Positions 1 through 64,000 of a DNA stretch of 64,000 bases are shown one piece after another. The notes beneath the pieces were generated by a model. It saw only the letters and a list, made by a program, of their open reading frames with translations. It did no database searches and had not been told where the DNA came from. A program made the position numbers and the translations under genes. This stretch comes from Bacteroidaceae bacterium (GTDB lineage: Bacteria > Bacteroidota > Bacteroidia > Bacteroidales > Bacteroidaceae): NCBI GenBank assembly GCA_017464345.1, contig JAFUAH010000006.1, positions 1-64,000 on the forward strand, in the 5' to 3' direction. Positions within the stretch are counted from its first letter, which is position 1; every line of letters begins with the position of its first letter.

Positions 1-2
1 CT

Positions 3-488
3 CAAAATGCAGATAGAGTTATCGGCATCGTCGAAAGTGAAAAATCCGCAATCATCTGTTCACTCTGCATCCCTAATGTCCTGTGGATGGCTACTGGGTC
101 GAAAGGAAATCTACAAGATGAACGAATGACTGCTGTTAAGGAACGTAAAGTCATTCTATTTCCTGACACTGACACTAATGGACAGAGCTATGGCCAATGG
201 GCTAAGCGAGCAAGGGAACTTAACGCCAAAGGATGGCATATCCAAGTCTGTGACTATCTCGAGAAAAAAGCCACCGAGGAACAGCGAAGAACTAAAATTG
301 ACATCGCTGATTTGATAATAGATGACCTGTTGCACATGCGAAAGACCCATATAGCGGCTATCGCCGACATATTGCAGGGAGAGTCATGCATCCGTAGGGA
401 GCAAGTTTATGTTTTGAGCAACTCAAAACCCATGCTCCCCACTGATGGCGAGCATTCAGCATCCCGTTGGTCTCACTCACATATATAA
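3..488 (+). CDS. Toprim-type primase-like mobile-element protein, C-terminal part (5' end outside window)
   Basis: The reading frame is open from the window edge, so the gene starts upstream; only its last 161 codons are here. The visible part has a Toprim-like pattern: a 'VIGIVESEKSAI' strand with the acidic residue near the start, an 'ATGSKGN' turn, then 'VILFPDTDTNG' with the DxD acidic pair. This resembles the C-terminal Toprim half of DUF6371-type proteins carried by Bacteroides mobilizable elements, which are thought to help prime or process element DNA. It lies directly upstream of, and probably in one operon with, the mobC-like and relaxase genes, which supports an element-transfer or replication role. 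The family name is from memory; the Toprim motifs are read directly. Confidence 0.6.
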   Translation, partial: QNADRVIGIVESEKSAIICSLCIPNVLWMATGSKGNLQDERMTAVKERKVILFPDTDTNGQSYGQWAKRARELNAKGWHIQVCDYLEKKATEEQRRTKIDIADLIIDDLLHMRKTHIAAIADILQGESCIRREQVYVLSNSKPMLPTDGEHSASRWSHSHI

Positions 489-490
489 TA

Positions 491-874
491 ATGGTATATA
501 CGGACATGAACAATACAATGAAGAAAGGCGGTCGTCCAAGACTGCTGAATACCGAGAAGAAAAAATACAAACTGCCCCCAGTCCGTTTAGGTACGGTTGA
601 CTATGTGACGGTGAAAAACCGTTCCAAACAAGCCGGACTGACTTTGACAGAATACCAACGTCAGATGATACTACATGGTCAGATTGTTGAGCGTATGACT
701 GCCGAGCAGATGGAACTCTATCGTCAGCTCGCAGGCATGGGAAACAACATGAACCAGTTGGCCCATCAGGCAAATAAGTATGGCTATTATAAGGATGCAG
801 AAATGTATCATAAGAATGTCATGCATGTAAACAACCTTATCAAAAAGATATTGTATGATGGCAAAGATAACTAA
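491..874 (+). CDS. mobC: MobC-like relaxosome accessory protein
   Basis: A small basic protein of about 127 residues with the layout of Bacteroides MobC/BmgB relaxosome proteins: an N-terminal 'KKGGRPRLL' basic stretch, a ribbon-helix-helix-like segment ('VRLGTVDYVTVKNRSKQAGLT'-type) and a C-terminal 'GNNMNQLAHQANK' motif typical of MobC. Such proteins bind oriT and help the relaxase nick it. The frame is open from 467, but an earlier start would overlap the previous gene; 491 falls just after that gene's stop, and 506 and 518 are other ATG options. Its 3' end overlaps the relaxase gene by 20 nt, a usual sign of translational coupling. Confidence 0.75.
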   Translation: MVYTDMNNTMKKGGRPRLLNTEKKKYKLPPVRLGTVDYVTVKNRSKQAGLTLTEYQRQMILHGQIVERMTAEQMELYRQLAGMGNNMNQLAHQANKYGYYKDAEMYHKNVMHVNNLIKKILYDGKDN

Positions 875-1970
875 AGGACGTGACTTTGGCGGAGCAGTCC
901 GCTACGTCACTCAGGATAAGAAAGAGGCGAAGATCCTGGACTCGAAAGGAGTGTTGACTACGGACAAACAGTCCATCATCAACTCTTTCCGTCTGCAGAG
1001 TCAACTCCGTCCGGATGTCAAGGTGATGGTTGGCCATATATCTCTCGACTTCTCTGTTGAAGATGTTGACAGAATGAGTGATGATTTCATGGTTAAGATT
1101 GCATGGGAGTATATGCAGCGGATAAACATCTTGAATACTCAGTTTATAATAGCACGTCACTATGATCGTGAACATCCTCACTGCCACATCATTTTCAACC
1201 GCATTGGCAACAATGGCAGGGTGATATCAGATAGAAATGACAGAGTACGGAGCGCAAAGATCTGTAGGAGTCTGACCGAGAAGTATCACCTTCATTTGGC
1301 AAACGGCAAAGAGCATGTGCATCGTGACAGACTTCGTGGAGCCGATGCCGTGAAGTATCGCATTTATGATGCTTTGGAAGCAACCGTTCCAAAATGTAGT
1401 AATTGGGATGAATTACGCACGGCCCTTGCTAAACAGGGTATAACGGTCTCTTTTACCCGCCGTGGAACGACAAAAGACATTCAAGGTGTTGTCTTTGAAA
1501 AGGAAGGACTCCGTTTCAATGGTTCCAAGGTTGACCGTAAGTACAGCTTTTCCAAGATTAGTGCAGCCTTACGTCAGAATGAAATGCGCCAAAGAAGGGA
1601 AACCGTTAATGGCAATTTCGGTCAAGGAGATTATTATGATTACGGGAGCCATTCGCAGCGAAAGAATTCTCGGAACGGGCAGAATTCGTTTGAAAACGAT
1701 GGTCATTCCTATGACCCAGAGCCTTTTGGCAGTTCCCATTCAGGTACTTCTGTTGCCAGTGATCTACTAACAGACGTAGCTGCTGGTGTAACAAATGCTA
1801 CAGGTGCTATTGCTTCTGGTATTGCCAATGCTATAATGGCAACTCCTTCTGAACCAAGCGTTTCTCCAGGTGGAGGTGGTGGCAATAGTAATTCTGATGA
1901 CCTTGCCGATGATGAGTATATTGATGAATATGGTGTACGTCGCAAGAAACGTCGCGGCATGCACCGATAG
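855..1970 (+). CDS. mobA: Relaxase / mobilization nuclease (MobA/BmgA type)
   Basis: A 371-residue relaxase of the PF03432 (MobA/VirD2) family. It would nick one strand at oriT and stay attached to the 5' end during transfer. The metal-binding histidine motif is clear: HPHCHIIFN starting at H107, preceded by the strand 'FIIARHYDREH'. The N-terminal 'MAKITKGRDFGGAVRYV' opening is typical of Bacteroides relaxases, and the catalytic tyrosine is expected nearby in the N-terminal region. The last 60 residues are Gly/Ser/Asn-rich and end in a basic patch (RRKKRRGMHR). Starts at 855 (MMAK) and 858 are equally good. The gene overlaps mobC by 20 nt. A relaxase with no conjugation genes in view points to a mobilizable rather than self-transmissible element. 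Confidence 0.9.
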   Translation: MMAKITKGRDFGGAVRYVTQDKKEAKILDSKGVLTTDKQSIINSFRLQSQLRPDVKVMVGHISLDFSVEDVDRMSDDFMVKIAWEYMQRINILNTQFIIARHYDREHPHCHIIFNRIGNNGRVISDRNDRVRSAKICRSLTEKYHLHLANGKEHVHRDRLRGADAVKYRIYDALEATVPKCSNWDELRTALAKQGITVSFTRRGTTKDIQGVVFEKEGLRFNGSKVDRKYSFSKISAALRQNEMRQRRETVNGNFGQGDYYDYGSHSQRKNSRNGQNSFENDGHSYDPEPFGSSHSGTSVASDLLTDVAAGVTNATGAIASGIANAIMATPSEPSVSPGGGGGNSNSDDLADDEYIDEYGVRRKKRRGMHR

Positions 1971-1999
1971 AAATAACAACAAACAAAATACAAAATATT

Positions 2000-2638
2000 A
2001 TGGACACATTTGATAAAATTGAAGCCATGCTCGCAGAATTACTCGAGCAAGCAAACGACCAGAAAAAGAATTCTGGCAAGTTGAGTAGTAAACTTGATGG
2101 TATTGACAGCAGATTGAGTGATCTTGAAGCCGTCAGTGCCAGTCCGCAAGTTCCAGAGAGTGTTATCACCTTGGCTGACCACGACAAAAAGATGGGTGAA
2201 GTTCAAGGTCAGTTACAGAAATGGTATGGTCGCTACGAGAATTACAAGCAGTTGTACAAAAAGCTTCAAGCTGAACAACCTTATTGGGCTACTAAAGAAT
2301 GGCCCATCAAGGCTTTCCGTTGGATTCATGACAAGCGTCACTATTGGATTTGGATTATCTACCTCCTGTTCACCTTGATTCTCTCGCTGTCAATCTGTAA
2401 TTCTGTTTTTCAGCGAAGGAAAATCATTGAACTTCAGGATACGCAGATGAAATATCGTTTCATCAAGGCAATAGGTGCAGCACCTAAAGAAGTGCAATTC
2501 CTTGAAGATGCATACGAACGGCATTGGGTGGATAGACTAGACTTCATTGAGGGTACAGTCTCAGACTATGAAAAAGCCTTGAAGCACAAGGCAGATAGCA
2601 TAGCCAGAGCAGAGCGCAAGAAGTTGGAGCGGTTTTAA
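2000..2638 (+). CDS. Coiled-coil membrane protein of the mobilization module
   Basis: A 212-residue protein. The N-terminal third is helical and charged, likely coiled coil (about residues 1-95). A single membrane span follows at about residues 115-135 (rich in W, I, L, Y, ending 'SLSICNSVFQRRK'), then a charged C-terminal helix. There is no signal peptide, so a cytoplasmic N-terminus with one span is likely. Its place between the relaxase (29 nt away) and parA suggests a role in docking the relaxosome at the membrane or in element maintenance, but no family is recognised. The terminal codons form half of a stem-loop whose loop holds the stop codon. Confidence 0.6.
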   Translation: MDTFDKIEAMLAELLEQANDQKKNSGKLSSKLDGIDSRLSDLEAVSASPQVPESVITLADHDKKMGEVQGQLQKWYGRYENYKQLYKKLQAEQPYWATKEWPIKAFRWIHDKRHYWIWIIYLLFTLILSLSICNSVFQRRKIIELQDTQMKYRFIKAIGAAPKEVQFLEDAYERHWVDRLDFIEGTVSDYEKALKHKADSIARAERKKLERF

Positions 2639-2655
2639 ACGCCGCTCCACTTTCT
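2625..2655 (+). terminator. Stem-loop over the stop codon of the mobilization membrane protein
   Basis: An 8-bp stem (2625-2632 with 2642-2649) closes a 9-nt loop that contains the TAA stop codon, followed by a pyrimidine tract (ctttctc). It separates the mobilization genes from parA and would act as a terminator or 3'-end stabiliser. Confidence 0.5.
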
Positions 2656-2702
2656 CAGAATAGTAAACTAACATTTATGATTTATAACAAAATAGTAAAG
2701 TA

Positions 2703-3374
2703 ATGAAATCTAAGAAGAATAAAATCATTGTTTTCGCCAATCAGAAGGGCGGAGTGGGCAAATCTACACTCTGCATCCTTCTGGCTGACTATCTAGCGTA
2801 TTGGAAGAAAGATGTCTGTATCATTGACACCGACCTCCAACAGTCCGCTACCTTGCAACGTGAGCAGGATAAGCAGACCTTTGGGGAAGAAGAACCATAC
2901 AGCATTCAATCGTTTGAGGTCAGTGATCCCAAGACGATGCAGATGCTGATGGAGAATGCAGAGTCGCAGGATGGCTTTGTGCTATTCGATGCACCTGGCA
3001 CCATCAAGGATGACGGGCTGGCCCCGATGTTCATCTATGCTGATTATATCATCTGCCCATTTGAGTATGAATCGAAGTCGTTATCCTCAACCCGAACTTT
3101 TATTCAGGTCATCAACCGCCTTCGCCAACTCAATCCGCAGATGAAGGCCCAAATCTTCTTCGTTCCTAACAAGGTTGATGCCAGAATGGGAACACGTGAA
3201 GAGTTGGAATTATGGAAACAAACGGATGTAGAGTTTGCACAAAGTGGAATCGTTTCCCCGCCTGTTGGCTATCGGGCACAGATGAAACGAGTTAATACCT
3301 ACATTGTTCCACTTCCGTTGAAACATGCTGTCTATGAGAGTTTTCGATTTGTCGTAAAATCTATTTTGCGATAA
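2703..3374 (+). CDS. parA: ParA-family partition ATPase
   Basis: A 223-residue ParA/MinD-type ATPase. The deviant Walker A motif KGGVGKST spans K15-T22, with the signature lysine at K15. Switch I/Walker A' contains 'IDTDLQQSA' and Walker B is 'FVLFDAPGT'. The protein is short and has no DNA-binding N-terminal extension, as in the ParA genes common in Bacteroides conjugative and mobilizable elements (TraA-like). These are thought to help element maintenance or position the transfer machinery. A 105-residue partner follows after 30 nt, probably playing the accessory role usually held by a small ParB-like or DUF3408-type protein. Confidence 0.85.
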   Translation: MKSKKNKIIVFANQKGGVGKSTLCILLADYLAYWKKDVCIIDTDLQQSATLQREQDKQTFGEEEPYSIQSFEVSDPKTMQMLMENAESQDGFVLFDAPGTIKDDGLAPMFIYADYIICPFEYESKSLSSTRTFIQVINRLRQLNPQMKAQIFFVPNKVDARMGTREELELWKQTDVEFAQSGIVSPPVGYRAQMKRVNTYIVPLPLKHAVYESFRFVVKSILR

Positions 3375-3404
3375 TATGAGTCTGTTAATAATCGAATATA
3401 AGAT

Positions 3405-3722
3405 ATGGAAAAGAAAAAGTTCAGCATAGAATTACCAAAGGGTGGTATGAGTAATCTTGTTAAGCAGACAGCTAGCACGCCACGCCAAGAGCCATCAACT
3501 GATGCTACAGAATGGCAGCGATTTACCCACTATCTTTGCGAGTTCAAAAACGTCTCAGAACATGGCGAGTGCGTTTGGTTATTCAAGGATGTGAAACGAG
3601 AGGTTGAACGCATCAAGTTTGAATCAGATGTAAAACTCAATATCCGCCAGTTAGTGAATGCCATCGTTCTTGCATTCATCAAGGAGCATCGCGAGGATTT
3701 TATGAATAATCCCTCAGGCTGA
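3405..3722 (+). CDS. Small ParA-partner protein (DUF3408-like), function unknown
   Basis: A 105-residue soluble protein. The N-terminal 35 residues are Lys/Ser/Thr/Pro-rich and likely disordered. The C-terminal 70 form a helical unit ('VKREVERIKFESDVKLNIR' then 'LVNAIVLAFIKEH'). The final helix-turn-helix-like 'NIRQLVNAIVLAFIKEHREDF' resembles the C-terminus of small proteins found after ParA in Bacteroides elements, which can act as ribbon-helix-helix DNA binders. The context (parA, 30 nt upstream) is the main support. The exact family is uncertain. Confidence 0.5.
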   Translation: MEKKKFSIELPKGGMSNLVKQTASTPRQEPSTDATEWQRFTHYLCEFKNVSEHGECVWLFKDVKREVERIKFESDVKLNIRQLVNAIVLAFIKEHREDFMNNPSG

Positions 3723-3855
3723 TGACAAAATATCTTTCATATCACCCTATATCTCTTGGAATGTGAATCTAACTCAAACAGAAAGAATATAATGATGTAA
3801 ATTCATCAAAATATGCATGAAAAAACGAAAAAAAGATAAAAATATGGAATATTAT

Positions 3856-3886
3856 TTTGTTAATATGGAATATTTTTGTATCTTTG
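3856..3886 (+). promoter_or_regulatory. Bacteroidetes-type promoter of the ietAS pair
   Basis: TTTG at 3856-3859 (-33), a 19-nt spacer and TATCTTTG at 3879-3886 (-7). This matches the Bacteroidetes sigma-ABfr consensus and would start transcription near 3893. An in-frame ATG at 3857 lies inside the promoter, so the ATG at 3914 is the start of the ATPase gene. Confidence 0.8.
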
Positions 3887-3913
3887 CAGAAAAATTTAAG
3901 AACAATAAGAAAA

Positions 3914-5098
3914 ATGAATAGCATTTTTGGAATTATTTTAGCGCTATGTAGAGCTAGCCTTTCTAATGATATTGACAATGTGAAATATCAAATAGAAAGA
4001 TTGGCAAATGCATACAAAAAAAATGGGACGGAAGCAGAATACAAAGCAATATCGTCTTTATTGAAGAATACGGCAAAGAAACAGGTCCTAAATGGAAGTA
4101 AATTAAAAATTTCCAATTCTATAATTGTGGGAGAGGAATTAACACGTCAAGTCACTATCCCTGTCGATAAAGAGACTGCAAGTCCTCTATTGGAAATATT
4201 CTTTTCAAATGATTTACCATCGGAACCGCCGATATTTGATGTCCCGATACAAACAGCAGTAGAATCTGTAATTGTGGAATGGTCGAATTATCCCAAACTT
4301 GTTGCTATGAATGCAGCTCCCTCGCATTCTTGTCTCATATATGGTCTACCAGGAACAGGTAAAACCCATTTGGCTAAATGGATGGCAAACCAAATAGGAC
4401 TGCCCGTAGTTCTTGCAAGATTAGATGGAATTGTGTCTTCTTTCCTTGGCACAAGTGCGAGAAACATAAGTTCACTGTTTTCATTTGCAAATAGATATAA
4501 GTGTGTCTTGTTACTAGATGAGTTTGATGCTATCGCAAAACTAAGGGATGATCCACAAGAAGTGGGTGAGGTGAAACGTATAGTGAATGCATTATTGCAG
4601 AATTTAGATGAAAGAGATAATTGTGGATTTACTATTGGAGTTACAAATCACGAACAATTGCTTGATCCTGCAATTTGGAGACGATTTGATGTTCAGATAG
4701 AAATTCCAAAACCGTCATCTATGGTTATTGAAAAACTTCTAACATATTATATGACTCCACTTCAGCTTTCGGAAGCGGAAATAAGATTCATGTCTTGGTG
4801 CTCATCAGGTTCTTCTGGGGCAGATATACAAAAGTTGTCAAATTGGCTAAAAAGGATGAAAATCATTACAGAATACCAAAATGATAATATTGTAGATTTG
4901 ATGCGTAGATATTCTATTCTAAATACGGGTAGAATGTCTGATGAAATAAAAAAAATACTTTCGTTATCAGATGACGACATATTGACAAAATTAAAAGGAG
5001 AAGAATTGAATTTTAAACAAAAAGACATTGCTGCAATATTTAATATTTCACAATCGACGGTAAGTAAACAATTAGCAAAAGTAAATAAGGAGGAATAA
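3914..5098 (+). CDS. ietA: IetA-like AAA ATPase of a protease-ATPase defence pair
   Basis: A 394-residue AAA-family ATPase. An N-terminal helical region (about 1-110) is followed by the AAA core: Walker A GLPGTGKT at 144-151, Walker B LLLDEFD with D202/E203, and a sensor/arginine-finger region ('PAIWRRFDVQIEIP'). The last 40 residues form a predicted helix-turn-helix ('FKQKDIAAIFNISQSTVSKQ'), unusual for this family. The next gene, one base downstream, is a subtilisin-like protease. This ATPase-plus-S8-protease pair matches IetAS, first described as a plasmid-stability module of Agrobacterium Ti plasmids and later reported as anti-phage. The ATPase probably remodels or delivers targets to the protease. 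The HTH may let it bind its own promoter (inference). Confidence 0.75.
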   Translation: MNSIFGIILALCRASLSNDIDNVKYQIERLANAYKKNGTEAEYKAISSLLKNTAKKQVLNGSKLKISNSIIVGEELTRQVTIPVDKETASPLLEIFFSNDLPSEPPIFDVPIQTAVESVIVEWSNYPKLVAMNAAPSHSCLIYGLPGTGKTHLAKWMANQIGLPVVLARLDGIVSSFLGTSARNISSLFSFANRYKCVLLLDEFDAIAKLRDDPQEVGEVKRIVNALLQNLDERDNCGFTIGVTNHEQLLDPAIWRRFDVQIEIPKPSSMVIEKLLTYYMTPLQLSEAEIRFMSWCSSGSSGADIQKLSNWLKRMKIITEYQNDNIVDLMRRYSILNTGRMSDEIKKILSLSDDDILTKLKGEELNFKQKDIAAIFNISQSTVSKQLAKVNKEE

Positions 5099-5099
5099 T

Positions 5100-7553
5100 A
5101 TGGCAAATGGTCCTATTCAAGTCGTACTAAACAGCGATCAGTATTTAGACGACGTAAAGCCAAAAAAAGGCGGAAGTAGAAAAGATTTTTATGAAGGCAA
5201 AGATTCTTTGTTCGTAAAGCACAAGAATGAGCTTTTAAATCAATTAACGCGCATGAGTTCCTTGTCATCGGTGAAAGGGAAAATAAGCTATGCCAAAGTC
5301 AAACTTATTAAAGAAGCTTTGGCAAAAAGTCATCGTCCTATAATGCAAATTTTCACTGAAGATAATGAATGTCAGGTAGTTGGTGGAAGGAGATTTGGGG
5401 AAATGATAGTAGAATTAGGACCATCGGCTGTAGACAAAATTATTCGCAAAATTGAATATGGCGCGGAAGAAACAGTTATTCCAAGAAAGAACCGTAAAGG
5501 AGATACTGTTACTACTGCTTCCGTATGTCGTTGCGAAGTTGGTGTAATAGACACAATCCAAGAATATGGCAGTAACGATAAACTTGATTTGGATATAGAT
5601 AAGTTTGCTGATATGATGACATTGTTTGGAAACGGCATGTATGTTGAGTTCTTTGACATTCCAAGTTCCAGGCAATACTGGGATATTGTTGCTCCTGAGC
5701 GTTTGAAATTGTATAATGATCTGATCAAGTCTCTTCAAAGTATTCCAGGAATCTTGTTAAGAAAATCAAATATTAGCGCTCTTGGAAAACTGATGCATAT
5801 TCAAATAACAGATCATCATATTCCTATAGTTAATTTCAATTCATCAGAAATTGGCTATGATAACAAAATAAGAAATGCGACAAAAGATAAGACGAAGTAT
5901 CTTCACGCATTAAATATTATTTCGAACAATGCACTCGTAAAAAGTATCTCATTAGTACCAATGATTGGAGTCGCTCCTCCTATAAAAACATCTGATGTAA
6001 AAGATAGGCAATATTCAATTCCTGTTCCAAATAATCTTGATAAGTATCCTATTGTAGGAGTGGTTGATTCTGGCATATCACATTTGTTTGACAATTGGAT
6101 TGTTGAAAGATGGGAACCTGTTTTGCCTGGTAGACGGGATAATAATCATGCAACTTTTATTTCAGGACTTTTAGTCAATGGTAATGACTATAATGAAAAA
6201 ATCATAGAAAAGAATGGCTGTAGACTTGTTGATTTTTGTCTTATGCCAAAGGAATCGGAGTTTAGTACCCAATATCCGAATGGGCTTGATGATGTGATTT
6301 CAGAATTGCGTGCGGGGCTTTCCGTACTTGTACATTCAACGAATGTTAGAATTATAAATTTAAGTTTGAATGTTTATACGTTTAGAACACCTGATATGTA
6401 TAGTCACTTTGCCGTAGAATTGGACAAAATTGCCGAGGAACTAAATATTATCTTTGTTATATCAGCAGGAAATTTGGGGGTAATAAATGGAATCCAATGC
6501 AGAAACAAGTGGTCAACAGATTCACAGGCAAATGTTAATGAACTGATTCTTAGAAAGGATGATACTATTTATTCTCCAGCAGAAAGTTTGCGAAATATCA
6601 GTGTCGCAGCTTTAAATATTTCAGATGAGGGGCTTGCCTCGTATAGTTGTAGAGGCAAAGGAACTAACATCGCTATAAAGCCCGATGTTGTTTGCTTTGG
6701 AGGAGATAATTCTCAATTTGATACAGGTATGGTTTCCTTGAATACACAAGGGGAGATTGTTTCTGGATGTGGAACAAGTTTTGCAGCTCCTTTGGTTGCT
6801 AAAACATTGGCAACCATAGACAATATGATAGACGGGAATGTGTCGAGAGAAACATTATTGGCATTATTGATTCATAGTTGTTATGTTCCATCCACATTTA
6901 AGGCAAAGGAGTATCAATCAATCTTGAAAGATGTTATTGGATATGGTTTACCAAAAGATGCGTCTCAAATTTTAAATGGAGATAGTCATTCAATTAGTTT
7001 GGTTTTTGCAAACAGAATTATGCCCAAGAAGCATCTGGAATTCCATTTTTCATGGCCAAAATGCTTAATTCGAAATGGAAAATGTTATGGAAATATCAAA
7101 ATCACATTAGTGAGTACACCGCAGATCAATTGGAATTATAAAGATGAAATGATAAGGGAAAATATAAGCGTTTCTTTTGGGCAAATCATGCCTGACAATA
7201 GCCACAAGAATCAAGTAACCCCTCTTTACAAAACTCAAGTAAAGAAAGAAACAGATCATCTATATGAATGGCAATTAATCGAGGAAAACATGAAATGGAG
7301 TCCAATAAAAGTATATGAACGAAATATTCATACTGGTATTAGCGGGCCTACAAACTGGTATCTGGATGTAAACTATCTTTCTCGTGAGAGTGTTATGCCA
7401 CTAAATACAGGATTGCCATTTACAATCATAATGACAATATCCGACCCAGAAGGTACGGCACCTGTTTATGACGAAATGCGTTTTATCGTTAGCAGTACGG
7501 GAGCTCAGATTTCTGATATTCAGACAGCAGCTCGTATCACACAAAGGATTTGA
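5100..7553 (+). CDS. ietS: IetS-like subtilisin-family (S8) serine protease
   Basis: An 817-residue protein with no signal peptide, so it is probably cytoplasmic. The N-terminal 310 residues are a family-specific region. The S8 catalytic domain follows: Asp in 'VGVVDSGIS' (D323), His in 'NNHATFISG' (H350), the oxyanion 'ISAGN', and Ser in 'GTSFAAPLVA' (S560). A C-terminal beta-rich region of about 180 residues follows. All three catalytic residues are intact. The start lies one base after the ATPase stop, so the two are translationally coupled. In IetAS pairs the protease is thought to be the effector, held or aimed by the ATPase. Very AT-rich codon use sets the pair apart from the core chromosome. 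Confidence 0.8.
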   Translation: MANGPIQVVLNSDQYLDDVKPKKGGSRKDFYEGKDSLFVKHKNELLNQLTRMSSLSSVKGKISYAKVKLIKEALAKSHRPIMQIFTEDNECQVVGGRRFGEMIVELGPSAVDKIIRKIEYGAEETVIPRKNRKGDTVTTASVCRCEVGVIDTIQEYGSNDKLDLDIDKFADMMTLFGNGMYVEFFDIPSSRQYWDIVAPERLKLYNDLIKSLQSIPGILLRKSNISALGKLMHIQITDHHIPIVNFNSSEIGYDNKIRNATKDKTKYLHALNIISNNALVKSISLVPMIGVAPPIKTSDVKDRQYSIPVPNNLDKYPIVGVVDSGISHLFDNWIVERWEPVLPGRRDNNHATFISGLLVNGNDYNEKIIEKNGCRLVDFCLMPKESEFSTQYPNGLDDVISELRAGLSVLVHSTNVRIINLSLNVYTFRTPDMYSHFAVELDKIAEELNIIFVISAGNLGVINGIQCRNKWSTDSQANVNELILRKDDTIYSPAESLRNISVAALNISDEGLASYSCRGKGTNIAIKPDVVCFGGDNSQFDTGMVSLNTQGEIVSGCGTSFAAPLVAKTLATIDNMIDGNVSRETLLALLIHSCYVPSTFKAKEYQSILKDVIGYGLPKDASQILNGDSHSISLVFANRIMPKKHLEFHFSWPKCLIRNGKCYGNIKITLVSTPQINWNYKDEMIRENISVSFGQIMPDNSHKNQVTPLYKTQVKKETDHLYEWQLIEENMKWSPIKVYERNIHTGISGPTNWYLDVNYLSRESVMPLNTGLPFTIIMTISDPEGTAPVYDEMRFIVSSTGAQISDIQTAARITQRI

Positions 7554-7576
7554 TAGGAAGTTCTAATGCTTTTATG

Positions 7577-7612
7577 AATAGCAGTTGGTTGTATAATTAA
7601 CTGCTATTTTTT
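7577..7612 (+). terminator. Rho-independent terminator after ietS
   Basis: A 10-bp stem (7577-7586 with 7599-7608) is followed by a run of T (to 7612). It closes the ietAS unit before the BREX leader region. Confidence 0.8.
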
Positions 7613-7792
7613 CTTGTGTTACATCCTGTTACAAATAAATTGGAATAACAGGTGTTCCCGAAAAGGTAAGAATTTTGTTTGCCCAGCACTTCTAAAGTCC
7701 ACTCCAATTATTATTCGTTATCCAAAACACCATTAATGGTTAAATTTGTATTAAATTACACCTTATTATAATAGAATGACAAAAATAATTTG

Positions 7793-7800
7793 TACCTTTG
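7793..7800 (+). promoter_or_regulatory. -7 element before the BREX leader RNA
   Basis: TACCTTTG matches the Bacteroidetes -7 box and lies immediately before the 5' arm of the structured leader. A good -33 box at the usual distance is not evident, so the promoter may need an activator or be weak. The predicted transcript would start near 7805 and cover the structured RNA and then brxP. Confidence 0.5.
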
Positions 7801-8045
7801 CTCTTGCATTGTGTCCGCTGCCCATATAGTAGAGACGAACGGGTGGCATAAAAGAATACTTTGCAGGACATCGCGGGTGAATTTATCAGTATCGAAGATT
7901 CTGATGAGGTTTGTACTCAAATAGTCGCCAACTAAATGAACACTACGACCTCGCGGGATTGGGATACGCCTTTATAGGCGTACCCTTTCCTTGTATATCG
8001 TAGTGAGGCCTGTTTGGCGACGGCTGGAGTACAAGTATGCAAGGG
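7801..8045 (+). ncRNA. Candidate structured RNA / leader upstream of brxP
   Basis: There is no coding frame between ietS and brxP, but this stretch can fold into a closed, nested structure. The ends pair (7801-9 with 8037-45, one G-U). Inside are helices 7911-18/8027-34 (8 bp), 7924-31/8014-21 (8 bp), 7941-48/7998-8005 (8 bp) and an apical hairpin 7961-70/7977-85 with one bulge. A 5' side arm has 7812-16/7866-70, a 7-bp helix near 7817-23 with two G-U pairs, and a small hairpin 7885-89/7901-05. 'TCGCGGG' occurs twice (7871, 7951). The order of helices was read by eye. It may be a cis-acting leader controlling BREX expression or an independent small RNA; no known RNA family is claimed. Confidence 0.55.
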
Positions 8046-8126
8046 GCGAGGGTGCGCTTTCTTTGTCCTTTCATATCAACACCTCATTTGCTCGTATATT
8101 GTTGAACGGATTTAGTAAATGAAGTA

Positions 8127-10682
8127 ATGTTTAAAGTAATATGGGATCCAGCATATAATGGTGTTCGACTGACAATGTCTAGTAAAGGTGATGCGCTTAA
8201 TGTGTCACCACGACCTGTATTCTGGGAAGAACTTGATTTGTTGGGATTGAATAAACGTGGGTGGATATATCCCCACGTAGAAGAACCTTTGATGTGGGCT
8301 TGTGACCGCAGATATTTCTATAAGGGGCAGTTTGTACTTGAAGTGAAAGGCGGCAATGTATTTGATGCGCCTGAGGTTATTCAGCAAGAAGGTTATGAAA
8401 TCCTGACGTTACAACCAGTTGATATGGAACGTTTGCGTTCTCGCAATGAGGACACAATGTTTATTATCGAACACGAAGCAATGGATTTCATCAACCAAAC
8501 ATATCGTCGATATAAGAATATCCGCGAGGTCTCGCAAAAGAATCCAGATTTAGATTTCCAACGCCTTGCATCCTCTCTTGAAAAGAAAACAAAAGAAGAG
8601 CATGTGGTGATTAAGGAAGATTGCGATAGTTTCGATGTAATGCCACTAAGTAAGGCTGAAGAACAAGGAAAGGCTCCTATACTATCAAGCAATACGGACA
8701 TCTTTGTAACTTCTTTTAGTGGTGGAAAAGATTCTCAAGTTGTTCTTGACTTAGTAACAAGAGTTGTCCCTGCTGAAGATGTTGTTGTCATTTATTCCGA
8801 TACTGGGTATGAATTGCCGTCATCTTTAAGCTTGTACGACGAAGTTAAGGATTTTTACAAACAGAAATATCCGAACCTGAGATTCTATACTGCTAAGAAC
8901 CATCAACCAGTCTTACATTATTGGGATGAAATTGGTACACCAAGCAGAATTCACAGATGGTGTTGTAGTATTATGAAATCTGCCCCATTAAGTAAATTAC
9001 TTAAGGATATAGTTGGCAATGGAAAACAGCCCAATGCTATCTTGTTTGATGGTGTTCGTGCAGAGGAAAGTCCTAGCCGCTCATCGCGTTCGAGAATTGG
9101 GAAAAACGTAAAGCATAACAAGATTATCAATGTTAGCCCTATTCTTGAATGGAATGCGACAGAGATATATCTATATCTATTACTCAATGGGCTTCCTGTC
9201 AATGAGGCATATAGAAAAGGACTTTCACGAGTCGGTTGTGTAATATGCCCCTATTCCTCCAGCTGGAGCGAGGATTTATGTGGTCAATTATATCCAGAGA
9301 CACTTGCTCCATTCGTAAATAAGATTCGAGAAGGACTTGAAAGGAGCAAAACGGCAGGAATAGAGAATTACATCCGTACAGGAAGATGGAAAATGAGGGC
9401 AGGTGGTCGATACTTACACACAAATGCAAATGTTAATTTCATGAGTGTTGCGCCTGATTTTAAAGCTATTATAACTGCGCCTAAAGAAAACTTGTTAATG
9501 TGGATGAGGGTTTTAGGTGACATGAACATACATCAAGATGGCAATATTACTGATATTGACCTTAAACATCAAAAACAAATATACAAGTGCCGATTAGAAG
9601 AAAAAAGCAATAGTCAGGTTTTGGAAGTCTGCGGAATAGACCCAAAAGATATTGTATTTGTTAGCCATCTCAAGAAAGTCTGCTATAAGGCGACTTATTG
9701 TGTTCATTGTGAAGTGTGTGAAGTTGAATGCCCAACTGGTGCATTGTCTGTAGTGCCAAGAGCCACTATCAATAAAGAAAAATGCGTGCATTGTCTGAAA
9801 TGCATTGATTTCGATGGTAAGGGATGTCATGCTGCGAGCTCAATAAGTACATCTGACACAAGCATAATGACAAACCAGATTAAGAATGTGGCTCAAGGTT
9901 CAAAGTCAGGCATTAACCGATATAATGACGGTATGGGTATGCGTGAAAAGTGGGTGGAAAAATATTTTGACACATACGAATCGTTCTTCGACAATAATGA
10001 ACATGGTCTAAATCCCAAATATCAAATACCTCCATTCATTAATTGGCTTCGTGAGGGTTATATCCTTAATGCTGAGGACAAGAATATTAGTGAAGTAGGA
10101 CAATATATGGCTAAAGCCTATAGAACAAAAGCGCTGACAGTTTGGGAGTTGATTTATATCGGTCTATGTGATAATAGTGAAATCTGTTCCTGGTTCCATA
10201 GTGCCATTGATTTTAATCGTAGTTATACTCGTGAAGAAATGGATATTATTTTGCAGGACTCATACCCTGATCTTAAGGACAGAACCCTGCGAAATCCATT
10301 TAATTCGTTATTAAACACATTCAAAGAAAGTCCATTAGGAACTTCCATTCCTGTCGGCGTATTAGGCAAAGAGCAGAACAAAGTCACTTTGATACGCCAA
10401 CCTCATAACAATATTTCACTCGAAGGTTTAGCATATTCACTATATCGATATGCTGAACGTAAAAAGCGTTACTCCCTTAATGTGTCAGAATTCTATGATG
10501 AGAATCAGACTGAAGGAATATACCGCCAATTTGGAATCAGTAAAGAAACACTGGAGAGTCTGCTCCTTTCCTTACAAGAGGAGAGCAATCATGTACTGCG
10601 AGTAGAGTTGAACATGGGTCTTGACAATATTATACTACGAGAGGATTTAACCTCCGTTGATATACTGAAGCTGATGCTCTAA
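8127..10682 (+). CDS. brxP: BrxP: PAPS-reductase/DndC-like protein of type 4 BREX
   Basis: An 851-residue multidomain protein. After an N-terminal region of about 190 residues comes a PAPS-reductase/ATP-pyrophosphatase domain with the PP-loop SGGKDS (S198-S203). DndC-like cysteines follow ('HRWCCSIMKS', 'GCVICPY'), expected to hold an Fe-S cluster. A ferredoxin-like region carries C525/C528/C531/C535 and C553/C556/C559/C567. The C-terminal 230 residues resemble DUF4007, a domain seen with DNA-phosphorothioation genes. BrxP defines type 4 BREX, which has no PglX methylase. By analogy with DndC it may activate DNA and help transfer sulfur to the backbone (inference). It heads an operon with brxC, 32 nt downstream. 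The leader is unusually long and structured. Confidence 0.85.
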   Translation: MFKVIWDPAYNGVRLTMSSKGDALNVSPRPVFWEELDLLGLNKRGWIYPHVEEPLMWACDRRYFYKGQFVLEVKGGNVFDAPEVIQQEGYEILTLQPVDMERLRSRNEDTMFIIEHEAMDFINQTYRRYKNIREVSQKNPDLDFQRLASSLEKKTKEEHVVIKEDCDSFDVMPLSKAEEQGKAPILSSNTDIFVTSFSGGKDSQVVLDLVTRVVPAEDVVVIYSDTGYELPSSLSLYDEVKDFYKQKYPNLRFYTAKNHQPVLHYWDEIGTPSRIHRWCCSIMKSAPLSKLLKDIVGNGKQPNAILFDGVRAEESPSRSSRSRIGKNVKHNKIINVSPILEWNATEIYLYLLLNGLPVNEAYRKGLSRVGCVICPYSSSWSEDLCGQLYPETLAPFVNKIREGLERSKTAGIENYIRTGRWKMRAGGRYLHTNANVNFMSVAPDFKAIITAPKENLLMWMRVLGDMNIHQDGNITDIDLKHQKQIYKCRLEEKSNSQVLEVCGIDPKDIVFVSHLKKVCYKATYCVHCEVCEVECPTGALSVVPRATINKEKCVHCLKCIDFDGKGCHAASSISTSDTSIMTNQIKNVAQGSKSGINRYNDGMGMREKWVEKYFDTYESFFDNNEHGLNPKYQIPPFINWLREGYILNAEDKNISEVGQYMAKAYRTKALTVWELIYIGLCDNSEICSWFHSAIDFNRSYTREEMDIILQDSYPDLKDRTLRNPFNSLLNTFKESPLGTSIPVGVLGKEQNKVTLIRQPHNNISLEGLAYSLYRYAERKKRYSLNVSEFYDENQTEGIYRQFGISKETLESLLLSLQEESNHVLRVELNMGLDNIILREDLTSVDILKLML

Positions 10683-10714
10683 TTTAAATAAGAAAATCTA
10701 AAAAATCAAATAAT

Positions 10715-13700
10715 ATGGCTACTAAATATTCAGACTATATCAAAATGCAGGACTTCCTGCCAGTCTATGATATGACAGATGAAACGCCAGAAATGTGGCG
10801 AACCTTCATTCCCACCAAACAATTCTGCGATTTGTTAAGCAGAAGTGTAACGGCAATTACATCCTCAGAAATAAGTAAACGTCGTTCTATGTGGGTTCGT
10901 GGTACGTTTGGCACAGGTAAAAGTCACGCCAGTAGTGTAGTTCGCCATCTTTTATGCGACCCTGCAACAGAAGTAGATGACTATATCCAAAATCTACCAA
11001 ACGAATCGTTGCGAGCGAATTTAGCAGCCATACGCAAGAAAAAGACTTATTTCCCAGTGGTGTTAAAAGGTGTCGAAGGAGCTTACAATATACCACGCTT
11101 CTCTTTGTCAATACAGAAGCAGACGAAGTTAGCGTTGGCAGCAGCAGGTCATAAAGAGATTGTAGTGCATTCAGACTTCGACAAAGCTATCCGCTGGATT
11201 GAAGGCCATAAAGCTCGTATTCCTGAGTTGTTAGAATTGAGTGATGAATTGGCATCTGAAGCACCATCATACGAAAAACTATTGGCTAAGCTTCAGGTAA
11301 ATGACATAGACGTTTTCCTTCATTTAGAGGAAGTCCTGGCTGCTGATGATACATATTTGACTAGCGACAGTATTAGCGATTGGCTTGTAGAAATTGAAAA
11401 AGAGATTGAGACAGCCGGTATCGCTAACGGTTTGATTATATTTTGGGACGAGTTCACAAGTGTGATGGACACGTTGAAGAGTGATCGCATTAATGTGTTG
11501 CAAAATATCGCAGAAAAGTCACAGAACAACAATGTTTTCCTTTATTTGATTTCCCATAGGACTGAAAGTTCCAGTCTTGACACAAAAGGTAAGGACATTA
11601 CGAAAATGAGTGACCGTTATGATAGCGTCGACTATCAAATGGACGAAATATCCACGTATCTCATTTTGCGTCACACGTTTACCATACCCAGCAAAACAAA
11701 GCTGGCTATGATGGCATTGAGTGTTGCAGGCAAATTGGATGGTCATATTTATGATTACCTCTGTGAGAGCGGTTCACCAGAAGAGATGGAGCATATCCAC
11801 AACTTGTTCCCGCTGCATCCATATACCGCATTCCTTTGTTCTAAGATGTCGAACATCATGGGGTCTGCTAATCGTAGTGTCCTAAAGTTCATGAACGACG
11901 AACAAAATGGTTTCAAAGGATTCATTGGTGACGAAAACAACTACGAACAGAAGATGATGCTAACGGCTGACTGGTTGTGGGATTTCTTCTATTCTGAGTT
12001 TAATAACGATGCACGTTGTTCCGCATTTACCAATGTCTATATGAGCAATCTGGCTCGTGTGGAGAAAATGGGCGACGATTATGTACGCGTGTTTAAAGCC
12101 ATACTCCTCTTAAATGCTCTTGGAGTGCGATTCGACAAAAAGCAATCACCAGAGAAGTATGCTCCAAATGAGAGAAATCTTATTTTTATCTTTTCAGGAG
12201 ACCGTTGTGATGATAAGATGGAAAAAATCCTCAATTGGTTGGATGAAAGTAAGATAGTGGCACGCGATATCTTTGGAGAATTCAAGATATCAGTTTCATC
12301 TTATAACCCAGTTGAAATAAATCAGGAAAAGGCGAAAGTTGCTACACAATACAAAATGGCGGTAGACTACCTGAAATACAATGGTCGTAGTATGGCAGAG
12401 ATTGGCGTTAACTTCTTGGTAGGTGATCGCCTGTTCCGCAAATGCGAACCTCAGTTCTACTCATGTGAAGACCAAGAAGCAATTCTACGTAGTAAGTTGA
12501 ACAAATACACACGCGAGAAGCCCAATTTCCTTCATGTATGTGTTTTCTACTCTGTTACTGACGAGTCAAGAGATATGATGGAAAACAGAGTAAAGGATTT
12601 CTCTGAAGAATTTGAAAACACTATATTCATCATCCCTTCAGAAGTATTCACGACGAATGCCCAAAATCATTTTATCGATGCTGTTACTCAAGCGAACGTA
12701 AGCCGTTCCCACTTTAACACAGACGATGCCAGCCAGTTTGAGAATGCTGCAAAAGAATACATTGCTAAGTGGAAAACTCGAATGATGAACGGCACGTACA
12801 CGTTATACTTTAATGGCAAACGTAGTTCTGAAGGCATATTTAACAACATCTATAGCATTATCAATAAGAAATTCAGCGCCCAGGTATTCCCACGCGGCAT
12901 GGAAAGTGTAAAGGCTTTGCAGAATGAACCTGTTACCTTCTTTGCCAATAAGAATTACAAGGCCCTTTCTTTGCAAATGCTCCAAAAACGCACACGCGAC
13001 GAGCTGTTGAATTTTGGAGGGTCTAGCAGACCTGCTAAGAAAATATTCTTAGATGGCGAAAATAACCTTGTTAATGATGCTTGTGAATTAACTGATGCAG
13101 CATTGGCTGGAGATTCTTGGCTTGTTGCTATTTGCAAAGAGGTTGATAGCTTGATTTCGGCTGCTAAGAAACGATATGCAGATCGCTTCTCATTGAGCGA
13201 CATATTAGAACCTCTAATTCGTGAACCATTTGGCCTGTTTGCAAATCAAGCAAACTATGTTGCACTTTCGTTTGCACTACGAAAGCATAAAGAAGACTTG
13301 TTCAATCCCAGTACATCACAGCCTGTTGGCGACGAGAAACTGAATGATATGATTGAGATTCTTCTCAAGATGTGGGATAATGGCAGCAGCGAGTCCTGTA
13401 ACAAATTGCTTCTTCGTTTTGGCTCAGCTGAAGAGCGCAATCTTACAAGCATTCTTGGGGAGATTTTCAATTTGAGCGTTGTGAAGGGTGTTAGCCTAAG
13501 TGACCTCAAGAGTCTGAACTATGCAAAATGGAGCATCACGGAGTTTTGCAAGCAGATAGCCAAATATCCGTTGTGGTCTTTGCTTTATTGCAGCAAAATT
13601 GAGGAGAAAAAGGCATGTGCTGAAGCCATCAAGGATTTGATTATACTCTTTAATCAGGATAGTTATTCACTTGATAAGATCAAATCTCTATATCACGAGA

Positions 13701-14137
13701 TAAAAGAGGTGGGTCAGGTTGATTTATACAAGTTATGTACCAATTCTGCCAATTATCAGGAAGGCTTTAAGAATTTCATCAACAACATTAAAGATGTTGA
13801 ACTTCAACCAGAATGGTGGGAGGAGCTTGAAGAAGAGCTTGGACATTTACAATCTGAGATTGCTTTCCGTAGAGAAGAAGATGTACGTTCTGCTGTAATG
13901 TCTTTCTATATTAATAAGATTAAGAAACCTGAACCAATGCCCATACCTGGGGGAATGGCAGCAGAACCAGCCCCAATACCTACTCCTGTACAAACAAAGC
14001 CTGACGATATTAAAATGGCAAAAACATTAGTGCGTGAACAAACCATGCCAAGCATGATGTGGCAAAAGGTTATACTTGATTTGATAGAGGAACATCCAGA
14101 AGTTTCTCAATTCCTGATATCATATCTTGGAAGCTAA
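10715..14137 (+). CDS. brxC: BrxC/PglY-like large ATPase of type 4 BREX
   Basis: A 1140-residue P-loop ATPase matching the BrxC/PglY family. The Walker A motif GTFGTGKS begins at residue 63, within the family's typical opening region ('TFIPTKQFCDLL...'). A Walker B-like 'GLIIFWDEFTSVMD' lies near residue 245. The rest is long, helical and low in recognisable motifs. A Pro-rich linker ('PMPIPGGMAAEPAPIPTP') precedes a C-terminal helix of about 50 residues. BrxC is needed for BREX defence and forms ATP-dependent DNA-associated complexes with other Brx proteins. The gene is 32 nt after brxP and 12 nt before pglZ, clearly one operon. Length agrees with family members of 1,100-1,250 residues. Confidence 0.85.
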   Translation: MATKYSDYIKMQDFLPVYDMTDETPEMWRTFIPTKQFCDLLSRSVTAITSSEISKRRSMWVRGTFGTGKSHASSVVRHLLCDPATEVDDYIQNLPNESLRANLAAIRKKKTYFPVVLKGVEGAYNIPRFSLSIQKQTKLALAAAGHKEIVVHSDFDKAIRWIEGHKARIPELLELSDELASEAPSYEKLLAKLQVNDIDVFLHLEEVLAADDTYLTSDSISDWLVEIEKEIETAGIANGLIIFWDEFTSVMDTLKSDRINVLQNIAEKSQNNNVFLYLISHRTESSSLDTKGKDITKMSDRYDSVDYQMDEISTYLILRHTFTIPSKTKLAMMALSVAGKLDGHIYDYLCESGSPEEMEHIHNLFPLHPYTAFLCSKMSNIMGSANRSVLKFMNDEQNGFKGFIGDENNYEQKMMLTADWLWDFFYSEFNNDARCSAFTNVYMSNLARVEKMGDDYVRVFKAILLLNALGVRFDKKQSPEKYAPNERNLIFIFSGDRCDDKMEKILNWLDESKIVARDIFGEFKISVSSYNPVEINQEKAKVATQYKMAVDYLKYNGRSMAEIGVNFLVGDRLFRKCEPQFYSCEDQEAILRSKLNKYTREKPNFLHVCVFYSVTDESRDMMENRVKDFSEEFENTIFIIPSEVFTTNAQNHFIDAVTQANVSRSHFNTDDASQFENAAKEYIAKWKTRMMNGTYTLYFNGKRSSEGIFNNIYSIINKKFSAQVFPRGMESVKALQNEPVTFFANKNYKALSLQMLQKRTRDELLNFGGSSRPAKKIFLDGENNLVNDACELTDAALAGDSWLVAICKEVDSLISAAKKRYADRFSLSDILEPLIREPFGLFANQANYVALSFALRKHKEDLFNPSTSQPVGDEKLNDMIEILLKMWDNGSSESCNKLLLRFGSAEERNLTSILGEIFNLSVVKGVSLSDLKSLNYAKWSITEFCKQIAKYPLWSLLYCSKIEEKKACAEAIKDLIILFNQDSYSLDKIKSLYHEIKEVGQVDLYKLCTNSANYQEGFKNFINNIKDVELQPEWWEELEEELGHLQSEIAFRREEDVRSAVMSFYINKIKKPEPMPIPGGMAAEPAPIPTPVQTKPDDIKMAKTLVREQTMPSMMWQKVILDLIEEHPEVSQFLISYLGS

Positions 14138-14149
14138 AATCGAAGAGTC

Positions 14150-16594
14150 ATGGATTCTGCAGAGAAAATAACCGTTTTTAAGTCCTTTGAGGATTTGACT
14201 CGTGAAATTATCCGTGATAAGGATAATGGCGATATGTTGGCACAACGATATGCCATACGTTTTATCATGCTCAATAACTTTAATGAGTTTAAAAACTTGG
14301 CGAAGTTTATGGCAAACATCGGGGTTGAAGCATTGGATTTGGAAACACTTATAGATGATGGCGAAGATGACACTTGGATAACTAAGGACACCTTGAAAGC
14401 AGCTATGAAGGAATGCAAGGACTCAACCTTTGTATCCCCTTTCTCTGAACTTGTACGCTTTTATAACGATGATGATTTTCGCGGGTTCTTCAATGAGATT
14501 ATGCTGCTTGAAGACATACATCATCCAAAGAAACGCATCTATGTACCGCTTATTGGGCTACAGAATCGTTTTACTGATTTCTTAAATCATTTTGCACGTA
14601 TTCAGGAAAGTGCACCTATTTGGCGATATGATGCAGAACCCCAATCGGTAGAGGTTTTCTTTGCTAAATACAAAGACTTTAAGTTGCCGAGTGGTGAAAT
14701 ACAATGTCAATTGGATTCATTGAGAGATTGGTTAAAGTTCTGGAAGGTGCAAGCCCCACAGGAACGTATCGTTTGCACCTCTATCCCTATCTCAGCAAAA
14801 TACAAGTACTCAAAACCTGACAATATCTTCAATTTTACCAAGATAGGAAGTGCATACGAATTTATGACTCAGTTCTTGGAACTTTCATTTCCATTTGAAT
14901 ACGTTGAGGAAGAGAGAGAATATTGGGATCAATTGATGGATAGTATCGATAGAAAAGATACATCATCATTTGCTTTTGAGTCGTATGTTCGTGCTTATTT
15001 TAATAAAGTTTCGCTTACGGCTTCTGATGTCATCTCAGAATGGTTAAACTCCAATAGCACAGCCTATCATCGCTGGCTTTTGAAAAAATTGGTTTTGCAT
15101 ACTCAATTCAGGGATTCATATCCTTATTTGGCAATGTGCGTGGATGGAATATCTGATTTGTATGACGGGCATCAGTTGGCTTCGTTTATCGCGACGAGAA
15201 TTCTTTATGACCTTCCGATAAAAGACAGAGAAACTTATGCCGCTGAACGAAGAACGATTATCGTTGATAATGCCAAGACCTTCTTGGAGGCAATAAGCCT
15301 TGATGAGCAAAATTGGCTATTTGAAAGGACAAAGGAATTGTTCCAACAAACGGAAGACTTAAATGTGGCCTTGAATGTCTGCACAGGTGTTTTCGACTAC
15401 GAAAAGATACTCCTTATGGGTTGGTATGCACACTATCCAAACAATTCAAGGCTAAGAGAAACTATAAGGATATTCTATCCTGATTTCCTTGCTTACATCA
15501 CATCAGTGAAACCTTCGCATTTCAGATCAGAGAATCAATGGAGTATAGACTATATTGCTGCATATAAACAGGCAAAGCTGGCAGACAAATATACAGAAGA
15601 CATCGTTCGTTTTATTAAAGAAAAGAACGATTCTGCCAAAACGTTCTATAAGTGGTATTACGAGTTTGAAAATTCCCATAGCCTTTTAGCAGAAGTTAGT
15701 TCGACTCCTGTTTATGAGCCCGATAAAGTTTATTGGATAGATGGGTTAGGAGCTGAGTTCCTGTCTTATTTGTTATACCTGTTAGAAAAGGAGCAGAGCA
15801 ACATGAAAGTAGTTCGTTCGCAAATTTTACGTTCTGACATACCATCATCTACCTTCCATAACAGGTTTGAAGGCGAAACGGTAACCAAGTTTGGCGCATT
15901 GGATGAATTGGGTCACGATTCCCATCTTTACAAATATTTGTATACGCTGAAAGAGGAATTATCCGTACTTAAAGAGATTATTCATGAGATTGTTGGAAGC
16001 AGCAAGAAACTGCCTTGTACTGTAGCCATCGTTTCAGATCACGGCCTAAGTTGTTTGTCGAGAAAGGCACCATCTAAAAAGTATGATGGTAAATTTGAGC
16101 ATGAAGGACGCTACATTAAAACAACTCAGGATGCATTATCAGACCCAGATTATTTAGTTCACCAAAACGAGACGGATGGAGAATACTATAAAGTAGCCCT
16201 TACGCATTCTTCTTTGTCCAAGGCACCTATTCATCAAGTTCATGGGGGATGTACACCTGAAGAAGTGTTGGTTCCTTTCATCCTGATCTCCAACAAAAAT
16301 GTGCCTACTCAAATTAAGTATGAGGTTAAGATGTCAAATGAGGATATTATGCTCTCTAACCCAGCAGTCAGGCTGACTGTTATTCCTGAACCAACAGGAG
16401 TCACTCTTACATGTGAAGGAAAGAATTACAAGATGGATCGTGTCGGTACTCAATGGTCTGTTCTGTTGCAAGATATGACAGAAGGAAACCATGTAATAGA
16501 CATCAAACCCGATGGCGCACCAAGTCATCAATTTACTATTAAGGTTGTAGGCTTGAGTGGAAATTCAGATATTAACGAAATGTTTGAACTATAA
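14150..16594 (+). CDS. pglZ: PglZ alkaline-phosphatase-superfamily protein of BREX
   Basis: An 814-residue PglZ-family protein, the second universal BREX component. The alkaline-phosphatase-fold metal site is visible in its C-terminal half: 'VYWIDGLGAEFLSYLL' (Asp), 'AIVSDHGLSCLSRK' (Asp-His) and a late His-Gly motif ('PIHQVHGGCTPEEVLVPF'). The N-terminal 500 residues are helical. A beta-rich tail of about 90 residues with an Ig-like look follows the catalytic domain ('VRLTVIPEPTGVTLTCEGKNY'). PglZ proteins are thought to be phosphatases or nucleases working with BrxC; the substrate is not settled. Spacing of 12 nt from brxC and 2 nt to brxL shows a tight operon. Confidence 0.85.
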   Translation: MDSAEKITVFKSFEDLTREIIRDKDNGDMLAQRYAIRFIMLNNFNEFKNLAKFMANIGVEALDLETLIDDGEDDTWITKDTLKAAMKECKDSTFVSPFSELVRFYNDDDFRGFFNEIMLLEDIHHPKKRIYVPLIGLQNRFTDFLNHFARIQESAPIWRYDAEPQSVEVFFAKYKDFKLPSGEIQCQLDSLRDWLKFWKVQAPQERIVCTSIPISAKYKYSKPDNIFNFTKIGSAYEFMTQFLELSFPFEYVEEEREYWDQLMDSIDRKDTSSFAFESYVRAYFNKVSLTASDVISEWLNSNSTAYHRWLLKKLVLHTQFRDSYPYLAMCVDGISDLYDGHQLASFIATRILYDLPIKDRETYAAERRTIIVDNAKTFLEAISLDEQNWLFERTKELFQQTEDLNVALNVCTGVFDYEKILLMGWYAHYPNNSRLRETIRIFYPDFLAYITSVKPSHFRSENQWSIDYIAAYKQAKLADKYTEDIVRFIKEKNDSAKTFYKWYYEFENSHSLLAEVSSTPVYEPDKVYWIDGLGAEFLSYLLYLLEKEQSNMKVVRSQILRSDIPSSTFHNRFEGETVTKFGALDELGHDSHLYKYLYTLKEELSVLKEIIHEIVGSSKKLPCTVAIVSDHGLSCLSRKAPSKKYDGKFEHEGRYIKTTQDALSDPDYLVHQNETDGEYYKVALTHSSLSKAPIHQVHGGCTPEEVLVPFILISNKNVPTQIKYEVKMSNEDIMLSNPAVRLTVIPEPTGVTLTCEGKNYKMDRVGTQWSVLLQDMTEGNHVIDIKPDGAPSHQFTIKVVGLSGNSDINEMFEL

Positions 16595-16596
16595 AT

Positions 16597-18033
16597 ATGA
16601 GTGCAATAGGAGAAAAAATAAGGCAAGTCTTTGGTTCTGCCGCCGTGTATAAGAACCCTGCCAATTATGACATATTTAGTGGAAGGAATCTTCCCTCGTT
16701 TGTAAAAGACTATCTGATATCAACACATATCGCACCAGATGGCTCCTTTAAACGTGCTGAACTGGCAAGATTCTTAGATGCTCATATACCAAGTGATAAT
16801 AGTGCTATTAGGGCCAGATTGCGTAGAGGTGAGACACTAACGCTGCTGACCCGCTTCGTGGTATCCACCAGTCTTGCTCAGAATAAGACCAGTTTCCAGA
16901 TACCCGATATGGGTATTAAGGCATCAGATACGCTGATACCTGACTACCTTATTGAAGAATATCCTGATGACTTGATTGACGGTGAGAAATGGGGTATCAT
17001 GAAGATTGTCTATATCCAACCTCAAGAGCGTGAGGCAGGACACGTAGAAATGGTGAAATTTAAGCCATTCCGTCCCATGCAGAAACTTGACATCAATTAT
17101 ATCAGACAATGCCGTGCTCAGTTTACATTAGAGGAATGGGTGGATGTCTTAATCTCTGCAATGGAATATACTCCTTCTGCATTTAAGAATATGACGCAAA
17201 AGCTGGAGTTTCTAACTCGACTGTTGCCTTTTATTGAGCCTCGTTTGAATTTAATAGAACTGGCACCAAAGGGAACTGGTAAAAGCTATGTTTTCGGCAA
17301 TTTGTCAAAGTTCGTCTGGCTTGTAAGTGGTGGAAAGGTTTCTCGTGCCAAACTGGTATACGACAAATCAACCAAGGCTCCTGGTATTATGCGCTTTTAC
17401 GATATGGTAGCTTTTGATGAGATTCAGACCATCACGTTTTCTGACAATACAGAGATGCAATCGTTTTTGAAGAACTACCTGGAATTTGGCAAAGCTACTA
17501 TTGATAATTACGAATTTATGTCTGAGTGCGGTTTGATGCTTTTGGGCAATATACTATTGTCAGAAAATAACGAGCCTTTGAGTTATAAGTATTTTTCTGC
17601 TCTTCCTGAAGTTTTCAGAGAGTCAGCCTTGCTTGATCGTTTCCATGGTATGATTGAGGGTTGGCTATTGCCACGAGTAAACGTAGACATGGCTCTACAT
17701 GACTGGACTCTGAATGTTGAGTTTTTCTCAGAGGTACTACACCAGATGCGTACAGAGTCTGTTTATTCACATATCGTTGATGAAGCAATTGAAGTTCCTA
17801 ATGGAGCTGATATGAGACATACGAAAGCGGTAAAGAAAGTCGCCACAGCATATATGAAATTGCTGTTTCCCCATGTAACATCCATAGAACAGTTAGATTG
17901 GGATGATTTTAATGCACTCTGTTTACAACCAGCAATACGTCGCCGCGATATAGTACGCCAACAATGTAGTAACATAGATGCAGAAGCATCGTTCTCGAAG
18001 CCCATGCCTGCATATACAATAAAACAACATTGA
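16597..18033 (+). CDS. brxL: BrxL-like AAA ATPase, without the Lon-type protease domain
   Basis: A 478-residue BrxL-family protein. A helical DNA-binding-like N-terminus (about 1-90) is followed by an AAA+ core with Walker A GTGKS at 226-230 and a Walker B 'MVAFDEIQT' about 45 residues later. Full BrxL proteins are about 680 residues, with a Lon-like Ser-Lys protease domain after the ATPase. Here the protein stops at residue 478 and no such domain follows in this frame or in the next genes. BrxL forms hexameric rings on DNA and is needed for phage restriction in other BREX types. The stop is 3 nt before the next start, so the accessory genes downstream are coupled to it. The short form may be normal for type 4 BREX. 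Confidence 0.8.
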   Translation: MSAIGEKIRQVFGSAAVYKNPANYDIFSGRNLPSFVKDYLISTHIAPDGSFKRAELARFLDAHIPSDNSAIRARLRRGETLTLLTRFVVSTSLAQNKTSFQIPDMGIKASDTLIPDYLIEEYPDDLIDGEKWGIMKIVYIQPQEREAGHVEMVKFKPFRPMQKLDINYIRQCRAQFTLEEWVDVLISAMEYTPSAFKNMTQKLEFLTRLLPFIEPRLNLIELAPKGTGKSYVFGNLSKFVWLVSGGKVSRAKLVYDKSTKAPGIMRFYDMVAFDEIQTITFSDNTEMQSFLKNYLEFGKATIDNYEFMSECGLMLLGNILLSENNEPLSYKYFSALPEVFRESALLDRFHGMIEGWLLPRVNVDMALHDWTLNVEFFSEVLHQMRTESVYSHIVDEAIEVPNGADMRHTKAVKKVATAYMKLLFPHVTSIEQLDWDDFNALCLQPAIRRRDIVRQQCSNIDAEASFSKPMPAYTIKQH

Positions 18034-18036
18034 ACT

Positions 18037-18645
18037 ATGACGACGAAGGAAGAACTCGAACTGGTATTGCAAATTATGAAAAAATATGATTTGCCTATGA
18101 GTCCTATCCTTGAATATGCCATCAAGGAGAAAATAGACGGTAATGTGTCATCTACTATTCCAGTAAATAGTACACCAGTCATAGAACCTGTCAATAACAA
18201 TACCAACGCTTCGTATGTAGAGTTATTTAGAAATTTGTCTACAGGAGTTCAAAATGGGGTAAAACTGCCTCATAAAGCAGTCTTGTTATTAAGCATTCTC
18301 ACCTTGGTTGATAACGGAGCAATAACAGATAATAAGATTCTTTTGGATAAAACTATTGCAAATGCTTTCGCAAACACATGGGGAGACTATCTACATAACA
18401 CTAAGATACCTTCTGTATGGATTCCTTTTTGGTATATGAAGAGTGAACCTTTTTGGCATTTCAAAGCGTTAGCAGATGAGAATATCTTGCAAAATCTCTT
18501 GTGCTTTGCTGGTCATCCGTCTGTTGGTCAGATGCGTAATGTAATAAAATACGCTTATGTCGATGAACAACAGTTTTCTCTTATACAAGATAGAGAAGAA
18601 AGCTCAAAATTGAAAAAGGCTCTAATAGAGACCTATTTAAGATAA
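18037..18645 (+). CDS. Candidate DNA-sulfur-binding (SBD-like) accessory protein of the BREX operon
   Basis: A 202-residue protein in two parts. Residues 1-33 are a helical segment shared with the next gene (21 of 33 identical, including 'SPILEYAIKEK'). After a Ser/Thr/Asn-rich linker, residues about 60-200 match the pattern of the DNA phosphorothioate-binding domain of ScoMcrA-like type IV enzymes: 'LPHKAVLLLSILTLVDNG', then 'TDNKILLD', an aromatic 'WIPFWYMKSEPFWHF' and a C-terminal helix. No HNH nuclease follows, so this would be a stand-alone reader. It starts 3 nt after brxL and ends 10 nt before the next gene. Beside a sulfur-chemistry BrxP, a reader of phosphorothioate DNA is the favoured role (inference from pattern, not a search). 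Confidence 0.6.
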   Translation: MTTKEELELVLQIMKKYDLPMSPILEYAIKEKIDGNVSSTIPVNSTPVIEPVNNNTNASYVELFRNLSTGVQNGVKLPHKAVLLLSILTLVDNGAITDNKILLDKTIANAFANTWGDYLHNTKIPSVWIPFWYMKSEPFWHFKALADENILQNLLCFAGHPSVGQMRNVIKYAYVDEQQFSLIQDREESSKLKKALIETYLR

Positions 18646-18655
18646 CTGAGAGAGT

Positions 18656-20089
18656 ATGAAAGAGAGAGAAGAACTTGCACTAATACTGAATCTCATTAGG
18701 AAATATAATCTTCCGCTGAGTCCTATCCTTGAATATGCCATCAAGGAGAAGATGGAGGAGTTCCCTGTAGAAGAGCAACTTACTGCAATTGACAATAACA
18801 AGAAAGCAGAAAATGATTCTGTTGTCAATGAAAAAGTGATAAGTAAAGATTTATCCGTAGAATCCTTGTCAGACGAACTAAGAATTGTCGACTATGGAGA
18901 ACGTACTATTGCCGTAGTAGGCGATACGAAGCCTCACAAGGATGCGCTCAAATCTATAGGAGGTTATTTCGTCTTCCGTACACAATGGGGGCCAGCATGG
19001 GTTTTTCGTGACAAAAAGCGCGATGTCGTACAAGCTTATATAAATGGAGATACTTCTGTTATCACACGTGAGGAAGATGAAAAGCAAGATGAGATACATA
19101 AGAAAAGAGTATCTCGTTATATCATTCGTGTTAAATACCCTGATGGAAGAGTGTTCGACAGTAATCTTGTATGGGAAACGCTGGTGGATGTGATTAAGTA
19201 CGCTGGACCAGAAAAGGTTGAGCAGTTGAATATTTTGTGCATGGGTGACAATCTCGTTTCTTCACGACTCAATGAGAATCCAATATATAGATCTGCTCAA
19301 AAAGAAATAGGACGAGGATTATATGTTTGTACGTATTCGTCAACGGAAATAAAGTACAAACAAATAGTCAGAATCAATTTGGATTGTAGGCTTGGATTAG
19401 AAGTAGAAAAAGTATATATTGATGAAGAGGGTAATTCTCGAACTATACCTTTAGAAGACCTACTATCAAAAAAAGAGGAGATAGGACATAGTATTAAGGA
19501 GAAAAAGCCCTTGAATAAACGTCGTTTGGTGCTTGAAACGGTTAAGAGCTATGTACGTCTTCATCCTCAGGTTTCTTACGAAACCCTAATTCGCGTATTT
19601 CCTGCTTCTTTGAATTACAACCAAGCAAATGGGGTGGTAAAGCGGTATAATGATGTGATGAAAAAATGTTCACTTAACCCTAGGACGCGTAATTATTTCT
19701 TTTTAAAGGATGATGAAATTATTCATTTGTCTAACGGGATGAAAGTTGTTGTTCACAGCCAGTGGGGCGACGACTTTGATAAGTTTCTCAAAGTTGCAAA
19801 GAAACTTTTTAATGTCACTTTATCGGATAATGGTTACATATTAGACACGCCTTTAGTCGTGAATGAAGGTGATAGTGGTACTTCTCAAGCTAAAAAAGAT
19901 ACCGATTTTAAAGAAGACAAAAGGATTGGATATATTGTCAGATTATTCCCGTCTCAACATAAAGGCGAAATTGTGAGAGTTAGAAAAGATTCCAAAGGTA
20001 TGAAGAAACTTGTAGTCAAAACAACAAGTGGAGACACAGTTGAAGTCGATGATTTACCATATTTATATGAGGTATTGAAACGTAAGTGA
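18656..20089 (+). CDS. Multidomain BREX accessory protein sharing the N-terminal segment; function unknown
   Basis: A 477-residue protein with several small modules. Residues 1-33 nearly repeat the N-terminus of the preceding protein. Residues about 75-130 contain a 'GDTKPHKDALKSIGGYF...GPAWVF' unit, a module seen in many Bacteroidetes mobile-element proteins. Residues about 155-270 hold an 'EIGRGLYVCTYSSTEIKYKQ' domain of unknown function. Residues about 285-400 form a winged-helix-like unit ending 'GMKVVVHSQWGDDFDKFL', similar to C-terminal domains of some restriction proteins. The last 50 residues are an SH3/KOW-like strand set. No nuclease, methylase or ATPase motif was found. It sits 10 nt after the SBD-like gene and 9 nt before a lipoprotein gene, so all belong to the BREX transcript. 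Confidence 0.5.
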   Translation: MKEREELALILNLIRKYNLPLSPILEYAIKEKMEEFPVEEQLTAIDNNKKAENDSVVNEKVISKDLSVESLSDELRIVDYGERTIAVVGDTKPHKDALKSIGGYFVFRTQWGPAWVFRDKKRDVVQAYINGDTSVITREEDEKQDEIHKKRVSRYIIRVKYPDGRVFDSNLVWETLVDVIKYAGPEKVEQLNILCMGDNLVSSRLNENPIYRSAQKEIGRGLYVCTYSSTEIKYKQIVRINLDCRLGLEVEKVYIDEEGNSRTIPLEDLLSKKEEIGHSIKEKKPLNKRRLVLETVKSYVRLHPQVSYETLIRVFPASLNYNQANGVVKRYNDVMKKCSLNPRTRNYFFLKDDEIIHLSNGMKVVVHSQWGDDFDKFLKVAKKLFNVTLSDNGYILDTPLVVNEGDSGTSQAKKDTDFKEDKRIGYIVRLFPSQHKGEIVRVRKDSKGMKKLVVKTTSGDTVEVDDLPYLYEVLKRK

Positions 20090-20098
20090 GGGTTTGCG

Positions 20099-20425
20099 AT
20101 GAGAAAGGCCTTGGGACTGATTACTTTGTTGCTATCCTTGTTTTCGTGTGGAAATAGGACCAAGCAGGAGTATTCGACCATTGTGGTGGAAAAGAATGTT
20201 GAGGAGACGTATAAACATCATGATACGGACAATATAGAAGTTGTAAAAGATAGAATGAATAATACAGAGGCTCAATCTACTCACGTCCCATCATCCTCGT
20301 CTCACTCTCAAAAAAGTCGCGATTACGACAATATGCGAGGTTTCGACCCTGCATCAGAGGAAGACATGGATGATAACGGCATAAGCCGCTATATGGAGAA
20401 TAACGATGAAGAGGGGTGGGATTGA
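20099..20425 (+). CDS. Small lipoprotein at the end of the BREX operon
   Basis: A 108-residue predicted lipoprotein: MRKALGLITLLLSLFSCGNR has a basic start, a hydrophobic core and a lipobox with Cys17. The mature part is short, polar and acidic (Asp/Glu/Ser-rich, ending 'MENNDEEGWD') with no recognised fold. It starts only 9 nt after the accessory gene, so it is probably co-transcribed. An envelope-facing lipoprotein is an odd partner for a DNA-modification defence operon. It may instead be an unrelated passenger that the last stretch of the element carries. Confidence 0.6.
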   Translation: MRKALGLITLLLSLFSCGNRTKQEYSTIVVEKNVEETYKHHDTDNIEVVKDRMNNTEAQSTHVPSSSSHSQKSRDYDNMRGFDPASEEDMDDNGISRYMENNDEEGWD

Positions 20426-20466
20426 GTTACCATTTCCTGCAAGAGCAGACGCAGGGTAATGGTAAC
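20426..20466 (+). terminator. Hairpin after the BREX operon (possible terminator)
   Basis: The stem 20426-20434 pairs with 20458-20466 (9 bp) and an inner 5-bp stem (20436-40/20451-55) closes the loop. It begins right after the lipoprotein stop codon. There is no T-run, so termination here is a guess. Confidence 0.4.
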
Positions 20467-20476
20467 AATAGACATG

Positions 20477-20734
20477 TCAATTTATCGGTACTAACCTATT
20501 TGTAAATTGGTCGTACCTGACAGGATGGGCAAACGATATGGTCTTTCTGCCTGCTACGGCTGCGGTGTCGATGCCGCGCCGCTTGAACTCGTCAAGGAGC
20601 GCTTGGTCGTGATAGGCTCGCATGGAAGACCAGCCTCGGTTCTGCACCTGGTCGTTGGAAACGGATACTAACTCGGAAATCTGCATGTCTGCGAAACGCA
20701 GAGCATAACGAATGTAATAAATGTGCTGTTGCAT
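20477..20734 (-). CDS. Small conserved-looking mobile-element protein, function unknown
   Basis: An 85-residue soluble protein on the minus strand, facing the BREX operon. It is mostly helical: 'YYIRYALRFADMQISELVSV' then 'YHDQALLDEFKRRGIDTAAVAG'. There is no signal peptide, span or catalytic motif. A well-formed minus-strand promoter lies at 20850-20880, giving a leader of about 110 nt, which supports a real gene. Similar short proteins occur near the ends of Bacteroides elements, as far as memory allows, but no family name is claimed. It is the only minus-strand island gene in view and may be a regulator or excision factor (speculative). Confidence 0.5.
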   Translation of the reverse strand: MQQHIYYIRYALRFADMQISELVSVSNDQVQNRGWSSMRAYHDQALLDEFKRRGIDTAAVAGRKTISFAHPVRYDQFTNRLVPIN

Positions 20735-20849
20735 AACGTTTTGTTTTGAAGTGAATACTATTGCTTCCGCATCGTACTGACCACCGTGGCTACGTTTTGC
20801 TCGGTTGGCGAGTCACCCTCTCGGGCACTGCTCTTGATGCTTTCGGGTG

Positions 20850-20880
20850 CAAAGGTAACGAAAATCTGGCAAAGTGCAAA
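20850..20880 (-). promoter_or_regulatory. Promoter for the minus-strand small island gene
   Basis: On the minus strand, TTTG (20880-20877), 19 nt, then TACCTTTG (20857-20850). The predicted start is near 20843, with a leader of roughly 110 nt before the ATG at 20734. The leader can form short hairpins (for example CTCG...CGAG near 20800). Confidence 0.7.
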
Positions 20881-20902
20881 ACAAACTTCAAATTATCTGT
20901 GG

Positions 20903-21064
20903 TTGACAGTTGAAATCCCATAAGCATTTTCAACTTGTCAACGTTAGAACTTGACAACACTCTGCAAAGATTATATTTTGCAGGATTAGTGGCTACAAAT
21001 TCTGCAAGAGTAAGTTGTGGAGTGGCTACAAATATTCGGAATTGGCTACAATTTGGCTACAAAT
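20903..21064. repeat. Putative integrase arm-site cluster at the island end
   Basis: Four copies of TGGCTACAAA/T stand in the same orientation at 20990-21000, 21023-21033, 21043-21052 and 21054-21064. Just left is an inverted pair (20903-20915 with 20928-20941, one extra base) and a further TTGTCAA/TTGACAA pair. Clusters of short direct and inverted repeats beside a tRNA end are typical of arm-type sites for tyrosine integrases and excisionases. The core att site is expected at or near the tRNA 3' end, but its second copy is outside the window, so this is inference. Confidence 0.5.
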
Positions 21065-21086
21065 TTGAAATGCCAGAAAAAGAAAA

Positions 21087-21113
21087 GTCCCGTAAATCAT
21101 TGATTTACAGGAC
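21087..21113 (-). terminator. Terminator of the tRNA-Asn gene
   Basis: A 12-bp stem (21087-21098 with 21102-21113) closes a 3-nt loop. In the minus-strand RNA the only odd pair is a U-G wobble, and a T-rich tract follows (ttttctttttc), fixing the orientation as minus. It ends the tRNA transcript about 12 nt after the tRNA. Confidence 0.75.
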
Positions 21114-21125
21114 TCTTTCTAAGGC

Positions 21126-21198
21126 GCTTCAGGATGGGCTTGAACCAACGACCCCCTGATTAACAGTCAGGTGCTCTAACCAACTGAGCTACTGAAGC
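21126..21198 (-). tRNA. tRNA-Asn(GTT)
   Basis: Cloverleaf on the minus strand. The 7-bp acceptor is GCTTCAG/CTGAAGC, the D-arm is GCTC/GAGC, and the anticodon stem CCTGA/TCAGG encloses CTGTTAA with anticodon GTT (Asn). The T-arm loop is TTCAAGC, with one T-T mismatch in its stem. CCA is not encoded. The 3' end faces the mobile island, so this is the likely integration site. Confidence 0.95.
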
Positions 21199-21284
21199 AG
21201 GTTAATCACATCCTTTTTCTGAATGCGATTGCAAAGGTATGAAGAAAAATTGAATGTACAAAACATTTTATCAAAAAATATCAT

Positions 21285-21292
21285 TATCTTTG
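21285..21292 (+). promoter_or_regulatory. -7 element of the PfkB-kinase gene
   Basis: TATCTTTG lies 18 nt before the ATG at 21311. No TTG is at the usual distance, so only the -7 box is called. Confidence 0.55.
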
Positions 21293-21310
21293 CAAAAAAA
21301 TCAGTGAAAC

Positions 21311-22312
21311 ATGGATAGAATCATAGGAATTGGCAATGCTTTGGTGGACGTTTTGGTGCGTTTGGAGGGCGATGATGTGCTCGCGAGACTGGGGTTGCCC
21401 CGGGGCGGTATGCAGCTCATCGACGAGGAGCGGCAGCAGGATATCACTGGCCAACTGCGTTCGCTGCGCCCCGTCCGTTCCACTGGTGGCAGTGCCGGAA
21501 ACGCCGTTCTGGCACTGGCCAACCTGGGTGCGCGACCAGGCTTCATCGGTCGCGTGGGCGAGGACGAGATGGGGCAGTTTTTCTGTCGGAACTGTCAGGA
21601 AGTGGGCATCGATGCCCGTCTGATTGTGGGACAGGGACTGAGCGGTGTGGCCAACACGTTCATCACGCCCGATGCCGAGCGCACGTTTGCCACCTATCTG
21701 GGTGTGGCAGGCCAGTTGCAGGCTGGGGACATTACACCGAAACTGTTGCGGGACTATCAGTTGTTGCATGTCGAGGGCTACCTGGTGCAGAACCACGCAC
21801 TCATACGCCACATCTGCCGTCTGGCCAAGGAACAGGGGATGCGTGTCAGCATTGACCTGGCCAGTTACAACGTGGTCAGCGAGAACCTGTCGCTGCTCCG
21901 CGAACTGGTGGAGGAGTACATCGACATTGTCTTTGCCAATGAGGAGGAGAGCGCGGCCTTCACCGGCGGGAAGACTCCGGAGCAAGCTCTGCAGGAGATA
22001 GCCGGAATGGCCGACGTGGCTGTCGTGAAACTGGGCAAGCGTGGTGCCACGGCCATGCAGGGCGGGCACTATGCCATGGAGCCCGGGCGCAGCGAAAACG
22101 TGGTGGACACCACGGCCGCCGGCGACTTCTTTGCCGGTGGGTTCCTCTATGCGCTGACGTGCGGTGCCTCGCTGGAGCAGTGTCTGCGCATGGGCACCCT
22201 GCTGGCCAGTCGCATCATACAGGTGGTGGGCACAAGGTTGCCCGAAAACCAGTGGGCTGAGATTCGGACCTTGGCCCATGAGATATTGGAAGGGCGAGGA
22301 GGGGCGCTATAG
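21311..22312 (+). CDS. PfkB-family carbohydrate/adenosine kinase
   Basis: A 333-residue sugar/nucleoside kinase of the PfkB (ribokinase) family. The first signature ('GGSAGNAVLALANLGARPGFIG') binds substrate. The second, 'DTTAAGDFFAGGFL', carries the anion hole and the catalytic base D272. Sequence style is closest to adenosine-kinase-like members of Bacteroidetes, but substrate cannot be told from sequence alone; adenosine, ribose and fructose are all possible. It is the first core-chromosome gene after tRNA-Asn. Codon use is strikingly more GC-rich than the island. The S41 protease gene follows 47 nt downstream. Confidence 0.85.
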   Translation: MDRIIGIGNALVDVLVRLEGDDVLARLGLPRGGMQLIDEERQQDITGQLRSLRPVRSTGGSAGNAVLALANLGARPGFIGRVGEDEMGQFFCRNCQEVGIDARLIVGQGLSGVANTFITPDAERTFATYLGVAGQLQAGDITPKLLRDYQLLHVEGYLVQNHALIRHICRLAKEQGMRVSIDLASYNVVSENLSLLRELVEEYIDIVFANEEESAAFTGGKTPEQALQEIAGMADVAVVKLGKRGATAMQGGHYAMEPGRSENVVDTTAAGDFFAGGFLYALTCGASLEQCLRMGTLLASRIIQVVGTRLPENQWAEIRTLAHEILEGRGGAL

Positions 22313-22359
22313 ATAGGGGCTGACCTCGAAAGTCCCATAGCCCCCGTAATTTAAAGATT

Positions 22360-24003
22360 ATGAAAAACAAGAGCATATTATTCCTTTTCCTGTTGGTTTC
22401 CCTGCCTCTGTTAGGGCAGAAGACAGAGAGCCACAATGCCCAGATAGCACGCCATCTGGAACTCTTCGATGACATTTACAGGCAGATAGACCTCTACTAC
22501 GTGGACACCCTGTCGGCCGACACCACCATCGGGTGGGCCATCAAGTCGATGCTGGGTCATGTGGACCCCTTCACTCAGTATTATCCCGAGGACGACGACG
22601 AACTACGGCAGATGGCCACGGGCAAGTATGCCGGCATAGGCAGCGTCATTCGCTATAACACCAAGGCCAAGCGGGCCATGATCGTGGAGCCCTACGAGGG
22701 GACACCCAGTCAGCTGGCCGGATTGCAGGCGGGCGACATCATCCTCAGCATCGACGGGCAGGACATGCTCTCGGTGGCCACGCCGGAGGTGAGCAACATG
22801 TTGCGCGGCGAGCCCGGCACCAGTTTTGAACTGCGGGTGCGGCGGCCCGGGGAGGAAGAGCCGCTGACGTTCCGTCTGACCCGCAAGACCATACAAATGC
22901 CCACGGTGCCCTACTATGGGATGGTGGGTGACGGCATGGGCTACATCTATCTCTCCTCCTTTGCCTCTGGCTCCACCCAGGAGGTACGTCATGCCCTGGC
23001 CGACCTGCGCGGACAGGGCATGACACGTCTGGTGCTGGATCTGCGCGACAATGGCGGCGGCTCGATAGACGAGGCCATCAACATCGTAAACCTCTTTGTC
23101 GGAAAAGGTGAGAAGGTGGTCTACACGAGGGGGAAGATGGCCTCCTCCAACCGCGAGTATTTCACCACGGGCGAGCCCCTGGACACCGTGACTCCCATGG
23201 TGGTGCTGGTCAATGGCAGCACGGCCTCGGCGGCTGAAATCCTCAGTGGCAGCCTGCAGGACATGGACCGTGCCGTGGTTATGGGGACGCGCACATACGG
23301 CAAGGGGCTGGTGCAGGCCATCCATGAGGTGAGCGACCGGGGTAACCTGAAAATCACCATTTCGCGCTACTACATCCCCAGCGGACGCTGCATCCAGGCC
23401 TATGACTATCGTCACCTGACCGAGGACGGACGCGTGGGTACGGTGCCCGACTCGCTCACTCGCGTCTTCCACACCCGTGGAGGGCGTGAGGTGCGCGACG
23501 GCGGTGGCATCAAGCCCGACGTAGAGGCCCGGGAGGACAGTCTGGGGTCCATCGTCTATGATGTGATGAACAGCGACGAGATGCTGCTCTACGTCACACG
23601 CTACGTCCGTCGGCACGACCACATAGCTCCGGCCGGCAGTTTCGCGCTGTCCGATGCGGACTATGACGAATTTGTGCAGTACATGCAGGAGAGCGGCTTC
23701 GAGAGCCACCGCCGCACCGACGAGGTGCTGGACCTCCTGCGCAAGGCCGCCCGGCTGGAGGGGGTGTACGACGAGGCCCAGACCGAGTTCCAGCAGCTGG
23801 AGGCCCGTCTGAAGACTGACCTGGCCAGCGAACTGCAGCGGCAGCGTGCAGCCATCCGTCCCTATCTGGAGGAAGAAATCGTCAGCCGCTACTATTTCCA
23901 GCGCGGACGTGCCCAGCAACTGCTGCGGACCGACAAGGTCTTCGACCGTGCCGTGGAACTGTTGCACGACCCTGATGCCTACAAGCGCATCCTTCACCCC
24001 TGA
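22360..24003 (+). CDS. S41-family C-terminal processing protease, secreted
   Basis: A 547-residue S41 (CtpA/Tsp) protease. It has a signal peptide ('NKSILFLFLLVSLPLLG'), a PDZ domain at about 90-165 (starting 'GIGSVIRYN') and the S41 core. The Ser-Lys dyad is intact: S290 in 'NGSTASAAEI' and K315 in 'TYGKGLVQ', 25 residues apart as usual. The C-terminal 150 residues are charged and helical. Such enzymes act in the periplasm on C-termini of envelope proteins. A GC-rich hairpin (22315-22345) lies between it and the upstream kinase gene, so the two may be partly separated. A 39-codon membrane-protein gene follows. Confidence 0.9.
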   Translation: MKNKSILFLFLLVSLPLLGQKTESHNAQIARHLELFDDIYRQIDLYYVDTLSADTTIGWAIKSMLGHVDPFTQYYPEDDDELRQMATGKYAGIGSVIRYNTKAKRAMIVEPYEGTPSQLAGLQAGDIILSIDGQDMLSVATPEVSNMLRGEPGTSFELRVRRPGEEEPLTFRLTRKTIQMPTVPYYGMVGDGMGYIYLSSFASGSTQEVRHALADLRGQGMTRLVLDLRDNGGGSIDEAINIVNLFVGKGEKVVYTRGKMASSNREYFTTGEPLDTVTPMVVLVNGSTASAAEILSGSLQDMDRAVVMGTRTYGKGLVQAIHEVSDRGNLKITISRYYIPSGRCIQAYDYRHLTEDGRVGTVPDSLTRVFHTRGGREVRDGGGIKPDVEAREDSLGSIVYDVMNSDEMLLYVTRYVRRHDHIAPAGSFALSDADYDEFVQYMQESGFESHRRTDEVLDLLRKAARLEGVYDEAQTEFQQLEARLKTDLASELQRQRAAIRPYLEEEIVSRYYFQRGRAQQLLRTDKVFDRAVELLHDPDAYKRILHP

Positions 24004-24057
24004 AGCCTCCCTGCTTGAAAAGAATTTCCTGGAATTATTAAATCCTCAGTCCCTCCT

Positions 24058-24177
24058 ATGAGAAGAAGACGCAACATACGCACGGCTAACCGAAGCTTCC
24101 TCTATGGCATAACGGCCTTGGCCATCGTAGTCATCCTGCTGGCAGGCATGTTTCTCTACTGGAGCATGCCTGCATAG
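24058..24177 (+). CDS. 39-residue single-span membrane protein
   Basis: A short frame of 39 codons: a strongly basic start (MRRRRNIRT), then one hydrophobic span of about 20 residues ('GITALAIVVILLAGMFLYW'), ending SMPA. The basic N-terminus predicts an inside-N orientation. The start codon is 55 nt after the protease stop, and the gene ends before a terminator at 24283-24309. It could be a small accessory of the S41 protease or of the envelope. No family is recognised. The basic-plus-hydrophobic pattern makes a chance frame less likely, but it is not proven to be translated. Confidence 0.45.
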   Translation: MRRRRNIRTANRSFLYGITALAIVVILLAGMFLYWSMPA

Positions 24178-24490
24178 CCCCTTTCTCGGGGCTTGATTCC
24201 AATCCCGTGCTGGATGGGGCTCCGTCCCGCCCGAGTCGGAGCATCATCCCGTACGGGACAAACCTCTAACCCGTACGGAACGAACTGCCTACTTATGGGG
24301 CAGTTTTTTTGTCCATCAGTGTTTTTCATAAAATTATACCTTATATAAATCTGCACGCATATGTACGCACGCGTAAGGGCGTACTCCCGTGTACGTCCGT
24401 CCCCAACCCATTCAGCAAATGTGTCACTGGCGTTTCCTATAATGCCAACTTATCTACGGAATTACAATGTAAAAAAAAGTTAAATATTTT
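24178..24490. other. Gene-free stretch with palindromes and a terminator
   Basis: No coding frame is supported. It contains two near copies of a CCCGTACGG palindrome (24248-24257 and 24270-24278), a terminator at 24283-24309, and an AT-rich tail leading to the next promoter. Confidence 0.6.
24283..24309 (+). terminator. Rho-independent terminator after the S41 protease unit
   Basis: A 7-bp stem (24283-24289 with 24299-24305) is followed by a T-run, ending the kinase-protease-small-protein unit. Confidence 0.75.
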
Positions 24491-24520
24491 TTGTGGATTT
24501 CCATAAAAGTGTTAATTTTG
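24491..24520 (+). promoter_or_regulatory. Promoter of the lipoprotein/OMP trio
   Basis: TTG at 24491-24493, 19 nt, then TAATTTTG at 24513-24520. Predicted transcription starts near 24527, so the ATG at 24545 is the start of the first gene. The longer open frame from 24491 begins inside the promoter. Confidence 0.75.
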
Positions 24521-24544
24521 CAAAAACTAAAAACAGATAGACAC

Positions 24545-25405
24545 ATGAGAAAAACAATAAGAATGTGTTTCGCGCTGTCGTTGGCCCTGCTTCTGCAGGG
24601 CTGTGCCACGGTGTCGCGAAACAGCGCTTTTAAGACATCGGGCGAGAAGACTATCGTGCGCCAGTCCGATCTTGAACTTGTAGACGAGACGGAGGTCTCC
24701 GTCAGCTATCGTACGCTCCTGGGCATGTTCCGCCATGTGGACCAAGTGAACGGCCGGGAGTTCAACCCCACAGACAAATCCTATACGGAACTGGGCAACC
24801 AGACCCTGCTGGGTATGCCCTGTGCGCGTCCGCTGCGCCTCTGTTTTGGTGAGGTGCTGGCCCGGCATCCCGAGGCTGCGGTCTTCCAGGTAGTCCGTGT
24901 GGAGAAGCAGAGCCATCGTCTGTTCCTGGGCACCGAGAGCGAGTTGAAGGCCCTGGTTCGTGCCTACCGCTTCCGCACCCCGCAGGAGTGCACCTGCGGT
25001 GATTCCCGGGAGTACACGCTGGAGGACATCATGCGCATGATGGACAATGGCGAGGACATCGCCGGGACGAGAATCTCGGCCGTGAACATGGTGAACTTCG
25101 ACATCGACAAGAGCGTCATCAAGCCCGAGTCGTATGAGTACCTGAATCGTGTGGCCACCGTGCTGAAGCGGACGGGCACCCACGTGGAGGTGAAAGGCCA
25201 CACCGACAATACCGGCGCCGAGCCTCACAACGTAGAGCTCTCCCGCGAGCGTGCAAAGTCCGTCGTGGAGTATCTGGCATCCCATGGTGTGCAGCGCAGC
25301 CAGATGACCTACAGCTACTACGGTTCCAGCCAGCCCATCGACACCAACGACACCGAGGAAGGGCGTCTGCGCAACCGCCGTGTGGAATTTGAATTCAGCA
25401 AATAA
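24545..25405 (+). CDS. Lipoprotein fused to an OmpA-like peptidoglycan-binding domain
   Basis: A 286-residue lipoprotein: signal peptide MRKTIRMCFALSLALLLQGC with lipobox cysteine C20. Residues about 20-150 are a domain shared with the protein at 26285 ('CATVSRNS', 'FRHVDQVNG', 'FLGTESELKALVRAYRFR'). The C-terminal 110 residues are an OmpA-like domain ('VNFDIDKSVIKPESYEYL', 'VKGHTDNTG', 'LSRERAKSVVEYL', 'RNRRVEFEF') that should bind peptidoglycan. It probably tethers the outer membrane to the wall. The trio with the beta-barrel gene and the short paralogue forms one operon, and the paralogy suggests gene duplication with domain gain or loss. Confidence 0.8.
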   Translation: MRKTIRMCFALSLALLLQGCATVSRNSAFKTSGEKTIVRQSDLELVDETEVSVSYRTLLGMFRHVDQVNGREFNPTDKSYTELGNQTLLGMPCARPLRLCFGEVLARHPEAAVFQVVRVEKQSHRLFLGTESELKALVRAYRFRTPQECTCGDSREYTLEDIMRMMDNGEDIAGTRISAVNMVNFDIDKSVIKPESYEYLNRVATVLKRTGTHVEVKGHTDNTGAEPHNVELSRERAKSVVEYLASHGVQRSQMTYSYYGSSQPIDTNDTEEGRLRNRRVEFEFSK

Positions 25406-25447
25406 TCCATTCATATTAACATTATCTAAAAACAAAACAAAAAGATT

Positions 25448-26254
25448 ATGAAGAGAATCATGTTTGTGGCTTTGGCAGCCATGCTGGGCTTTACCAGTCA
25501 GGTTTCGGCCCAGATTACAGAGGGAGAGCCCACGGCTCACAAAATCCGTACGGGCAATCGCATGGAGAAGGGTAACTGGGGTCTCTACATGGGTGTGACC
25601 TCCGATATGTTCAAGAACTGGAAGGACGCCAGCATCAAGAACGACATCTCACTGCCCCTGCTGAACGTTAAGTACATGGCCAGTGACAAGCTGGAACTGC
25701 GCATCGGCGTGCAAGCTCTGAAAAACCGCGAGACCCTGAAGGGAAGCATCGCCACCGCCTACGACACCGACGGCAGCATCGACAAGGCTGACGACTTCAA
25801 GAACAAGAACCTCAAGGCTCAGGCCCGTTTCACCCCGGGTTTTGCCTACCACTTCTCCAAGCACAACATCCTGGACGTCTACGCAGGTGCTGAGATGCCC
25901 CTGGGATGGAGCCGTGAAAAGTGGGTGGACAACGACGAGGATACCGACCGCTCGCTGCGTCATGGCACCTTCGACATTGGTCTGGGCGGCTTCGTAGGTC
26001 TGCAGGCCTTCATCGGCCATCTGCCCCTCGCCCTGGGCGTGGAGTATGGTCTGTCCTCCATCACCCACTGTGGTAACAAGTACGTCCAGAAGGTAGACGG
26101 CAAGGATGCCCTCGGCAACAAGGTAGACTACACCTACAAGTTCCGCAACGACCCCCGGACTGTCACCGGCCAGACTCCCTATAAGAGCCTGAAGAACCGT
26201 GGCACTGAGCTGGGCAGCCAGTTCCGCATCACACTCTCCTACTACTTCAAATAA
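25448..26254 (+). CDS. Outer-membrane beta-barrel protein
   Basis: A 268-residue protein with a Sec signal peptide ('MKRIMFVALAAMLGFTSQVSAQ') and alternating hydrophobic strands ending in an aromatic C-terminus ('FRITLSYYFK'), the classic last strand recognised by the BAM complex. Strand patterns such as 'ARFTPGFAYHFSKHNILDVYAGAEM' and 'GLGGFVGLQAFIGHLPLALGVEYGL' fit an 8-10 strand barrel. It lies 42 nt after the lipoprotein-OmpA gene and 30 nt before its short paralogue, suggesting a joint outer-membrane complex. Substrate or role is unknown. Confidence 0.75.
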   Translation: MKRIMFVALAAMLGFTSQVSAQITEGEPTAHKIRTGNRMEKGNWGLYMGVTSDMFKNWKDASIKNDISLPLLNVKYMASDKLELRIGVQALKNRETLKGSIATAYDTDGSIDKADDFKNKNLKAQARFTPGFAYHFSKHNILDVYAGAEMPLGWSREKWVDNDEDTDRSLRHGTFDIGLGGFVGLQAFIGHLPLALGVEYGLSSITHCGNKYVQKVDGKDALGNKVDYTYKFRNDPRTVTGQTPYKSLKNRGTELGSQFRITLSYYFK

Positions 26255-26284
26255 CCCAAGTTGAACCCTACAAGAGATTAAGAC

Positions 26285-26746
26285 ATGAAGAATATCATAA
26301 AATTGTTGCCGGTGCTGGCCATCGCCCTGGTGCTCCAGAGCTGTGCCACGGTCTCCCGCAACAGCACGTTCAAGACGTCGAGCACAGAGCTGCAGGTTCA
26401 GATGTCTGACCTCGTGTTTGTGGGCGAGACTGAGGTGTCTGTCACCTACCGCACGCTGTTCGGCGTCTTCCGCCACATCGACCTGGTCAATGGCGAGGAG
26501 TTCGATGCCAGCAACAAGGAATACACTGACCTCAACGGCTCGCTGGGCACGGCCTATGCCGGACCGCTGAAGAAGGCCTACGGGAAGGTGCTGAAGGAGT
26601 ACCCCGACGCCCGCTACTTCCAGGTAGTGCGCATTTCGAAGAAGACCGACCGTCTCTTCCTCGGGACGGACAGTGAGGTGAAGGCCGTCGTGCGGGCCTA
26701 TAAGTTCCGCACCGACTACGCCCCCCGCTGCTGTCAGAAGAAGTAA
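26285..26746 (+). CDS. Lipoprotein paralogous to the OmpA-fused protein, without OmpA domain
   Basis: A 153-residue lipoprotein. The signal peptide 'MKNIIKLLPVLAIALVLQSC' ends at the lipobox cysteine C20. The mature domain matches the N-terminal domain of the protein at 24545 throughout ('CATVSRNSTFKTSS', 'GETEVSVTYRTLFG', 'FRHIDLVNG', 'DRLFLGTDSEVKAVVRAYKFR'), but it ends where the OmpA domain begins. Function of this domain is unknown. A tail-to-tail pair of cysteines closes the sequence ('CC'). The three genes likely act together in the outer membrane. Confidence 0.75.
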   Translation: MKNIIKLLPVLAIALVLQSCATVSRNSTFKTSSTELQVQMSDLVFVGETEVSVTYRTLFGVFRHIDLVNGEEFDASNKEYTDLNGSLGTAYAGPLKKAYGKVLKEYPDARYFQVVRISKKTDRLFLGTDSEVKAVVRAYKFRTDYAPRCCQKK

Positions 26747-26762
26747 GATTTTCGCTCATCCT

Positions 26763-26816
26763 CTCCCGCACGTCCTCTCCCTCCCCTGTTTGGGCCAGAG
26801 CGTGCGGGAGTTTTTT
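26763..26816 (+). terminator. Terminator after the lipoprotein/OMP trio
   Basis: A 10-bp GC-rich stem (26763-26772 with 26801-26810) is followed by six T. The loop is 28 nt long. Confidence 0.75.
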
Positions 26817-26835
26817 CTTTTTCCCCAATCCCATT

Positions 26836-27702
26836 ATGAGAAAGATACCTTATCTGCTGCTGGCCTTGACCGTGGCCTTTGTCCTTGTCTCCTGCGAGGA
26901 GGACGAGTATGACAGCGTCTACGTGGAGATGACCTCCGACGTTGTGCCCACGAGTGTCACTTCGCCAGACAGCACCACGTCCAAACTCTACAACATCATG
27001 TACGGCGGTGAGGCCTACAGGCTCAACCTGATTGCCCGGGAGATGAAAAAGGGCATGCTGAACCGCGTGACAGTCTCCACCTTCGACCGTGAGCGGCGCC
27101 AGATCAGCGTCCTGGACACGACCCTCTCCACGACTTACTTCGCCATGCAACTCATCTACGTGGCCCCCGAGGACCTCGTGGCCGACACCACAGACATCAG
27201 TTTCACCGTCTCGGCTTATGACAACGCCGGACAGAGCTGTCACCACGAGTATCACTATAAACTGGTGCAGAAGGACGTGCCACTGAACTCCATCCAGGGC
27301 ATCGTGATGTATGCCGTGGAGCAGGACGAGCGTCCCAATGGTTTCTCTCTGAGTCGGCAGCTCCCCGTGCGCACTTCACTGTCCGACAGCACCGAGGTCA
27401 GCATCTACGCTTCGCGTTCCGAATCCGACCCAGACCGTCTGGCCCTCGAATGGCGTACCCTCAACGGCACCTATTTTGTCAAGAACAACGCCTTCGACTT
27501 CTCCCGTGCCACCCGCAAGTCCGTCTCTGCGGCCTACCGTTCCTCTGTTCCCTACCACGTGGTAGGCAGTCTGGCTGTGGGCGATGTCGTCATTGTCGGC
27601 AACGAGGAAGCAGCCCTGGGCATCATCAAACTCCAGGCAGTCTACGACGACGAGGGCAGTCTGCAGGATCGCTACATCTTCGACTATAAACCGCTGAAGT
27701 AG
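26836..27702 (+). CDS. Lipoprotein of unknown function
   Basis: A 288-residue predicted lipoprotein: the signal peptide 'MRKIPYLLLALTVAFVLVSC' has lipobox Cys20, followed by an acidic 'EEDEYDS' stretch. The mature protein is beta-rich with no clear motif. It resembles the general type of DUF-labelled Bacteroidetes lipoproteins found near envelope gene clusters. The gene stands alone behind a terminator (26763-26816) and before the rimP promoter. No partner gene is evident. Confidence 0.65.
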   Translation: MRKIPYLLLALTVAFVLVSCEEDEYDSVYVEMTSDVVPTSVTSPDSTTSKLYNIMYGGEAYRLNLIAREMKKGMLNRVTVSTFDRERRQISVLDTTLSTTYFAMQLIYVAPEDLVADTTDISFTVSAYDNAGQSCHHEYHYKLVQKDVPLNSIQGIVMYAVEQDERPNGFSLSRQLPVRTSLSDSTEVSIYASRSESDPDRLALEWRTLNGTYFVKNNAFDFSRATRKSVSAAYRSSVPYHVVGSLAVGDVVIVGNEEAALGIIKLQAVYDDEGSLQDRYIFDYKPLK

Positions 27703-27784
27703 GGCGTCCGCTCAGGCTGCCGGCCCACGGCATCCGCCGTCCGAGAGGAAAAAATACACATTGCAGGCATTTGTTGCCGAAAAA

Positions 27785-27816
27785 TTTGGAAGTTCGCACG
27801 GATATTCGTATCTTTG
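27785..27816 (+). promoter_or_regulatory. Promoter of the rimP-nusA-infB operon
   Basis: TTTG at 27785-27788, 20 nt, then TATCTTTG at 27809-27816. A leader hairpin follows at 27828-27855 (7-bp stem GTGAGGA/TCCTCAC). The leader is about 60 nt. Confidence 0.8.
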
Positions 27817-27827
27817 CAGCGTTGAAA

Positions 27828-27855
27828 GTGAGGAGCCCGGTTAGGAGTTCCTCAC
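27828..27855 (+). promoter_or_regulatory. Leader hairpin before rimP
   Basis: A 7-bp stem, GTGAGGA/TCCTCAC, with a 14-nt loop in the 5' leader. In other bacteria this operon is feedback-controlled by NusA; whether this hairpin has such a role is unknown. Confidence 0.4.
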
Positions 27856-27881
27856 TTCGCATTAATAAAAACATCATTTGT

Positions 27882-28349
27882 ATGATTGACAAGAAACTTG
27901 TAGAGAGTGTGGTAAACGAGTGGTTGGCCGACAAAGACTACTTTCTGGTGGACCTGAGCGTGACGCCGGACGACAGCATCGTCGTGGTCATCGACCATGC
28001 CGAAGGGGTCTGGATTGAAGACTGTGCCGAACTGAGCCGGTTCATTGAGGCCCATCTGGACCGCGACCAGGAGGACTACGAACTGGAAGTGGGCAGTGCT
28101 GGGCTGGGCCAGCCCTTCCGGGTGCGTCGTCAGTACGAAATACACGTGGGCAAGACCGTGGAAACACAGACTCGGGACGGCCACAAGCATCAGGGTACGC
28201 TGACGGCCGTCGGCGACGACGGTTTCGACATGGAGGTGGAGACCTGGGTGAAGCCCGAGGGCGCAAAGCGTGCCAAGAAGGTGCTCCTGCCCATGCACTT
28301 CGCTTTCGGCGACGTAGCCTATACGAAGTACGTCATCAAGGTAAAGTGA
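27882..28349 (+). CDS. rimP: Ribosome maturation factor RimP
   Basis: A 155-residue RimP. It assists 30S subunit maturation. Family features are visible: 'YFLVDLSVTPDDSIVVVIDHAEG', 'IEDCAELSRFIEAHLD', 'YELEVGSAGLGQPF' (the SPGLDRPL-like motif, here altered to SAGLGQPF, common in Bacteroidetes) and an SH3-like C-terminus. The frame is open to 27771, but that covers the promoter, so the ATG at 27882 is used. It leads the classical rimP-nusA-infB cluster, with 37 nt to nusA. Confidence 0.9.
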   Translation: MIDKKLVESVVNEWLADKDYFLVDLSVTPDDSIVVVIDHAEGVWIEDCAELSRFIEAHLDRDQEDYELEVGSAGLGQPFRVRRQYEIHVGKTVETQTRDGHKHQGTLTAVGDDGFDMEVETWVKPEGAKRAKKVLLPMHFAFGDVAYTKYVIKVK

Positions 28350-28386
28350 CACACTTGTAACGGTTGAAAATTAATATAAAAATATA

Positions 28387-29655
28387 ATGGCAACAAAGAA
28401 AGCATCAGAGGGAGTCAATCTGATTGAGTCCTTCGCAGAATTCAAAGAGATGAAGAACATCGACCGCGCTACGCTGGTCAGTGTGCTGGAAGAGTGTTTC
28501 CGCAGTGTCATCGCCAAGACTTATGGCTCGGATGATAACTACGACGTCATCGTCAATCCTGACAAGGGCGACTTCGAGATTTACCACAACCGCACGGTGG
28601 TGGAAGACGGCGAGGTCAAGGATCCGCAGCGTGAAATCAGCCTGTCGGACGCCCGCAAGATAGAGGACGACTATGAGGTGGGTGAGGAAGTGAGCCAACA
28701 GGTGGACTTCAAGTCCTTTGGTCGTCGTAGCATCCTCACCCTGCGCCAGACGCTGGCCAGCCGTATTCTGGAACTGGAGCACGACACACTGTACAACCAG
28801 TACAAGGATCGCGTGGGCGAAATTGTTTCCGGCGAGGTCTATCAGGTGTGGAAACGCGAGATTCTTCTCCTTGACGACGAGGGCAACGAACTGCTGCTAC
28901 CCAAGCAGGAACAGGTGCCCGGCGACTTCTTCCGCAAGGGTGAGACCGTGCGGGCCGTCATCAGCCGCGTGGATAACGCCAATGGCAATCCCAAGATTAT
29001 CCTGAGCCGTTCGTGTCCCGACTTCCTGCAGCGGCTGATGGAGGCTGAGGTGCCCGAAATCAATGACGGACTCATCACCATCCACCGCGTGGCACGCATC
29101 CCCGGCGAACGGGCCAAGGTGGCTGTGGAGAGCTACGACGAGCGCATCGACCCCGTCGGCGCCTGCGTCGGTGTCAAGGGTAGCCGTGTCCATGGTATTG
29201 TGCGCGAGTTGCGTGGTGAAAACATCGACGTACTCAACTATACGGCCAATCCCAAACTCTTCATCGCACGTGCACTCAGTCCGGCTAACGTCAATCGCGT
29301 GGACTTGGACGAGGAACGCAAGAAGGCAGAGGTATTCCTCAACCCCGACCAGGTCAGCCTGGCCATCGGTAAGGGCGGTGCCAACATCAAGCTGGCCTCC
29401 ATGCTCACGGGTTACACCATCGATGTTTATCGTGAACTGCAGGGCGAGGAAGAGGACGACGTGCAACTCGACGAGTTCACTGACGAAATTGAACCTTGGG
29501 TCATCGAGGAACTGAAGAAAATCGGTCTGACCACCGCACGTCAGGTGCTGAACGCTCCGCGTGAGATGATCATCAAGGAGGCCGACCTCGAGGAGGAGAC
29601 CGTAGACGACACGCTGCGCATTCTCGCTGCTGAATTCGAGGAAGAGGAAGAATAA
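28387..29655 (+). CDS. nusA: Transcription elongation/termination factor NusA
   Basis: A 422-residue NusA. The N-terminal RNA-polymerase-binding domain (about 1-135) is followed by S1 ('GEIVSGEVYQVWKREILLL') and KH domains ('GACVGVKGSRVHGIVREL' and 'AIGKGGANIKLASMLTG'). It ends with an acidic C-terminal tail ('AAEFEEEEE') after a helix-hairpin-helix-like region ('IGLTTARQVLNAPREMIIKE'). It binds RNA polymerase and modulates pausing and termination. The order rimP-nusA-infB is conserved widely. The gap to infB contains a word-repeat array, not a promoter. Confidence 0.95.
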   Translation: MATKKASEGVNLIESFAEFKEMKNIDRATLVSVLEECFRSVIAKTYGSDDNYDVIVNPDKGDFEIYHNRTVVEDGEVKDPQREISLSDARKIEDDYEVGEEVSQQVDFKSFGRRSILTLRQTLASRILELEHDTLYNQYKDRVGEIVSGEVYQVWKREILLLDDEGNELLLPKQEQVPGDFFRKGETVRAVISRVDNANGNPKIILSRSCPDFLQRLMEAEVPEINDGLITIHRVARIPGERAKVAVESYDERIDPVGACVGVKGSRVHGIVRELRGENIDVLNYTANPKLFIARALSPANVNRVDLDEERKKAEVFLNPDQVSLAIGKGGANIKLASMLTGYTIDVYRELQGEEEDDVQLDEFTDEIEPWVIEELKKIGLTTARQVLNAPREMIIKEADLEEETVDDTLRILAAEFEEEEE

Positions 29656-29782
29656 AAGGATTAGCGATTAGGGGATTAGGGATTAGAGCGTGATACTTAA
29701 AATCCCTGTCCCCATAATAGAAACAAACCCTAATCCATAATATCTAATCTCTAATCTCTAATCCCTAATCCCTAATCTTTTA
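29654..29782. repeat. GATTAGG-type inverted word array between nusA and infB
   Basis: Left arm 29654-29688 has tandem variants of GGATTAG; right arm 29742-29782 has about six copies of TCTAATC/CCTAATC. The arms are imperfect reverse complements and would form a long hairpin in the mRNA between nusA and infB. The same word is used at 32672-32773. It overlaps the nusA stop codon and ends just before the infB start. Confidence 0.75.
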
Positions 29783-29790
29783 ATAAAAAC

Positions 29791-32673
29791 ATGAGCATAA
29801 GACTAAATAAAGCAACCAAAGAATGCAACGTCGGCCTGCAGACGGCCGTCGAATTCCTGCAAAAGAAAGGGTTCGCCGACGTGGAGGCCAATCCCAATAG
29901 CCGTATCACGGACGAACAATATGACCTGCTGCTCAAAGAATTTAGCCCCGACCAGGGCTTGCGTAAGGAAGCGACGGAACTCATACAGCAACGACAGACC
30001 AATAAGGAGAAGGAAAAGGTGCGCCGTCGCGAGGAGGTGATGGCCGAGACTTCCCTGTCCAGTGTCAGTGGCCCCAAGGTGGTAGGAAAGATAGACTTGA
30101 GTCACCCCAAGAAGAAAACTCCCGTTCCGCAGCCAGAAACCAAGGCTCCTGTTGCCGGGTCTGGGCTCACAGCGCCCAAGGCCGTCGAGCCAAAGCCTGA
30201 AGAAGCGAAGCCCACACCTAAACCTGAAGTGGAGATTCCGAAGGCAGAGACCGTGGTGGAGACGAAGCCTGTTGTCGAGCCTGAGCCCATTGCTGAGTCC
30301 AAGCCCGCAGCCCGTGTGGAGAATCCGGTTGGCAGCCCCGCAAATCCTGAACCCACAGTAGTGGAGAAAGCTCCTGCAGAGAAGCCTGTCAAGAAGAAAG
30401 CCAAACTTGCTATCGGCGGTGTCTCGGAGGATGGCGTGTTCCGCCTGAACAAGGAGAATATTGCTGCACCTACACTTACCGTCAAGGGGCACATCGACCT
30501 TTCTGCCATGAACCAGAGCACACGCCCCAAGAAGAAGACCAAGGAGGAAAAACGTAAAGAGCGTGAGGAAAAGAGTGGCAAGCAGAAGCGTGCCCGCATC
30601 GGACAGCAGCGTGTGGACGTGAATGCCGTGGCCAGCCAACAGCAGCCTAGTGGCAATCAGAATCGCAACAAGCAGCAGAACAATCAGAACCAGCAGCAAA
30701 GTCAGAGTCAGGGCAAGAAGAAAAAGCAAAAGAACCAGCCCAAGCAGACAGTGGTACAGCCCGAGGTTAGTGACGAGGAAGTGGCCAAGCAGGTACGCGA
30801 GACACTGGCCCGCCTGACCTCCAAGGACAACAAGCTGGGCAAGGGTGCCAAGTATCGTCGTGAGAAGCGCGACGCCATCCGTCAGGGCATGGAGGAAGAA
30901 ATGGCACAGGAGGCAGCAGAGAGCAAGGTGCTGAAACTGACCGAGTTCGTGACTGCCAACGAACTGGCTACGATGATGAACGTGCCCGTCACGAAGATTA
31001 TCGGCACCTGCATGAGCATCGGCATCATGGTCAGCATCAACCAGCGCATGGATGCCGAAACTATCAACCTCATTGCCGAGGAATATGGTTTCACCACCGA
31101 GTACGTCAGTGCTGAGGTGAGCGAGGCCGTTGTGGAGGAGCAGGACAGCGAGGAAGACCTGCAGCCACGTGCCCCCATCGTTACGGTGATGGGTCATGTC
31201 GACCACGGTAAGACCTCTCTGCTCGACTACATCCGTCAGACCAACGTCATCGCCGGTGAGGCCGGTGGCATCACGCAGCACATCGGTGCCTACAATGTGA
31301 CGCTCGACGACGGTCGCCACGTCACCTTCCTCGACACCCCTGGTCACGAAGCGTTTACCGCCATGCGTGCCCGTGGTGCCCAAGTGACTGACATTGCTAT
31401 TATTATTGTGGCTGCCGACGACGACATCATGCCACAGACCAAGGAGGCCATCAACCATGCCATGGCTGCTAACGTGCCCATCGTCTTTGCCATCAACAAG
31501 ATAGACAAGCCCGCGGCCAATCCTGAAAAGATTAAGGAGCATCTGGCCAACATGAACTTCCTCGTGGAGGACTGGGGCGGTAAGTATCAGAGCCAGGACA
31601 TCAGTGCCAAAAAGGGTATCGGCGTGCAGGAACTCTTGGAGAAGGTGCTCCTGGAGGCCGAAATGCTCGACCTGAAGGCCAACCCCAACCGCAAAGGCAC
31701 GGGTACGATCATCGAGTCCTCTCTGGACAAGGGCCGCGGCTATGTGGCCACCGTGCTTTGCAGCAACGGTACACTGCATGTCGGCGACATCATGCTGGCC
31801 GGCACCAACTATGGTCGTGTGAAAGCCATGTTCAACGAGCGCGGACAGCGTGTTAAGGAGATAGGTCCCTCGCAGGCTGCCACCGTGCTGGGCCTGAACG
31901 GCGCACCGACGGCTGGTGATGCCTTCCACGTGATGGAGAGTGACCAAGAAGCTCGCGAAATTGCCAACAAGCGCGAACAATTGGCACGCGAACAGGGCTT
32001 GCGTACGATGAAGCGTGTCGATCTGAACGAAATTGGTCGTCGTATCGCACTGGGCAACTTCAAGGAACTGAACATTATTGTCAAGGGCGATGTCGATGGT
32101 TCCATCGAGGCCCTGAGCGATTCACTCTTGAAACTCTCCACTGAGAAGATACAGGTGAACGTCATCCAGAAGAGCGTAGGTCAGATCAGCGAAAGCGATG
32201 TCAATCTGGCTGCTGCCTCGGATGCCATCATCGTGGCCTTCCAAGTACGTCCTTCTGCCGCCGCTCGCAAATTGGCCGAGCAGGAAGGCGTGGACATCCG
32301 CACCTACAGCGTCATCTACGATGCCATCGAAGAGGTGCGCGATGCTATGGAGGGTATGCTTTCGCCCGAAATCAAGGAAGAGGTTACCGCTCAGGTGGAG
32401 GTGCGTCAGGTCTACCACATTTCGAAGGTGGGTACCGTGGCCGGTGCCTACGTCATCGAGGGCAAGGTCAGTCGCACCAACAAGGCTCGCGTCATCCGCG
32501 ACGGCATCGTAGTCTTTACTGGTGAAATCAATGCCTTGAAGCGTTTCAAGGACGATGTGAAGGAGGTGAATACCAACTTCGAATGCGGTATCTCCCTCGT
32601 GGGCTACAACGACCTGAAGGAAGGCGACATCCTTGAGACCTTCCAGGAAATAGAGATTAAGGCGAAACTGTAA
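29791..32673 (+). CDS. infB: Translation initiation factor IF-2
   Basis: A 960-residue IF-2. A long N-terminal region (about 1-460) is low in complexity: Pro/Lys/Glu/Ala, then Gln/Asn/Lys-rich. The GTPase domain has G1 'GHVDHGKT', G3 'DTPGHEAF' and G4 'NKID'. The beta-barrel and C-terminal domains end in 'EIEIKAKL'. IF-2 brings fMet-tRNA to the ribosome. Repeat arrays flank the gene on both sides (29654-29782 and 32672-32773), in otherwise ordinary operon spacing. Confidence 0.95.
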
Positions 32674-32773
32674 AAGGATTAGAGATTAGGGATTAGAGAT
32701 TTATGCATTTGTTATAAAGTGTGTGAACAAACAATCCCTAATCCTTAATCTCTAATCCCTAATCCCTAATCCC
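32672..32773. repeat. GATTAGG-type inverted word array between infB and cvpA
   Basis: The left arm 32672-32702 (GGATTAG words) and right arm 32733-32773 (about six CTAATCC/CTAATCT words) flank a 30-nt spacer. It has the same word as the array before infB, so infB is bracketed by two related inverted arrays. Confidence 0.75.
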
Positions 32774-32781
32774 AAAAGCGA

Positions 32782-33211
32782 ATGATTGAGTTAATTTGTC
32801 TGGCAATACTGCTCTTCGGTACATGGAGAGGGTGGAGAAATGGCCTTCTGAAGGAGGCCATTTCCTTCACTGGCTTCTTCATAGGGCTTTATGTGGCCTA
32901 CCACTATTACAAACAGGTGGGGTGCGGTGCCGTCGGCTTTCTGCTCCTGTGGATAGGCATACCCTTGGCCCTGGGTGTGGCAGCATGGTTGCTGACAAAG
33001 GTTTTGGACAAGATTCTCGTTATCGGTACGATGAACAGGGTGTTGGGAGCGGCTTTGGGCTTTCTGAAGTATGCGTTCCTGCTGGGTTGTCTCATTATGG
33101 CCATCGACTACGTACGTGAGGTGAAAACGAAGTACGAGGCCAACGGCGTGGTGAAGGCATTGCAGACGGCACCCAAGTTCTTGTTCCCTAATGTAAGTGA
33201 GGACGAATGTG

Positions 33212-33228
<17 letters not shown>
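32782..33228 (+). CDS. cvpA: CvpA-family membrane protein
   Basis: A 148-residue protein with four hydrophobic spans and the CvpA opening: '[34 protein letters not shown]'. This family is linked to envelope integrity and, in some species, colicin V production. The last span is followed by an acidic tail. It overlaps the sufB gene by 17 nt, so it is coupled with the suf genes, though no functional link is known. Confidence 0.75.
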
Positions 33229-34672
<1,444 letters not shown>

Positions 34673-34695
34673 TTCTTATTTCGTAATTAAATAAT

Positions 34696-35415
34696 ATGCT
34701 CGAAGTGCAGAACACGATACAGCAGCAGATATATGAGATACGTGGCCAGCGTGTGATGATTGACCGCGACTTGGCAGCATTGTATGGTGTGGAAACAAAG
34801 AAACTGAATCAGGCCGTAAAACGTAATGCGTCACGCTTTGAAGGGGACGACTTTATGTTCCAACTGACCAAGAATGAAACGGCTCAAATAGGTTCAAGGT
34901 CGCAATTTGCGACCTTGAACAGCCCTGATTTAATCGGGGTTCCAAAGGATTTTGATAGTTCAAGGTCACAAATTGTGACCTTGAACAACACCGATTCTAT
35001 CGGACTTCCAGAAGATATGGAAAGTTTGAGGTCACAATTTGCGACCTCAAACAAAGGGCGTGGTTTCAATGTAAAATATCTCCCCTATGCCTTTACCGAA
35101 CTGGGCGTGGCCATGCTCAGTAGTGTACTGCGGTCGGAGATTGCCATAAATGTGAATCGTGAGATTATGCGTGCCTTTGTCACGTTCCGCCATCTGGCTA
35201 CGCAGCCATTACCCGATAGTAATGTGGAACTTAGGAAAGAGGTACAGGCCTTGCGTGACGAGATGAATGAAATACTTGCCGACCAGAACGATATTAACGA
35301 GGACACTCGCGCACAGTTGGATGCCATCAGTCAGGCTTTAGCCGAACTGCAAGCAAGGCATCCGCAACCCATACAGCGGAAGAAAATAGGATTTATACAA
35401 GACGATAAAGAATAG
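34696..35415 (+). CDS. ORF6N/KilA-N-like DNA-binding protein with internal repeats
   Basis: A 239-residue ORF6N-domain protein, a type common in phages and mobile DNA of Bacteroidetes and often multicopy. The N-terminal domain is clear: 'IYEIRGQRVMIDRDLAALYGVETKKLNQAVKRN', followed by 'LPYAFTELGVAML'. Between them, residues about 65-120 hold three copies of a 22-residue unit beginning 'RSQFATLN'-like. Most ORF6N proteins have only one 'RSQ.VT' segment here. The C-terminus is helical, with 'ILADQNDINEDTRAQLDAI'. It begins 23 nt after sufB. It splits the suf operon with the secreted-protein gene and is likely acquired. Confidence 0.8.
   Translation: MLEVQNTIQQQIYEIRGQRVMIDRDLAALYGVETKKLNQAVKRNASRFEGDDFMFQLTKNETAQIGSRSQFATLNSPDLIGVPKDFDSSRSQIVTLNNTDSIGLPEDMESLRSQFATSNKGRGFNVKYLPYAFTELGVAMLSSVLRSEIAINVNREIMRAFVTFRHLATQPLPDSNVELRKEVQALRDEMNEILADQNDINEDTRAQLDAISQALAELQARHPQPIQRKKIGFIQDDKE
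34892..35052. repeat. Three 29-nt palindromes with 66-nt period inside the ORF6N gene
   Basis: Palindromes at 34892-34920, 34958-34986 and 35024-35052. The first two have perfect 14-bp arms; the third has one A-C mismatch. Start-to-start distances are exactly 66 nt, that is 22 codons, so reading frame is kept. They encode the repeated RSQ-(F/I)-(A/V)-T segment. Confidence 0.85.
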
Positions 35416-35446
35416 TATAATATCCGTCACTTTTTCCCGTAAATCG

Positions 35447-35477
35447 TTGCGTATATTATAATATATGTATATATTTG
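35447..35477 (+). promoter_or_regulatory. Promoter in the ORF6N-secreted protein gap
   Basis: TTG at 35447-35449, 20 nt, then TATATTTG at 35470-35477. Predicted transcription starts near 35484. A strong hairpin at 35683-35723 lies about 200 nt downstream, so the transcript may end there as a small RNA or serve as a long, attenuated leader for the gene at 35772. Confidence 0.6.
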
Positions 35478-35606
35478 CAGGCGTAATAACCAATATGTTA
35501 CGCTCTGCCATGGTTACGGAAAGCATTCTCCACGCGCCCTGTTGCTGCCGTCCGCTCGATAGCGGTTACGGGATGACGGCTTGCGGAGATTCTGCCGCCC
35601 CGTTTA

Positions 35607-35622
35607 CCCCCCCCCCCCCCCC
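35607..35622. repeat. Poly-C tract of 16
   Basis: A run of exactly 16 C. It lies within the presumed transcript that starts near 35484, and about 150 nt upstream of the secreted-protein start. Such runs vary in length by slippage and are also error-prone in sequencing. Confidence 0.9.
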
Positions 35623-35682
35623 ACCACCTCTGTTATATGTCTTAGTATCAACTACTTACGCCAAATACGGCGTAAATATCAT

Positions 35683-35727
35683 ACGGCACGCGATGTCTCG
35701 TAGACGAGGCTTCCGCGTGCCGTCTTT
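35683..35727 (+). terminator. Strong hairpin, probable terminator, before the secreted-protein gene
   Basis: A 10-bp GC-rich stem (35683-35692 with 35714-35723), with an inner GTCTCGT/ACGAGGC helix, is followed by CTTTGT. A smaller hairpin at 35656-35675 (7-bp stem) precedes it. It would end or attenuate the transcript from the promoter at 35447-35477. Confidence 0.6.
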
Positions 35728-35771
35728 GTATGTTCATTCCATTATTTATTAACCTCTAAAAAAGAAGAACT

Positions 35772-36962
35772 ATGAAGACAAAACTTTACTTCTTGTTTGT
35801 AGCGCTCTTTGCCATGGCACTTGGCACGGAGGCGAAGATTACGCTACTGGAACCCGTCATCACGGATTCCTACATGGCGTTTGTGGGGGAAAATACGGCG
35901 AACAACTACCGCTTCACGCTCGACACCTACGAGTGGGCCGACCGTGGACCGCAGTTCCAGTTGACCGTCGAGCCACTGGACGCAGCGAAACCGGCACAGT
36001 TCACCACCGCCGACCTCAGCGACGGGAACTACTGGGAACCGATGTTCCGCCAGTACACGAAGCAGATGGCCGGGGAGGAAATGACGGCACAGGATAACGT
36101 GAAGCGGCTCTACGTGAAGAACGTAGCCCTGCTGCCCAGCCAGTTTGCCGACTACGAGGATCTGCACATTATCAGCATCGAGGCCAGCGGCAACTACACG
36201 ATTCCCGACCTCTGCTTCAGCGGATGCACACACTTGGAGACGCTTGACTGCAACGTGCAGGGCACGTTGACGCTGGGCAAGGGCATCGTCAATCCTCAGC
36301 CCGGATTCACGGTGAAGGTCTATACCACACAGAACGCACAGGTGTGGAACGAGTACAAGACGAACACGGGGGCAAACTTCTCGGTGGACGACAGCGAAGC
36401 CATTGATGCCAATACACCGCGCATCCTCTCCGTGACCTTAGACCTCAGCGTCAACGGGAACAAGAGCCTATTTGCCCTGCCCGACGAGGGCGGAAAGAAG
36501 GAGGAAACCGACCCCATTGTCAGTTACGTGCTCAACGCCTTCACGGCGGAGACATCGGGCGAGGTGACGGAACTCTTCATGGACTACTGCGTCTATCCCG
36601 CAGGCCAGACCGGACAATATGAGTGGAAGCAAATCCATGCCACGGACAAGGGCAGCGGCGTGTGGAAATACGAGGGGCCGGCGGTCAACGTGCTCAAGGG
36701 GCTGGAGAACTACAAGGAATACCGTCTGGAGTTCTCGCTGAACACCAATCCTGGTGACTATTCCGACCGCGCTCATTATCCGACCAGCGGAGAGACCGTA
36801 CGCATAGCGTTCACCACGGGCGACCTCTCTACGGGCATCGCCACGGTGAGCGTTACGGACCCGTCGTCTGCCGTGTTCGACCTGCAAGGCCGTCGTCTTC
36901 GGGAGAAGCCTGCGGGCAGGGGCATACTCATCCGCAACGGACGCAAGACCGTCGCGAAGTGA
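35772..36962 (+). CDS. Secreted protein with Prevotella-type C-terminal sorting tail, function unknown
   Basis: A 396-residue protein with an N-terminal signal peptide (MKTKLYFLFVALFAMALGTEA). The middle is beta-rich, with a BspA-like stretch ('LHIISIEASGNYTIPDLCFSGCTHLETLDC'). The C-terminal tail 'VFDLQGRRLREKPAGRGILI' ending 'RNGRKTVAK' resembles the short secretion/sorting tail of Prevotella exported proteins, thought to be for type IX-like secretion. No enzyme motif was recognised. It is part of the insertion inside the suf operon and has a spaced A/G-rich ribosome-binding stretch (aaaaaagaagaac) before its ATG. Confidence 0.65.
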   Translation: MKTKLYFLFVALFAMALGTEAKITLLEPVITDSYMAFVGENTANNYRFTLDTYEWADRGPQFQLTVEPLDAAKPAQFTTADLSDGNYWEPMFRQYTKQMAGEEMTAQDNVKRLYVKNVALLPSQFADYEDLHIISIEASGNYTIPDLCFSGCTHLETLDCNVQGTLTLGKGIVNPQPGFTVKVYTTQNAQVWNEYKTNTGANFSVDDSEAIDANTPRILSVTLDLSVNGNKSLFALPDEGGKKEETDPIVSYVLNAFTAETSGEVTELFMDYCVYPAGQTGQYEWKQIHATDKGSGVWKYEGPAVNVLKGLENYKEYRLEFSLNTNPGDYSDRAHYPTSGETVRIAFTTGDLSTGIATVSVTDPSSAVFDLQGRRLREKPAGRGILIRNGRKTVAK

Positions 36963-37011
36963 ATCAAGAGACATAGTTACCCCCAATTATTAACCCTTAA
37001 CATACTGCTGA

Positions 37012-37042
37012 AGGCGCGACGGGCACGATGCCTGTCGCGCCT
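37012..37042 (+). terminator. GC-rich hairpin after the secreted-protein gene
   Basis: A 9-bp stem (37012-37020 with 37034-37042), extended by GGGCA/TGCCT with a wobble. No T-run follows, so it may be a factor-dependent terminator or a processing hairpin. Confidence 0.5.
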
Positions 37043-37192
37043 CTCACGTGTCCCTGGTCGCGCTGCCGCCGCAATGGACATGCCGCTGTCGTTACTACGG
37101 TAATGTCCGTACCATGACTGAACCGTACAATACTAAATCCAAACGGCGCCATACTTTTACTTCTTAATTTTTACTTTTTAATTTATTTATTG

Positions 37193-37200
37193 TATCTTTG
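37193..37200 (+). promoter_or_regulatory. -7 element of sufC
   Basis: TATCTTTG lies 21 nt before the sufC ATG at 37222. A clear -33 box is not seen in the T-rich stretch. The insertion has apparently left sufCDS with its own promoter. Confidence 0.6.
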
Positions 37201-37221
37201 CAGCGAAAAAACCGAGAAACT

Positions 37222-37962
<741 letters not shown>

Positions 37963-37967
37963 AATAA

Positions 37968-38043
37968 AACTACGAATTACACAAATTAAACGAATTGAAA
38001 TAAGGCATCTGAATAATTCGTGAAATTCGTGTAATTCGTAGTT
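37968..38043. repeat. AATTCGT-word inverted repeat between sufC and sufD
   Basis: Outer arms 37968-37982 and 38029-38043 are a perfect 15-bp inverted repeat; the pairing continues imperfectly to about 37996/38014. AATTCGT-type words recur three times in the right arm. Confidence 0.8.
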
Positions 38044-38060
38044 AAGAAAAAACGATAATT

Positions 38061-39404
38061 GTGAGTTCTGAAAAGCAATATATAGAGTTATATTCCGAGT
38101 GCAGGGAGATGATAAGTTCTCATTCGGTCCCTGTGCTGAATGCCCTGCGCGAACAGGCTTACGAGGACTTCCGTCGTCTGGGCTTCCCGTCGCAGAAGGT
38201 GGAGCGATACAAGTACACCGACGTGGCCGCCGCTTTTGCTCCGAACTACGGACTGAACCTGCGCCACATCGACATTCCCGTAAGTCCCTACGACGTCTTC
38301 CGCTGCGACGTGCCCAACCTCAGCACTTCGCTCTACTTCGTCGTCAACGACCGCTTCTACGACAAGGCCCTGCCTAAGACCTCGCTTCCCGAGGGCGTGG
38401 AGGTGATGTCACTGGCAGAGGCAGCCGCAAAAAATCCCCATTTCATCGGGGAATATTACGGTCGGCTAGCACGTAGCAGCAAGGACGGACTGAACGCCCT
38501 GAACACGATGCTCTGCCAGGACGGGCTCTACATCCATGTGCCCAAGAACACCATCGTGGAGCGCCCCATACAGATTATCAACATCCTGCGCGCCGATGTC
38601 GACCTGATGGTCAATCGCCGCGTGCTCATCGTCCTTGAGGAGGGGGCAGCGGCAAAGATTCTCTTCTGCGACCATGCCATCGACGACCATCAGTTCCTCG
38701 CCACGCAGGTCTCGGAGGTCTATGTCGGCGAGAATGCCCACCTCGAACTCTACGAACTGGAGGAGACGCACGTGCGGAGCCATCGCTTCGCGAACATGTA
38801 CGTCGACCAGCAGCGCTCCAGCGTGGGCACCATCGACAGCCTGACCCTGCACAACGGCCTGACGCGCAACCGCACCGACGTTACCCTCAGCGGTGAGTAC
38901 GCCGAGACGCGCATGTACGGCTGCGTCATCGCCGACAAGCAGCAGCACGTCGACAACAACACCCTCATCGACCACCGCGTGCCCAACTGCCAGAGCACGG
39001 AACTCTATAAATATGTACTGGACGGCGAGGCCGTCGGTGCCTTTGCCGGGCGCGTCCTCGTCCGCGAAGGCGCACAGAAGACCGTCTCGCAGGAGACCAA
39101 CGCCAACCTCTGCGCCACCGACACGGCCCGCATGTACACCCAACCGATGCTCGAAATCTATGCCGACGACGTGAAGTGCTCGCACGGCAGCACCGTCGGG
39201 CAACTCAACGACGAGGCCCTCTTCTACATGCGTCAGCGTGGCATCCCCGAGTCCGAGGCTCGCCTGCTCCTGAAGTTCGCCTTCGCCGGCGAGGTGCTCG
39301 ACAGCATCAAGATGGAGCCCCTGCGCGACCGCCTCCACTACCTCGTCGAAAAGCGCTTCCGTGGCGAGTTATCCAAATGCGAGGGCTGCCGTCTCTGCAA
39401 GTAA
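38061..39404 (+). CDS. sufD: Fe-S assembly protein SufD
   Basis: A 447-residue SufD. Family marks are the 'IVERPIQIINIL' region, 'GRVLVREGAQKTVSQETNANLCATDTARMYTQP' and 'IYADDVKCSHGSTVGQLNDEALFYMRQRGI', with the conserved Cys-Ser-His near the C-terminus. It ends with a CxxCRLC cluster ('CEGCRLCK'), an unusual Cys-rich tail. GTG at 38061 is the likely start; the next ATG would remove 16 residues. The gap to sufS contains a CCCAT-word array. Confidence 0.9.
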   Translation: MSSEKQYIELYSECREMISSHSVPVLNALREQAYEDFRRLGFPSQKVERYKYTDVAAAFAPNYGLNLRHIDIPVSPYDVFRCDVPNLSTSLYFVVNDRFYDKALPKTSLPEGVEVMSLAEAAAKNPHFIGEYYGRLARSSKDGLNALNTMLCQDGLYIHVPKNTIVERPIQIINILRADVDLMVNRRVLIVLEEGAAAKILFCDHAIDDHQFLATQVSEVYVGENAHLELYELEETHVRSHRFANMYVDQQRSSVGTIDSLTLHNGLTRNRTDVTLSGEYAETRMYGCVIADKQQHVDNNTLIDHRVPNCQSTELYKYVLDGEAVGAFAGRVLVREGAQKTVSQETNANLCATDTARMYTQPMLEIYADDVKCSHGSTVGQLNDEALFYMRQRGIPESEARLLLKFAFAGEVLDSIKMEPLRDRLHYLVEKRFRGELSKCEGCRLCK

Positions 39405-39456
39405 CCCATACCGCCCATATTGCCCATTATCCCCATATCGCCCATTACCCCATGCT
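39404..39456. repeat. CCCAT-word direct array between sufD and sufS
   Basis: About six short units with the core CCCAT, in one orientation, run from the sufD stop to the sufS start. The sufS ATG itself lies in the last unit. Confidence 0.65.
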
Positions 39457-40702
39457 CCCCATAGACCAGATTAGAAAGGATTTCCCTATTTTAGGGAGAA
39501 AAATCTACGACAAATACCCCCTTGTCTACCTCGACAACGCCGCCACGACGCAGAAGCCGCGCCAGGTGGTGGAGGCCATGGCGGACGAATACTACAACGT
39601 CAATGCCAACGTCCACAGAGGCGTGCACTTCCTTTCCCAGCAGGCCACCGACCTCCACGAAGCATCGCGTGAGACCGTGCGCCGCTTCCTCAATGCCCGT
39701 ACTGCCAGCGAAATCGTCTTCACCCGTGGCACCACGGAGAGCATCAACCTCGTAGCCTCCTGCTTCGGTCAGGCCTTCATGAAGGAGGGCGACGAGGTCA
39801 TCCTTACTGAAGTCGAGCATCACTCGAACATCGTCTCGTGGCAGTTGCTTCAGCAGCGGAAAGGTATCAAGATTCGCGTCATCCCCATCACGGACGACGG
39901 TTTGATACGCCTCGACTGTGTTGAGGCCCTCTTCAATGAAAGAACCAAGATTGTCAGCATCTCGCACGTGAGCAACGTGCTCGGTACGGTCAATCCCGTC
40001 CGGGAGGTCATCCGCATAGCCCACGCCCATGGCGTGCCTGTGCTGGTTGATGGTGCACAGAGCACACCTCACTTCCCAGTGGATGTGCAGGAGCTCGACT
40101 GCGACTTCTTTGCCTTCAGTGGACACAAAATTTACGGCCCCACGGGCATCGGCGTGCTCTATGGCAAGGAGCAGTGGCTCGACCGCCTGCCCCCCTACAT
40201 GGGCGGCGGCGAAATGATAAAAACCGTCTCCTTCGAGCGCACCACCTTCAATGACCTTCCCTATAAGTTCGAGGCGGGAACGCCCGACTACGTGGCCTCT
40301 ACGGGACTCGCTCGTGCACTCGACTACGTTAGTTCCATAGGCTTCGATGCCATCGAAGCCCATGAACAAGATCTCACTGCCTACGCCCTTTCCCGCCTGT
40401 CGGAAATCCTGGGCATGCATATTTATGGTCCCACGCAGACCATCGGACCCGACGGTCAGCCCGACGTGAGCCACCGCGATGCCGTGATAAGTTTTCAAGT
40501 CGGCAACATCCACCATCTGGACATGGGCACTCTGCTTGACCGCCTCGGCATCGCCGTCCGCACAGGTCACCATTGCGCCGAGCCCCTCATGCGCCGCCTC
40601 GGCATCGAGGGCACCTGCCGCGCCTCCTTCGCCCTCTACAATACGCGTGAGGAGGTGGATGCCCTGCTTGCCGCCATTCTCCGCATACAACAAATGTTCT
40701 AA
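39452..40702 (+). CDS. sufS: Cysteine desulfurase SufS
   Basis: A 416-residue SufS. It removes sulfur from cysteine using PLP and passes it to the SufBCD scaffold. PLP lysine K226 lies in '[11 protein letters not shown]' and the catalytic cysteine C375 in '[11 protein letters not shown]'. The family opening '[27 protein letters not shown]' is clear. A longer frame from 39176 runs through sufD and is not used. SufE is not in view. The next gene (rnhB) follows after 38 nt. Confidence 0.95.
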
Positions 40703-40740
40703 CCGTCCTGTGTGTTGCGATTTATCACAAAAATAAGAAT

Positions 40741-41385
40741 ATGCTCAAGCCCTACCTAAATAAAGACCTGATAGAAGCCGGCTGCGATGAGGCCGGGCGC
40801 GGTTGCCTGGCAGGCCCCGTCTTTGCGGCTGCCGTCATCCTGCCCTTTGGCGAAAGCTCATACGCTGTTACGGGAGAGGGTGGTGGAGAGGGGCTCTCAG
40901 CCCTGAACGATTCCAAGCAGCTCACCGAACGTCAGCGCTACCAGTTGCGCGAAGTCATAGAGCGCGAGGCTGTGGCCTGGGCCGTGGGCATTGTGACGAA
41001 CGAGGAGATAGACCGCATCAACATCCTGCGGGCCAGCATCCTGGCCATGCACTGCGCCGTGGCGCAACTGAAAGTGCGCCCGGAACACCTGCTTATCGAC
41101 GGCAACCGCTTCATGCCCTACGAGGACATACCCTACACGACCGTCGTCAAGGGCGATGCCACCTACATGAGCATTGCCGCTGCCAGCATCCTGGCCAAGA
41201 CCTATCGAGACGACTTCATGCTTCGCATCCACCGGGACTATCCCCAGTACCATTGGGACCGCAACAAGGGCTATCCGGCCCCTGTGCACCGCGAGGCCAT
41301 CCGCTTGTACGGCACTACGCCGCATCACCGCATGACGTTCAATCTCCTTGGGACAAAGCAGTTGGAACTGGACTTTGGAGAATGA
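40741..41385 (+). CDS. rnhB: Ribonuclease HII
   Basis: A 214-residue RNase HII that removes ribonucleotides from DNA. The active-site opening '[14 protein letters not shown]' provides D16/E17; 'LIDGNRF' and '[16 protein letters not shown]' carry the other acidic residues. Length is normal (about 200). The stop codon sits in the first unit of an AATGAGAAAATGAAAG direct array. Confidence 0.95.
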
Positions 41386-41430
41386 GAAAATGAAAGAATG
41401 AGAAAATGAAAGAATGAGAGAATGAGAAGG
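41381..41430. repeat. AATGAGAAAATGAAAG direct repeat after rnhB
   Basis: Two perfect 16-nt units (41381-41396 and 41397-41412) and a shorter variant (41413-41429). The first includes the rnhB stop codon. Only one orientation is present. Confidence 0.8.
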
Positions 41431-41462
41431 GAGAGAAAGAGGGCATGAGAAAAGGGGATAAA

Positions 41463-41527
41463 AAAAAGAAGGTTGTCTCACGACAACCAATCTTTCATTA
41501 ACCTTAAATCTAATACCATGAAAAACA
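41463..41527 (-). ncRNA. Candidate small RNA or tiny peptide transcript
   Basis: On the minus strand a consensus promoter (41534-41563) is followed, about 40 nt beyond the expected start, by a terminator: stem 41471-41477/41482-41488 and then a long T-run. The transcript would be about 65 nt. It contains a 13-codon frame, ATG at 41519 to TGA at 41478-41480 (MVLDLRLMKDWLS), whose stop lies in the terminator loop. Antisense to no known gene. It could be a small RNA, a leader-type peptide gene or a remnant. Confidence 0.5.
41471..41488 (-). terminator. Terminator of the candidate small RNA
   Basis: A 7-bp stem GGTTGTC/GACAACC with a 4-nt loop. A T-rich run follows on the minus strand (plus-strand A-run from 41460). 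It may also act on rnhB messages from the other strand. Confidence 0.7.
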
Positions 41528-41533
41528 CTGATA

Positions 41534-41563
41534 CAAAGGTACGGGTTTTCTGCAAAATGGCAA
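41534..41563 (-). promoter_or_regulatory. Minus-strand promoter of the candidate small RNA
   Basis: On the minus strand, TTG (41563-41561), 19 nt, then TACCTTTG (41541-41534). Confidence 0.7.
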
Positions 41564-41640
41564 GAGAAAGTTAAAATTTTATGCAAAAAAGTGTCTCTTT
41601 CTTGATATATGTCAATTCGGTGCCCGAAAAAGGATAGAAA

Positions 41641-42318
41641 ATGAAACAGAAAAAGGATAATGAGATGAAGAAAGATGCTCTGATAGTGGTTTCGGGAGGC
41701 ATGGACTCCACGACCATGCTTTACGACTATGCCGAGGAGATAGCCTTGGCCGTAACCTTCGACTATGGGGCCAACCACGGCCCCCGTGAGATTCCCCTGG
41801 CCCGCCTGCACTGCGAGCGGCTGGGAATAGAGCACATAGTGATACGCATGGACTTCATGCACGACTATTTCCAGTCCTCGCTTCTGAGCGGGGCGGAGCA
41901 GATTCCTGAGGGCGGCTATGATGACGAGAACATGCGCTCCACCGTGGTACCCTTCCGTAACGGTATCATGCTGTCCATAGCCTGTGGTTTGGCTGAGAGT
42001 CGTGGTCTGAAACGACTGATGATTGCCAACCATGCGGGCGACCATGCCATCTATCCCGACTGTCGCCCGGCCTTCGTGGAGGCCATGAGCCGGGCCACCG
42101 AGGAGGGTACCTACGACCGCATACGCATCTTCGCCCCCTACACCCACCTCACGAAGGGCGAGATTGCCGCCCGGGGAAAGCGTATCGGGCTGGATTACGC
42201 CGAAACGTGGAGTTGCTACAAAGGTGGGGAAAAGCATTGTGGCAAGTGTGGCACCTGCGTGGAGCGTCGTGAGGCACTGGCCGTGGCTGGCATCCCTGAC
42301 CCTACGGAGTATGAATGA
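41641..42318 (+). CDS. queC: 7-cyano-7-deazaguanine synthase QueC
   Basis: A 225-residue QueC. It makes preQ0, the queuosine and deazaguanine precursor. The PP-loop 'SGGMDSTT' starts at S18 and the zinc site is 'CGKCGTC' near the C-terminus ('SCYKGGEKHCGKCGTC'). An internal ATG at 41665 is a second possible start. Its 3' end overlaps the convergent fur gene by 17 nt (stop at 42318 versus 42302). QueD, QueE and QueF are not in view. Confidence 0.9.
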   Translation: MKQKKDNEMKKDALIVVSGGMDSTTMLYDYAEEIALAVTFDYGANHGPREIPLARLHCERLGIEHIVIRMDFMHDYFQSSLLSGAEQIPEGGYDDENMRSTVVPFRNGIMLSIACGLAESRGLKRLMIANHAGDHAIYPDCRPAFVEAMSRATEEGTYDRIRIFAPYTHLTKGEIAARGKRIGLDYAETWSCYKGGEKHCGKCGTCVERREALAVAGIPDPTEYE

Positions 42319-42727
42319 CGCAATTGGGGCACAACCCCTTCACCATATAATTGATAGATGACATCTGGAATCCCTCGGGCATATCGACCTGAGGGATTTT
42401 GGTTTCCCTGAAGCAGAAAGTACGGTGGCAAAGCTCACAATAGAAGTGGATGTGCTGGTCGTCAAGCAGATGGTGGTCGTCGCTCTCACAAACTTCGTAG
42501 CGCAGGGCACCGCTGCCGTCCTCTATGGCGTGGATAAGGTGGTGCTGGAGCAGTAGGGTGAGGGTGCGGAAGATGGTGCTGCGGTCAGCCGTAGGCATAC
42601 GTTCCTCCAGTTCACGCAGCGACAGGGGACGCCGGGCTTGTTCCAGTTCCTGACAAACGAGCAACCGCATGGCGGTCAGCTTCACCCCCCGGTGTTCCAG
42701 ACGCTCCTCTATCTCATTGCCTGACAT
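42302..42727 (-). CDS. fur: Fur-family transcriptional regulator
   Basis: A 141-residue Fur/Zur/PerR-family repressor. The winged helix is in 'VKLTAMRLLVCQELEQARRPLSLRELEERM...STIFRTLTLLLQHHLI'. A metal-site histidine cluster is 'DDHHLLDDQHIHFYCELC', and a structural zinc site has two CxxC motifs (CELC, CPNC). Which metal it senses (Fe, Zn or peroxide) cannot be decided. It lies 42 nt after the kinase gene on the same strand, so it is probably co-transcribed with it, and its 3' end overlaps queC. Confidence 0.85.
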   Translation of the reverse strand: MSGNEIEERLEHRGVKLTAMRLLVCQELEQARRPLSLRELEERMPTADRSTIFRTLTLLLQHHLIHAIEDGSGALRYEVCESDDHHLLDDQHIHFYCELCHRTFCFRETKIPQVDMPEGFQMSSINYMVKGLCPNCVIHTP

Positions 42728-42769
42728 TTTCCTGAATCTCCTTCCTTGAAATCCGTATGTGCTCCGCCC

Positions 42770-44428
42770 TTAATACTTAAAAGAACTGCCACCGGCAAAC
42801 TCGCGCAGCAGGGAAGTGGGCGGTACCTGACGGGCGGGAACGGGTGTGAAGTAGCGCAGGAACTTTCTGAGGCGGGAGGCCTCGCTGTACTCTGGTTCGC
42901 GTTCGTCCACCTGCTCCAGTATGGGCATCACCTGCTCACGGATGACATTGAGTTCGTAGAGCAGGGCCGAGTTGAAGGTGGCATCGGCTGTCTCCTGGAA
43001 GGGGAAGATCCACTTTTCCTCGCCTCGGGTGACGGAGGGGTAGCGTCGCAGGGTGTCCAGTGCCGTGTAACCACGGTAGCGGAAGTCGCGCAGCAGGCGT
43101 CGCAGGACGCGGATGTCCTCGGTGGGGACGTAGTTGTGATCGTCCAGGGCAATGGTGGTCAGTGTGGAGACGTAGATGCGGTACTTCTTGTTGTCGGGAA
43201 TTTGCTCGGAGAGGATGGGGTTGAGGGCATGGTTGCCTTCGAGGATGATGACGTCGTCGGGACCGATGTGCAGGCGCTTCCCCTCGAACTTGCGTTCGCC
43301 ACTGGGGAAGTCATAGCGTGGTAGTTCTACCTCCTGCCCGTCGAGCAGTTGGTTCATCTGCTGGCGGAAGAATGCCGTGTCCATGGCCTCGATGCACTCG
43401 AAGTCGTAGTCGCCATTCTCGTCCAGGGGGGTGTCCACACGGTTCACGAAGTAATTATCGGTGGAGAGAGTGTAGGGGTGCAGGCCACAGGCCATCATCT
43501 GTATGGCCAGTCGCTTGCTGGTGGTGGTCTTACCGCTGCTGCTGGGGCCGGCAATGAGCACAAGCTTAGCCCCGCGCTCCACTATCTCGTCAGTCATCAT
43601 GTGCAGCTTGCGCTCTTGGAGTGCCTCGGCCACATTGATGATTTCAGAGGCGCGTCCGGCACGGATGGCGGCGTTCACCTCCCCGGCATTGCGCACGCCC
43701 ATGATGTGCTGCCAGCGGTGGTATTCGCGAAAGACGGCCAGTTTCTTCTCCTGTGGTTCCAGAGGTTCCAGTTGGGACGGGATCTTGCGTGACGGTACGC
43801 GCAGCAGCATCCCCTCGTCCAGTGGGATGAGATCGAAGAGGTGAATCTGTCCAGTGCTGGTGAGCAGGCAACTATAGAAGAAGTCGATGGACTGCCCCAG
43901 CTGGTAGTAGTAGGAGTAGAGGTTGCCCTGGCTCTCCAACAGCTGAGCCTTGCTCTCCATACCGCGCTGGCGGAAAATCTGAATAGCTTCCTCGATGGGG
44001 CACTGGATGCGGTGGATGGGCATGTCTGCCTCCACTATCTCCTGCATGCGCTGACGGATGATGCTCACATCCTGTGGCTCTATCTTGCGCCCGATGTAGA
44101 GCTCGCAGTAATAGCCCCGGCAGACGGGTGCGCCGATGATGAGACGCCCGTCCGGGAATGTGTCCTCCACGGCTTTGGCCAGAACGAAAAACAGGGTGTG
44201 GGTGTAGGTGCGCATGCCACTGACCGAGGTCAGGTCCAGCAATTCCACGTCCTTGCTGTTGTAGAAACGATAGTTCATGCCCTGCACCTTATTGTTGATG
44301 CTGGCACAGACGGGGCCGTGGTTCATCTGTATTTGCAGGCGTTCGTGCACGTCCTTGACGGAGCATCCGAGTGGCATGGCGATGGTCTTCCCGTTATTCT
44401 TGCATCTGATTCTGATTTCGTTAGCCAT
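42770..44428 (-). CDS. TGS/ThrRS-like-domain and uridine-kinase fusion protein (nucleoside kinase)
   Basis: A 552-residue protein. The N-terminal part is a TGS-like domain followed by a threonyl-tRNA-synthetase second-additional-domain-like region ('AKAVEDTFPDGRLIIGAPVCRGYYCELYI'). The C-terminal half is a uridine-kinase-like P-loop domain with GPSSSGKTTTSKR, 'DNYFVNR' and 'IILEGNHALNP'. This fusion is common in Bacteroidetes and Firmicutes genomes and is usually annotated nucleoside kinase. The substrate is not known. It lies between a secreted metalloprotein gene and fur on the minus strand. Confidence 0.85.
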   Translation of the reverse strand: MANEIRIRCKNNGKTIAMPLGCSVKDVHERLQIQMNHGPVCASINNKVQGMNYRFYNSKDVELLDLTSVSGMRTYTHTLFFVLAKAVEDTFPDGRLIIGAPVCRGYYCELYIGRKIEPQDVSIIRQRMQEIVEADMPIHRIQCPIEEAIQIFRQRGMESKAQLLESQGNLYSYYYQLGQSIDFFYSCLLTSTGQIHLFDLIPLDEGMLLRVPSRKIPSQLEPLEPQEKKLAVFREYHRWQHIMGVRNAGEVNAAIRAGRASEIINVAEALQERKLHMMTDEIVERGAKLVLIAGPSSSGKTTTSKRLAIQMMACGLHPYTLSTDNYFVNRVDTPLDENGDYDFECIEAMDTAFFRQQMNQLLDGQEVELPRYDFPSGERKFEGKRLHIGPDDVIILEGNHALNPILSEQIPDNKKYRIYVSTLTTIALDDHNYVPTEDIRVLRRLLRDFRYRGYTALDTLRRYPSVTRGEEKWIFPFQETADATFNSALLYELNVIREQVMPILEQVDEREPEYSEASRLRKFLRYFTPVPARQVPPTSLLREFAGGSSFKY

Positions 44429-44493
44429 AGGTTGTGAAAGAGGGTGTGAATTGTTAAGTTGTAAGGTCTGCCCGACACACGGGGCGGGTGGGG

Positions 44494-47448
44494 TTATTTC
44501 ATGAAAATCTTCTTTCCATTATGGATGTAGATGCCTCTGGCAGGAGTCAGCACACGGCGACCGGAGAGGTCGTAGTAGGGAGTGTTGTCAGGGCCGTTCT
44601 CGTCCTCGATGTTCTCTACGGGTGTCACGTCGTCGGTCTTGTAGTTGCCGTAAAAGAGAAGGCGGAAGTTGTCGAAGCAGGTCCAGTAGGAAGTATCCGA
44701 CGTAGTACTGCGTATGCCCACCTTCATGGTGGCGGCCGTGGTGGTGGTCATTAGGACACTGTTCTCGTACCATCCGGCGGCAAACCACTTGCTGGCAGCC
44801 AGCATATTGTTAGGCACGTACTTGCCACTGGAATTGCTGGTGGAGCCTCCCAGTGTACGGCTCTGTGCGTCTGCCCAGATGTTTTTCACCTTCTGATACT
44901 TGGTCTTCAGGTAGATTTGTGCTTTCACATTGTCTGTCCCGTTAGTCAGGAAGTCCGTGGCTGTAGCACTGGCAGAGCCTGGGCGCTGGAAGGCCTGCAC
45001 ACGCAGTTCGTAGGTGCCGATGGGCATCTTTAGCGTGGTGGTCTGGTTGAAGTCGAATGTGGTCTCGAAGAATTCGCAGCACGAGTAGCTGTTGGTAGCG
45101 TTCGTGCTCCAGCCGTCGCTGTTTTCGTCCAGGCCGGGGTTTACGAGTAAGAAGGTGAGGTCGAAGGGTTGTGCCACGCTGGTGGGAGTGACCTTACCCA
45201 AGAAGGTGATGAAGGCGGTCTCCAGTTCACTGGTGGCCTTGGTGACCTCACTGGGCGACGTGTATCCGGCTTTAGCATTCTCAATGTCCTCCAGTACGGC
45301 TGTCAGGGCAGCATTCACTTCGTCGATGTCGATGGTCTCGGACTTGGCCTTGTGCGGAGTGGTCATGACGGTGTGGATGTTGGCAATGAGGTTGTCCAGG
45401 TTGCCCATTACGGTCTTGATAGCTCCTGCATTGTAGTTCTCCATTTCTGCCTCGGTCAGGAACAGCCAACGCTGGTTGGTGGCCGAGTTGGCGAAGTTGA
45501 GGGCTGGCGATGTGGTATTTAGTGCGCCAGCCTGCAGGGCCATACCACCTTTGTCGCGGGTAATCCAGTAGCCCGTACCCGTGTACGAACCCATGACGGT
45601 GGCTTCGCGGGCTGGCAACAGGTGGAACTTCTCATTGGCCGTGACGTTGGTCTTCGTTGCTCCTCTCAGGCTGCTACTGGTGTAGCTGATGTACTTGCCC
45701 GTACCAACGTTTTGGAACGTATAGTAACAGGTGGCAGGGTCGTAGGAGATGTACCAGGCGAAGTTGTCAGGCTGTGTGGAATCAAAGGCTTCCGTGCGGA
45801 GTACACCAGCCGAGGTCATGGTCAGGAAGTTCACGTTGTCGCTTTCCTCAGTTGTGAGGTAGTATTTCTGTTGGTCAGTCTGCTGGAAAACGTAGGCTGG
45901 CGTGGCGAAGCCCACCGAAGAGGAACAGATGAGGCCGTCCTGGTGAAGGGCATGGGTAGTCATGGCATTGGCATAGTAGAGGATGGTGTTTTCGGGATTG
46001 TATGAGTCCTCGTGTGCACCGTTGATGCCGTAGGGCCACATGTGGGTGTTGTCGCCCGTGAGTGTGGCTGTCTTACTATTCTCCAAGAACTGAACCATTT
46101 TGTTGGCACGCGGCCCGAGCCACAGGCCGCGGCTGGTCTCGGCGCGGAGGTTCGAGTTGTTATACCATTCCCCCGTGGTACCTACGCCCACGCCGTGGTT
46201 GGTCTCGTGCAGGATGGTGCCCGTCTGCTGGTATGGGGTGTTCTGGCTGACGCGCATCCAGCCACCATACGAGCAGTCGGCTGTGCCACCGCTGGCACCG
46301 GCACCTGGTACGTAGTGTACGTTGAGGTTGAAGCCGCGTACATTAGTCAGGTGGTGGTAGAGCCAATAGACTTCGTTCACGGCCGATGCGATGCGGAAGT
46401 TTGTCTGTTCGTCTCCGGCATTGTCATAGACTACGGTCATGTTGCTTTCGGGTAGGGTGGCTATCTTCACCACGTCGCCGTAGCCCACCTTGTAGCCACT
46501 TGTCATGGCGTAGGGTCGCACGTAGTAGACGGTGGCCGGCTGCAGGTGCTCCATGCAGTAGATGTCGCCGTTGTTCGAGAGGACGCGCGTCGAACGGTTG
46601 TCCAGGATGGTGGGCTCGGGTTCCGTGCTCCAGCAGAAACCACGTTCCTTGGCTGTGCCCGTGACGGTCATGCGGCCCAAGGCTATGGTGACGCCTGTGG
46701 GCACAAAGTCCCAGGTGGTCACCTTGGGGGCGGTGCCTGTGGCATTGCTGACGCGGTACTCCAGTGTGGCACGGATGAGTGCCTTGGCAGTGGTCTGATA
46801 GGTCTCGGCGGTCTGCGAGGAATTTTCGCTGACCAGTCTCTTGGCCTCTTCGATGATGGTCTGCAGGGCTGGGCCTGTCACGCCATTGCCTACGACGCCT
46901 TCCGCCTCGGTGATGAGCTTCTGCATCTCCTTGGCTATGTTGTCTCGGCTGGCCTCGCTGTACGTAAGCTTGAAGTTGTCCACGCACGCCCAGTTGCCTG
47001 TGCAGCTCTGGAGCTTGAAGCCAATCTCGGCTTTGCCCGAGATGGCGGTAAAGGTCACGCTGTACGTACTGCTGGCGCTTACTGCGGTCTGCTCGTCGCC
47101 CCCGTAGAGGAAGGCTCCTGTCTGCGTGGCATCTGTGTTGTTTTGCTGGATGTTCTGTGCGTTGGCTGTCAGCGTGTAGGTGCCGACGGGCAGTCCCTCC
47201 AGCACCTGGCTGATGCTGCCTGTGCTGTTGAGCTTGTTGCCGGCCGATACCCACTTCTCCATGAACACCATGCCGTCCTGTCCGCTGAAGTTCTTGCTGG
47301 TGTTGAAGGACATGTTCGTATTCACCCAGCCGGCAAATCGGGCTTCGAAGTTCGGATTGTCGATGTACTTGCTCGTGACATCGGTCTGAGCCGAGGCGCA
47401 GAAACCTGCAAAGGAGGTCGCCAGGGCGAGGAGTAGATGTTTTTTCAT
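44494..47448 (-). CDS. Secreted HEXXH metalloprotease-like protein with sorting tail
   Basis: A 984-residue exported protein. A signal peptide (MKKHLLLALATSFAGFCASAQ) is followed by a jelly-roll carbohydrate-binding-like domain (about 25-175), a helical FIVAR-like unit, an FN3-like domain, then a domain with HETNHGVGVG at H414-, an HEXXH motif with a nearby Gly-rich turn like metzincins. A ricin/FIVAR-like and a second jelly-roll domain precede the C-terminal tail 'YYDLSGRRVLTPARGIYIH'. The third zinc ligand was not identified. The longer open frame from 47532 overlaps the sir2 gene, so 47448 is used; the start overlaps the sirtuin stop by 4 nt. Likely cell-surface protein/glycoprotein degradation. 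Confidence 0.65.
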   Translation of the reverse strand: MKKHLLLALATSFAGFCASAQTDVTSKYIDNPNFEARFAGWVNTNMSFNTSKNFSGQDGMVFMEKWVSAGNKLNSTGSISQVLEGLPVGTYTLTANAQNIQQNNTDATQTGAFLYGGDEQTAVSASSTYSVTFTAISGKAEIGFKLQSCTGNWACVDNFKLTYSEASRDNIAKEMQKLITEAEGVVGNGVTGPALQTIIEEAKRLVSENSSQTAETYQTTAKALIRATLEYRVSNATGTAPKVTTWDFVPTGVTIALGRMTVTGTAKERGFCWSTEPEPTILDNRSTRVLSNNGDIYCMEHLQPATVYYVRPYAMTSGYKVGYGDVVKIATLPESNMTVVYDNAGDEQTNFRIASAVNEVYWLYHHLTNVRGFNLNVHYVPGAGASGGTADCSYGGWMRVSQNTPYQQTGTILHETNHGVGVGTTGEWYNNSNLRAETSRGLWLGPRANKMVQFLENSKTATLTGDNTHMWPYGINGAHEDSYNPENTILYYANAMTTHALHQDGLICSSSVGFATPAYVFQQTDQQKYYLTTEESDNVNFLTMTSAGVLRTEAFDSTQPDNFAWYISYDPATCYYTFQNVGTGKYISYTSSSLRGATKTNVTANEKFHLLPAREATVMGSYTGTGYWITRDKGGMALQAGALNTTSPALNFANSATNQRWLFLTEAEMENYNAGAIKTVMGNLDNLIANIHTVMTTPHKAKSETIDIDEVNAALTAVLEDIENAKAGYTSPSEVTKATSELETAFITFLGKVTPTSVAQPFDLTFLLVNPGLDENSDGWSTNATNSYSCCEFFETTFDFNQTTTLKMPIGTYELRVQAFQRPGSASATATDFLTNGTDNVKAQIYLKTKYQKVKNIWADAQSRTLGGSTSNSSGKYVPNNMLAASKWFAAGWYENSVLMTTTTAATMKVGIRSTTSDTSYWTCFDNFRLLFYGNYKTDDVTPVENIEDENGPDNTPYYDLSGRRVLTPARGIYIHNGKKIFMK

Positions 47449-48146
47449 AATATTTTTAGTTTTTCGATGAATTCTTTCATACCTTCGCTTGCTCCCTTTT
47501 GTATGTGCGTGAAACTGCGGATAGAGTTCCATTGCACAGGCTTTGGGTCAATGAGGTAGATGGGACATCCCTCGGGTACGTAGTGGATGAGCCCGGCAGC
47601 GGGGTAGACGTTGAGACTGGTGCCGATGATGACGTAGATGTCGGCCTCTGCACTCAGTTTTGTCGCCCGTTCGATGTTGGGCACGGCCTCGCCAAACCAC
47701 ACGATGAAGGGGCGGAGCTGGCTGCCGTCCTTGGCGCGGTCGCCCAGCTTCACCTCAGGGCGTTCGGGGGGCAGTGTCTCGATATATCGCGGATTGTCTG
47801 GGTCCCGGCTGCTGGTCACCTTCATCAGTTCGCCGTGGAGGTGCAGCACGTGGTGGCTGCCGGCGCGTTCGTGCAGGTTGTCCACGTTCTGGGTGATGAT
47901 GTTCACCTCGTAGTCCTGCTCTAGCTGGGCCAACAGTTCATGGCCTCGGCAGGGGCGGACGTTCAGTAGTTCGCGTCGGCGTATATTGTAGAACTCGGTC
48001 ACCAGCTGCGGGTCGCGTGCCCAGCCTTCGGGGGTGGCCACGTCCTCGACTCGGTACGTGTCCCACAGCCCGCCGCTGTCGCGGAAGGTGCTGATTCCGC
48101 TCTCTGCACTCATGCCAGCACCGGTCAGTACAACCAGCCTTTTCAT
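47445..48146 (-). CDS. cobB: Sir2-family NAD-dependent protein deacylase
   Basis: A 233-residue sirtuin. Family signatures: 'LTGAGMSAESGISTFRDSGGLW', 'TQNVDNLHERAG', the catalytic histidine in 'VLHLHGEL', and 'FIVWFGEAVP', 'VIGTSLNVYPAAGLI'. It has no CxxC zinc-ribbon pairs after the catalytic His, unlike most bacterial CobB proteins; other Bacteroidetes sirtuins also lack them. It overlaps the secreted protease gene by 4 nt, giving an odd operon pair. Its promoter is at 48169-48200. Confidence 0.9.
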   Translation of the reverse strand: MKRLVVLTGAGMSAESGISTFRDSGGLWDTYRVEDVATPEGWARDPQLVTEFYNIRRRELLNVRPCRGHELLAQLEQDYEVNIITQNVDNLHERAGSHHVLHLHGELMKVTSSRDPDNPRYIETLPPERPEVKLGDRAKDGSQLRPFIVWFGEAVPNIERATKLSAEADIYVIIGTSLNVYPAAGLIHYVPEGCPIYLIDPKPVQWNSIRSFTHIQKGASEGMKEFIEKLKIL

Positions 48147-48168
48147 TTTTCTATCCAGTTATTGCCTA

Positions 48169-48200
48169 CAAAGATACGAATAAGTGAGCAAAAAGCCAAA
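48169..48200 (-). promoter_or_regulatory. Promoter of the sir2-protease-kinase-fur unit
   Basis: On the minus strand, TTTG (48200-48197), 20 nt, then TATCTTTG (48176-48169), about 23 nt before the sir2 ATG. Confidence 0.75.
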
Positions 48201-48390
48201 TGTATGGCGGTTTTTCCGAACGGGCATATCTAAAAGGGAATCTGAAGAGGAGGAAACCGGACTGAAAAATCCTTACATCCACAGCCCCCTATACGGGGAC
48301 TATTTCATGTGCTGATGAAAAATATTGACATCGAGGACTCGATCACTGGGGTGCGATTGCGGATAAGAATTAAAATAATGTGGTGAGGAC

Positions 48391-48421
48391 TTGCACATTT
48401 GTCTGTAGATGTGTAACTTTG
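48391..48421 (+). promoter_or_regulatory. Promoter of the secreted lyase-like gene
   Basis: TTG at 48391-48393, 20 nt, then TAACTTTG at 48414-48421; the ATG follows 53 nt later. Confidence 0.75.
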
Positions 48422-48474
48422 CAGTGTGACCCGACCTAAACCAACAGCAAACCATAGATATATCACATAAGACA

Positions 48475-51400
48475 ATGAAGAAGAACAGACTTACTGCACT
48501 GGTGGCATGTGTCCTGATAGCAGTGGCGCAATCTGCCGTATGGGCGCAGGAGGACAACCTGCGGATGCGTTTCGATTTCACAGACGTTTCGGGCAGCAGT
48601 ACCACTGATGCCGTCAGTGGCATCACGGCCAAGGCCGTTTCTCCCTCCAAAATCATAGAAATGGGGGACTACCATGTCCTCAGTCTGGGAACGGGCAGTG
48701 GCTACCTCAATCTGACGGCTGATGCCGGTGCCCTGCTGGCCTCGCTGGGCAACTATTCCATCTCCGTCTACTATCGCGTCAATGAGTCGGCCTCGCTTTC
48801 AGGCAACGGGTTCTTCCTCTGGTCCTTCGCCTCTCAGGCCACCTGTACGGCTACGGCTGGTGCCTACACGGCCTATCGACTGAATGCCCAACGTGTGGCA
48901 TCGGCCACAGCGGGCTATGACACAGAGAAGGGTTACGAAGTGGGCCAGGCATCGGTGCAGGGGCGTTGGGTGCATGTGGCCTATGTGCAGTCGGGCACCG
49001 CCGGTCGTCTGTATATAGACGGGAAGCTCGTGGGCACCGCTTCCGCTATGCCCAAGAATGGCACCCTGTTCCAGTCGGTCACGCCAGGCTCCTGCTGGAT
49101 AGGGCGTTCGCCCTTCTCAGGCGACAACTACCTGCGCAACACGCTGGTCTATGACTTCCGTCTCTATGACAAGGCGCTGACTCTGGCTGAGGTGCTCAAT
49201 CTGTCCACCGAAACGGTGGCACTGGACAATGCCTATGTCCATGGCACGCCGGGCAGCACCACATCCCTGCAGACCAGCATCAAGAATGCTCAGACCCTGT
49301 TGGCAGAGCCTGAAGGACTGTTGGCAGACGGCGTGAGCGAACTACAGCGGCTGATAGTTCTGGCGCAGACGGTGGCGGAGGGCAATTACAGTCAGGCCTA
49401 TATTGACCAAGTGCGGACGCGGCTAAACAGTCTGATTACTGCGGTGAAAGCGGCAAAAAATGTGACTTTGCCTTCGCTGGAGAAACTACAGCAGGCCTAC
49501 GACCAAGACCGTGGCTTCATCCACCCGGGCGGACTGCACACACAGGCCGACTTCGACCGTGTGAAGCAGTTGCTGGCCGACAAGAACACGGCTGTCACAC
49601 AGGCCTATAACGTGCTGAAGACCGCAGCCTACAGCCAGTCGTCGGTGGCCACCAATCCCGTGGAGACCATAGTCCGTGGCGGCACGGGGGAGAATTATAT
49701 CAATGCTGCCCGTGGTGCCACCATGGCCTATCAGAACGCCCTGCGATGGAAGATTGACGGTACCAAGGCCAATGCCCAGGCTGCAGTGCGCATCCTCATG
49801 GCCTGGGCCAACACCACAAAGGTCGTTACCGGCACCAGCGATGCCATCCTGGCCATGGGGCTCTATGGCTATCAGTTCGCTCAGGCTGCCGAGCTGATGC
49901 GTGACTACGAGGGCTGGTCGCAGGAGGATTTCCGCAAGTTCAAGCATTGGATGATGACCGTCTGGTACCCTGGTGCCGTGACGTTCCTGCGCTATCGTAA
50001 CGGGACGTGGGAAAACTCTGGCAAGTGGTGGCAGGCTCCCGGCCATTACTGGAGCAACTGGGGACTGTGCTGTGCCCTGTGTGTGACCAGCATCGGCATT
50101 CTTTGCGACGATGTCTACGTCTACAATCAGGGAATGTCCTTCTTCAAATACGATCAGGTGGGCACCTATACCAATCCGCCTACGCTTTACGATGTTACAG
50201 GACATGACTACACGGGAAAGGCCATACAGAACGTAGGTCTGACGGAATATCTTGGTAACCTAGTGGTTACCGACGTGGAGAGTGAACTGGAGACCGGAGC
50301 CTATGGCCGGCTGGGACAGATGAACGAGAGCGGCCGCGACACTGGCCACTCGGCCATGGCCTTGGGCTTGGCTGTAGACATGGCCAAGGTAGGATGGAAC
50401 CAGGGCGACGACCTCTTCTCCTACATGGATCATCGTCTGGCCTCGGGCATCGAATACGTGGCTGCTCAGACCCAGAGCGTAGAGAACCTGCCCTGGACTC
50501 CCTATCTCTATGGCAGCAATGGCTATTACTATACGGACTATCGTGCATGGCTCATGGAAGGGCCTGCGCTGGGGGCCCAGAATCGTCCCTACTGGGGTAC
50601 CGTCATCGGCATCTACGAGGGGGTGAAGGGCGTGCGTATGCCCTTCAGTGAGAAGTCGTACACCCAGATGGGCATCGACGGCGGCGGACAGGGAGGCACC
50701 AGCGGTGGCTACGACCACATGGGCTACTCCGTGCTGATGAACACTCGCGTGCCCCAACTTGCTCCTGCCGACCAGGTGCCCACGGAACTCACTCCCAAGA
50801 TGGAGTACAGCGGAACGGCGCTGACGAGCCTTGTCCCCAGTCCGTCAGTGGAGACAAAGCTAGGCAATCTCTCAGGCAAGGTGATTCTGCACAATGAACT
50901 GGGCGGACTGGTGAACAAATACAACCAGATAGGGGGCAGCGTGCCCACGGGGGATACCTTGCGTCTGATGCCTCAGTTGCCTGCGGACGAGGAGGATACT
51001 GGCCTGTGGCAGTGGAACACGGGTGAACAGACACGCGACATCACGGTGCCGACGGACAAGAGTTTCATCTATCGTGTCAGCTACACCAATCGGCATGGCA
51101 TTCAGAGCCAACTATGCTTCCCCATAGCCTGTGAAGACGATGGCACACCGGTGGATCTTGTACCCACCATCACCAGCAAGGACGCGTCGGTCAGCGCCGA
51201 CTCCGTGGAAGTATTGTATGGGCAGACACTGATTCTGGAAGCACAGCCGGCCATGGGCGGCGGCACGTGGCGTTGGGCGACAGGTGAGACCACTCAGTCA
51301 CTGACCACGGCCCCCATTACGGGCAGTCAGACCTACACGGCCTTCTATTGCCATACCAGCGGCGTGACCAGTGCACAGACCTTCCGTACGGCTGTACATT

Positions 51401-51816
51401 ATGCCGAGCCCTACATCGTGATGGGCTCTTCGCGCACGTCGGCCACCAGTGTCACATGCACCGCAGGTACCACCCTGCGGCTTGGCCTCCGTGTGCCTGA
51501 CCTGGTGGACGGGCGCACCATCCGCTGGAGTACGGGAGATACGGGTAACCAGCTCTTGCTGTCTGCCGTTCAGCAGTCGGCCGAAATTACGGCCTCCTTC
51601 CTGTTGGAGGGTGAAGAGCATACGGTGACGTTTTCCATCACCGTCCGCCCAGGTAGCGCAGTTGCATCGCCCGAGGCTGATGCATCCCCGGTCGTACGAA
51701 TTCAGCGTTTGCAGCCCGACGGTCGTCCTGTCCCTGCCCATTATCGTGGAGCGACGATAGTTCGGAGTATCCATGCCGACGGCACGGTGAGTACACACAA
51801 AGAAGTGGAGCGGTAG
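48475..51816 (+). CDS. Secreted LamG / alginate-lyase-like multidomain protein
   Basis: An 1113-residue exported protein. A signal peptide (to about residue 25) is followed by a LamG/concanavalin-like domain (about 35-245), a FIVAR-like helical unit (about 265-335) and a large alpha-barrel domain (about 340-790) resembling alginate-lyase-superfamily proteins (PF05426/PL38-like: 'RDTGHSAMALGLAVDM', 'DHRLASGIEYVAAQ', 'WWQAPGHYWSNWGLC'). Three Ig-like repeats then carry 'WQWNTGEQT', 'WRWATGETT' and 'IRWSTGDTG'. The C-terminus ('LQPDGRPVPAHYRG') is a variant sorting-like tail. It probably acts on polyuronide-type glycans, but substrate is unproven. Confidence 0.7.
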   Translation: MKKNRLTALVACVLIAVAQSAVWAQEDNLRMRFDFTDVSGSSTTDAVSGITAKAVSPSKIIEMGDYHVLSLGTGSGYLNLTADAGALLASLGNYSISVYYRVNESASLSGNGFFLWSFASQATCTATAGAYTAYRLNAQRVASATAGYDTEKGYEVGQASVQGRWVHVAYVQSGTAGRLYIDGKLVGTASAMPKNGTLFQSVTPGSCWIGRSPFSGDNYLRNTLVYDFRLYDKALTLAEVLNLSTETVALDNAYVHGTPGSTTSLQTSIKNAQTLLAEPEGLLADGVSELQRLIVLAQTVAEGNYSQAYIDQVRTRLNSLITAVKAAKNVTLPSLEKLQQAYDQDRGFIHPGGLHTQADFDRVKQLLADKNTAVTQAYNVLKTAAYSQSSVATNPVETIVRGGTGENYINAARGATMAYQNALRWKIDGTKANAQAAVRILMAWANTTKVVTGTSDAILAMGLYGYQFAQAAELMRDYEGWSQEDFRKFKHWMMTVWYPGAVTFLRYRNGTWENSGKWWQAPGHYWSNWGLCCALCVTSIGILCDDVYVYNQGMSFFKYDQVGTYTNPPTLYDVTGHDYTGKAIQNVGLTEYLGNLVVTDVESELETGAYGRLGQMNESGRDTGHSAMALGLAVDMAKVGWNQGDDLFSYMDHRLASGIEYVAAQTQSVENLPWTPYLYGSNGYYYTDYRAWLMEGPALGAQNRPYWGTVIGIYEGVKGVRMPFSEKSYTQMGIDGGGQGGTSGGYDHMGYSVLMNTRVPQLAPADQVPTELTPKMEYSGTALTSLVPSPSVETKLGNLSGKVILHNELGGLVNKYNQIGGSVPTGDTLRLMPQLPADEEDTGLWQWNTGEQTRDITVPTDKSFIYRVSYTNRHGIQSQLCFPIACEDDGTPVDLVPTITSKDASVSADSVEVLYGQTLILEAQPAMGGGTWRWATGETTQSLTTAPITGSQTYTAFYCHTSGVTSAQTFRTAVHYAEPYIVMGSSRTSATSVTCTAGTTLRLGLRVPDLVDGRTIRWSTGDTGNQLLLSAVQQSAEITASFLLEGEEHTVTFSITVRPGSAVASPEADASPVVRIQRLQPDGRPVPAHYRGATIVRSIHADGTVSTHKEVER

Positions 51817-51847
51817 GTGTGTGTACCGCTCCACTTGTTCTTGTTTT
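51803..51847 (+). terminator. Terminator over the stop codon of the lyase-like gene
   Basis: A perfect 13-bp stem (51803-51815 with 51824-51836) with loop GGTGTGTG; the TAG stop lies at the stem-loop border. A T-rich tail follows (gttcttgttttt). Confidence 0.85.
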
Positions 51848-51873
51848 TGCTAAGCTATTGAGTATCGGGGGGA

Positions 51874-52815
51874 CTATTCTGTGAAAGCCTTTAGTTCGGC
51901 TTCCGCGATAATGTCCTCCCTCGTTTTTTCCTTCATGGCTGCCCTGTTATGGGCAGCTTTTTCTTTTTCCGCTTCGGAAAAGTCTATTTCCATATCCTCC
52001 AGTGTCTGCTTCTCTTCGGAGGTGATGGGTAGTATGTCGTCGTAGCGCTCCATCTGCAGTTCCTTGGGAGCAGTGATGCCGATGACGAAGTCGCGGTCCT
52101 TGTGGATTCTGTTCAGAGCCTGACGTGCAGCGTTCTGCTGGCTCTCTTTCTTGGAGTAGCCCTTGCCCGTTCCGCAGTCCACCCCGGCCACTGTCACGTG
52201 GGAAAGGAAGGTGGGCGTAGCCTCGTTTTCACGTCCCTGCTCCACCTGGAAGTCGATGTCAATGTGGTGCTTCTGGCCCCATTCGATGAGCTTACTCTTG
52301 TAATTGATTTCCGTAGCAGCCTTGTCGATATTGACCAGCTGGTTCATGATCTTTTCCCGAATGAAGCGCACGCAATGCCCATACCCACGGTCGAGGTAGA
52401 TGGCTCCCACCAGGGCCTCGAAGGCGTTGCCACTGACGTAGCTGTTGTGGGTTTTCGACTTGAAGTTGGAGACGATGAGCTTGTCGAACCCGATTTCCTG
52501 TGCCAGTTTGTTGAGCGACTGTCGTTTGACGATGTTGCTGCGGGTATTGGTGAGGAAACCTTCGGGTTTCTTTGGGAAGTGCTTATAGACGAGGTGCCCC
52601 ACTACGGCCCCCAGGATAGCATCGCCCAGAAACTCCAGCCGCTCGTTGTTGATGCGCTTGCCCTCTTCTTTCACGGCCATGGACTTGTGCAGCATGGCCA
52701 CTTTGTAGGGGCGTATGTCGCGGGGATAGAAACCCAGTATGCTGTAGTAAGCACGATAAAGCTCCCTATCCTGGAGGAAGGGGAGCTTTATGCGTGTAAT
52801 AAGATCAGTCAGCAT
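51874..52815 (-). CDS. rnc: Ribonuclease III
   Basis: A 313-residue RNase III (most are about 225-250). The RNase III domain has 'NERLEFLGDAILGAVVGHL' and 'FEALVGAIYLDRGYG', with the key Glu/Asp residues. The dsRNA-binding domain is near residues 175-250 ('YKSKLIEWGQKH', 'GKGYSKKESQQNAARQAL'). A charged C-terminal extension of about 55 residues follows. The frame extends to 52839, but MLTDLIT at 52815 is the likely start; its first bases overlap the fabF stop by 11 nt. It processes rRNA and structured mRNAs, which is relevant in a genome with many intergenic hairpins. Confidence 0.9.
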   Translation of the reverse strand: MLTDLITRIKLPFLQDRELYRAYYSILGFYPRDIRPYKVAMLHKSMAVKEEGKRINNERLEFLGDAILGAVVGHLVYKHFPKKPEGFLTNTRSNIVKRQSLNKLAQEIGFDKLIVSNFKSKTHNSYVSGNAFEALVGAIYLDRGYGHCVRFIREKIMNQLVNIDKAATEINYKSKLIEWGQKHHIDIDFQVEQGRENEATPTFLSHVTVAGVDCGTGKGYSKKESQQNAARQALNRIHKDRDFVIGITAPKELQMERYDDILPITSEEKQTLEDMEIDFSEAEKEKAAHNRAAMKEKTREDIIAEAELKAFTE

Positions 52816-54070
52816 ACTTCTTGAAGATGGCACATGCATTGTGTCCGCCGAAACCGAAGGTGTTGCTCAGTGCGGCACGTACGGTGCGCTGCTGGGCCTT
52901 GTTGAACGTGAAGTTCAGGCGGTAGTCGATTTCGGGGTCTTCGTCGCCCTCTTCGTGGTTGATGGTGGGCGGCACGATGTCGTTCTTCACACTGAGCACG
53001 CTGAACATGGCCTCGATGGCTCCGGCAGCGCCCAGCAGGTGGCCTGTCATGGACTTTGTGGAGCTGATGTTCAGCTCGTAGGCATGCTCGCCGAAGACGT
53101 CCTTGATGGCCTTCACCTCAGAGATGTCGCCCACGGGGGTGCTGGTGCCGTGTACGTTGATGTAGTCGATGTCCTCGGGCTTCATCTCAGCATCTTCCAG
53201 TGCATTGCGCATCACCAGTTTGGCACCCAGGCCTTCGGGGTGGCTGGCGGTGATGTGGTGGGCGTCGGCGCTCATGCCGCAGCCTGCCACTTCGGCGTAA
53301 ATCTGTGCACCACGGGCCTTTGCGTGCTCCAGTTCCTCCAGAATGAGGATGGCACTGCCCTCGGCCATGACGAAGCCGTCGCGGCTGGCGCTGAAGGGGC
53401 GGCTGGCCTTTTTAGGTTCGTCGTTGCGGGTGGAGAGAGCGTGCATGGCGTTGAAGCCGCCTACGCCACCCTCATAGATGGTAGCTTCGGCACCGCCGGT
53501 GACCATGACTTCGGCCTTACCCAGACGGATGAGGTTGAAGGCATCGGCCAGGGCGTTGGTCGAACTGGCACATGCGCTGGAGGTGATGTAGTTGGGGCCG
53601 TGCATACCGTACTTCATGCTTATCTGTCCGGCAGCGATGTCGGCAATCATCTTGGGGATGAAGAAGGGGCTGTACTTCGGGCCCAGTGTTGCGTGAGTGC
53701 GTTCGTAGTTCCACTCCTCCTCCTCGAAGGTGTGCATGCCGCCGATGCCCACGCCCAGCACTACGCCCACGCGGTTCAGGTCGGTCTGTTCCAGGTCCAG
53801 TTTGCTGTCTTCCACGGCCATCGATGCGGCGGCCATGGCGTACTGGCAGTAGGGATCCATCTTGCGGGCTTCCTTGCGGTCGATGTAGTCGGCGGCGTTG
53901 AAGCCTTTCACCTCACAGGCGAAGGTGGTCTTGAAATTGGTTGTGTCGAAATGGGTGATGGGCGCAGCACCACTGACACCGGCAACGACGTTCTTCCAAG
54001 TCTCCTCGGCGGTGTTGCCCAGCGGCGATACGGCACCAATGCCCGTTACTACTACTCTTTTCAGTTCCAT
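52805..54070 (-). CDS. fabF: Beta-ketoacyl-ACP synthase II
   Basis: A 421-residue KAS II. It extends acyl chains in fatty-acid synthesis. The catalytic Cys is in 'SSACASSTNALADAF', His in 'NVHGTSTPVGD' and the second His in 'KSMTGHLLGAAGAIE'. It follows acpP in the usual order and is overlapped by rnc. A GGGAAGTTAAA-word inverted array lies between it and acpP. Confidence 0.95.
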   Translation of the reverse strand: MELKRVVVTGIGAVSPLGNTAEETWKNVVAGVSGAAPITHFDTTNFKTTFACEVKGFNAADYIDRKEARKMDPYCQYAMAAASMAVEDSKLDLEQTDLNRVGVVLGVGIGGMHTFEEEEWNYERTHATLGPKYSPFFIPKMIADIAAGQISMKYGMHGPNYITSSACASSTNALADAFNLIRLGKAEVMVTGGAEATIYEGGVGGFNAMHALSTRNDEPKKASRPFSASRDGFVMAEGSAILILEELEHAKARGAQIYAEVAGCGMSADAHHITASHPEGLGAKLVMRNALEDAEMKPEDIDYINVHGTSTPVGDISEVKAIKDVFGEHAYELNISSTKSMTGHLLGAAGAIEAMFSVLSVKNDIVPPTINHEEGDEDPEIDYRLNFTFNKAQQRTVRAALSNTFGFGGHNACAIFKKYAD

Positions 54071-54087
54071 AAATGTTGTTGTGATTA

Positions 54088-54236
54088 GGGGAAGTTAAAG
54101 GGAAGTTAAAAGGAAGTTATCGGCCTTTCAGGCCTTGGGAGTTAAAGGGATGATAGCCTTGTCGCATGAGATTGCTCTCAAGGAAAGAATGTATCGTCCC
54201 TTTAACTTCCCATTAACTTCCTTTTAACTTCCCTTC
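54088..54236. repeat. GGAAGTTAA-word inverted array between acpP and fabF
   Basis: The left arm 54088-54119 has three tandem GGAAGTTAA-type words; the right arm 54199-54236 has the complementary TTAACTTCC words, four in number. An extra copy, GGGAGTTAAAGGG, lies at 54137-54149. The arms can form a long hairpin in the acpP-fabF message. Confidence 0.8.
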
Positions 54237-54253
54237 AATTCTTCTTCGTTCGT

Positions 54254-54490
54254 TTAGGCCTGAGCCTCTTCGATGAACTTGATGGCGTCGCCAACGGTTG
54301 CAATCTTCTCTGCTGCGTCGTCGGGGATGGTGATGTTGAATGCTTTCTCCAGTTCCATGATCAGTTCAACGGTGTCCAGAGAGTCAGCACCCAGATCCTG
54401 AGTAAAGTTTGCAGATTCTACAACTTCAGATTCATCTACGCCCAGTTTATCAACGATGATAGCCTTAACTTTTGCTTCAATATCAGCCAT
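54254..54490 (-). CDS. acpP: Acyl carrier protein
   Basis: A 78-residue acyl carrier protein. The phosphopantetheine serine S37 lies in '[13 protein letters not shown]'. It carries growing fatty-acid chains. Promoter at 54544-54575 on the minus strand. It starts the acpP-fabF-rnc unit. Confidence 0.97.
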
Positions 54491-54543
54491 AATAGTAAAA
54501 ATTTAATAAAATGATTAATAATTGGTTTCTTTTAATTCGGCTG

Positions 54544-54575
54544 CAAAGTTACGACTTCTCGCCCGAACTACCAAA
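54544..54575 (-). promoter_or_regulatory. Promoter of acpP-fabF-rnc
   Basis: On the minus strand, TTTG (54575-54572), 20 nt, then TAACTTTG (54551-54544). The ATG follows about 54 nt later. Confidence 0.8.
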
Positions 54576-54662
54576 TATTTATGCAAAAATCATACCTTTT
54601 TTGCACATAGGGTATATGTTTGTGCAATATAGAGACTGCATTTATGTCCTGTTAGTGTGAGG

Positions 54663-55748
54663 TTATTCGCGTCGCAGAGGGTAGTTGCCTCGCTGTCGTT
54701 CGAACGCTTCGGGGGCCCGTTTCAGTGCCTCGCTGTCGCTCTTGGGGCTGTAGCGTAGTCCCGTGCGCTCGGGGCCTGCCTCCGCCGGCCGGATGTCGAA
54801 AGTTATCCCTTCACCTTTCCCCATTAATCTTTCACCTTTCCATCGTGCCAGGGCCTCCAGTGCCATGCGTGTGGCGTTGGCCTTGCCGTCGGCCGAGTAG
54901 CCAGCGATGTGGGGGGTGCCGATGAACACCTTTTGCAAGAGCGACCGCCGGACGTGCGGTTCGTCCTCCCAGGTGTCGATGATGGCCTGCCGCACCAGAC
55001 CCTTGTCCAGTGCCCACTCCAGGGCTTCCTCATCCACCACGCCGCCGCGTGCGGCATTGACGATGACGGGGCGTTTCCGCATGGCCCGCAGCCGTGGCTC
55101 GTCCACCAGGTGCCAGGTGGGGTAGGGGCCGTCCGTGGTCAGCGGTGTGTGCAGGGTGATGATGTCGCAGGAAGCCTGTAGAGCTTCTAAAGTTGAAAGT
55201 TGAAAATTGAAAGTTGAAAGTTGCTTCGCGACGCTCCTTCTATTATCCCCCTCGCCGGAGGCATAACATTCAACTTTCAACTTTAAACTTTCAACTTCCA
55301 GCGGTGGGTCGTTCACCAGAATCTCCTTGACATAGGGTCGCAGGGCCGCATACACCGCCTTGCCCACGTGTCCGTAGCCCACGATGCCCAGGGTGGCCTC
55401 GCTGAGGCGGACGATGCCGTCCCGCTCCGCCTCCAGCAGGCTGTTCCTGACGTACTGTGCCACGCTGGTGGCGTTGCATCCGGGACAGTTGGTCCACGGT
55501 ATGCCAGCCTCCCGGAGGTATGCCGTGTCCAGGTGGTCGTAGCCGATGGTGGCCGTCACGATGAAGCCCACGCGGCTGCCCTCCAGCAACTGCCGGTTGC
55601 ACAGCGTGCGTGTGCGCACCACCAGCGCATCGGCTTCTCGCACGTCCTCGGCCGAGATTTTGTTTCCCGGCAGATACACCACCTCGTCGGCCAGGCGTTC
55701 CACCTCGCCGCGGATGTACGGAATCTTGTCGTCAATGATGATTTTCAT
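54663..55748 (-). CDS. pdxB: 4-phosphoerythronate dehydrogenase PdxB, with in-frame repeat insertion
   Basis: A 361-residue D-2-hydroxyacid dehydrogenase of the PdxB type, in the pyridoxal-phosphate pathway. Typical parts: 'IIIDDKIPYIRGEVERLADEV', NAD-binding 'LGIVGYGHVGKAV', 'DIITLHTPLT', 'VNAARGGVVDEEAL' and 'GTPHIAGYSADGKANATRM'. Between 'VNDPPLE' and 'EALQASCDIITL' (about residues 151-187) it has about 35 extra residues, encoded by an inverted repeat at 55189-55297. The family normally has a much shorter loop there. Frame is kept. The start at 55748 (MKIIIDD) is preferred over 55778, which falls in the CTAGG array. It follows the HAD gene. Confidence 0.85.
   Translation of the reverse strand: MKIIIDDKIPYIRGEVERLADEVVYLPGNKISAEDVREADALVVRTRTLCNRQLLEGSRVGFIVTATIGYDHLDTAYLREAGIPWTNCPGCNATSVAQYVRNSLLEAERDGIVRLSEATLGIVGYGHVGKAVYAALRPYVKEILVNDPPLEVESLKLKVECYASGEGDNRRSVAKQLSTFNFQLSTLEALQASCDIITLHTPLTTDGPYPTWHLVDEPRLRAMRKRPVIVNAARGGVVDEEALEWALDKGLVRQAIIDTWEDEPHVRRSLLQKVFIGTPHIAGYSADGKANATRMALEALARWKGERLMGKGEGITFDIRPAEAGPERTGLRYSPKSDSEALKRAPEAFERQRGNYPLRRE
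55189..55297. repeat. GAAAGTT-word inverted repeat inside pdxB
   Basis: The left arm 55189-55223 holds five GAAAGTT/GAAAATT-type words; the right arm 55269-55297 holds the complementary AACTTTC words. The spacer is about 45 nt. Unlike the other arrays it lies in a coding region, and its length keeps the pdxB frame. Confidence 0.85.
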
Positions 55749-55755
55749 AGGCTTT

Positions 55756-55849
55756 TCTAGGTAATTCATTCTAGGCAATTCATTCTAGGCAATTCTAGGC
55801 AATTCTAGGTTATCCTAGGATGTTCTAGGATGTCTTAGGCATCCCTAGG
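55756..55849. repeat. CTAGG-word array between pdxB and the HAD gene
   Basis: CTAGG occurs at 55757, 55771, 55785, 55795, 55805, 55815, 55825 and 55845, plus one variant (TTAGG at 55835). The first five are in 10- to 14-nt TTCTAGG units. It covers the HAD stop codon and its last seven codons as well as the gap. CTAG is normally rare in bacterial DNA. Confidence 0.8.
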
Positions 55850-56454
55850 AAGTTATCTATAACCTCATCGCACAGCGGTTCTATCACCTCCCGCGGGTTC
55901 GTTGTGGCCAGTCCCACGACGTATGCTCCGCTGGCGCGGCCCGCCTTCAGACCGTTCACACTGTCCTCAAACACCACGCAGTCCCCGGCCTTCAGACCGA
56001 ACGCCGCTGCCCCGCGCAGGTAGCAGTCGGGCGAAGGCTTGCTCTCGGCAAAGTCCTCGGCCGTCAGAATCTTGTCGAAGAGCATCGGCAGTTCGGGGCG
56101 TGCGCGATAGACAGCCTCCATCTTCGGACGGTTCGAACTCGTGACGATGGCCGTCGGGATGCCCACTAGTCGCAGTCGTTCCACGTACGCGCGCGTACCT
56201 TTTATATATATATACGACATCTGGGCCTCGAAGTCGTTCAGCCGGCGCGTGATTTCGGCCTGCTGTTCCGTCTCTCCGTCGAACCATGCGTCGAAGATTT
56301 GCCGCAGCGTCTGCCCCTTGATGCGCAGGCTGAAATCGGGGATGTCGGGGCGGAACACACGTCCCATCTGCCACCAGAACTTAGAGTACTGGCTTTCGGT
56401 GTCCAGCACCACGCCGTCCAGGTCGAACAGGGCTGCACGGAAGTCTTTCTTCAT
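55825..56454 (-). CDS. HAD-family hydrolase (beta-phosphoglucomutase-like phosphatase)
   Basis: A 209-residue HAD-superfamily phosphatase. Motif I is 'DLDGVVLDTE', motif II 'AIVTSSNRPK', motif III/IV 'KPSPDCYLRGAAAFG' and 'CVVFEDSVNGLKAGRASGA'. The layout matches small sugar-phosphate phosphatases or beta-phosphoglucomutases. Substrate is not known. It shares a promoter (56514-56545) with pdxB downstream. Its final codons lie in the CTAGG array. Confidence 0.8.
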   Translation of the reverse strand: MKKDFRAALFDLDGVVLDTESQYSKFWWQMGRVFRPDIPDFSLRIKGQTLRQIFDAWFDGETEQQAEITRRLNDFEAQMSYIYIKGTRAYVERLRLVGIPTAIVTSSNRPKMEAVYRARPELPMLFDKILTAEDFAESKPSPDCYLRGAAAFGLKAGDCVVFEDSVNGLKAGRASGAYVVGLATTNPREVIEPLCDEVIDNFLGMPKTS

Positions 56455-56513
56455 CTTGTCTCTCTTTTTTCGTTTTTGGACTTTACGTCTTTTGTCTTTC
56501 GCCTTTCACGCTG

Positions 56514-56545
56514 CAAAGTTACGGCTAAGCAGGCAAAATAGCAAA
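56514..56545 (-). promoter_or_regulatory. Promoter of HAD-pdxB
   Basis: On the minus strand, TTTG (56545-56542), 20 nt, then TAACTTTG (56521-56514), 60 nt before the HAD ATG. Confidence 0.75.
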
Positions 56546-56614
56546 CTTACGGCGAAAAATCCGCCTACGGCCCATCCCCGAATCCTCTTTTCTTCATCTC
56601 CTAAGGGAAAAGTT

Positions 56615-56700
56615 CCGCCGTCGGTCGGCGGATGTACATCCGTCGCCGATGAACGTCCGTCCGTCGTCGATGAATGTCCGTCCGTCGGCCGACGGACGGA
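56615..56700. repeat. CCGTC-word array with a 24-bp perfect palindrome
   Basis: GATGAACGTCCGTCCGTCG-type units are repeated twice after a related CGGTCGGCGGATG stretch. The array ends in a perfect 24-bp palindrome at 56677-56700 of TCCG/CGGA words. Confidence 0.75.
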
Positions 56701-56811
56701 GAATTCCCCTCGGACTTTGCAATTCCTGCCGCGCCGGTGGTACGGTTGTGCCGCGATGGCGGCGCGTCCCTTTCAGCAGAACACCCCACACTCTTTTTCA
56801 TTTAGGAACTA

Positions 56812-56911
56812 ACATTTGGCGGAAAATGACAATTATGCGCATAAACATTTGGCGGAAAATGACATTTTAGGGAGGAAAAATTTGGCGGATAAAATAAAAA
56901 GAGTATCTTTG
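56812..56911 (+). promoter_or_regulatory. Promoter with TTTGGCGG direct repeats before the glycan operon
   Basis: TTTG at 56881-56884, 19 nt, then TATCTTTG at 56904-56911 form the promoter. The -33 word TTTGGCGG is also at 56815 and 56848, so three copies are spaced exactly 33 nt apart. The upper two lie in identical 20-nt units (56812-56831 and 56845-56864). This looks like an operator array. Transcription should start near 56918, which makes the ATG at 56932 the likelier start of the first gene. Confidence 0.7.
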
Positions 56912-56931
56912 CACCGATGAGTGAAAAGACC

Positions 56932-57648
56932 ATGAAAAGCCTGCATATCATTACCCCCGTGAAGGACAGCCTGGACTTGACGCTGGAGACGGCGCGGGCC
57001 GTGATGGCTGCACAAAGGGAGATGCCCAACACCTATACGATATACAACGACTTCTCGACACAGGAGAATACGCGCCGGCTGGAGACGGCCAGTCGCGAAC
57101 TGGGCTTCCAGTTGGTGAACCTCTGTGACCTGACCGACCATCCCTCGCCCAACTACCTGCTGGTGTTGCAGCGCGAGCGACAGCAGTGTCTCAGGGAGGA
57201 TGCCGGACTGCTCATCGTGGAGAGCGACGTGCTGGTGAGGCCGGACACACTGAATGGTCTGTGGCAGGGTGCACTGGAGCGCCCCGATGCCGGTATCGTA
57301 GCTTCGGTGACCGTCGATGAATCGGGGCGTATCAACTATCCCTATCTCTACGCCCAAGGAGAGGAGAACCGGGTGCTGGATACCCGTCGCCACTGTTCGT
57401 TCTGCTGTTCGCTGCTCACGCCCGAACTGCTGCGGCGTGTGGACTTCGACCAGCTCGATGCCACGAAGTCGTGGTTCGATGTCACCATCTCCCATCGTTC
57501 ACTGGAGGAGGGCCTGCGGAACTATCTGTTCACCTCGTTGCCCGTCGTCCACCGCCCCCATGGCAGTCGCCCATGGAAACAACTGAAATACAAGAATCCG
57601 CTGCTTTACTACTGGCGGAAGTTTACCAAAGGATTTGACAAGATATGA
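56932..57648 (+). CDS. Glycosyltransferase family 2 protein
   Basis: A 238-residue GT2-like glycosyltransferase (frame open from 56917). It opens 'LHIITPVKDSLDLTLETARAV', with acidic 'IVESDVLVRPDTLNGLW' as DxD-like site. The last 25 residues are aromatic and basic ('YKNPLLYYWRKFTKGFDK'), suggesting membrane association. First gene of a seven-gene run with 4- to 17-nt overlaps, so translational coupling is strong. The 56932 start is preferred because the predicted transcription start lies at about 56918. Confidence 0.75.
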   Translation: MKSLHIITPVKDSLDLTLETARAVMAAQREMPNTYTIYNDFSTQENTRRLETASRELGFQLVNLCDLTDHPSPNYLLVLQRERQQCLREDAGLLIVESDVLVRPDTLNGLWQGALERPDAGIVASVTVDESGRINYPYLYAQGEENRVLDTRRHCSFCCSLLTPELLRRVDFDQLDATKSWFDVTISHRSLEEGLRNYLFTSLPVVHRPHGSRPWKQLKYKNPLLYYWRKFTKGFDKI

Positions 57649-58394
57649 CGAAACGGACGTTCCTCTCGCTACATCCTTCCGTCTGGGTGCTCCATCCCGA
57701 TTTTCCCCAGCTGGCAACGTTCTTGGCCACGTTGCCCGAGCGTTTTGCCCGTGGTGAGGGCCGGCTCATCTATCGGGGGCGGAACGAGTTGCGCGAATTT
57801 GAGATAGATGGGCAGGTCTATGTGGTAAAGTCGTTCCACCGTGCCAATTGGCTGAACCGCATCGTTTACGGATTCCTGCGTAAGTCCAAGGCCCGCCGTT
57901 CCTACGAGTATGCCCTGCTGCTGCGCCGCCTGGGCATTGGTTCGCCCACGCCCGTCGGGTACTACGCCGACCGCCATTTGGGGCTCTTCTTCCATCGCAG
58001 CTTCTACGTATGCCTGCGCTCCGCCCTTCCCTACAACTACTATGACATCATTGACCGAGCCCTGTCGCCCACCGACGAGGAACGCTACTTGCGAGCCATC
58101 GCCCGGACCACGGCGCACCTGCACGATGCCGGCATGGTGCACCTCGACTATTCCCAGGGCAACATTCTCTTCGGCCCTGGGCCCGACGGGGAGGCACAGG
58201 TGGAACTCATCGACCTTAACCGCATTCGCTTCCACCACGTCAGTCTGGAGGCTGGGTGCCGCAACTTTGCCGACCGCCTGCCCACCACGCTGGAGCAGCG
58301 GCGCATTGTGGCCGAGGAATATGCCCGGGTGCGTGGATTCGATGGCGGGGAATGTCTGAGAATGCTGACTAAAGCCTATGAACGCAAAGACTGA
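57645..58394 (+). CDS. Lipopolysaccharide (Kdo/WaaP-like) kinase family protein
   Basis: A 249-residue protein with a protein-kinase-like fold of the Kdo/WaaP (PF06293) type. The Lys strand is 'YVVKSFHRANWLNRIVY', the catalytic loop is 'AGMVHLDYSQGNILF' and the metal site is 'ELIDLNRIRF'. Such enzymes phosphorylate core sugars of LPS. It overlaps the upstream GT2 gene by 4 nt and the downstream gene by 17 nt. Confidence 0.8.
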   Translation: MTKRTFLSLHPSVWVLHPDFPQLATFLATLPERFARGEGRLIYRGRNELREFEIDGQVYVVKSFHRANWLNRIVYGFLRKSKARRSYEYALLLRRLGIGSPTPVGYYADRHLGLFFHRSFYVCLRSALPYNYYDIIDRALSPTDEERYLRAIARTTAHLHDAGMVHLDYSQGNILFGPGPDGEAQVELIDLNRIRFHHVSLEAGCRNFADRLPTTLEQRRIVAEEYARVRGFDGGECLRMLTKAYERKD

Positions 58395-59310
58395 AACCCT
58401 CCTGCGGGCTACGGGGCGCTTCTTCAAGGCACTCGTCCAGTGGCCGTTTACGCCGAAGCGCATTGCGGAGCCACGGCTCATCATGACGCTACTCGTGAAG
58501 AACGAGGAAGAAAAACTGGAGCGGAACCTGCTGTTCCACCATGCCATGGGGGTGGATGGCTTCATCATCACCGACAACAACTCCACCGACGGCACCATGG
58601 ACATCATCCGCCGTTATCAGGAGCGGGGCTGGGTGCTGGACGTCGTGGAGGAGCCCTCTACGGGCTACGAGCAGAAACGATGGGTGGATCGTATGGTCGT
58701 GCTGGCCATCGACCGCCACGGAGCCGACTGGATTATCAATGCCGATGCCGACGAACTGTGGTATGCCCCGTCCGGTAGCCTGAAGACCGAACTTGCGCGA
58801 TGTCCCAAGCGCATCCTGCGCTGTGCCGCTTTCTGCATGTACCCCCAGGAGGGGCGTCCCTTCTGGGAATGGAACCAGCGCGTGCTGCCCGTCGATGTTC
58901 CCTCACGCTACGACCTCTCGCCCTACAGCATCTTCCAGCCCCAGCGGGGTAAAGTGGCACATCGCGCACAGGGCTATCTGCACATTGCCATGGGCAACCA
59001 CAAGGTGGCCATGCTGCCGCGCACCGTGGCCCAGGGCGACATCGTCATCTTCCACTACTCCGTAGGCGACCGCCAGACCTTCATGCAGAAAATGATTCAG
59101 GGCGGGCGCGAACTGGAGAAGCACAGCGGGCGCCATGGCGGGGCCCATTGGCGTTACTTCTATCAGCTCTATCGCGAGGGACGTCTGTCGGAGGAGTACG
59201 ACCGCGTGGTGGGGAACAACAGTTTCGACCGCCTGGTGGCCGACGGGCACATCGTGGAGGACAATACCGTTCGGGACTTCTTCTGTAACCTTATCTCCCC
59301 ATGCGACTGA
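58378..59310 (+). CDS. Glycosyltransferase (GT92/GT2-like)
   Basis: A 310-residue glycosyltransferase. The opening 'LIMTLLVKNEEEKLERNLLFH' is followed by 'GFIITDNNSTDGTMDIIRRYQ' and 'WIINADADELWY', the DxDxE metal/nucleotide site. This matches family GT92/GT2-like enzymes ('glycosyl transferase family 2/92'). It overlaps the previous gene by 17 nt and the next by 10 nt. Substrate unknown. Confidence 0.75.
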   Translation: MNAKTETLLRATGRFFKALVQWPFTPKRIAEPRLIMTLLVKNEEEKLERNLLFHHAMGVDGFIITDNNSTDGTMDIIRRYQERGWVLDVVEEPSTGYEQKRWVDRMVVLAIDRHGADWIINADADELWYAPSGSLKTELARCPKRILRCAAFCMYPQEGRPFWEWNQRVLPVDVPSRYDLSPYSIFQPQRGKVAHRAQGYLHIAMGNHKVAMLPRTVAQGDIVIFHYSVGDRQTFMQKMIQGGRELEKHSGRHGGAHWRYFYQLYREGRLSEEYDRVVGNNSFDRLVADGHIVEDNTVRDFFCNLISPCD

Positions 59311-60155
59311 TAAAAATGACCGGCGGTCTGGGCAACCAGATGTTCATCTACGTCCTCTACTTGCGGATGCGGAGCCGCTTCCCCCATACCTACATCGACC
59401 TCTCGGACATGCAGCACTATCGTGTGCACCGAGGCTATGAGTTGCATCGTGTCTTTCCCCAGGCCGTGGCCGATGAGGTGACCCTGCCCCAGTGGCTGAA
59501 GAAGGTGCTGGAATTCCTGTTCTTCCGTACCATACTGGAGCGTCACGAGCGAGGCTCGCTGCGCCACTACGACGGGACCGTCCACTGGCCGTTGGTCTAT
59601 TACAAGGGATTCTATCAGCACCTGATGTATTTCCGGGGGCATGAAGAGGAGATACGTCGCGCCCTGACCTTCGACCTGCGGCTAGCCTCTGAGCGCAGTC
59701 GGCAACTGGCCCATCAGATGGACGACGAGGCGCAGTCCGTATCGCTGCATGTGCGCCGGGGCGACTATCTGAAGGCAAAGCACTTCCACACGGTGGGCTG
59801 CGTCTGTCAGTTGCCCTATTATCAGCGGGCCATTGCCACCATAGAGTGTCGCTTCGTTTCGCCTCACTACTATGTTTTTACCGACGATATGCCCTGGGTA
59901 AAAGAAAACCTGCCCCTTGCGGGACAGGTCACGTACGTCGATTGGAACACGGGGGACGACAGTTGGCAGGACATGATGCTCATGTCGCACTGCCGCCACC
60001 ACATCATCCCGAATAGCACCTTCTCCTGGTGGGGCGCATGGCTCGGTCGGCCTGACGGCATTGTCCTCTGTCCCGACCGCTGGTATGCCGACGACAATGG
60101 GCGCATACCTCTCTATCCTGAAGGTTGGGTGCGCATCCCGACGGACGACGTGTAA
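59301..60155 (+). CDS. Alpha-1,2-fucosyltransferase (GT11)
   Basis: A 284-residue GT11 fucosyltransferase. Signatures are 'MTGGLGNQMFIYVLYLRMR', 'SLHVRRGDYLKAKHF' and 'HHIIPNSTFSWWGAWLG', the last a classic GT11 block. It transfers fucose from GDP-fucose in alpha-1,2 linkage, typically to galactose, and could create host-like H-antigen structures on surface glycans (inference). It overlaps the upstream gene by 10 nt. Confidence 0.9.
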   Translation: MRLIKMTGGLGNQMFIYVLYLRMRSRFPHTYIDLSDMQHYRVHRGYELHRVFPQAVADEVTLPQWLKKVLEFLFFRTILERHERGSLRHYDGTVHWPLVYYKGFYQHLMYFRGHEEEIRRALTFDLRLASERSRQLAHQMDDEAQSVSLHVRRGDYLKAKHFHTVGCVCQLPYYQRAIATIECRFVSPHYYVFTDDMPWVKENLPLAGQVTYVDWNTGDDSWQDMMLMSHCRHHIIPNSTFSWWGAWLGRPDGIVLCPDRWYADDNGRIPLYPEGWVRIPTDDV

Positions 60156-60188
60156 CCCCATCCCCCAATGGCATAAGCTGAATGAGAA

Positions 60189-61367
60189 ATGAATAGAGAA
60201 AAAGACATAAGAACCATTGCTTTCGTACATGGAGAATTTCCCTGCGGAGGGGCCGAGAGAGTGACCCTGGACGTAGGCGAAGCACTGTGCCAGAAGGGTT
60301 TCCGGGTGTGGGTCATCTGCCGCAAGTTCCGAAAAGACCTGATGCCCAAGGATTCTCCCATTCTGGTGCTGACACATCGGCATAAACTGAAGAAAAAGGC
60401 TTGTGCAAAGGAACTCATTGACCTCATTCGGGAAAATGGCATAGAGGTGCTCACCTATATGTGCATCGACCCGTTGTGGCTTCCGCTGATAAAAGCCAAA
60501 ACTGGGGTGAAAGTGGTGGTGGCTAACCATGGTGTGCCGTTCTGGAATGTCATAGGAAAGTATTTTCAGAAGGAGGCTTTGAGTCGTGGGAAACTTTGGC
60601 AACGCCTGAGATGGAAATATTACTACGTGCCACGATTTGCCAACCACACTTATGAAAAAAAGTACCAAAGGGGCCTTCAACGCATTTTTGCAAACATCGA
60701 TGCCTACACCGTACTTTGCGATGCCTATGGCGAACAGATAGTGAACGCCCTTTCGCTGCCCGAAGTGGAGGCGCGCAAGATTCGTGTCATTCCCAATTTC
60801 CAAGAGCCAAACGAAACTCCTGTTTTAGAGAAGGAAAGGGTGGTGTTGTTTGTGGGGCGGCTGACGTATGCAGACAAACGGGTAGATAGATTGTTGCGCA
60901 TCTGGAGCCACGTGGAAGCGCAGGGCGAGGGGTGGCGGTTGCTAATCGTGGGCGATGGGGAGGAACTGCCCCGGTTGCAGGCTCTGGCCCGGGAACTAGC
61001 ACTGCGACACGTCTCGTTCGAGGGGCGGCAGCATCCACAGGCTTACTATGACCGCGCAGCCATCCTTTGCCTGACCAGTACCATGGAAGGGTGGGGGCTG
61101 GTGCTGACCGAGGCACAGACCAACGGCGTGGTGCCCATAGCCTTTAATTGTAGCGCGGGAGTGGAATACATTCTTGCCCCGTCGGGCATGAACGGTATAT
61201 TGGTTGAGCCTTTCGACGAGGAAGCATACGCTACGCAGCTGCTGCGTCTGATGCAGGACGAAGGGCTGCGCTCCGGGATGCAGCACAACGTCCTGCAACG
61301 GCAATACCCTAAGTCGGAGGTGTGCCGCCGATACATCGAACTTTATACCGAATTGTTGGAAACATAA
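60189..61367 (+). CDS. Glycosyltransferase family 4
   Basis: A 392-residue GT4 retaining glycosyltransferase. The N-terminal 'FVHGEFPCGGAERVTLDVGEAL' and the C-terminal 'LFVGRLTYADKRVDRLL', then 'STMEGWGLVLTEAQTNGVVPIAF' give the sugar-nucleotide (EX7E-type) site. It lies 33 nt after the fucosyltransferase and 5 nt before the acyltransferase. Its codon use is a little more A/T-rich than its neighbours, perhaps from exchange. Confidence 0.85.
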   Translation: MNREKDIRTIAFVHGEFPCGGAERVTLDVGEALCQKGFRVWVICRKFRKDLMPKDSPILVLTHRHKLKKKACAKELIDLIRENGIEVLTYMCIDPLWLPLIKAKTGVKVVVANHGVPFWNVIGKYFQKEALSRGKLWQRLRWKYYYVPRFANHTYEKKYQRGLQRIFANIDAYTVLCDAYGEQIVNALSLPEVEARKIRVIPNFQEPNETPVLEKERVVLFVGRLTYADKRVDRLLRIWSHVEAQGEGWRLLIVGDGEELPRLQALARELALRHVSFEGRQHPQAYYDRAAILCLTSTMEGWGLVLTEAQTNGVVPIAFNCSAGVEYILAPSGMNGILVEPFDEEAYATQLLRLMQDEGLRSGMQHNVLQRQYPKSEVCRRYIELYTELLET

Positions 61368-61372
61368 AAGTC

Positions 61373-62356
61373 ATGGGCAAGGAACAAAGTCTGCAACTGA
61401 AAGGATTGGCCATACTGATGATGCTATGGTTGCATCTCTTCAACACCGTGGAGCGGGTGGGGGAGTGTGTCACCATGGTAAACTATTTCAACGGCAAGCC
61501 GCTTGCCTATGTACTGGCCCGATGCAGTGGAATGTGTGTGCCCATCTATCTGCTGATTTCCGGTTACGGCATGGCCAAGGCCCGCGACCTGGGCAGTAAG
61601 GCCACAAGGCGGCGCCTATGGCGGGTGTATAGTCGGCTGTGGCTGGTCTTTGTCATTTTCATTCCCCTGGGGTGCTGGCTCCGTCCGGAGCAGTATCCGG
61701 GCAGTTGGAGCACGGCCCTGCTGAATCTGTTGGGGTTGGATGTGTCCTACAATGGCGAATGGTGGTTCCTGTTCCCTTGGTGTATCCTGATGGTTTCGGC
61801 CCGATGGATAGTACCTTTCGTGCAGCGGCACGGCGCAAAGGTGAACGCCGCCGTTTTCTTGGGTCTCTATCTCCTGTGCATTGGGTACAAATGGCCTACC
61901 TATGTGCTTGGTGCGAATGTGCTGTCTGCCCAGTTGCAAAACCTGTTCCTCGTGATGCCGGCCTTCTATGTCGGTGTATGCTTCGGCAGCCATACCGACC
62001 GTTGGCGGAGGATTTGCCCCCCCCATCCGCTGTGGCTCATAGTGGTGTTGTACGCCGTGCGTGCCCTCATCGGTGCAAGTCTGGTAAATGTGCTTTTTGC
62101 CGTTCCGCTGATATTACTTTTTATTCAGGCCCGGCTACCGCATTGGGCAGAGGCCACGCTGCGCTTTTTCGGCAAGTATTCCGTGTTTATATGGCTTACG
62201 CACACGTTCTATGCCTACTATTTCTTCCACGACGAACTCTATGGCTTGTGCTATCCCCTGCCCATGTACGTCACCCTTGTGGTTGTATCCCTGCTTACGG
62301 CCATGTTGCTCTACCGCTTGTATAATCTGCTCTCAAACCTCCTTCGCCGCCCATGA
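61373..62356 (+). CDS. Acyltransferase family 3 membrane protein
   Basis: A 327-residue multi-span protein (about 9-10 spans) of the acyltransferase-3/OafA type. It opens 'QLKGLAILMMLWLHLFNTVERVG', with the family's histidine-containing first segment. It likely O-acetylates a surface glycan. The open frame starts at 61322, but the ATG at 61373 avoids a long overlap with the GT4 gene. It overlaps the next gene by 4 nt. Confidence 0.8.
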   Translation: MGKEQSLQLKGLAILMMLWLHLFNTVERVGECVTMVNYFNGKPLAYVLARCSGMCVPIYLLISGYGMAKARDLGSKATRRRLWRVYSRLWLVFVIFIPLGCWLRPEQYPGSWSTALLNLLGLDVSYNGEWWFLFPWCILMVSARWIVPFVQRHGAKVNAAVFLGLYLLCIGYKWPTYVLGANVLSAQLQNLFLVMPAFYVGVCFGSHTDRWRRICPPHPLWLIVVLYAVRALIGASLVNVLFAVPLILLFIQARLPHWAEATLRFFGKYSVFIWLTHTFYAYYFFHDELYGLCYPLPMYVTLVVVSLLTAMLLYRLYNLLSNLLRRP

Positions 62357-63246
62357 AACGCCATGCCTATCTTATCATAGCCCACAACGAGCCAGAGGTG
62401 CTGGAGACGCTTCTGCACATGCTTGATGTGGAGTGGAACGACATCTATCTGCACATTGACAAGCGCAGCGACTGGCTCCGGAAGAAAGTGGAGGCAGATG
62501 TGTCCCTGTCGCGTGCCCGTCTGTTCATCCTGTCCAACCCCATAAAGGTCTATTGGGGCCACGTCACGCAGATAAAGGTGGAAATCCTGTTGCTGAAAGA
62601 AGCTGCCGCCAATGGGCCGTATGCCTATTACCATCTCTTGTCGGGGTGCGACATGCCCATCAAGTCACCACGTGAAATCTATGATTTCTTTGAATTGCAC
62701 CGGGGCCGGGAATTTCTGGGCTTCTGGAACAGTGAGCGCGACCAAAGCGATGCCATGCGTAAGGCCCGTTATTACTATGTATTCAACCGATATAAGGAAC
62801 GTGCTAACCGTTTCCAGCATATACTGACCACACCGCTCCGGAACATCTTGCTCGACATTCAGAAAATCATCGGTGTCAATCGTCTTCGTGGGACTATCCG
62901 CAAGGGCTTCAACTGGTTTAGTATCACGGAGGACTTTTGCCGTTATTTGCTCGCCCATGAACGAGATATATGGAAAATATTTCGCTATACCTTGTGTGGC
63001 GATGAACTTTTCATGCAGACCTTCATCTGGGACTCTCCCTTCCGTGAGAACCTGTTTGATACAGAGGATGCGCAGCGTGGTTCCATGCGGGCTATTGACT
63101 GGCAGCGCGGCAGCCCCTACGTGTGGCGGGCCGAGGATGTAGATTATCTCATTGGCAGTCCCTACCTTTTTGCTCGCAAATTCTCTTCTGTCCACATGGA
63201 TGCAGTGGAAGATGTGAAGAACAGAGTGGAGGCAGACACATTTTAG
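62353..63246 (+). CDS. Core-2/I-branching-type N-acetylglucosaminyltransferase (GT14)
   Basis: A 297-residue GT14-like enzyme, related to beta-1,6-N-acetylglucosaminyltransferases. Marks: 'AYLIIAHNEPEVLETLLHML', 'YLHIDKRSDW', 'YYHLLSGCDMPIKSPREIYDFF' and 'FCRYLLAHERDIWKIFRYTLCGDELFMQTF'. It adds a branch to surface glycans. The 3' end of the gene is one arm of a strong convergent terminator. Confidence 0.85.
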   Translation: MKRHAYLIIAHNEPEVLETLLHMLDVEWNDIYLHIDKRSDWLRKKVEADVSLSRARLFILSNPIKVYWGHVTQIKVEILLLKEAAANGPYAYYHLLSGCDMPIKSPREIYDFFELHRGREFLGFWNSERDQSDAMRKARYYYVFNRYKERANRFQHILTTPLRNILLDIQKIIGVNRLRGTIRKGFNWFSITEDFCRYLLAHERDIWKIFRYTLCGDELFMQTFIWDSPFRENLFDTEDAQRGSMRAIDWQRGSPYVWRAEDVDYLIGSPYLFARKFSSVHMDAVEDVKNRVEADTF

Positions 63247-63263
63247 GTGTCTGCCTCCACTCT
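63223..63263. terminator. Bidirectional terminator between the glycan operon and alaS
   Basis: A perfect 17-bp stem (63223-63239 with 63247-63263) and a 7-nt loop (ATTTTAG) that contains the stop codon of the GT14 gene. T-rich stretches follow in both directions. Confidence 0.85.
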
Positions 63264-63287
63264 GTTTATTTCAGGGTCGTTACGGGT

Positions 63288-64000
63288 TCAGGCTGTCAGC
63301 AGCTCCACCAGCTTTTCTACGGCTGAGATAAGACCCTCGGGATTCTTGCCACCGGCCGTGGCGAAGTGGGGCTGGCCACCGCCACCGCCCTGGATGAGCT
63401 GTGCGGCCTCGCGGATGTTCTTGCCGATGTTCACGCCCTGCTGCACCAGCGTGTCGCTGGCGGCAGCGGTGAGCATGGGCTTGCCCTCGTTCAGGCTGCC
63501 GATGACCACGAGTGCGTTCTCCACCTCGGCACGCAGCTGGAAGGCGATGTTCTTCACAAACTCGGGAGCGAGGGGTACCACTGCCTTCATCACGCAGATG
63601 CCGCCGACGTCAGTAGCCTTCTCTTTCATCGACTGCTTCAGCTGCTGGGCCTTTTCCTTCATGCTGGCCTCTATCTGCGCCTTCAGTTGCTGATTCTCAC
63701 CGAGGAATTTCTCAATGGCACCTTGCAAGTCGGGCGTGTTGTTGAAGAGGTGGCGCAGTTCCGTGACAGTGTCGCTCACCTGGTAGAGCATTTCCTCCAC
63801 TTTTTGGCCCGTGATGGCCTCGATGCGGCGCACGCCAGCGGCTACGCTGCTTTCGCTGAGTATTTTCACCATGCCCAGCTGGCCTGTGCTCTTGGCGTGG
63901 CAACCGCCGCAGAACTCTACGCTGTCGCCGAACTGCACGACGCGCACGTGGTCGCCGTACTTCTCGCCGAAGAGGGCGATGGCACCGAGCTTTTTAGCCT
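63288..64000 (-). CDS. alaS: Alanyl-tRNA synthetase, C-terminal part (5' end outside window)
   Basis: The frame is open to the window edge, so about 237 C-terminal codons are present. The zinc-binding '[13 protein letters not shown]' and the DHHA1-type C-terminal domain with '[14 protein letters not shown]' identify AlaRS. The central stretch is the expected coiled-coil region ('[24 protein letters not shown]'). It charges tRNA-Ala. It converges on the glycan operon. Confidence 0.95.

Follow-up and report, generated by a model that had tools for sequence, protein, structure and literature searches.

Phosphorothioate (PT) writing by type 4 BREX (brxPCZL) is already known and is not new here; it is stated, with citation of Yuan et al., in the parts of PMC11931770 and PMC12839542 on which we draw. 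The second of these proposes, in the part seen, two sensors for the system: in PglZ its iSTAND part, and in BrxP the DUF4007 part, which binds DNA. A stand-alone sulfur-binding domain (SBD) in BREX-4 is not named in the literature searched, and section 34 (type-4 components) and part 1 of section 35 (auxiliary nucleases) of PMC12839542 are silent on one; the priority of the finding described below is uncertain. What section 35 does describe, next to BREX and systems related to it, is nucleases of the wHTH-SAD-HNH type. In these the wHTH is the SBD, and the SBD is a winged-helix fold, according to the portion of PMC10853773 consulted. SBD-HNH endonucleases are of the kind known to cut PT-DNA (PMC6224610). 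In the Ssp system, going by the part of PMC9646914 available, PT recognition recruits, steers and licenses the effector SspE. This protein is both a GTPase and a nicking enzyme, and it reads the mark with a hydrophobic patch in the N-terminal domain. A further comparison is Pbe. The same portion of PMC10853773 takes PbeC to be a CxC-type ABC ATPase and doubts that Pbe acts without cutting DNA; in the excerpt of PMC6459918 used here, the PbeABCD authors speculate on a Pbe protein sensing PT DNA.

The window, meaning the whole stretch of DNA analysed, covers bases 1 to 64,000 of a contig of 191,104 bases, from a host genome that is 61% complete. Like the described brxPCZL systems, it has all four core genes in order (BrxP, BrxC, a PglZ of the BREX-4 type and BrxL) in one operon, 8127-18033, and it differs from them in adding two tagged accessory genes, here called P1 and P2, after brxL (Table 1). 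Both are on the strand of the operon, with the gaps of 3 nt (BrxL to P1) and 10 nt (P1 to P2) that an earlier sequence-only reading had given. BrxP is a PAPS-reductase-type protein with 4Fe-4S and DUF4007-like parts and the presumed PT writer; it carries the sole PAPS_reduct match of the 61%-complete genome (E up to 0.001). At 39524-40666 lies the genome's only Aminotran_5 match (E up to 1e-10). That family includes cysteine desulfurases, and the gene product could be a sulfur supplier. The nearest named BREX-4 records, among the best 80 of 275 BrxP matches, are Prevotellaceae and Bacteroidaceae assemblies, and on that ground we place the host in the Bacteroidales.

Table 1. Coordinates of the features discussed (window positions unless a locus is named).
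Feature	Position	Strand	Remarks
BrxP	8127..10682	+	PADLOC BrxP E 2.1e-248; Pfam PAPS_reduct 4.4e-34, Fer4, sub-threshold DUF4007
BrxC ATPase	10715..14137	+	PADLOC BrxC E 7.7e-137
PglZ, BREX-4 type	14150..16594	+	NCBIfam NF033445 BREX_PglZ_4, 529.9 bits against a cut-off of 140
BrxL	16597..18033	+	Pfam BrxL_ATPase 9.7e-110, BrxL_N 1.4e-23; PADLOC BrxL 6.3e-194
P1, 202 aa	18037..18645	+	N-terminal tag, linker, SBD; AF2 pLDDT 89
Tag of P1, residues 1-35	18037..18141	+	predicted two-helix hairpin, helices 4-16 and 23-33
SBD of P1, residues 57-202	18205..18642	+	
P1 pocket residues H79-K80	18271..18276	+	equivalents of ScoMcrA H116-R117
P1 I129-P130-F131-W132	18421..18432	+	equivalents of ScoMcrA Y164-P165-F166-W167
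P2, 477 aa	18656..20089	+	tag and modules Z, X, W, K
Tag of P2	18656..18760	+	N-terminal segment in common with P1
P2 module Z, residues 68-132	18857..19051	+	also in L063, L064, L065 and the SBD-bearing post-brxL protein of L089
P2 module X, residues 151-251	19106..19408	+	also beside the SBD protein in the DndD/DndH-like operon of L051
P2 module W, residues 288-384	19517..19807	+	also in proteins of other genus and order genomes
P2 module K, residues 413-476	19892..20083	+	also in post-brxL proteins of L064, L065, L115, L134
DndD/PbeC-like operons	L051:8142-15706, L052:2-6035, L055:2050-8881, L062:452-7911		SBD and/or tagged X or V proteins at the end

The sequence-only reading took the body of P1 to be a ScoMcrA-like DNA-sulfur-binding domain without a nuclease, and this is supported: sequence, predicted fold and pocket residues concur on the SBD fold. 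Profile comparison to 8h0l gives E 5.8e-32, and the predicted structure has the sulfur pocket. With the ScoMcrA pocket residues as reference (PMC6224610), P1 has a basic residue, K80, in the position of R117 and P130 in that of P165, along with H79 at H116, F131 at F166, W132 at W167 and W140 at W175. P1 matches no Pfam and no PADLOC family at E up to 1, and no nuclease domain was found in it by the same searches. The model NF045808 is matched by 28 of 34 SBD members at E up to 0.1 (best 3.4e-08), and P1 reaches only 13 bits against its cut-off of 180; HNH and SRA parts are not combined in this one protein. P1 differs from the proteins that carry the SBDs of ScoMcrA, SprMcrA and SBD-Hga in being without an SRA or HNH part, in having an N-terminal tag and in being encoded with a BREX-4 operon.

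In the pocket, Lys occupies the R117 position in all 44 distinct SBD rows, and Pro the P165 position in all 43 rows reaching it. The H116 position is His in five SBDs encoded after brxL (P1 and four others), and in the 29 distinct SBDs encoded next to brxP it is Ala in 28 and Ser in one, so the chemistry of the latter may differ from that of P1. P1 is under purifying selection (NG86 dN/dS ~0.17, window against L063). Its dN of 0.102 at a dS of 0.605 compares with 0.007 and 0.646 for BrxL, and this accessory protein is therefore changing about 14 times faster than BrxL at a like synonymous distance while still constrained, a rate that is unusual for a core subunit. The fast amino-acid change, the Ala or Ser of the brxP-adjacent subfamily and the winged-helix nature of the fold could all be read as signs of an SBD that no longer reads sulfur and now serves in DNA binding or regulation in general. 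We consider that unlikely, given the His retained in P1 and the four other post-brxL SBDs and the pocket Lys and Pro present in every row that reaches them.

The first 33 residues of P1 and P2 are nearly the same, as had been noted from the sequence, with 21 identities; in the DNA, 74 of 99 nt are identical and the longest exact run is 34 nt. The likeness is not chance, because the same segment, which we call the tag, also begins proteins directly downstream of brxL in other BREX-4 loci. In an alignment of 12 tags from BREX-4 loci, M1, E5, P20, S22, P23, I24, L25 and A28 are invariant, and between tag and SBD is a flexible linker of about 20-25 residues. The tag DNA might be a recombination site, in that the 34-nt run would fit gene conversion or recent exchange, but a run of this length does not recur in the pairs of L063 (22 nt) and L064 (13 nt). 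In 139 genomes of the genus, the window's tag occurs in three places, each within BREX-4 loci. In 386 genomes of the order there are three strong matches, all in BREX-4 loci; they come from the window and G231, whose tags had been part of the query alignment. Nine further matches are weak, with E 0.003-0.01, and cover 16-32 of 45 positions. Viral contigs gave six pattern matches and no relative. The earlier suggestion that these genes are tied to type 4 BREX is supported for the tag, which apart from those nine weak partial matches is found only beside BREX-4 in both genome sets. The SBD as a domain is also present in other settings, with 12 of 17 genus matches away from BREX-4.

The post-brxL relatives are modular. 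P2 itself, in line with the several modules first read from its sequence, is tag-Z-X-W-K with separable modules, and others are tag-Z-X-K, tag-Y-X, tag-Y-Z-X-K, tag-X and more. For P2, searches of Pfam, PADLOC, NCBIfam and the PDB sequences gave no match within the limits set (E up to 1 for Pfam and PADLOC); against PDB sequences the best hits are not significant for module X (E 0.29; SeqA 0.4), and the best for module W has E 0.23. There is no match to P2 on plasmids. A single-sequence AF2 model of P2 was unusable (pLDDT 34). The first 262 residues are under purifying selection (NG86 dN/dS about 0.11, window against L063). A second N-terminal segment occurs in the BREX-4 loci L072, L089 and L116, where it is followed by SBD, Z-SBD-X and X-X, respectively. 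At L074:19919-21068, two tagged tandem genes after brxL form a pair without an SBD, one having a V part in common with L062 and the other an X.

To place the window among its relatives, 275 coding stretches were found by a BrxP alignment search and the best 80 retained, so that the counts below describe the nearest 80 of 275. With the window and six further loci added and L088 (split BrxP) removed, a quick tree of 86 BrxP rows divides into clade A, with 40 rows including the window, and clade B, with 46. Some rows are the same or nearly the same (L046/L070, L079/L119, L131/L140, L121/L122, L138/L142 and L069/L086) and hence not independent. Stand-alone SBDs in BREX-4 come as two subfamilies, between brxP and brxC in clade B and after brxL in clade A. 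Among the best 80 of 275 matches, a stand-alone SBD gene is present at 28 of 45 clade-B brxP-brxC junctions; 27 of these genes are intact (139-158 aa) and one, in L103, is broken by a frame change. Going by ORF ends taken mechanically, its distance from brxP is -24 to +18 nt. In the same survey of the best 80 of 275, no SBD follows brxL at any of the 39 usable clade-B ends, a usable end being a full brxL with at least 700 nt beyond it. Clade A, again within the best 80 of 275, is the reverse: no SBD at 36 junctions, and an SBD protein after brxL at 5 of 26 usable ends (window, L063, L064, L072 and L089), with a tagged protein of some kind at 10 of the 26. Of the 45 clade-B junctions in these best 80 of 275, 17 have no detected SBD, and the same is true of 21 among the 26 usable ends of clade A, so that an SBD-type reader is not essential to BREX-4. 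By eye, the brxP-brxC gap of 5 of the 17 SBD-less clade-B loci (L099, L104, L111, L123 and L137) holds no SBD remnants. A broken gene, which we take to be Schlafen/AlbA-like, lies between brxP and brxC at L123:12512-13909, and a presumably Fic-like gene has that place at L076:6577-7308.

The genes after brxL in clade B are varied. In L112, L115:20325-21863, L134:20278-22440 and L141, these proteins share one N-terminus, and the protein of L134 combines Y and K modules with a sigma-70 region 4 part and an RNA polymerase alpha-CTD-like part. Upstream of the window's BREX-4 operon, at 3857-7553, is an IetA/IetS pair (AAA ATPase and subtilase; PADLOC IetA 2.3e-153, IetS 1.4e-242), which is another described defence system, and near the contig start, at 855-3374, are a MobA-type relaxase and a ParA-like ATPase, which suggest that the island arrived on a mobilisable element. 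Such neighbours, and the variety after brxL in clade B, are what one would expect if P1 and P2 were defence-island passengers unconnected to BREX. With the gaps of 3 and 10 nt, purifying selection, the same post-brxL place in several loci and a tag that, weak partial matches apart, was found only there in the genomes searched, we regard passenger status as very improbable.

The placement of the SBD gene in clade B, with brxP and brxC as its immediate neighbours at 28 of 45 junctions in the nearest 80 of 275 and a distance of -24 to +18 nt to brxP, also fits a role on the side of the writer, in which the SBD aids modification, for instance by holding BrxP-BrxC at existing or half-modified PT sites; marks would then be kept through replication or spaced along the DNA. 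However, in the window's own clade, within the same 80 of 275, none of 36 brxP junctions has an SBD gene, which is found instead after brxL, at 5 of 26 usable ends, and BREX-4 loci without any detected SBD are common. We hold a writer-side role to be possible but doubtful.

A tree of 44 SBDs rejects a single clade of BREX-4 SBDs (p-AU 8.7e-08). That test includes the long-branch rows L057, L092 and L100; a restricted set drops all three, and there a grouping of the three SBDs that bear the window's tag with the brxP-adjacent SBDs is rejected as well (p-AU 0.00115). In the restricted set, neither the five post-brxL SBDs (p-AU 0.13) nor the brxP-adjacent SBDs (p-AU 0.15) are rejected as single clades, and so our claim is of at least two recruitments and not three. 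The trees thus point to recruitment of the SBD into BREX-4 at least twice, within the limits of long branches and a short alignment. In the genus, where BrxP was searched alone, an SBD is in the operon at 5 of 7 BrxP loci of the 139 genomes (four at brxP, the window's after brxL), and these account for 5 of the 17 genus SBD matches. Type 1 BREX gave too few cases among the 139 genomes to serve as a control set: its methylase is over cut-off only in G063, on another contig than that genome's SBD, and the one match in the window's genome is below cut-off.

On plasmids, 12 of 14 SBD records lie within annotated HNH endonucleases, the kind known to cut PT-DNA. By that likeness, the SBD might detect PT of another sequence context on incoming DNA and turn BREX on it, which would be type IV-like with a separate effector. 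Encoded with a PT writer, it would endanger the cell's own DNA unless the sequence context differs, and no nuclease domain was found in the post-brxL SBD proteins P1, L072 and L089, while the brxP-adjacent SBD genes barely exceed domain size. A sensor of foreign marks seems improbable to us.

SBD genes also recur in another setting in the genus. A search by the DndD/PbeC-like ABC ATPase alone finds four loci in the 139 genomes. In L051, L055 and L062, the operon encodes an SF2 helicase, a small protein, this ABC ATPase and a HerA/DndH-like ATPase, and an SBD gene closes it. The small protein matches PF20306 with E 8.8e-10 in L055 and sub-threshold (0.0087) in L062. The ATPase of L062 matches PADLOC DndD (6.5e-70) and PbeC (4.4e-63), and scores 195.9 bits with TIGR03185, under the cut-off of 245.85. 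An SBD gene is thus at three of the four loci (not L052), and a tagged X or V protein at three (not L055). In L051, an X protein and the SBD protein share an N-terminal segment with 51% identity and so form another pair like P1 and P2. A single comparison of residues 114-233 of L062, its V part, with a tagged BREX-4 protein of L074 gives a match with E 7e-12. Other SBD genes of the genus are in different settings, three being partial matches. The window's genome, at 61% completeness, has no match to the L062 ABC ATPase at E up to 1e-40. What these operons, akin to Pbe/CxC-DndD-type systems, have in common with the window is that they end in proteins with an SBD, X or V part, and most of these proteins carry similar tags at the N-terminus. 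Their core enzymes are unlike those of BREX-4, and comparison with BrxP found no PT writer there. By hhalign, the window's tag and the DndD-like tag align with a probability of 69% over 19 columns, which is only suggestive of homology; the second BREX-4 tag (L072, L089, L116) reaches 94% over 71 columns, with three sequences on each side. Tentatively, PT defence systems that are built quite differently (BREX-4 and DndD/PbeC-like) may draw on one portable kit, in which a helical N-terminal tag would connect each protein to the core machine and the payload behind it (SBD, X, Y, Z or V), being exchangeable, would read the mark or other DNA features.

We favour, at a probability of roughly 0.55, the reading that P1 is a nuclease-free PT reader subunit of type 4 BREX, docked by its tag and recognising self DNA. 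BREX-4 writes PT marks on host DNA, as the papers in the parts cited above have it. P1 is a candidate for reading them because of its homology and pocket residues, and its SBD would bind PT on self DNA through the K80 and P130 cavity. Docking through the tag is suggested by the predicted helical hairpin, the linker and the restriction to the slot after brxL; the helical tag and flexible linker would anchor P1 to the BREX complex, and P2 would be anchored likewise by the tag it carries. BrxL is the simplest partner, since brxL directly precedes the tagged genes. Occupied PT sites might then tell the PglZ/BrxC/BrxL machinery "self" and hold off action there, a protection proposed by analogy with the way PT reading steers SspE (PMC9646914, in the part seen). 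P1 resembles SspE in that it would be a PT reader beside BrxC/SspC-like and BrxP/SspD-like proteins. It differs in that SspE has GTPase and nicking activities, and searches of P1 and P2 against PADLOC and Pfam, where SspE models are unconfirmed, gave nothing at E up to 1; at 202 aa, P1 has no room for the NTPase and nicking domains of SspE. In loci of the other BrxP clade, this task may fall to the distinct SBD subfamily whose genes lie between brxP and brxC.

For this reader of self DNA we count the SBD identity, the pocket, the recurrence near brxP or brxL, the restriction of the tag, the SspE precedent, the sole PAPS-reductase domain, the Aminotran_5 gene and the SBD at three of four DndD/PbeC-like operons. 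That the SBD was recruited at least twice also argues that reading PT is useful to BREX-4. Against it we count the Ala or Ser at H116, the commonness of SBD-less loci, the 12 of 17 genus SBDs outside BREX-4, the fast change of P1, a genome 61% complete and the other sensors; since PglZ iSTAND and BrxP DUF4007 are proposed in that role (PMC12839542, in the part seen), PT could be read without P1. The write-and-read system envisaged in the sequence-only reading is accordingly borne out in part, in the SBD identity of P1 and in PT writing by BREX-4, the latter known already from the papers in the parts seen.

The BREX-4 literature, as far as the parts seen go, names a PT writer and no PT reader, and P1 is a concrete candidate: 202 aa, an intact pocket, no nuclease and a strict operon position. 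If the idea of a portable kit is true, the reader is a swappable part and not an effector domain. Candidate readers that recur beside related systems make the discrimination of self from foreign DNA directly testable.
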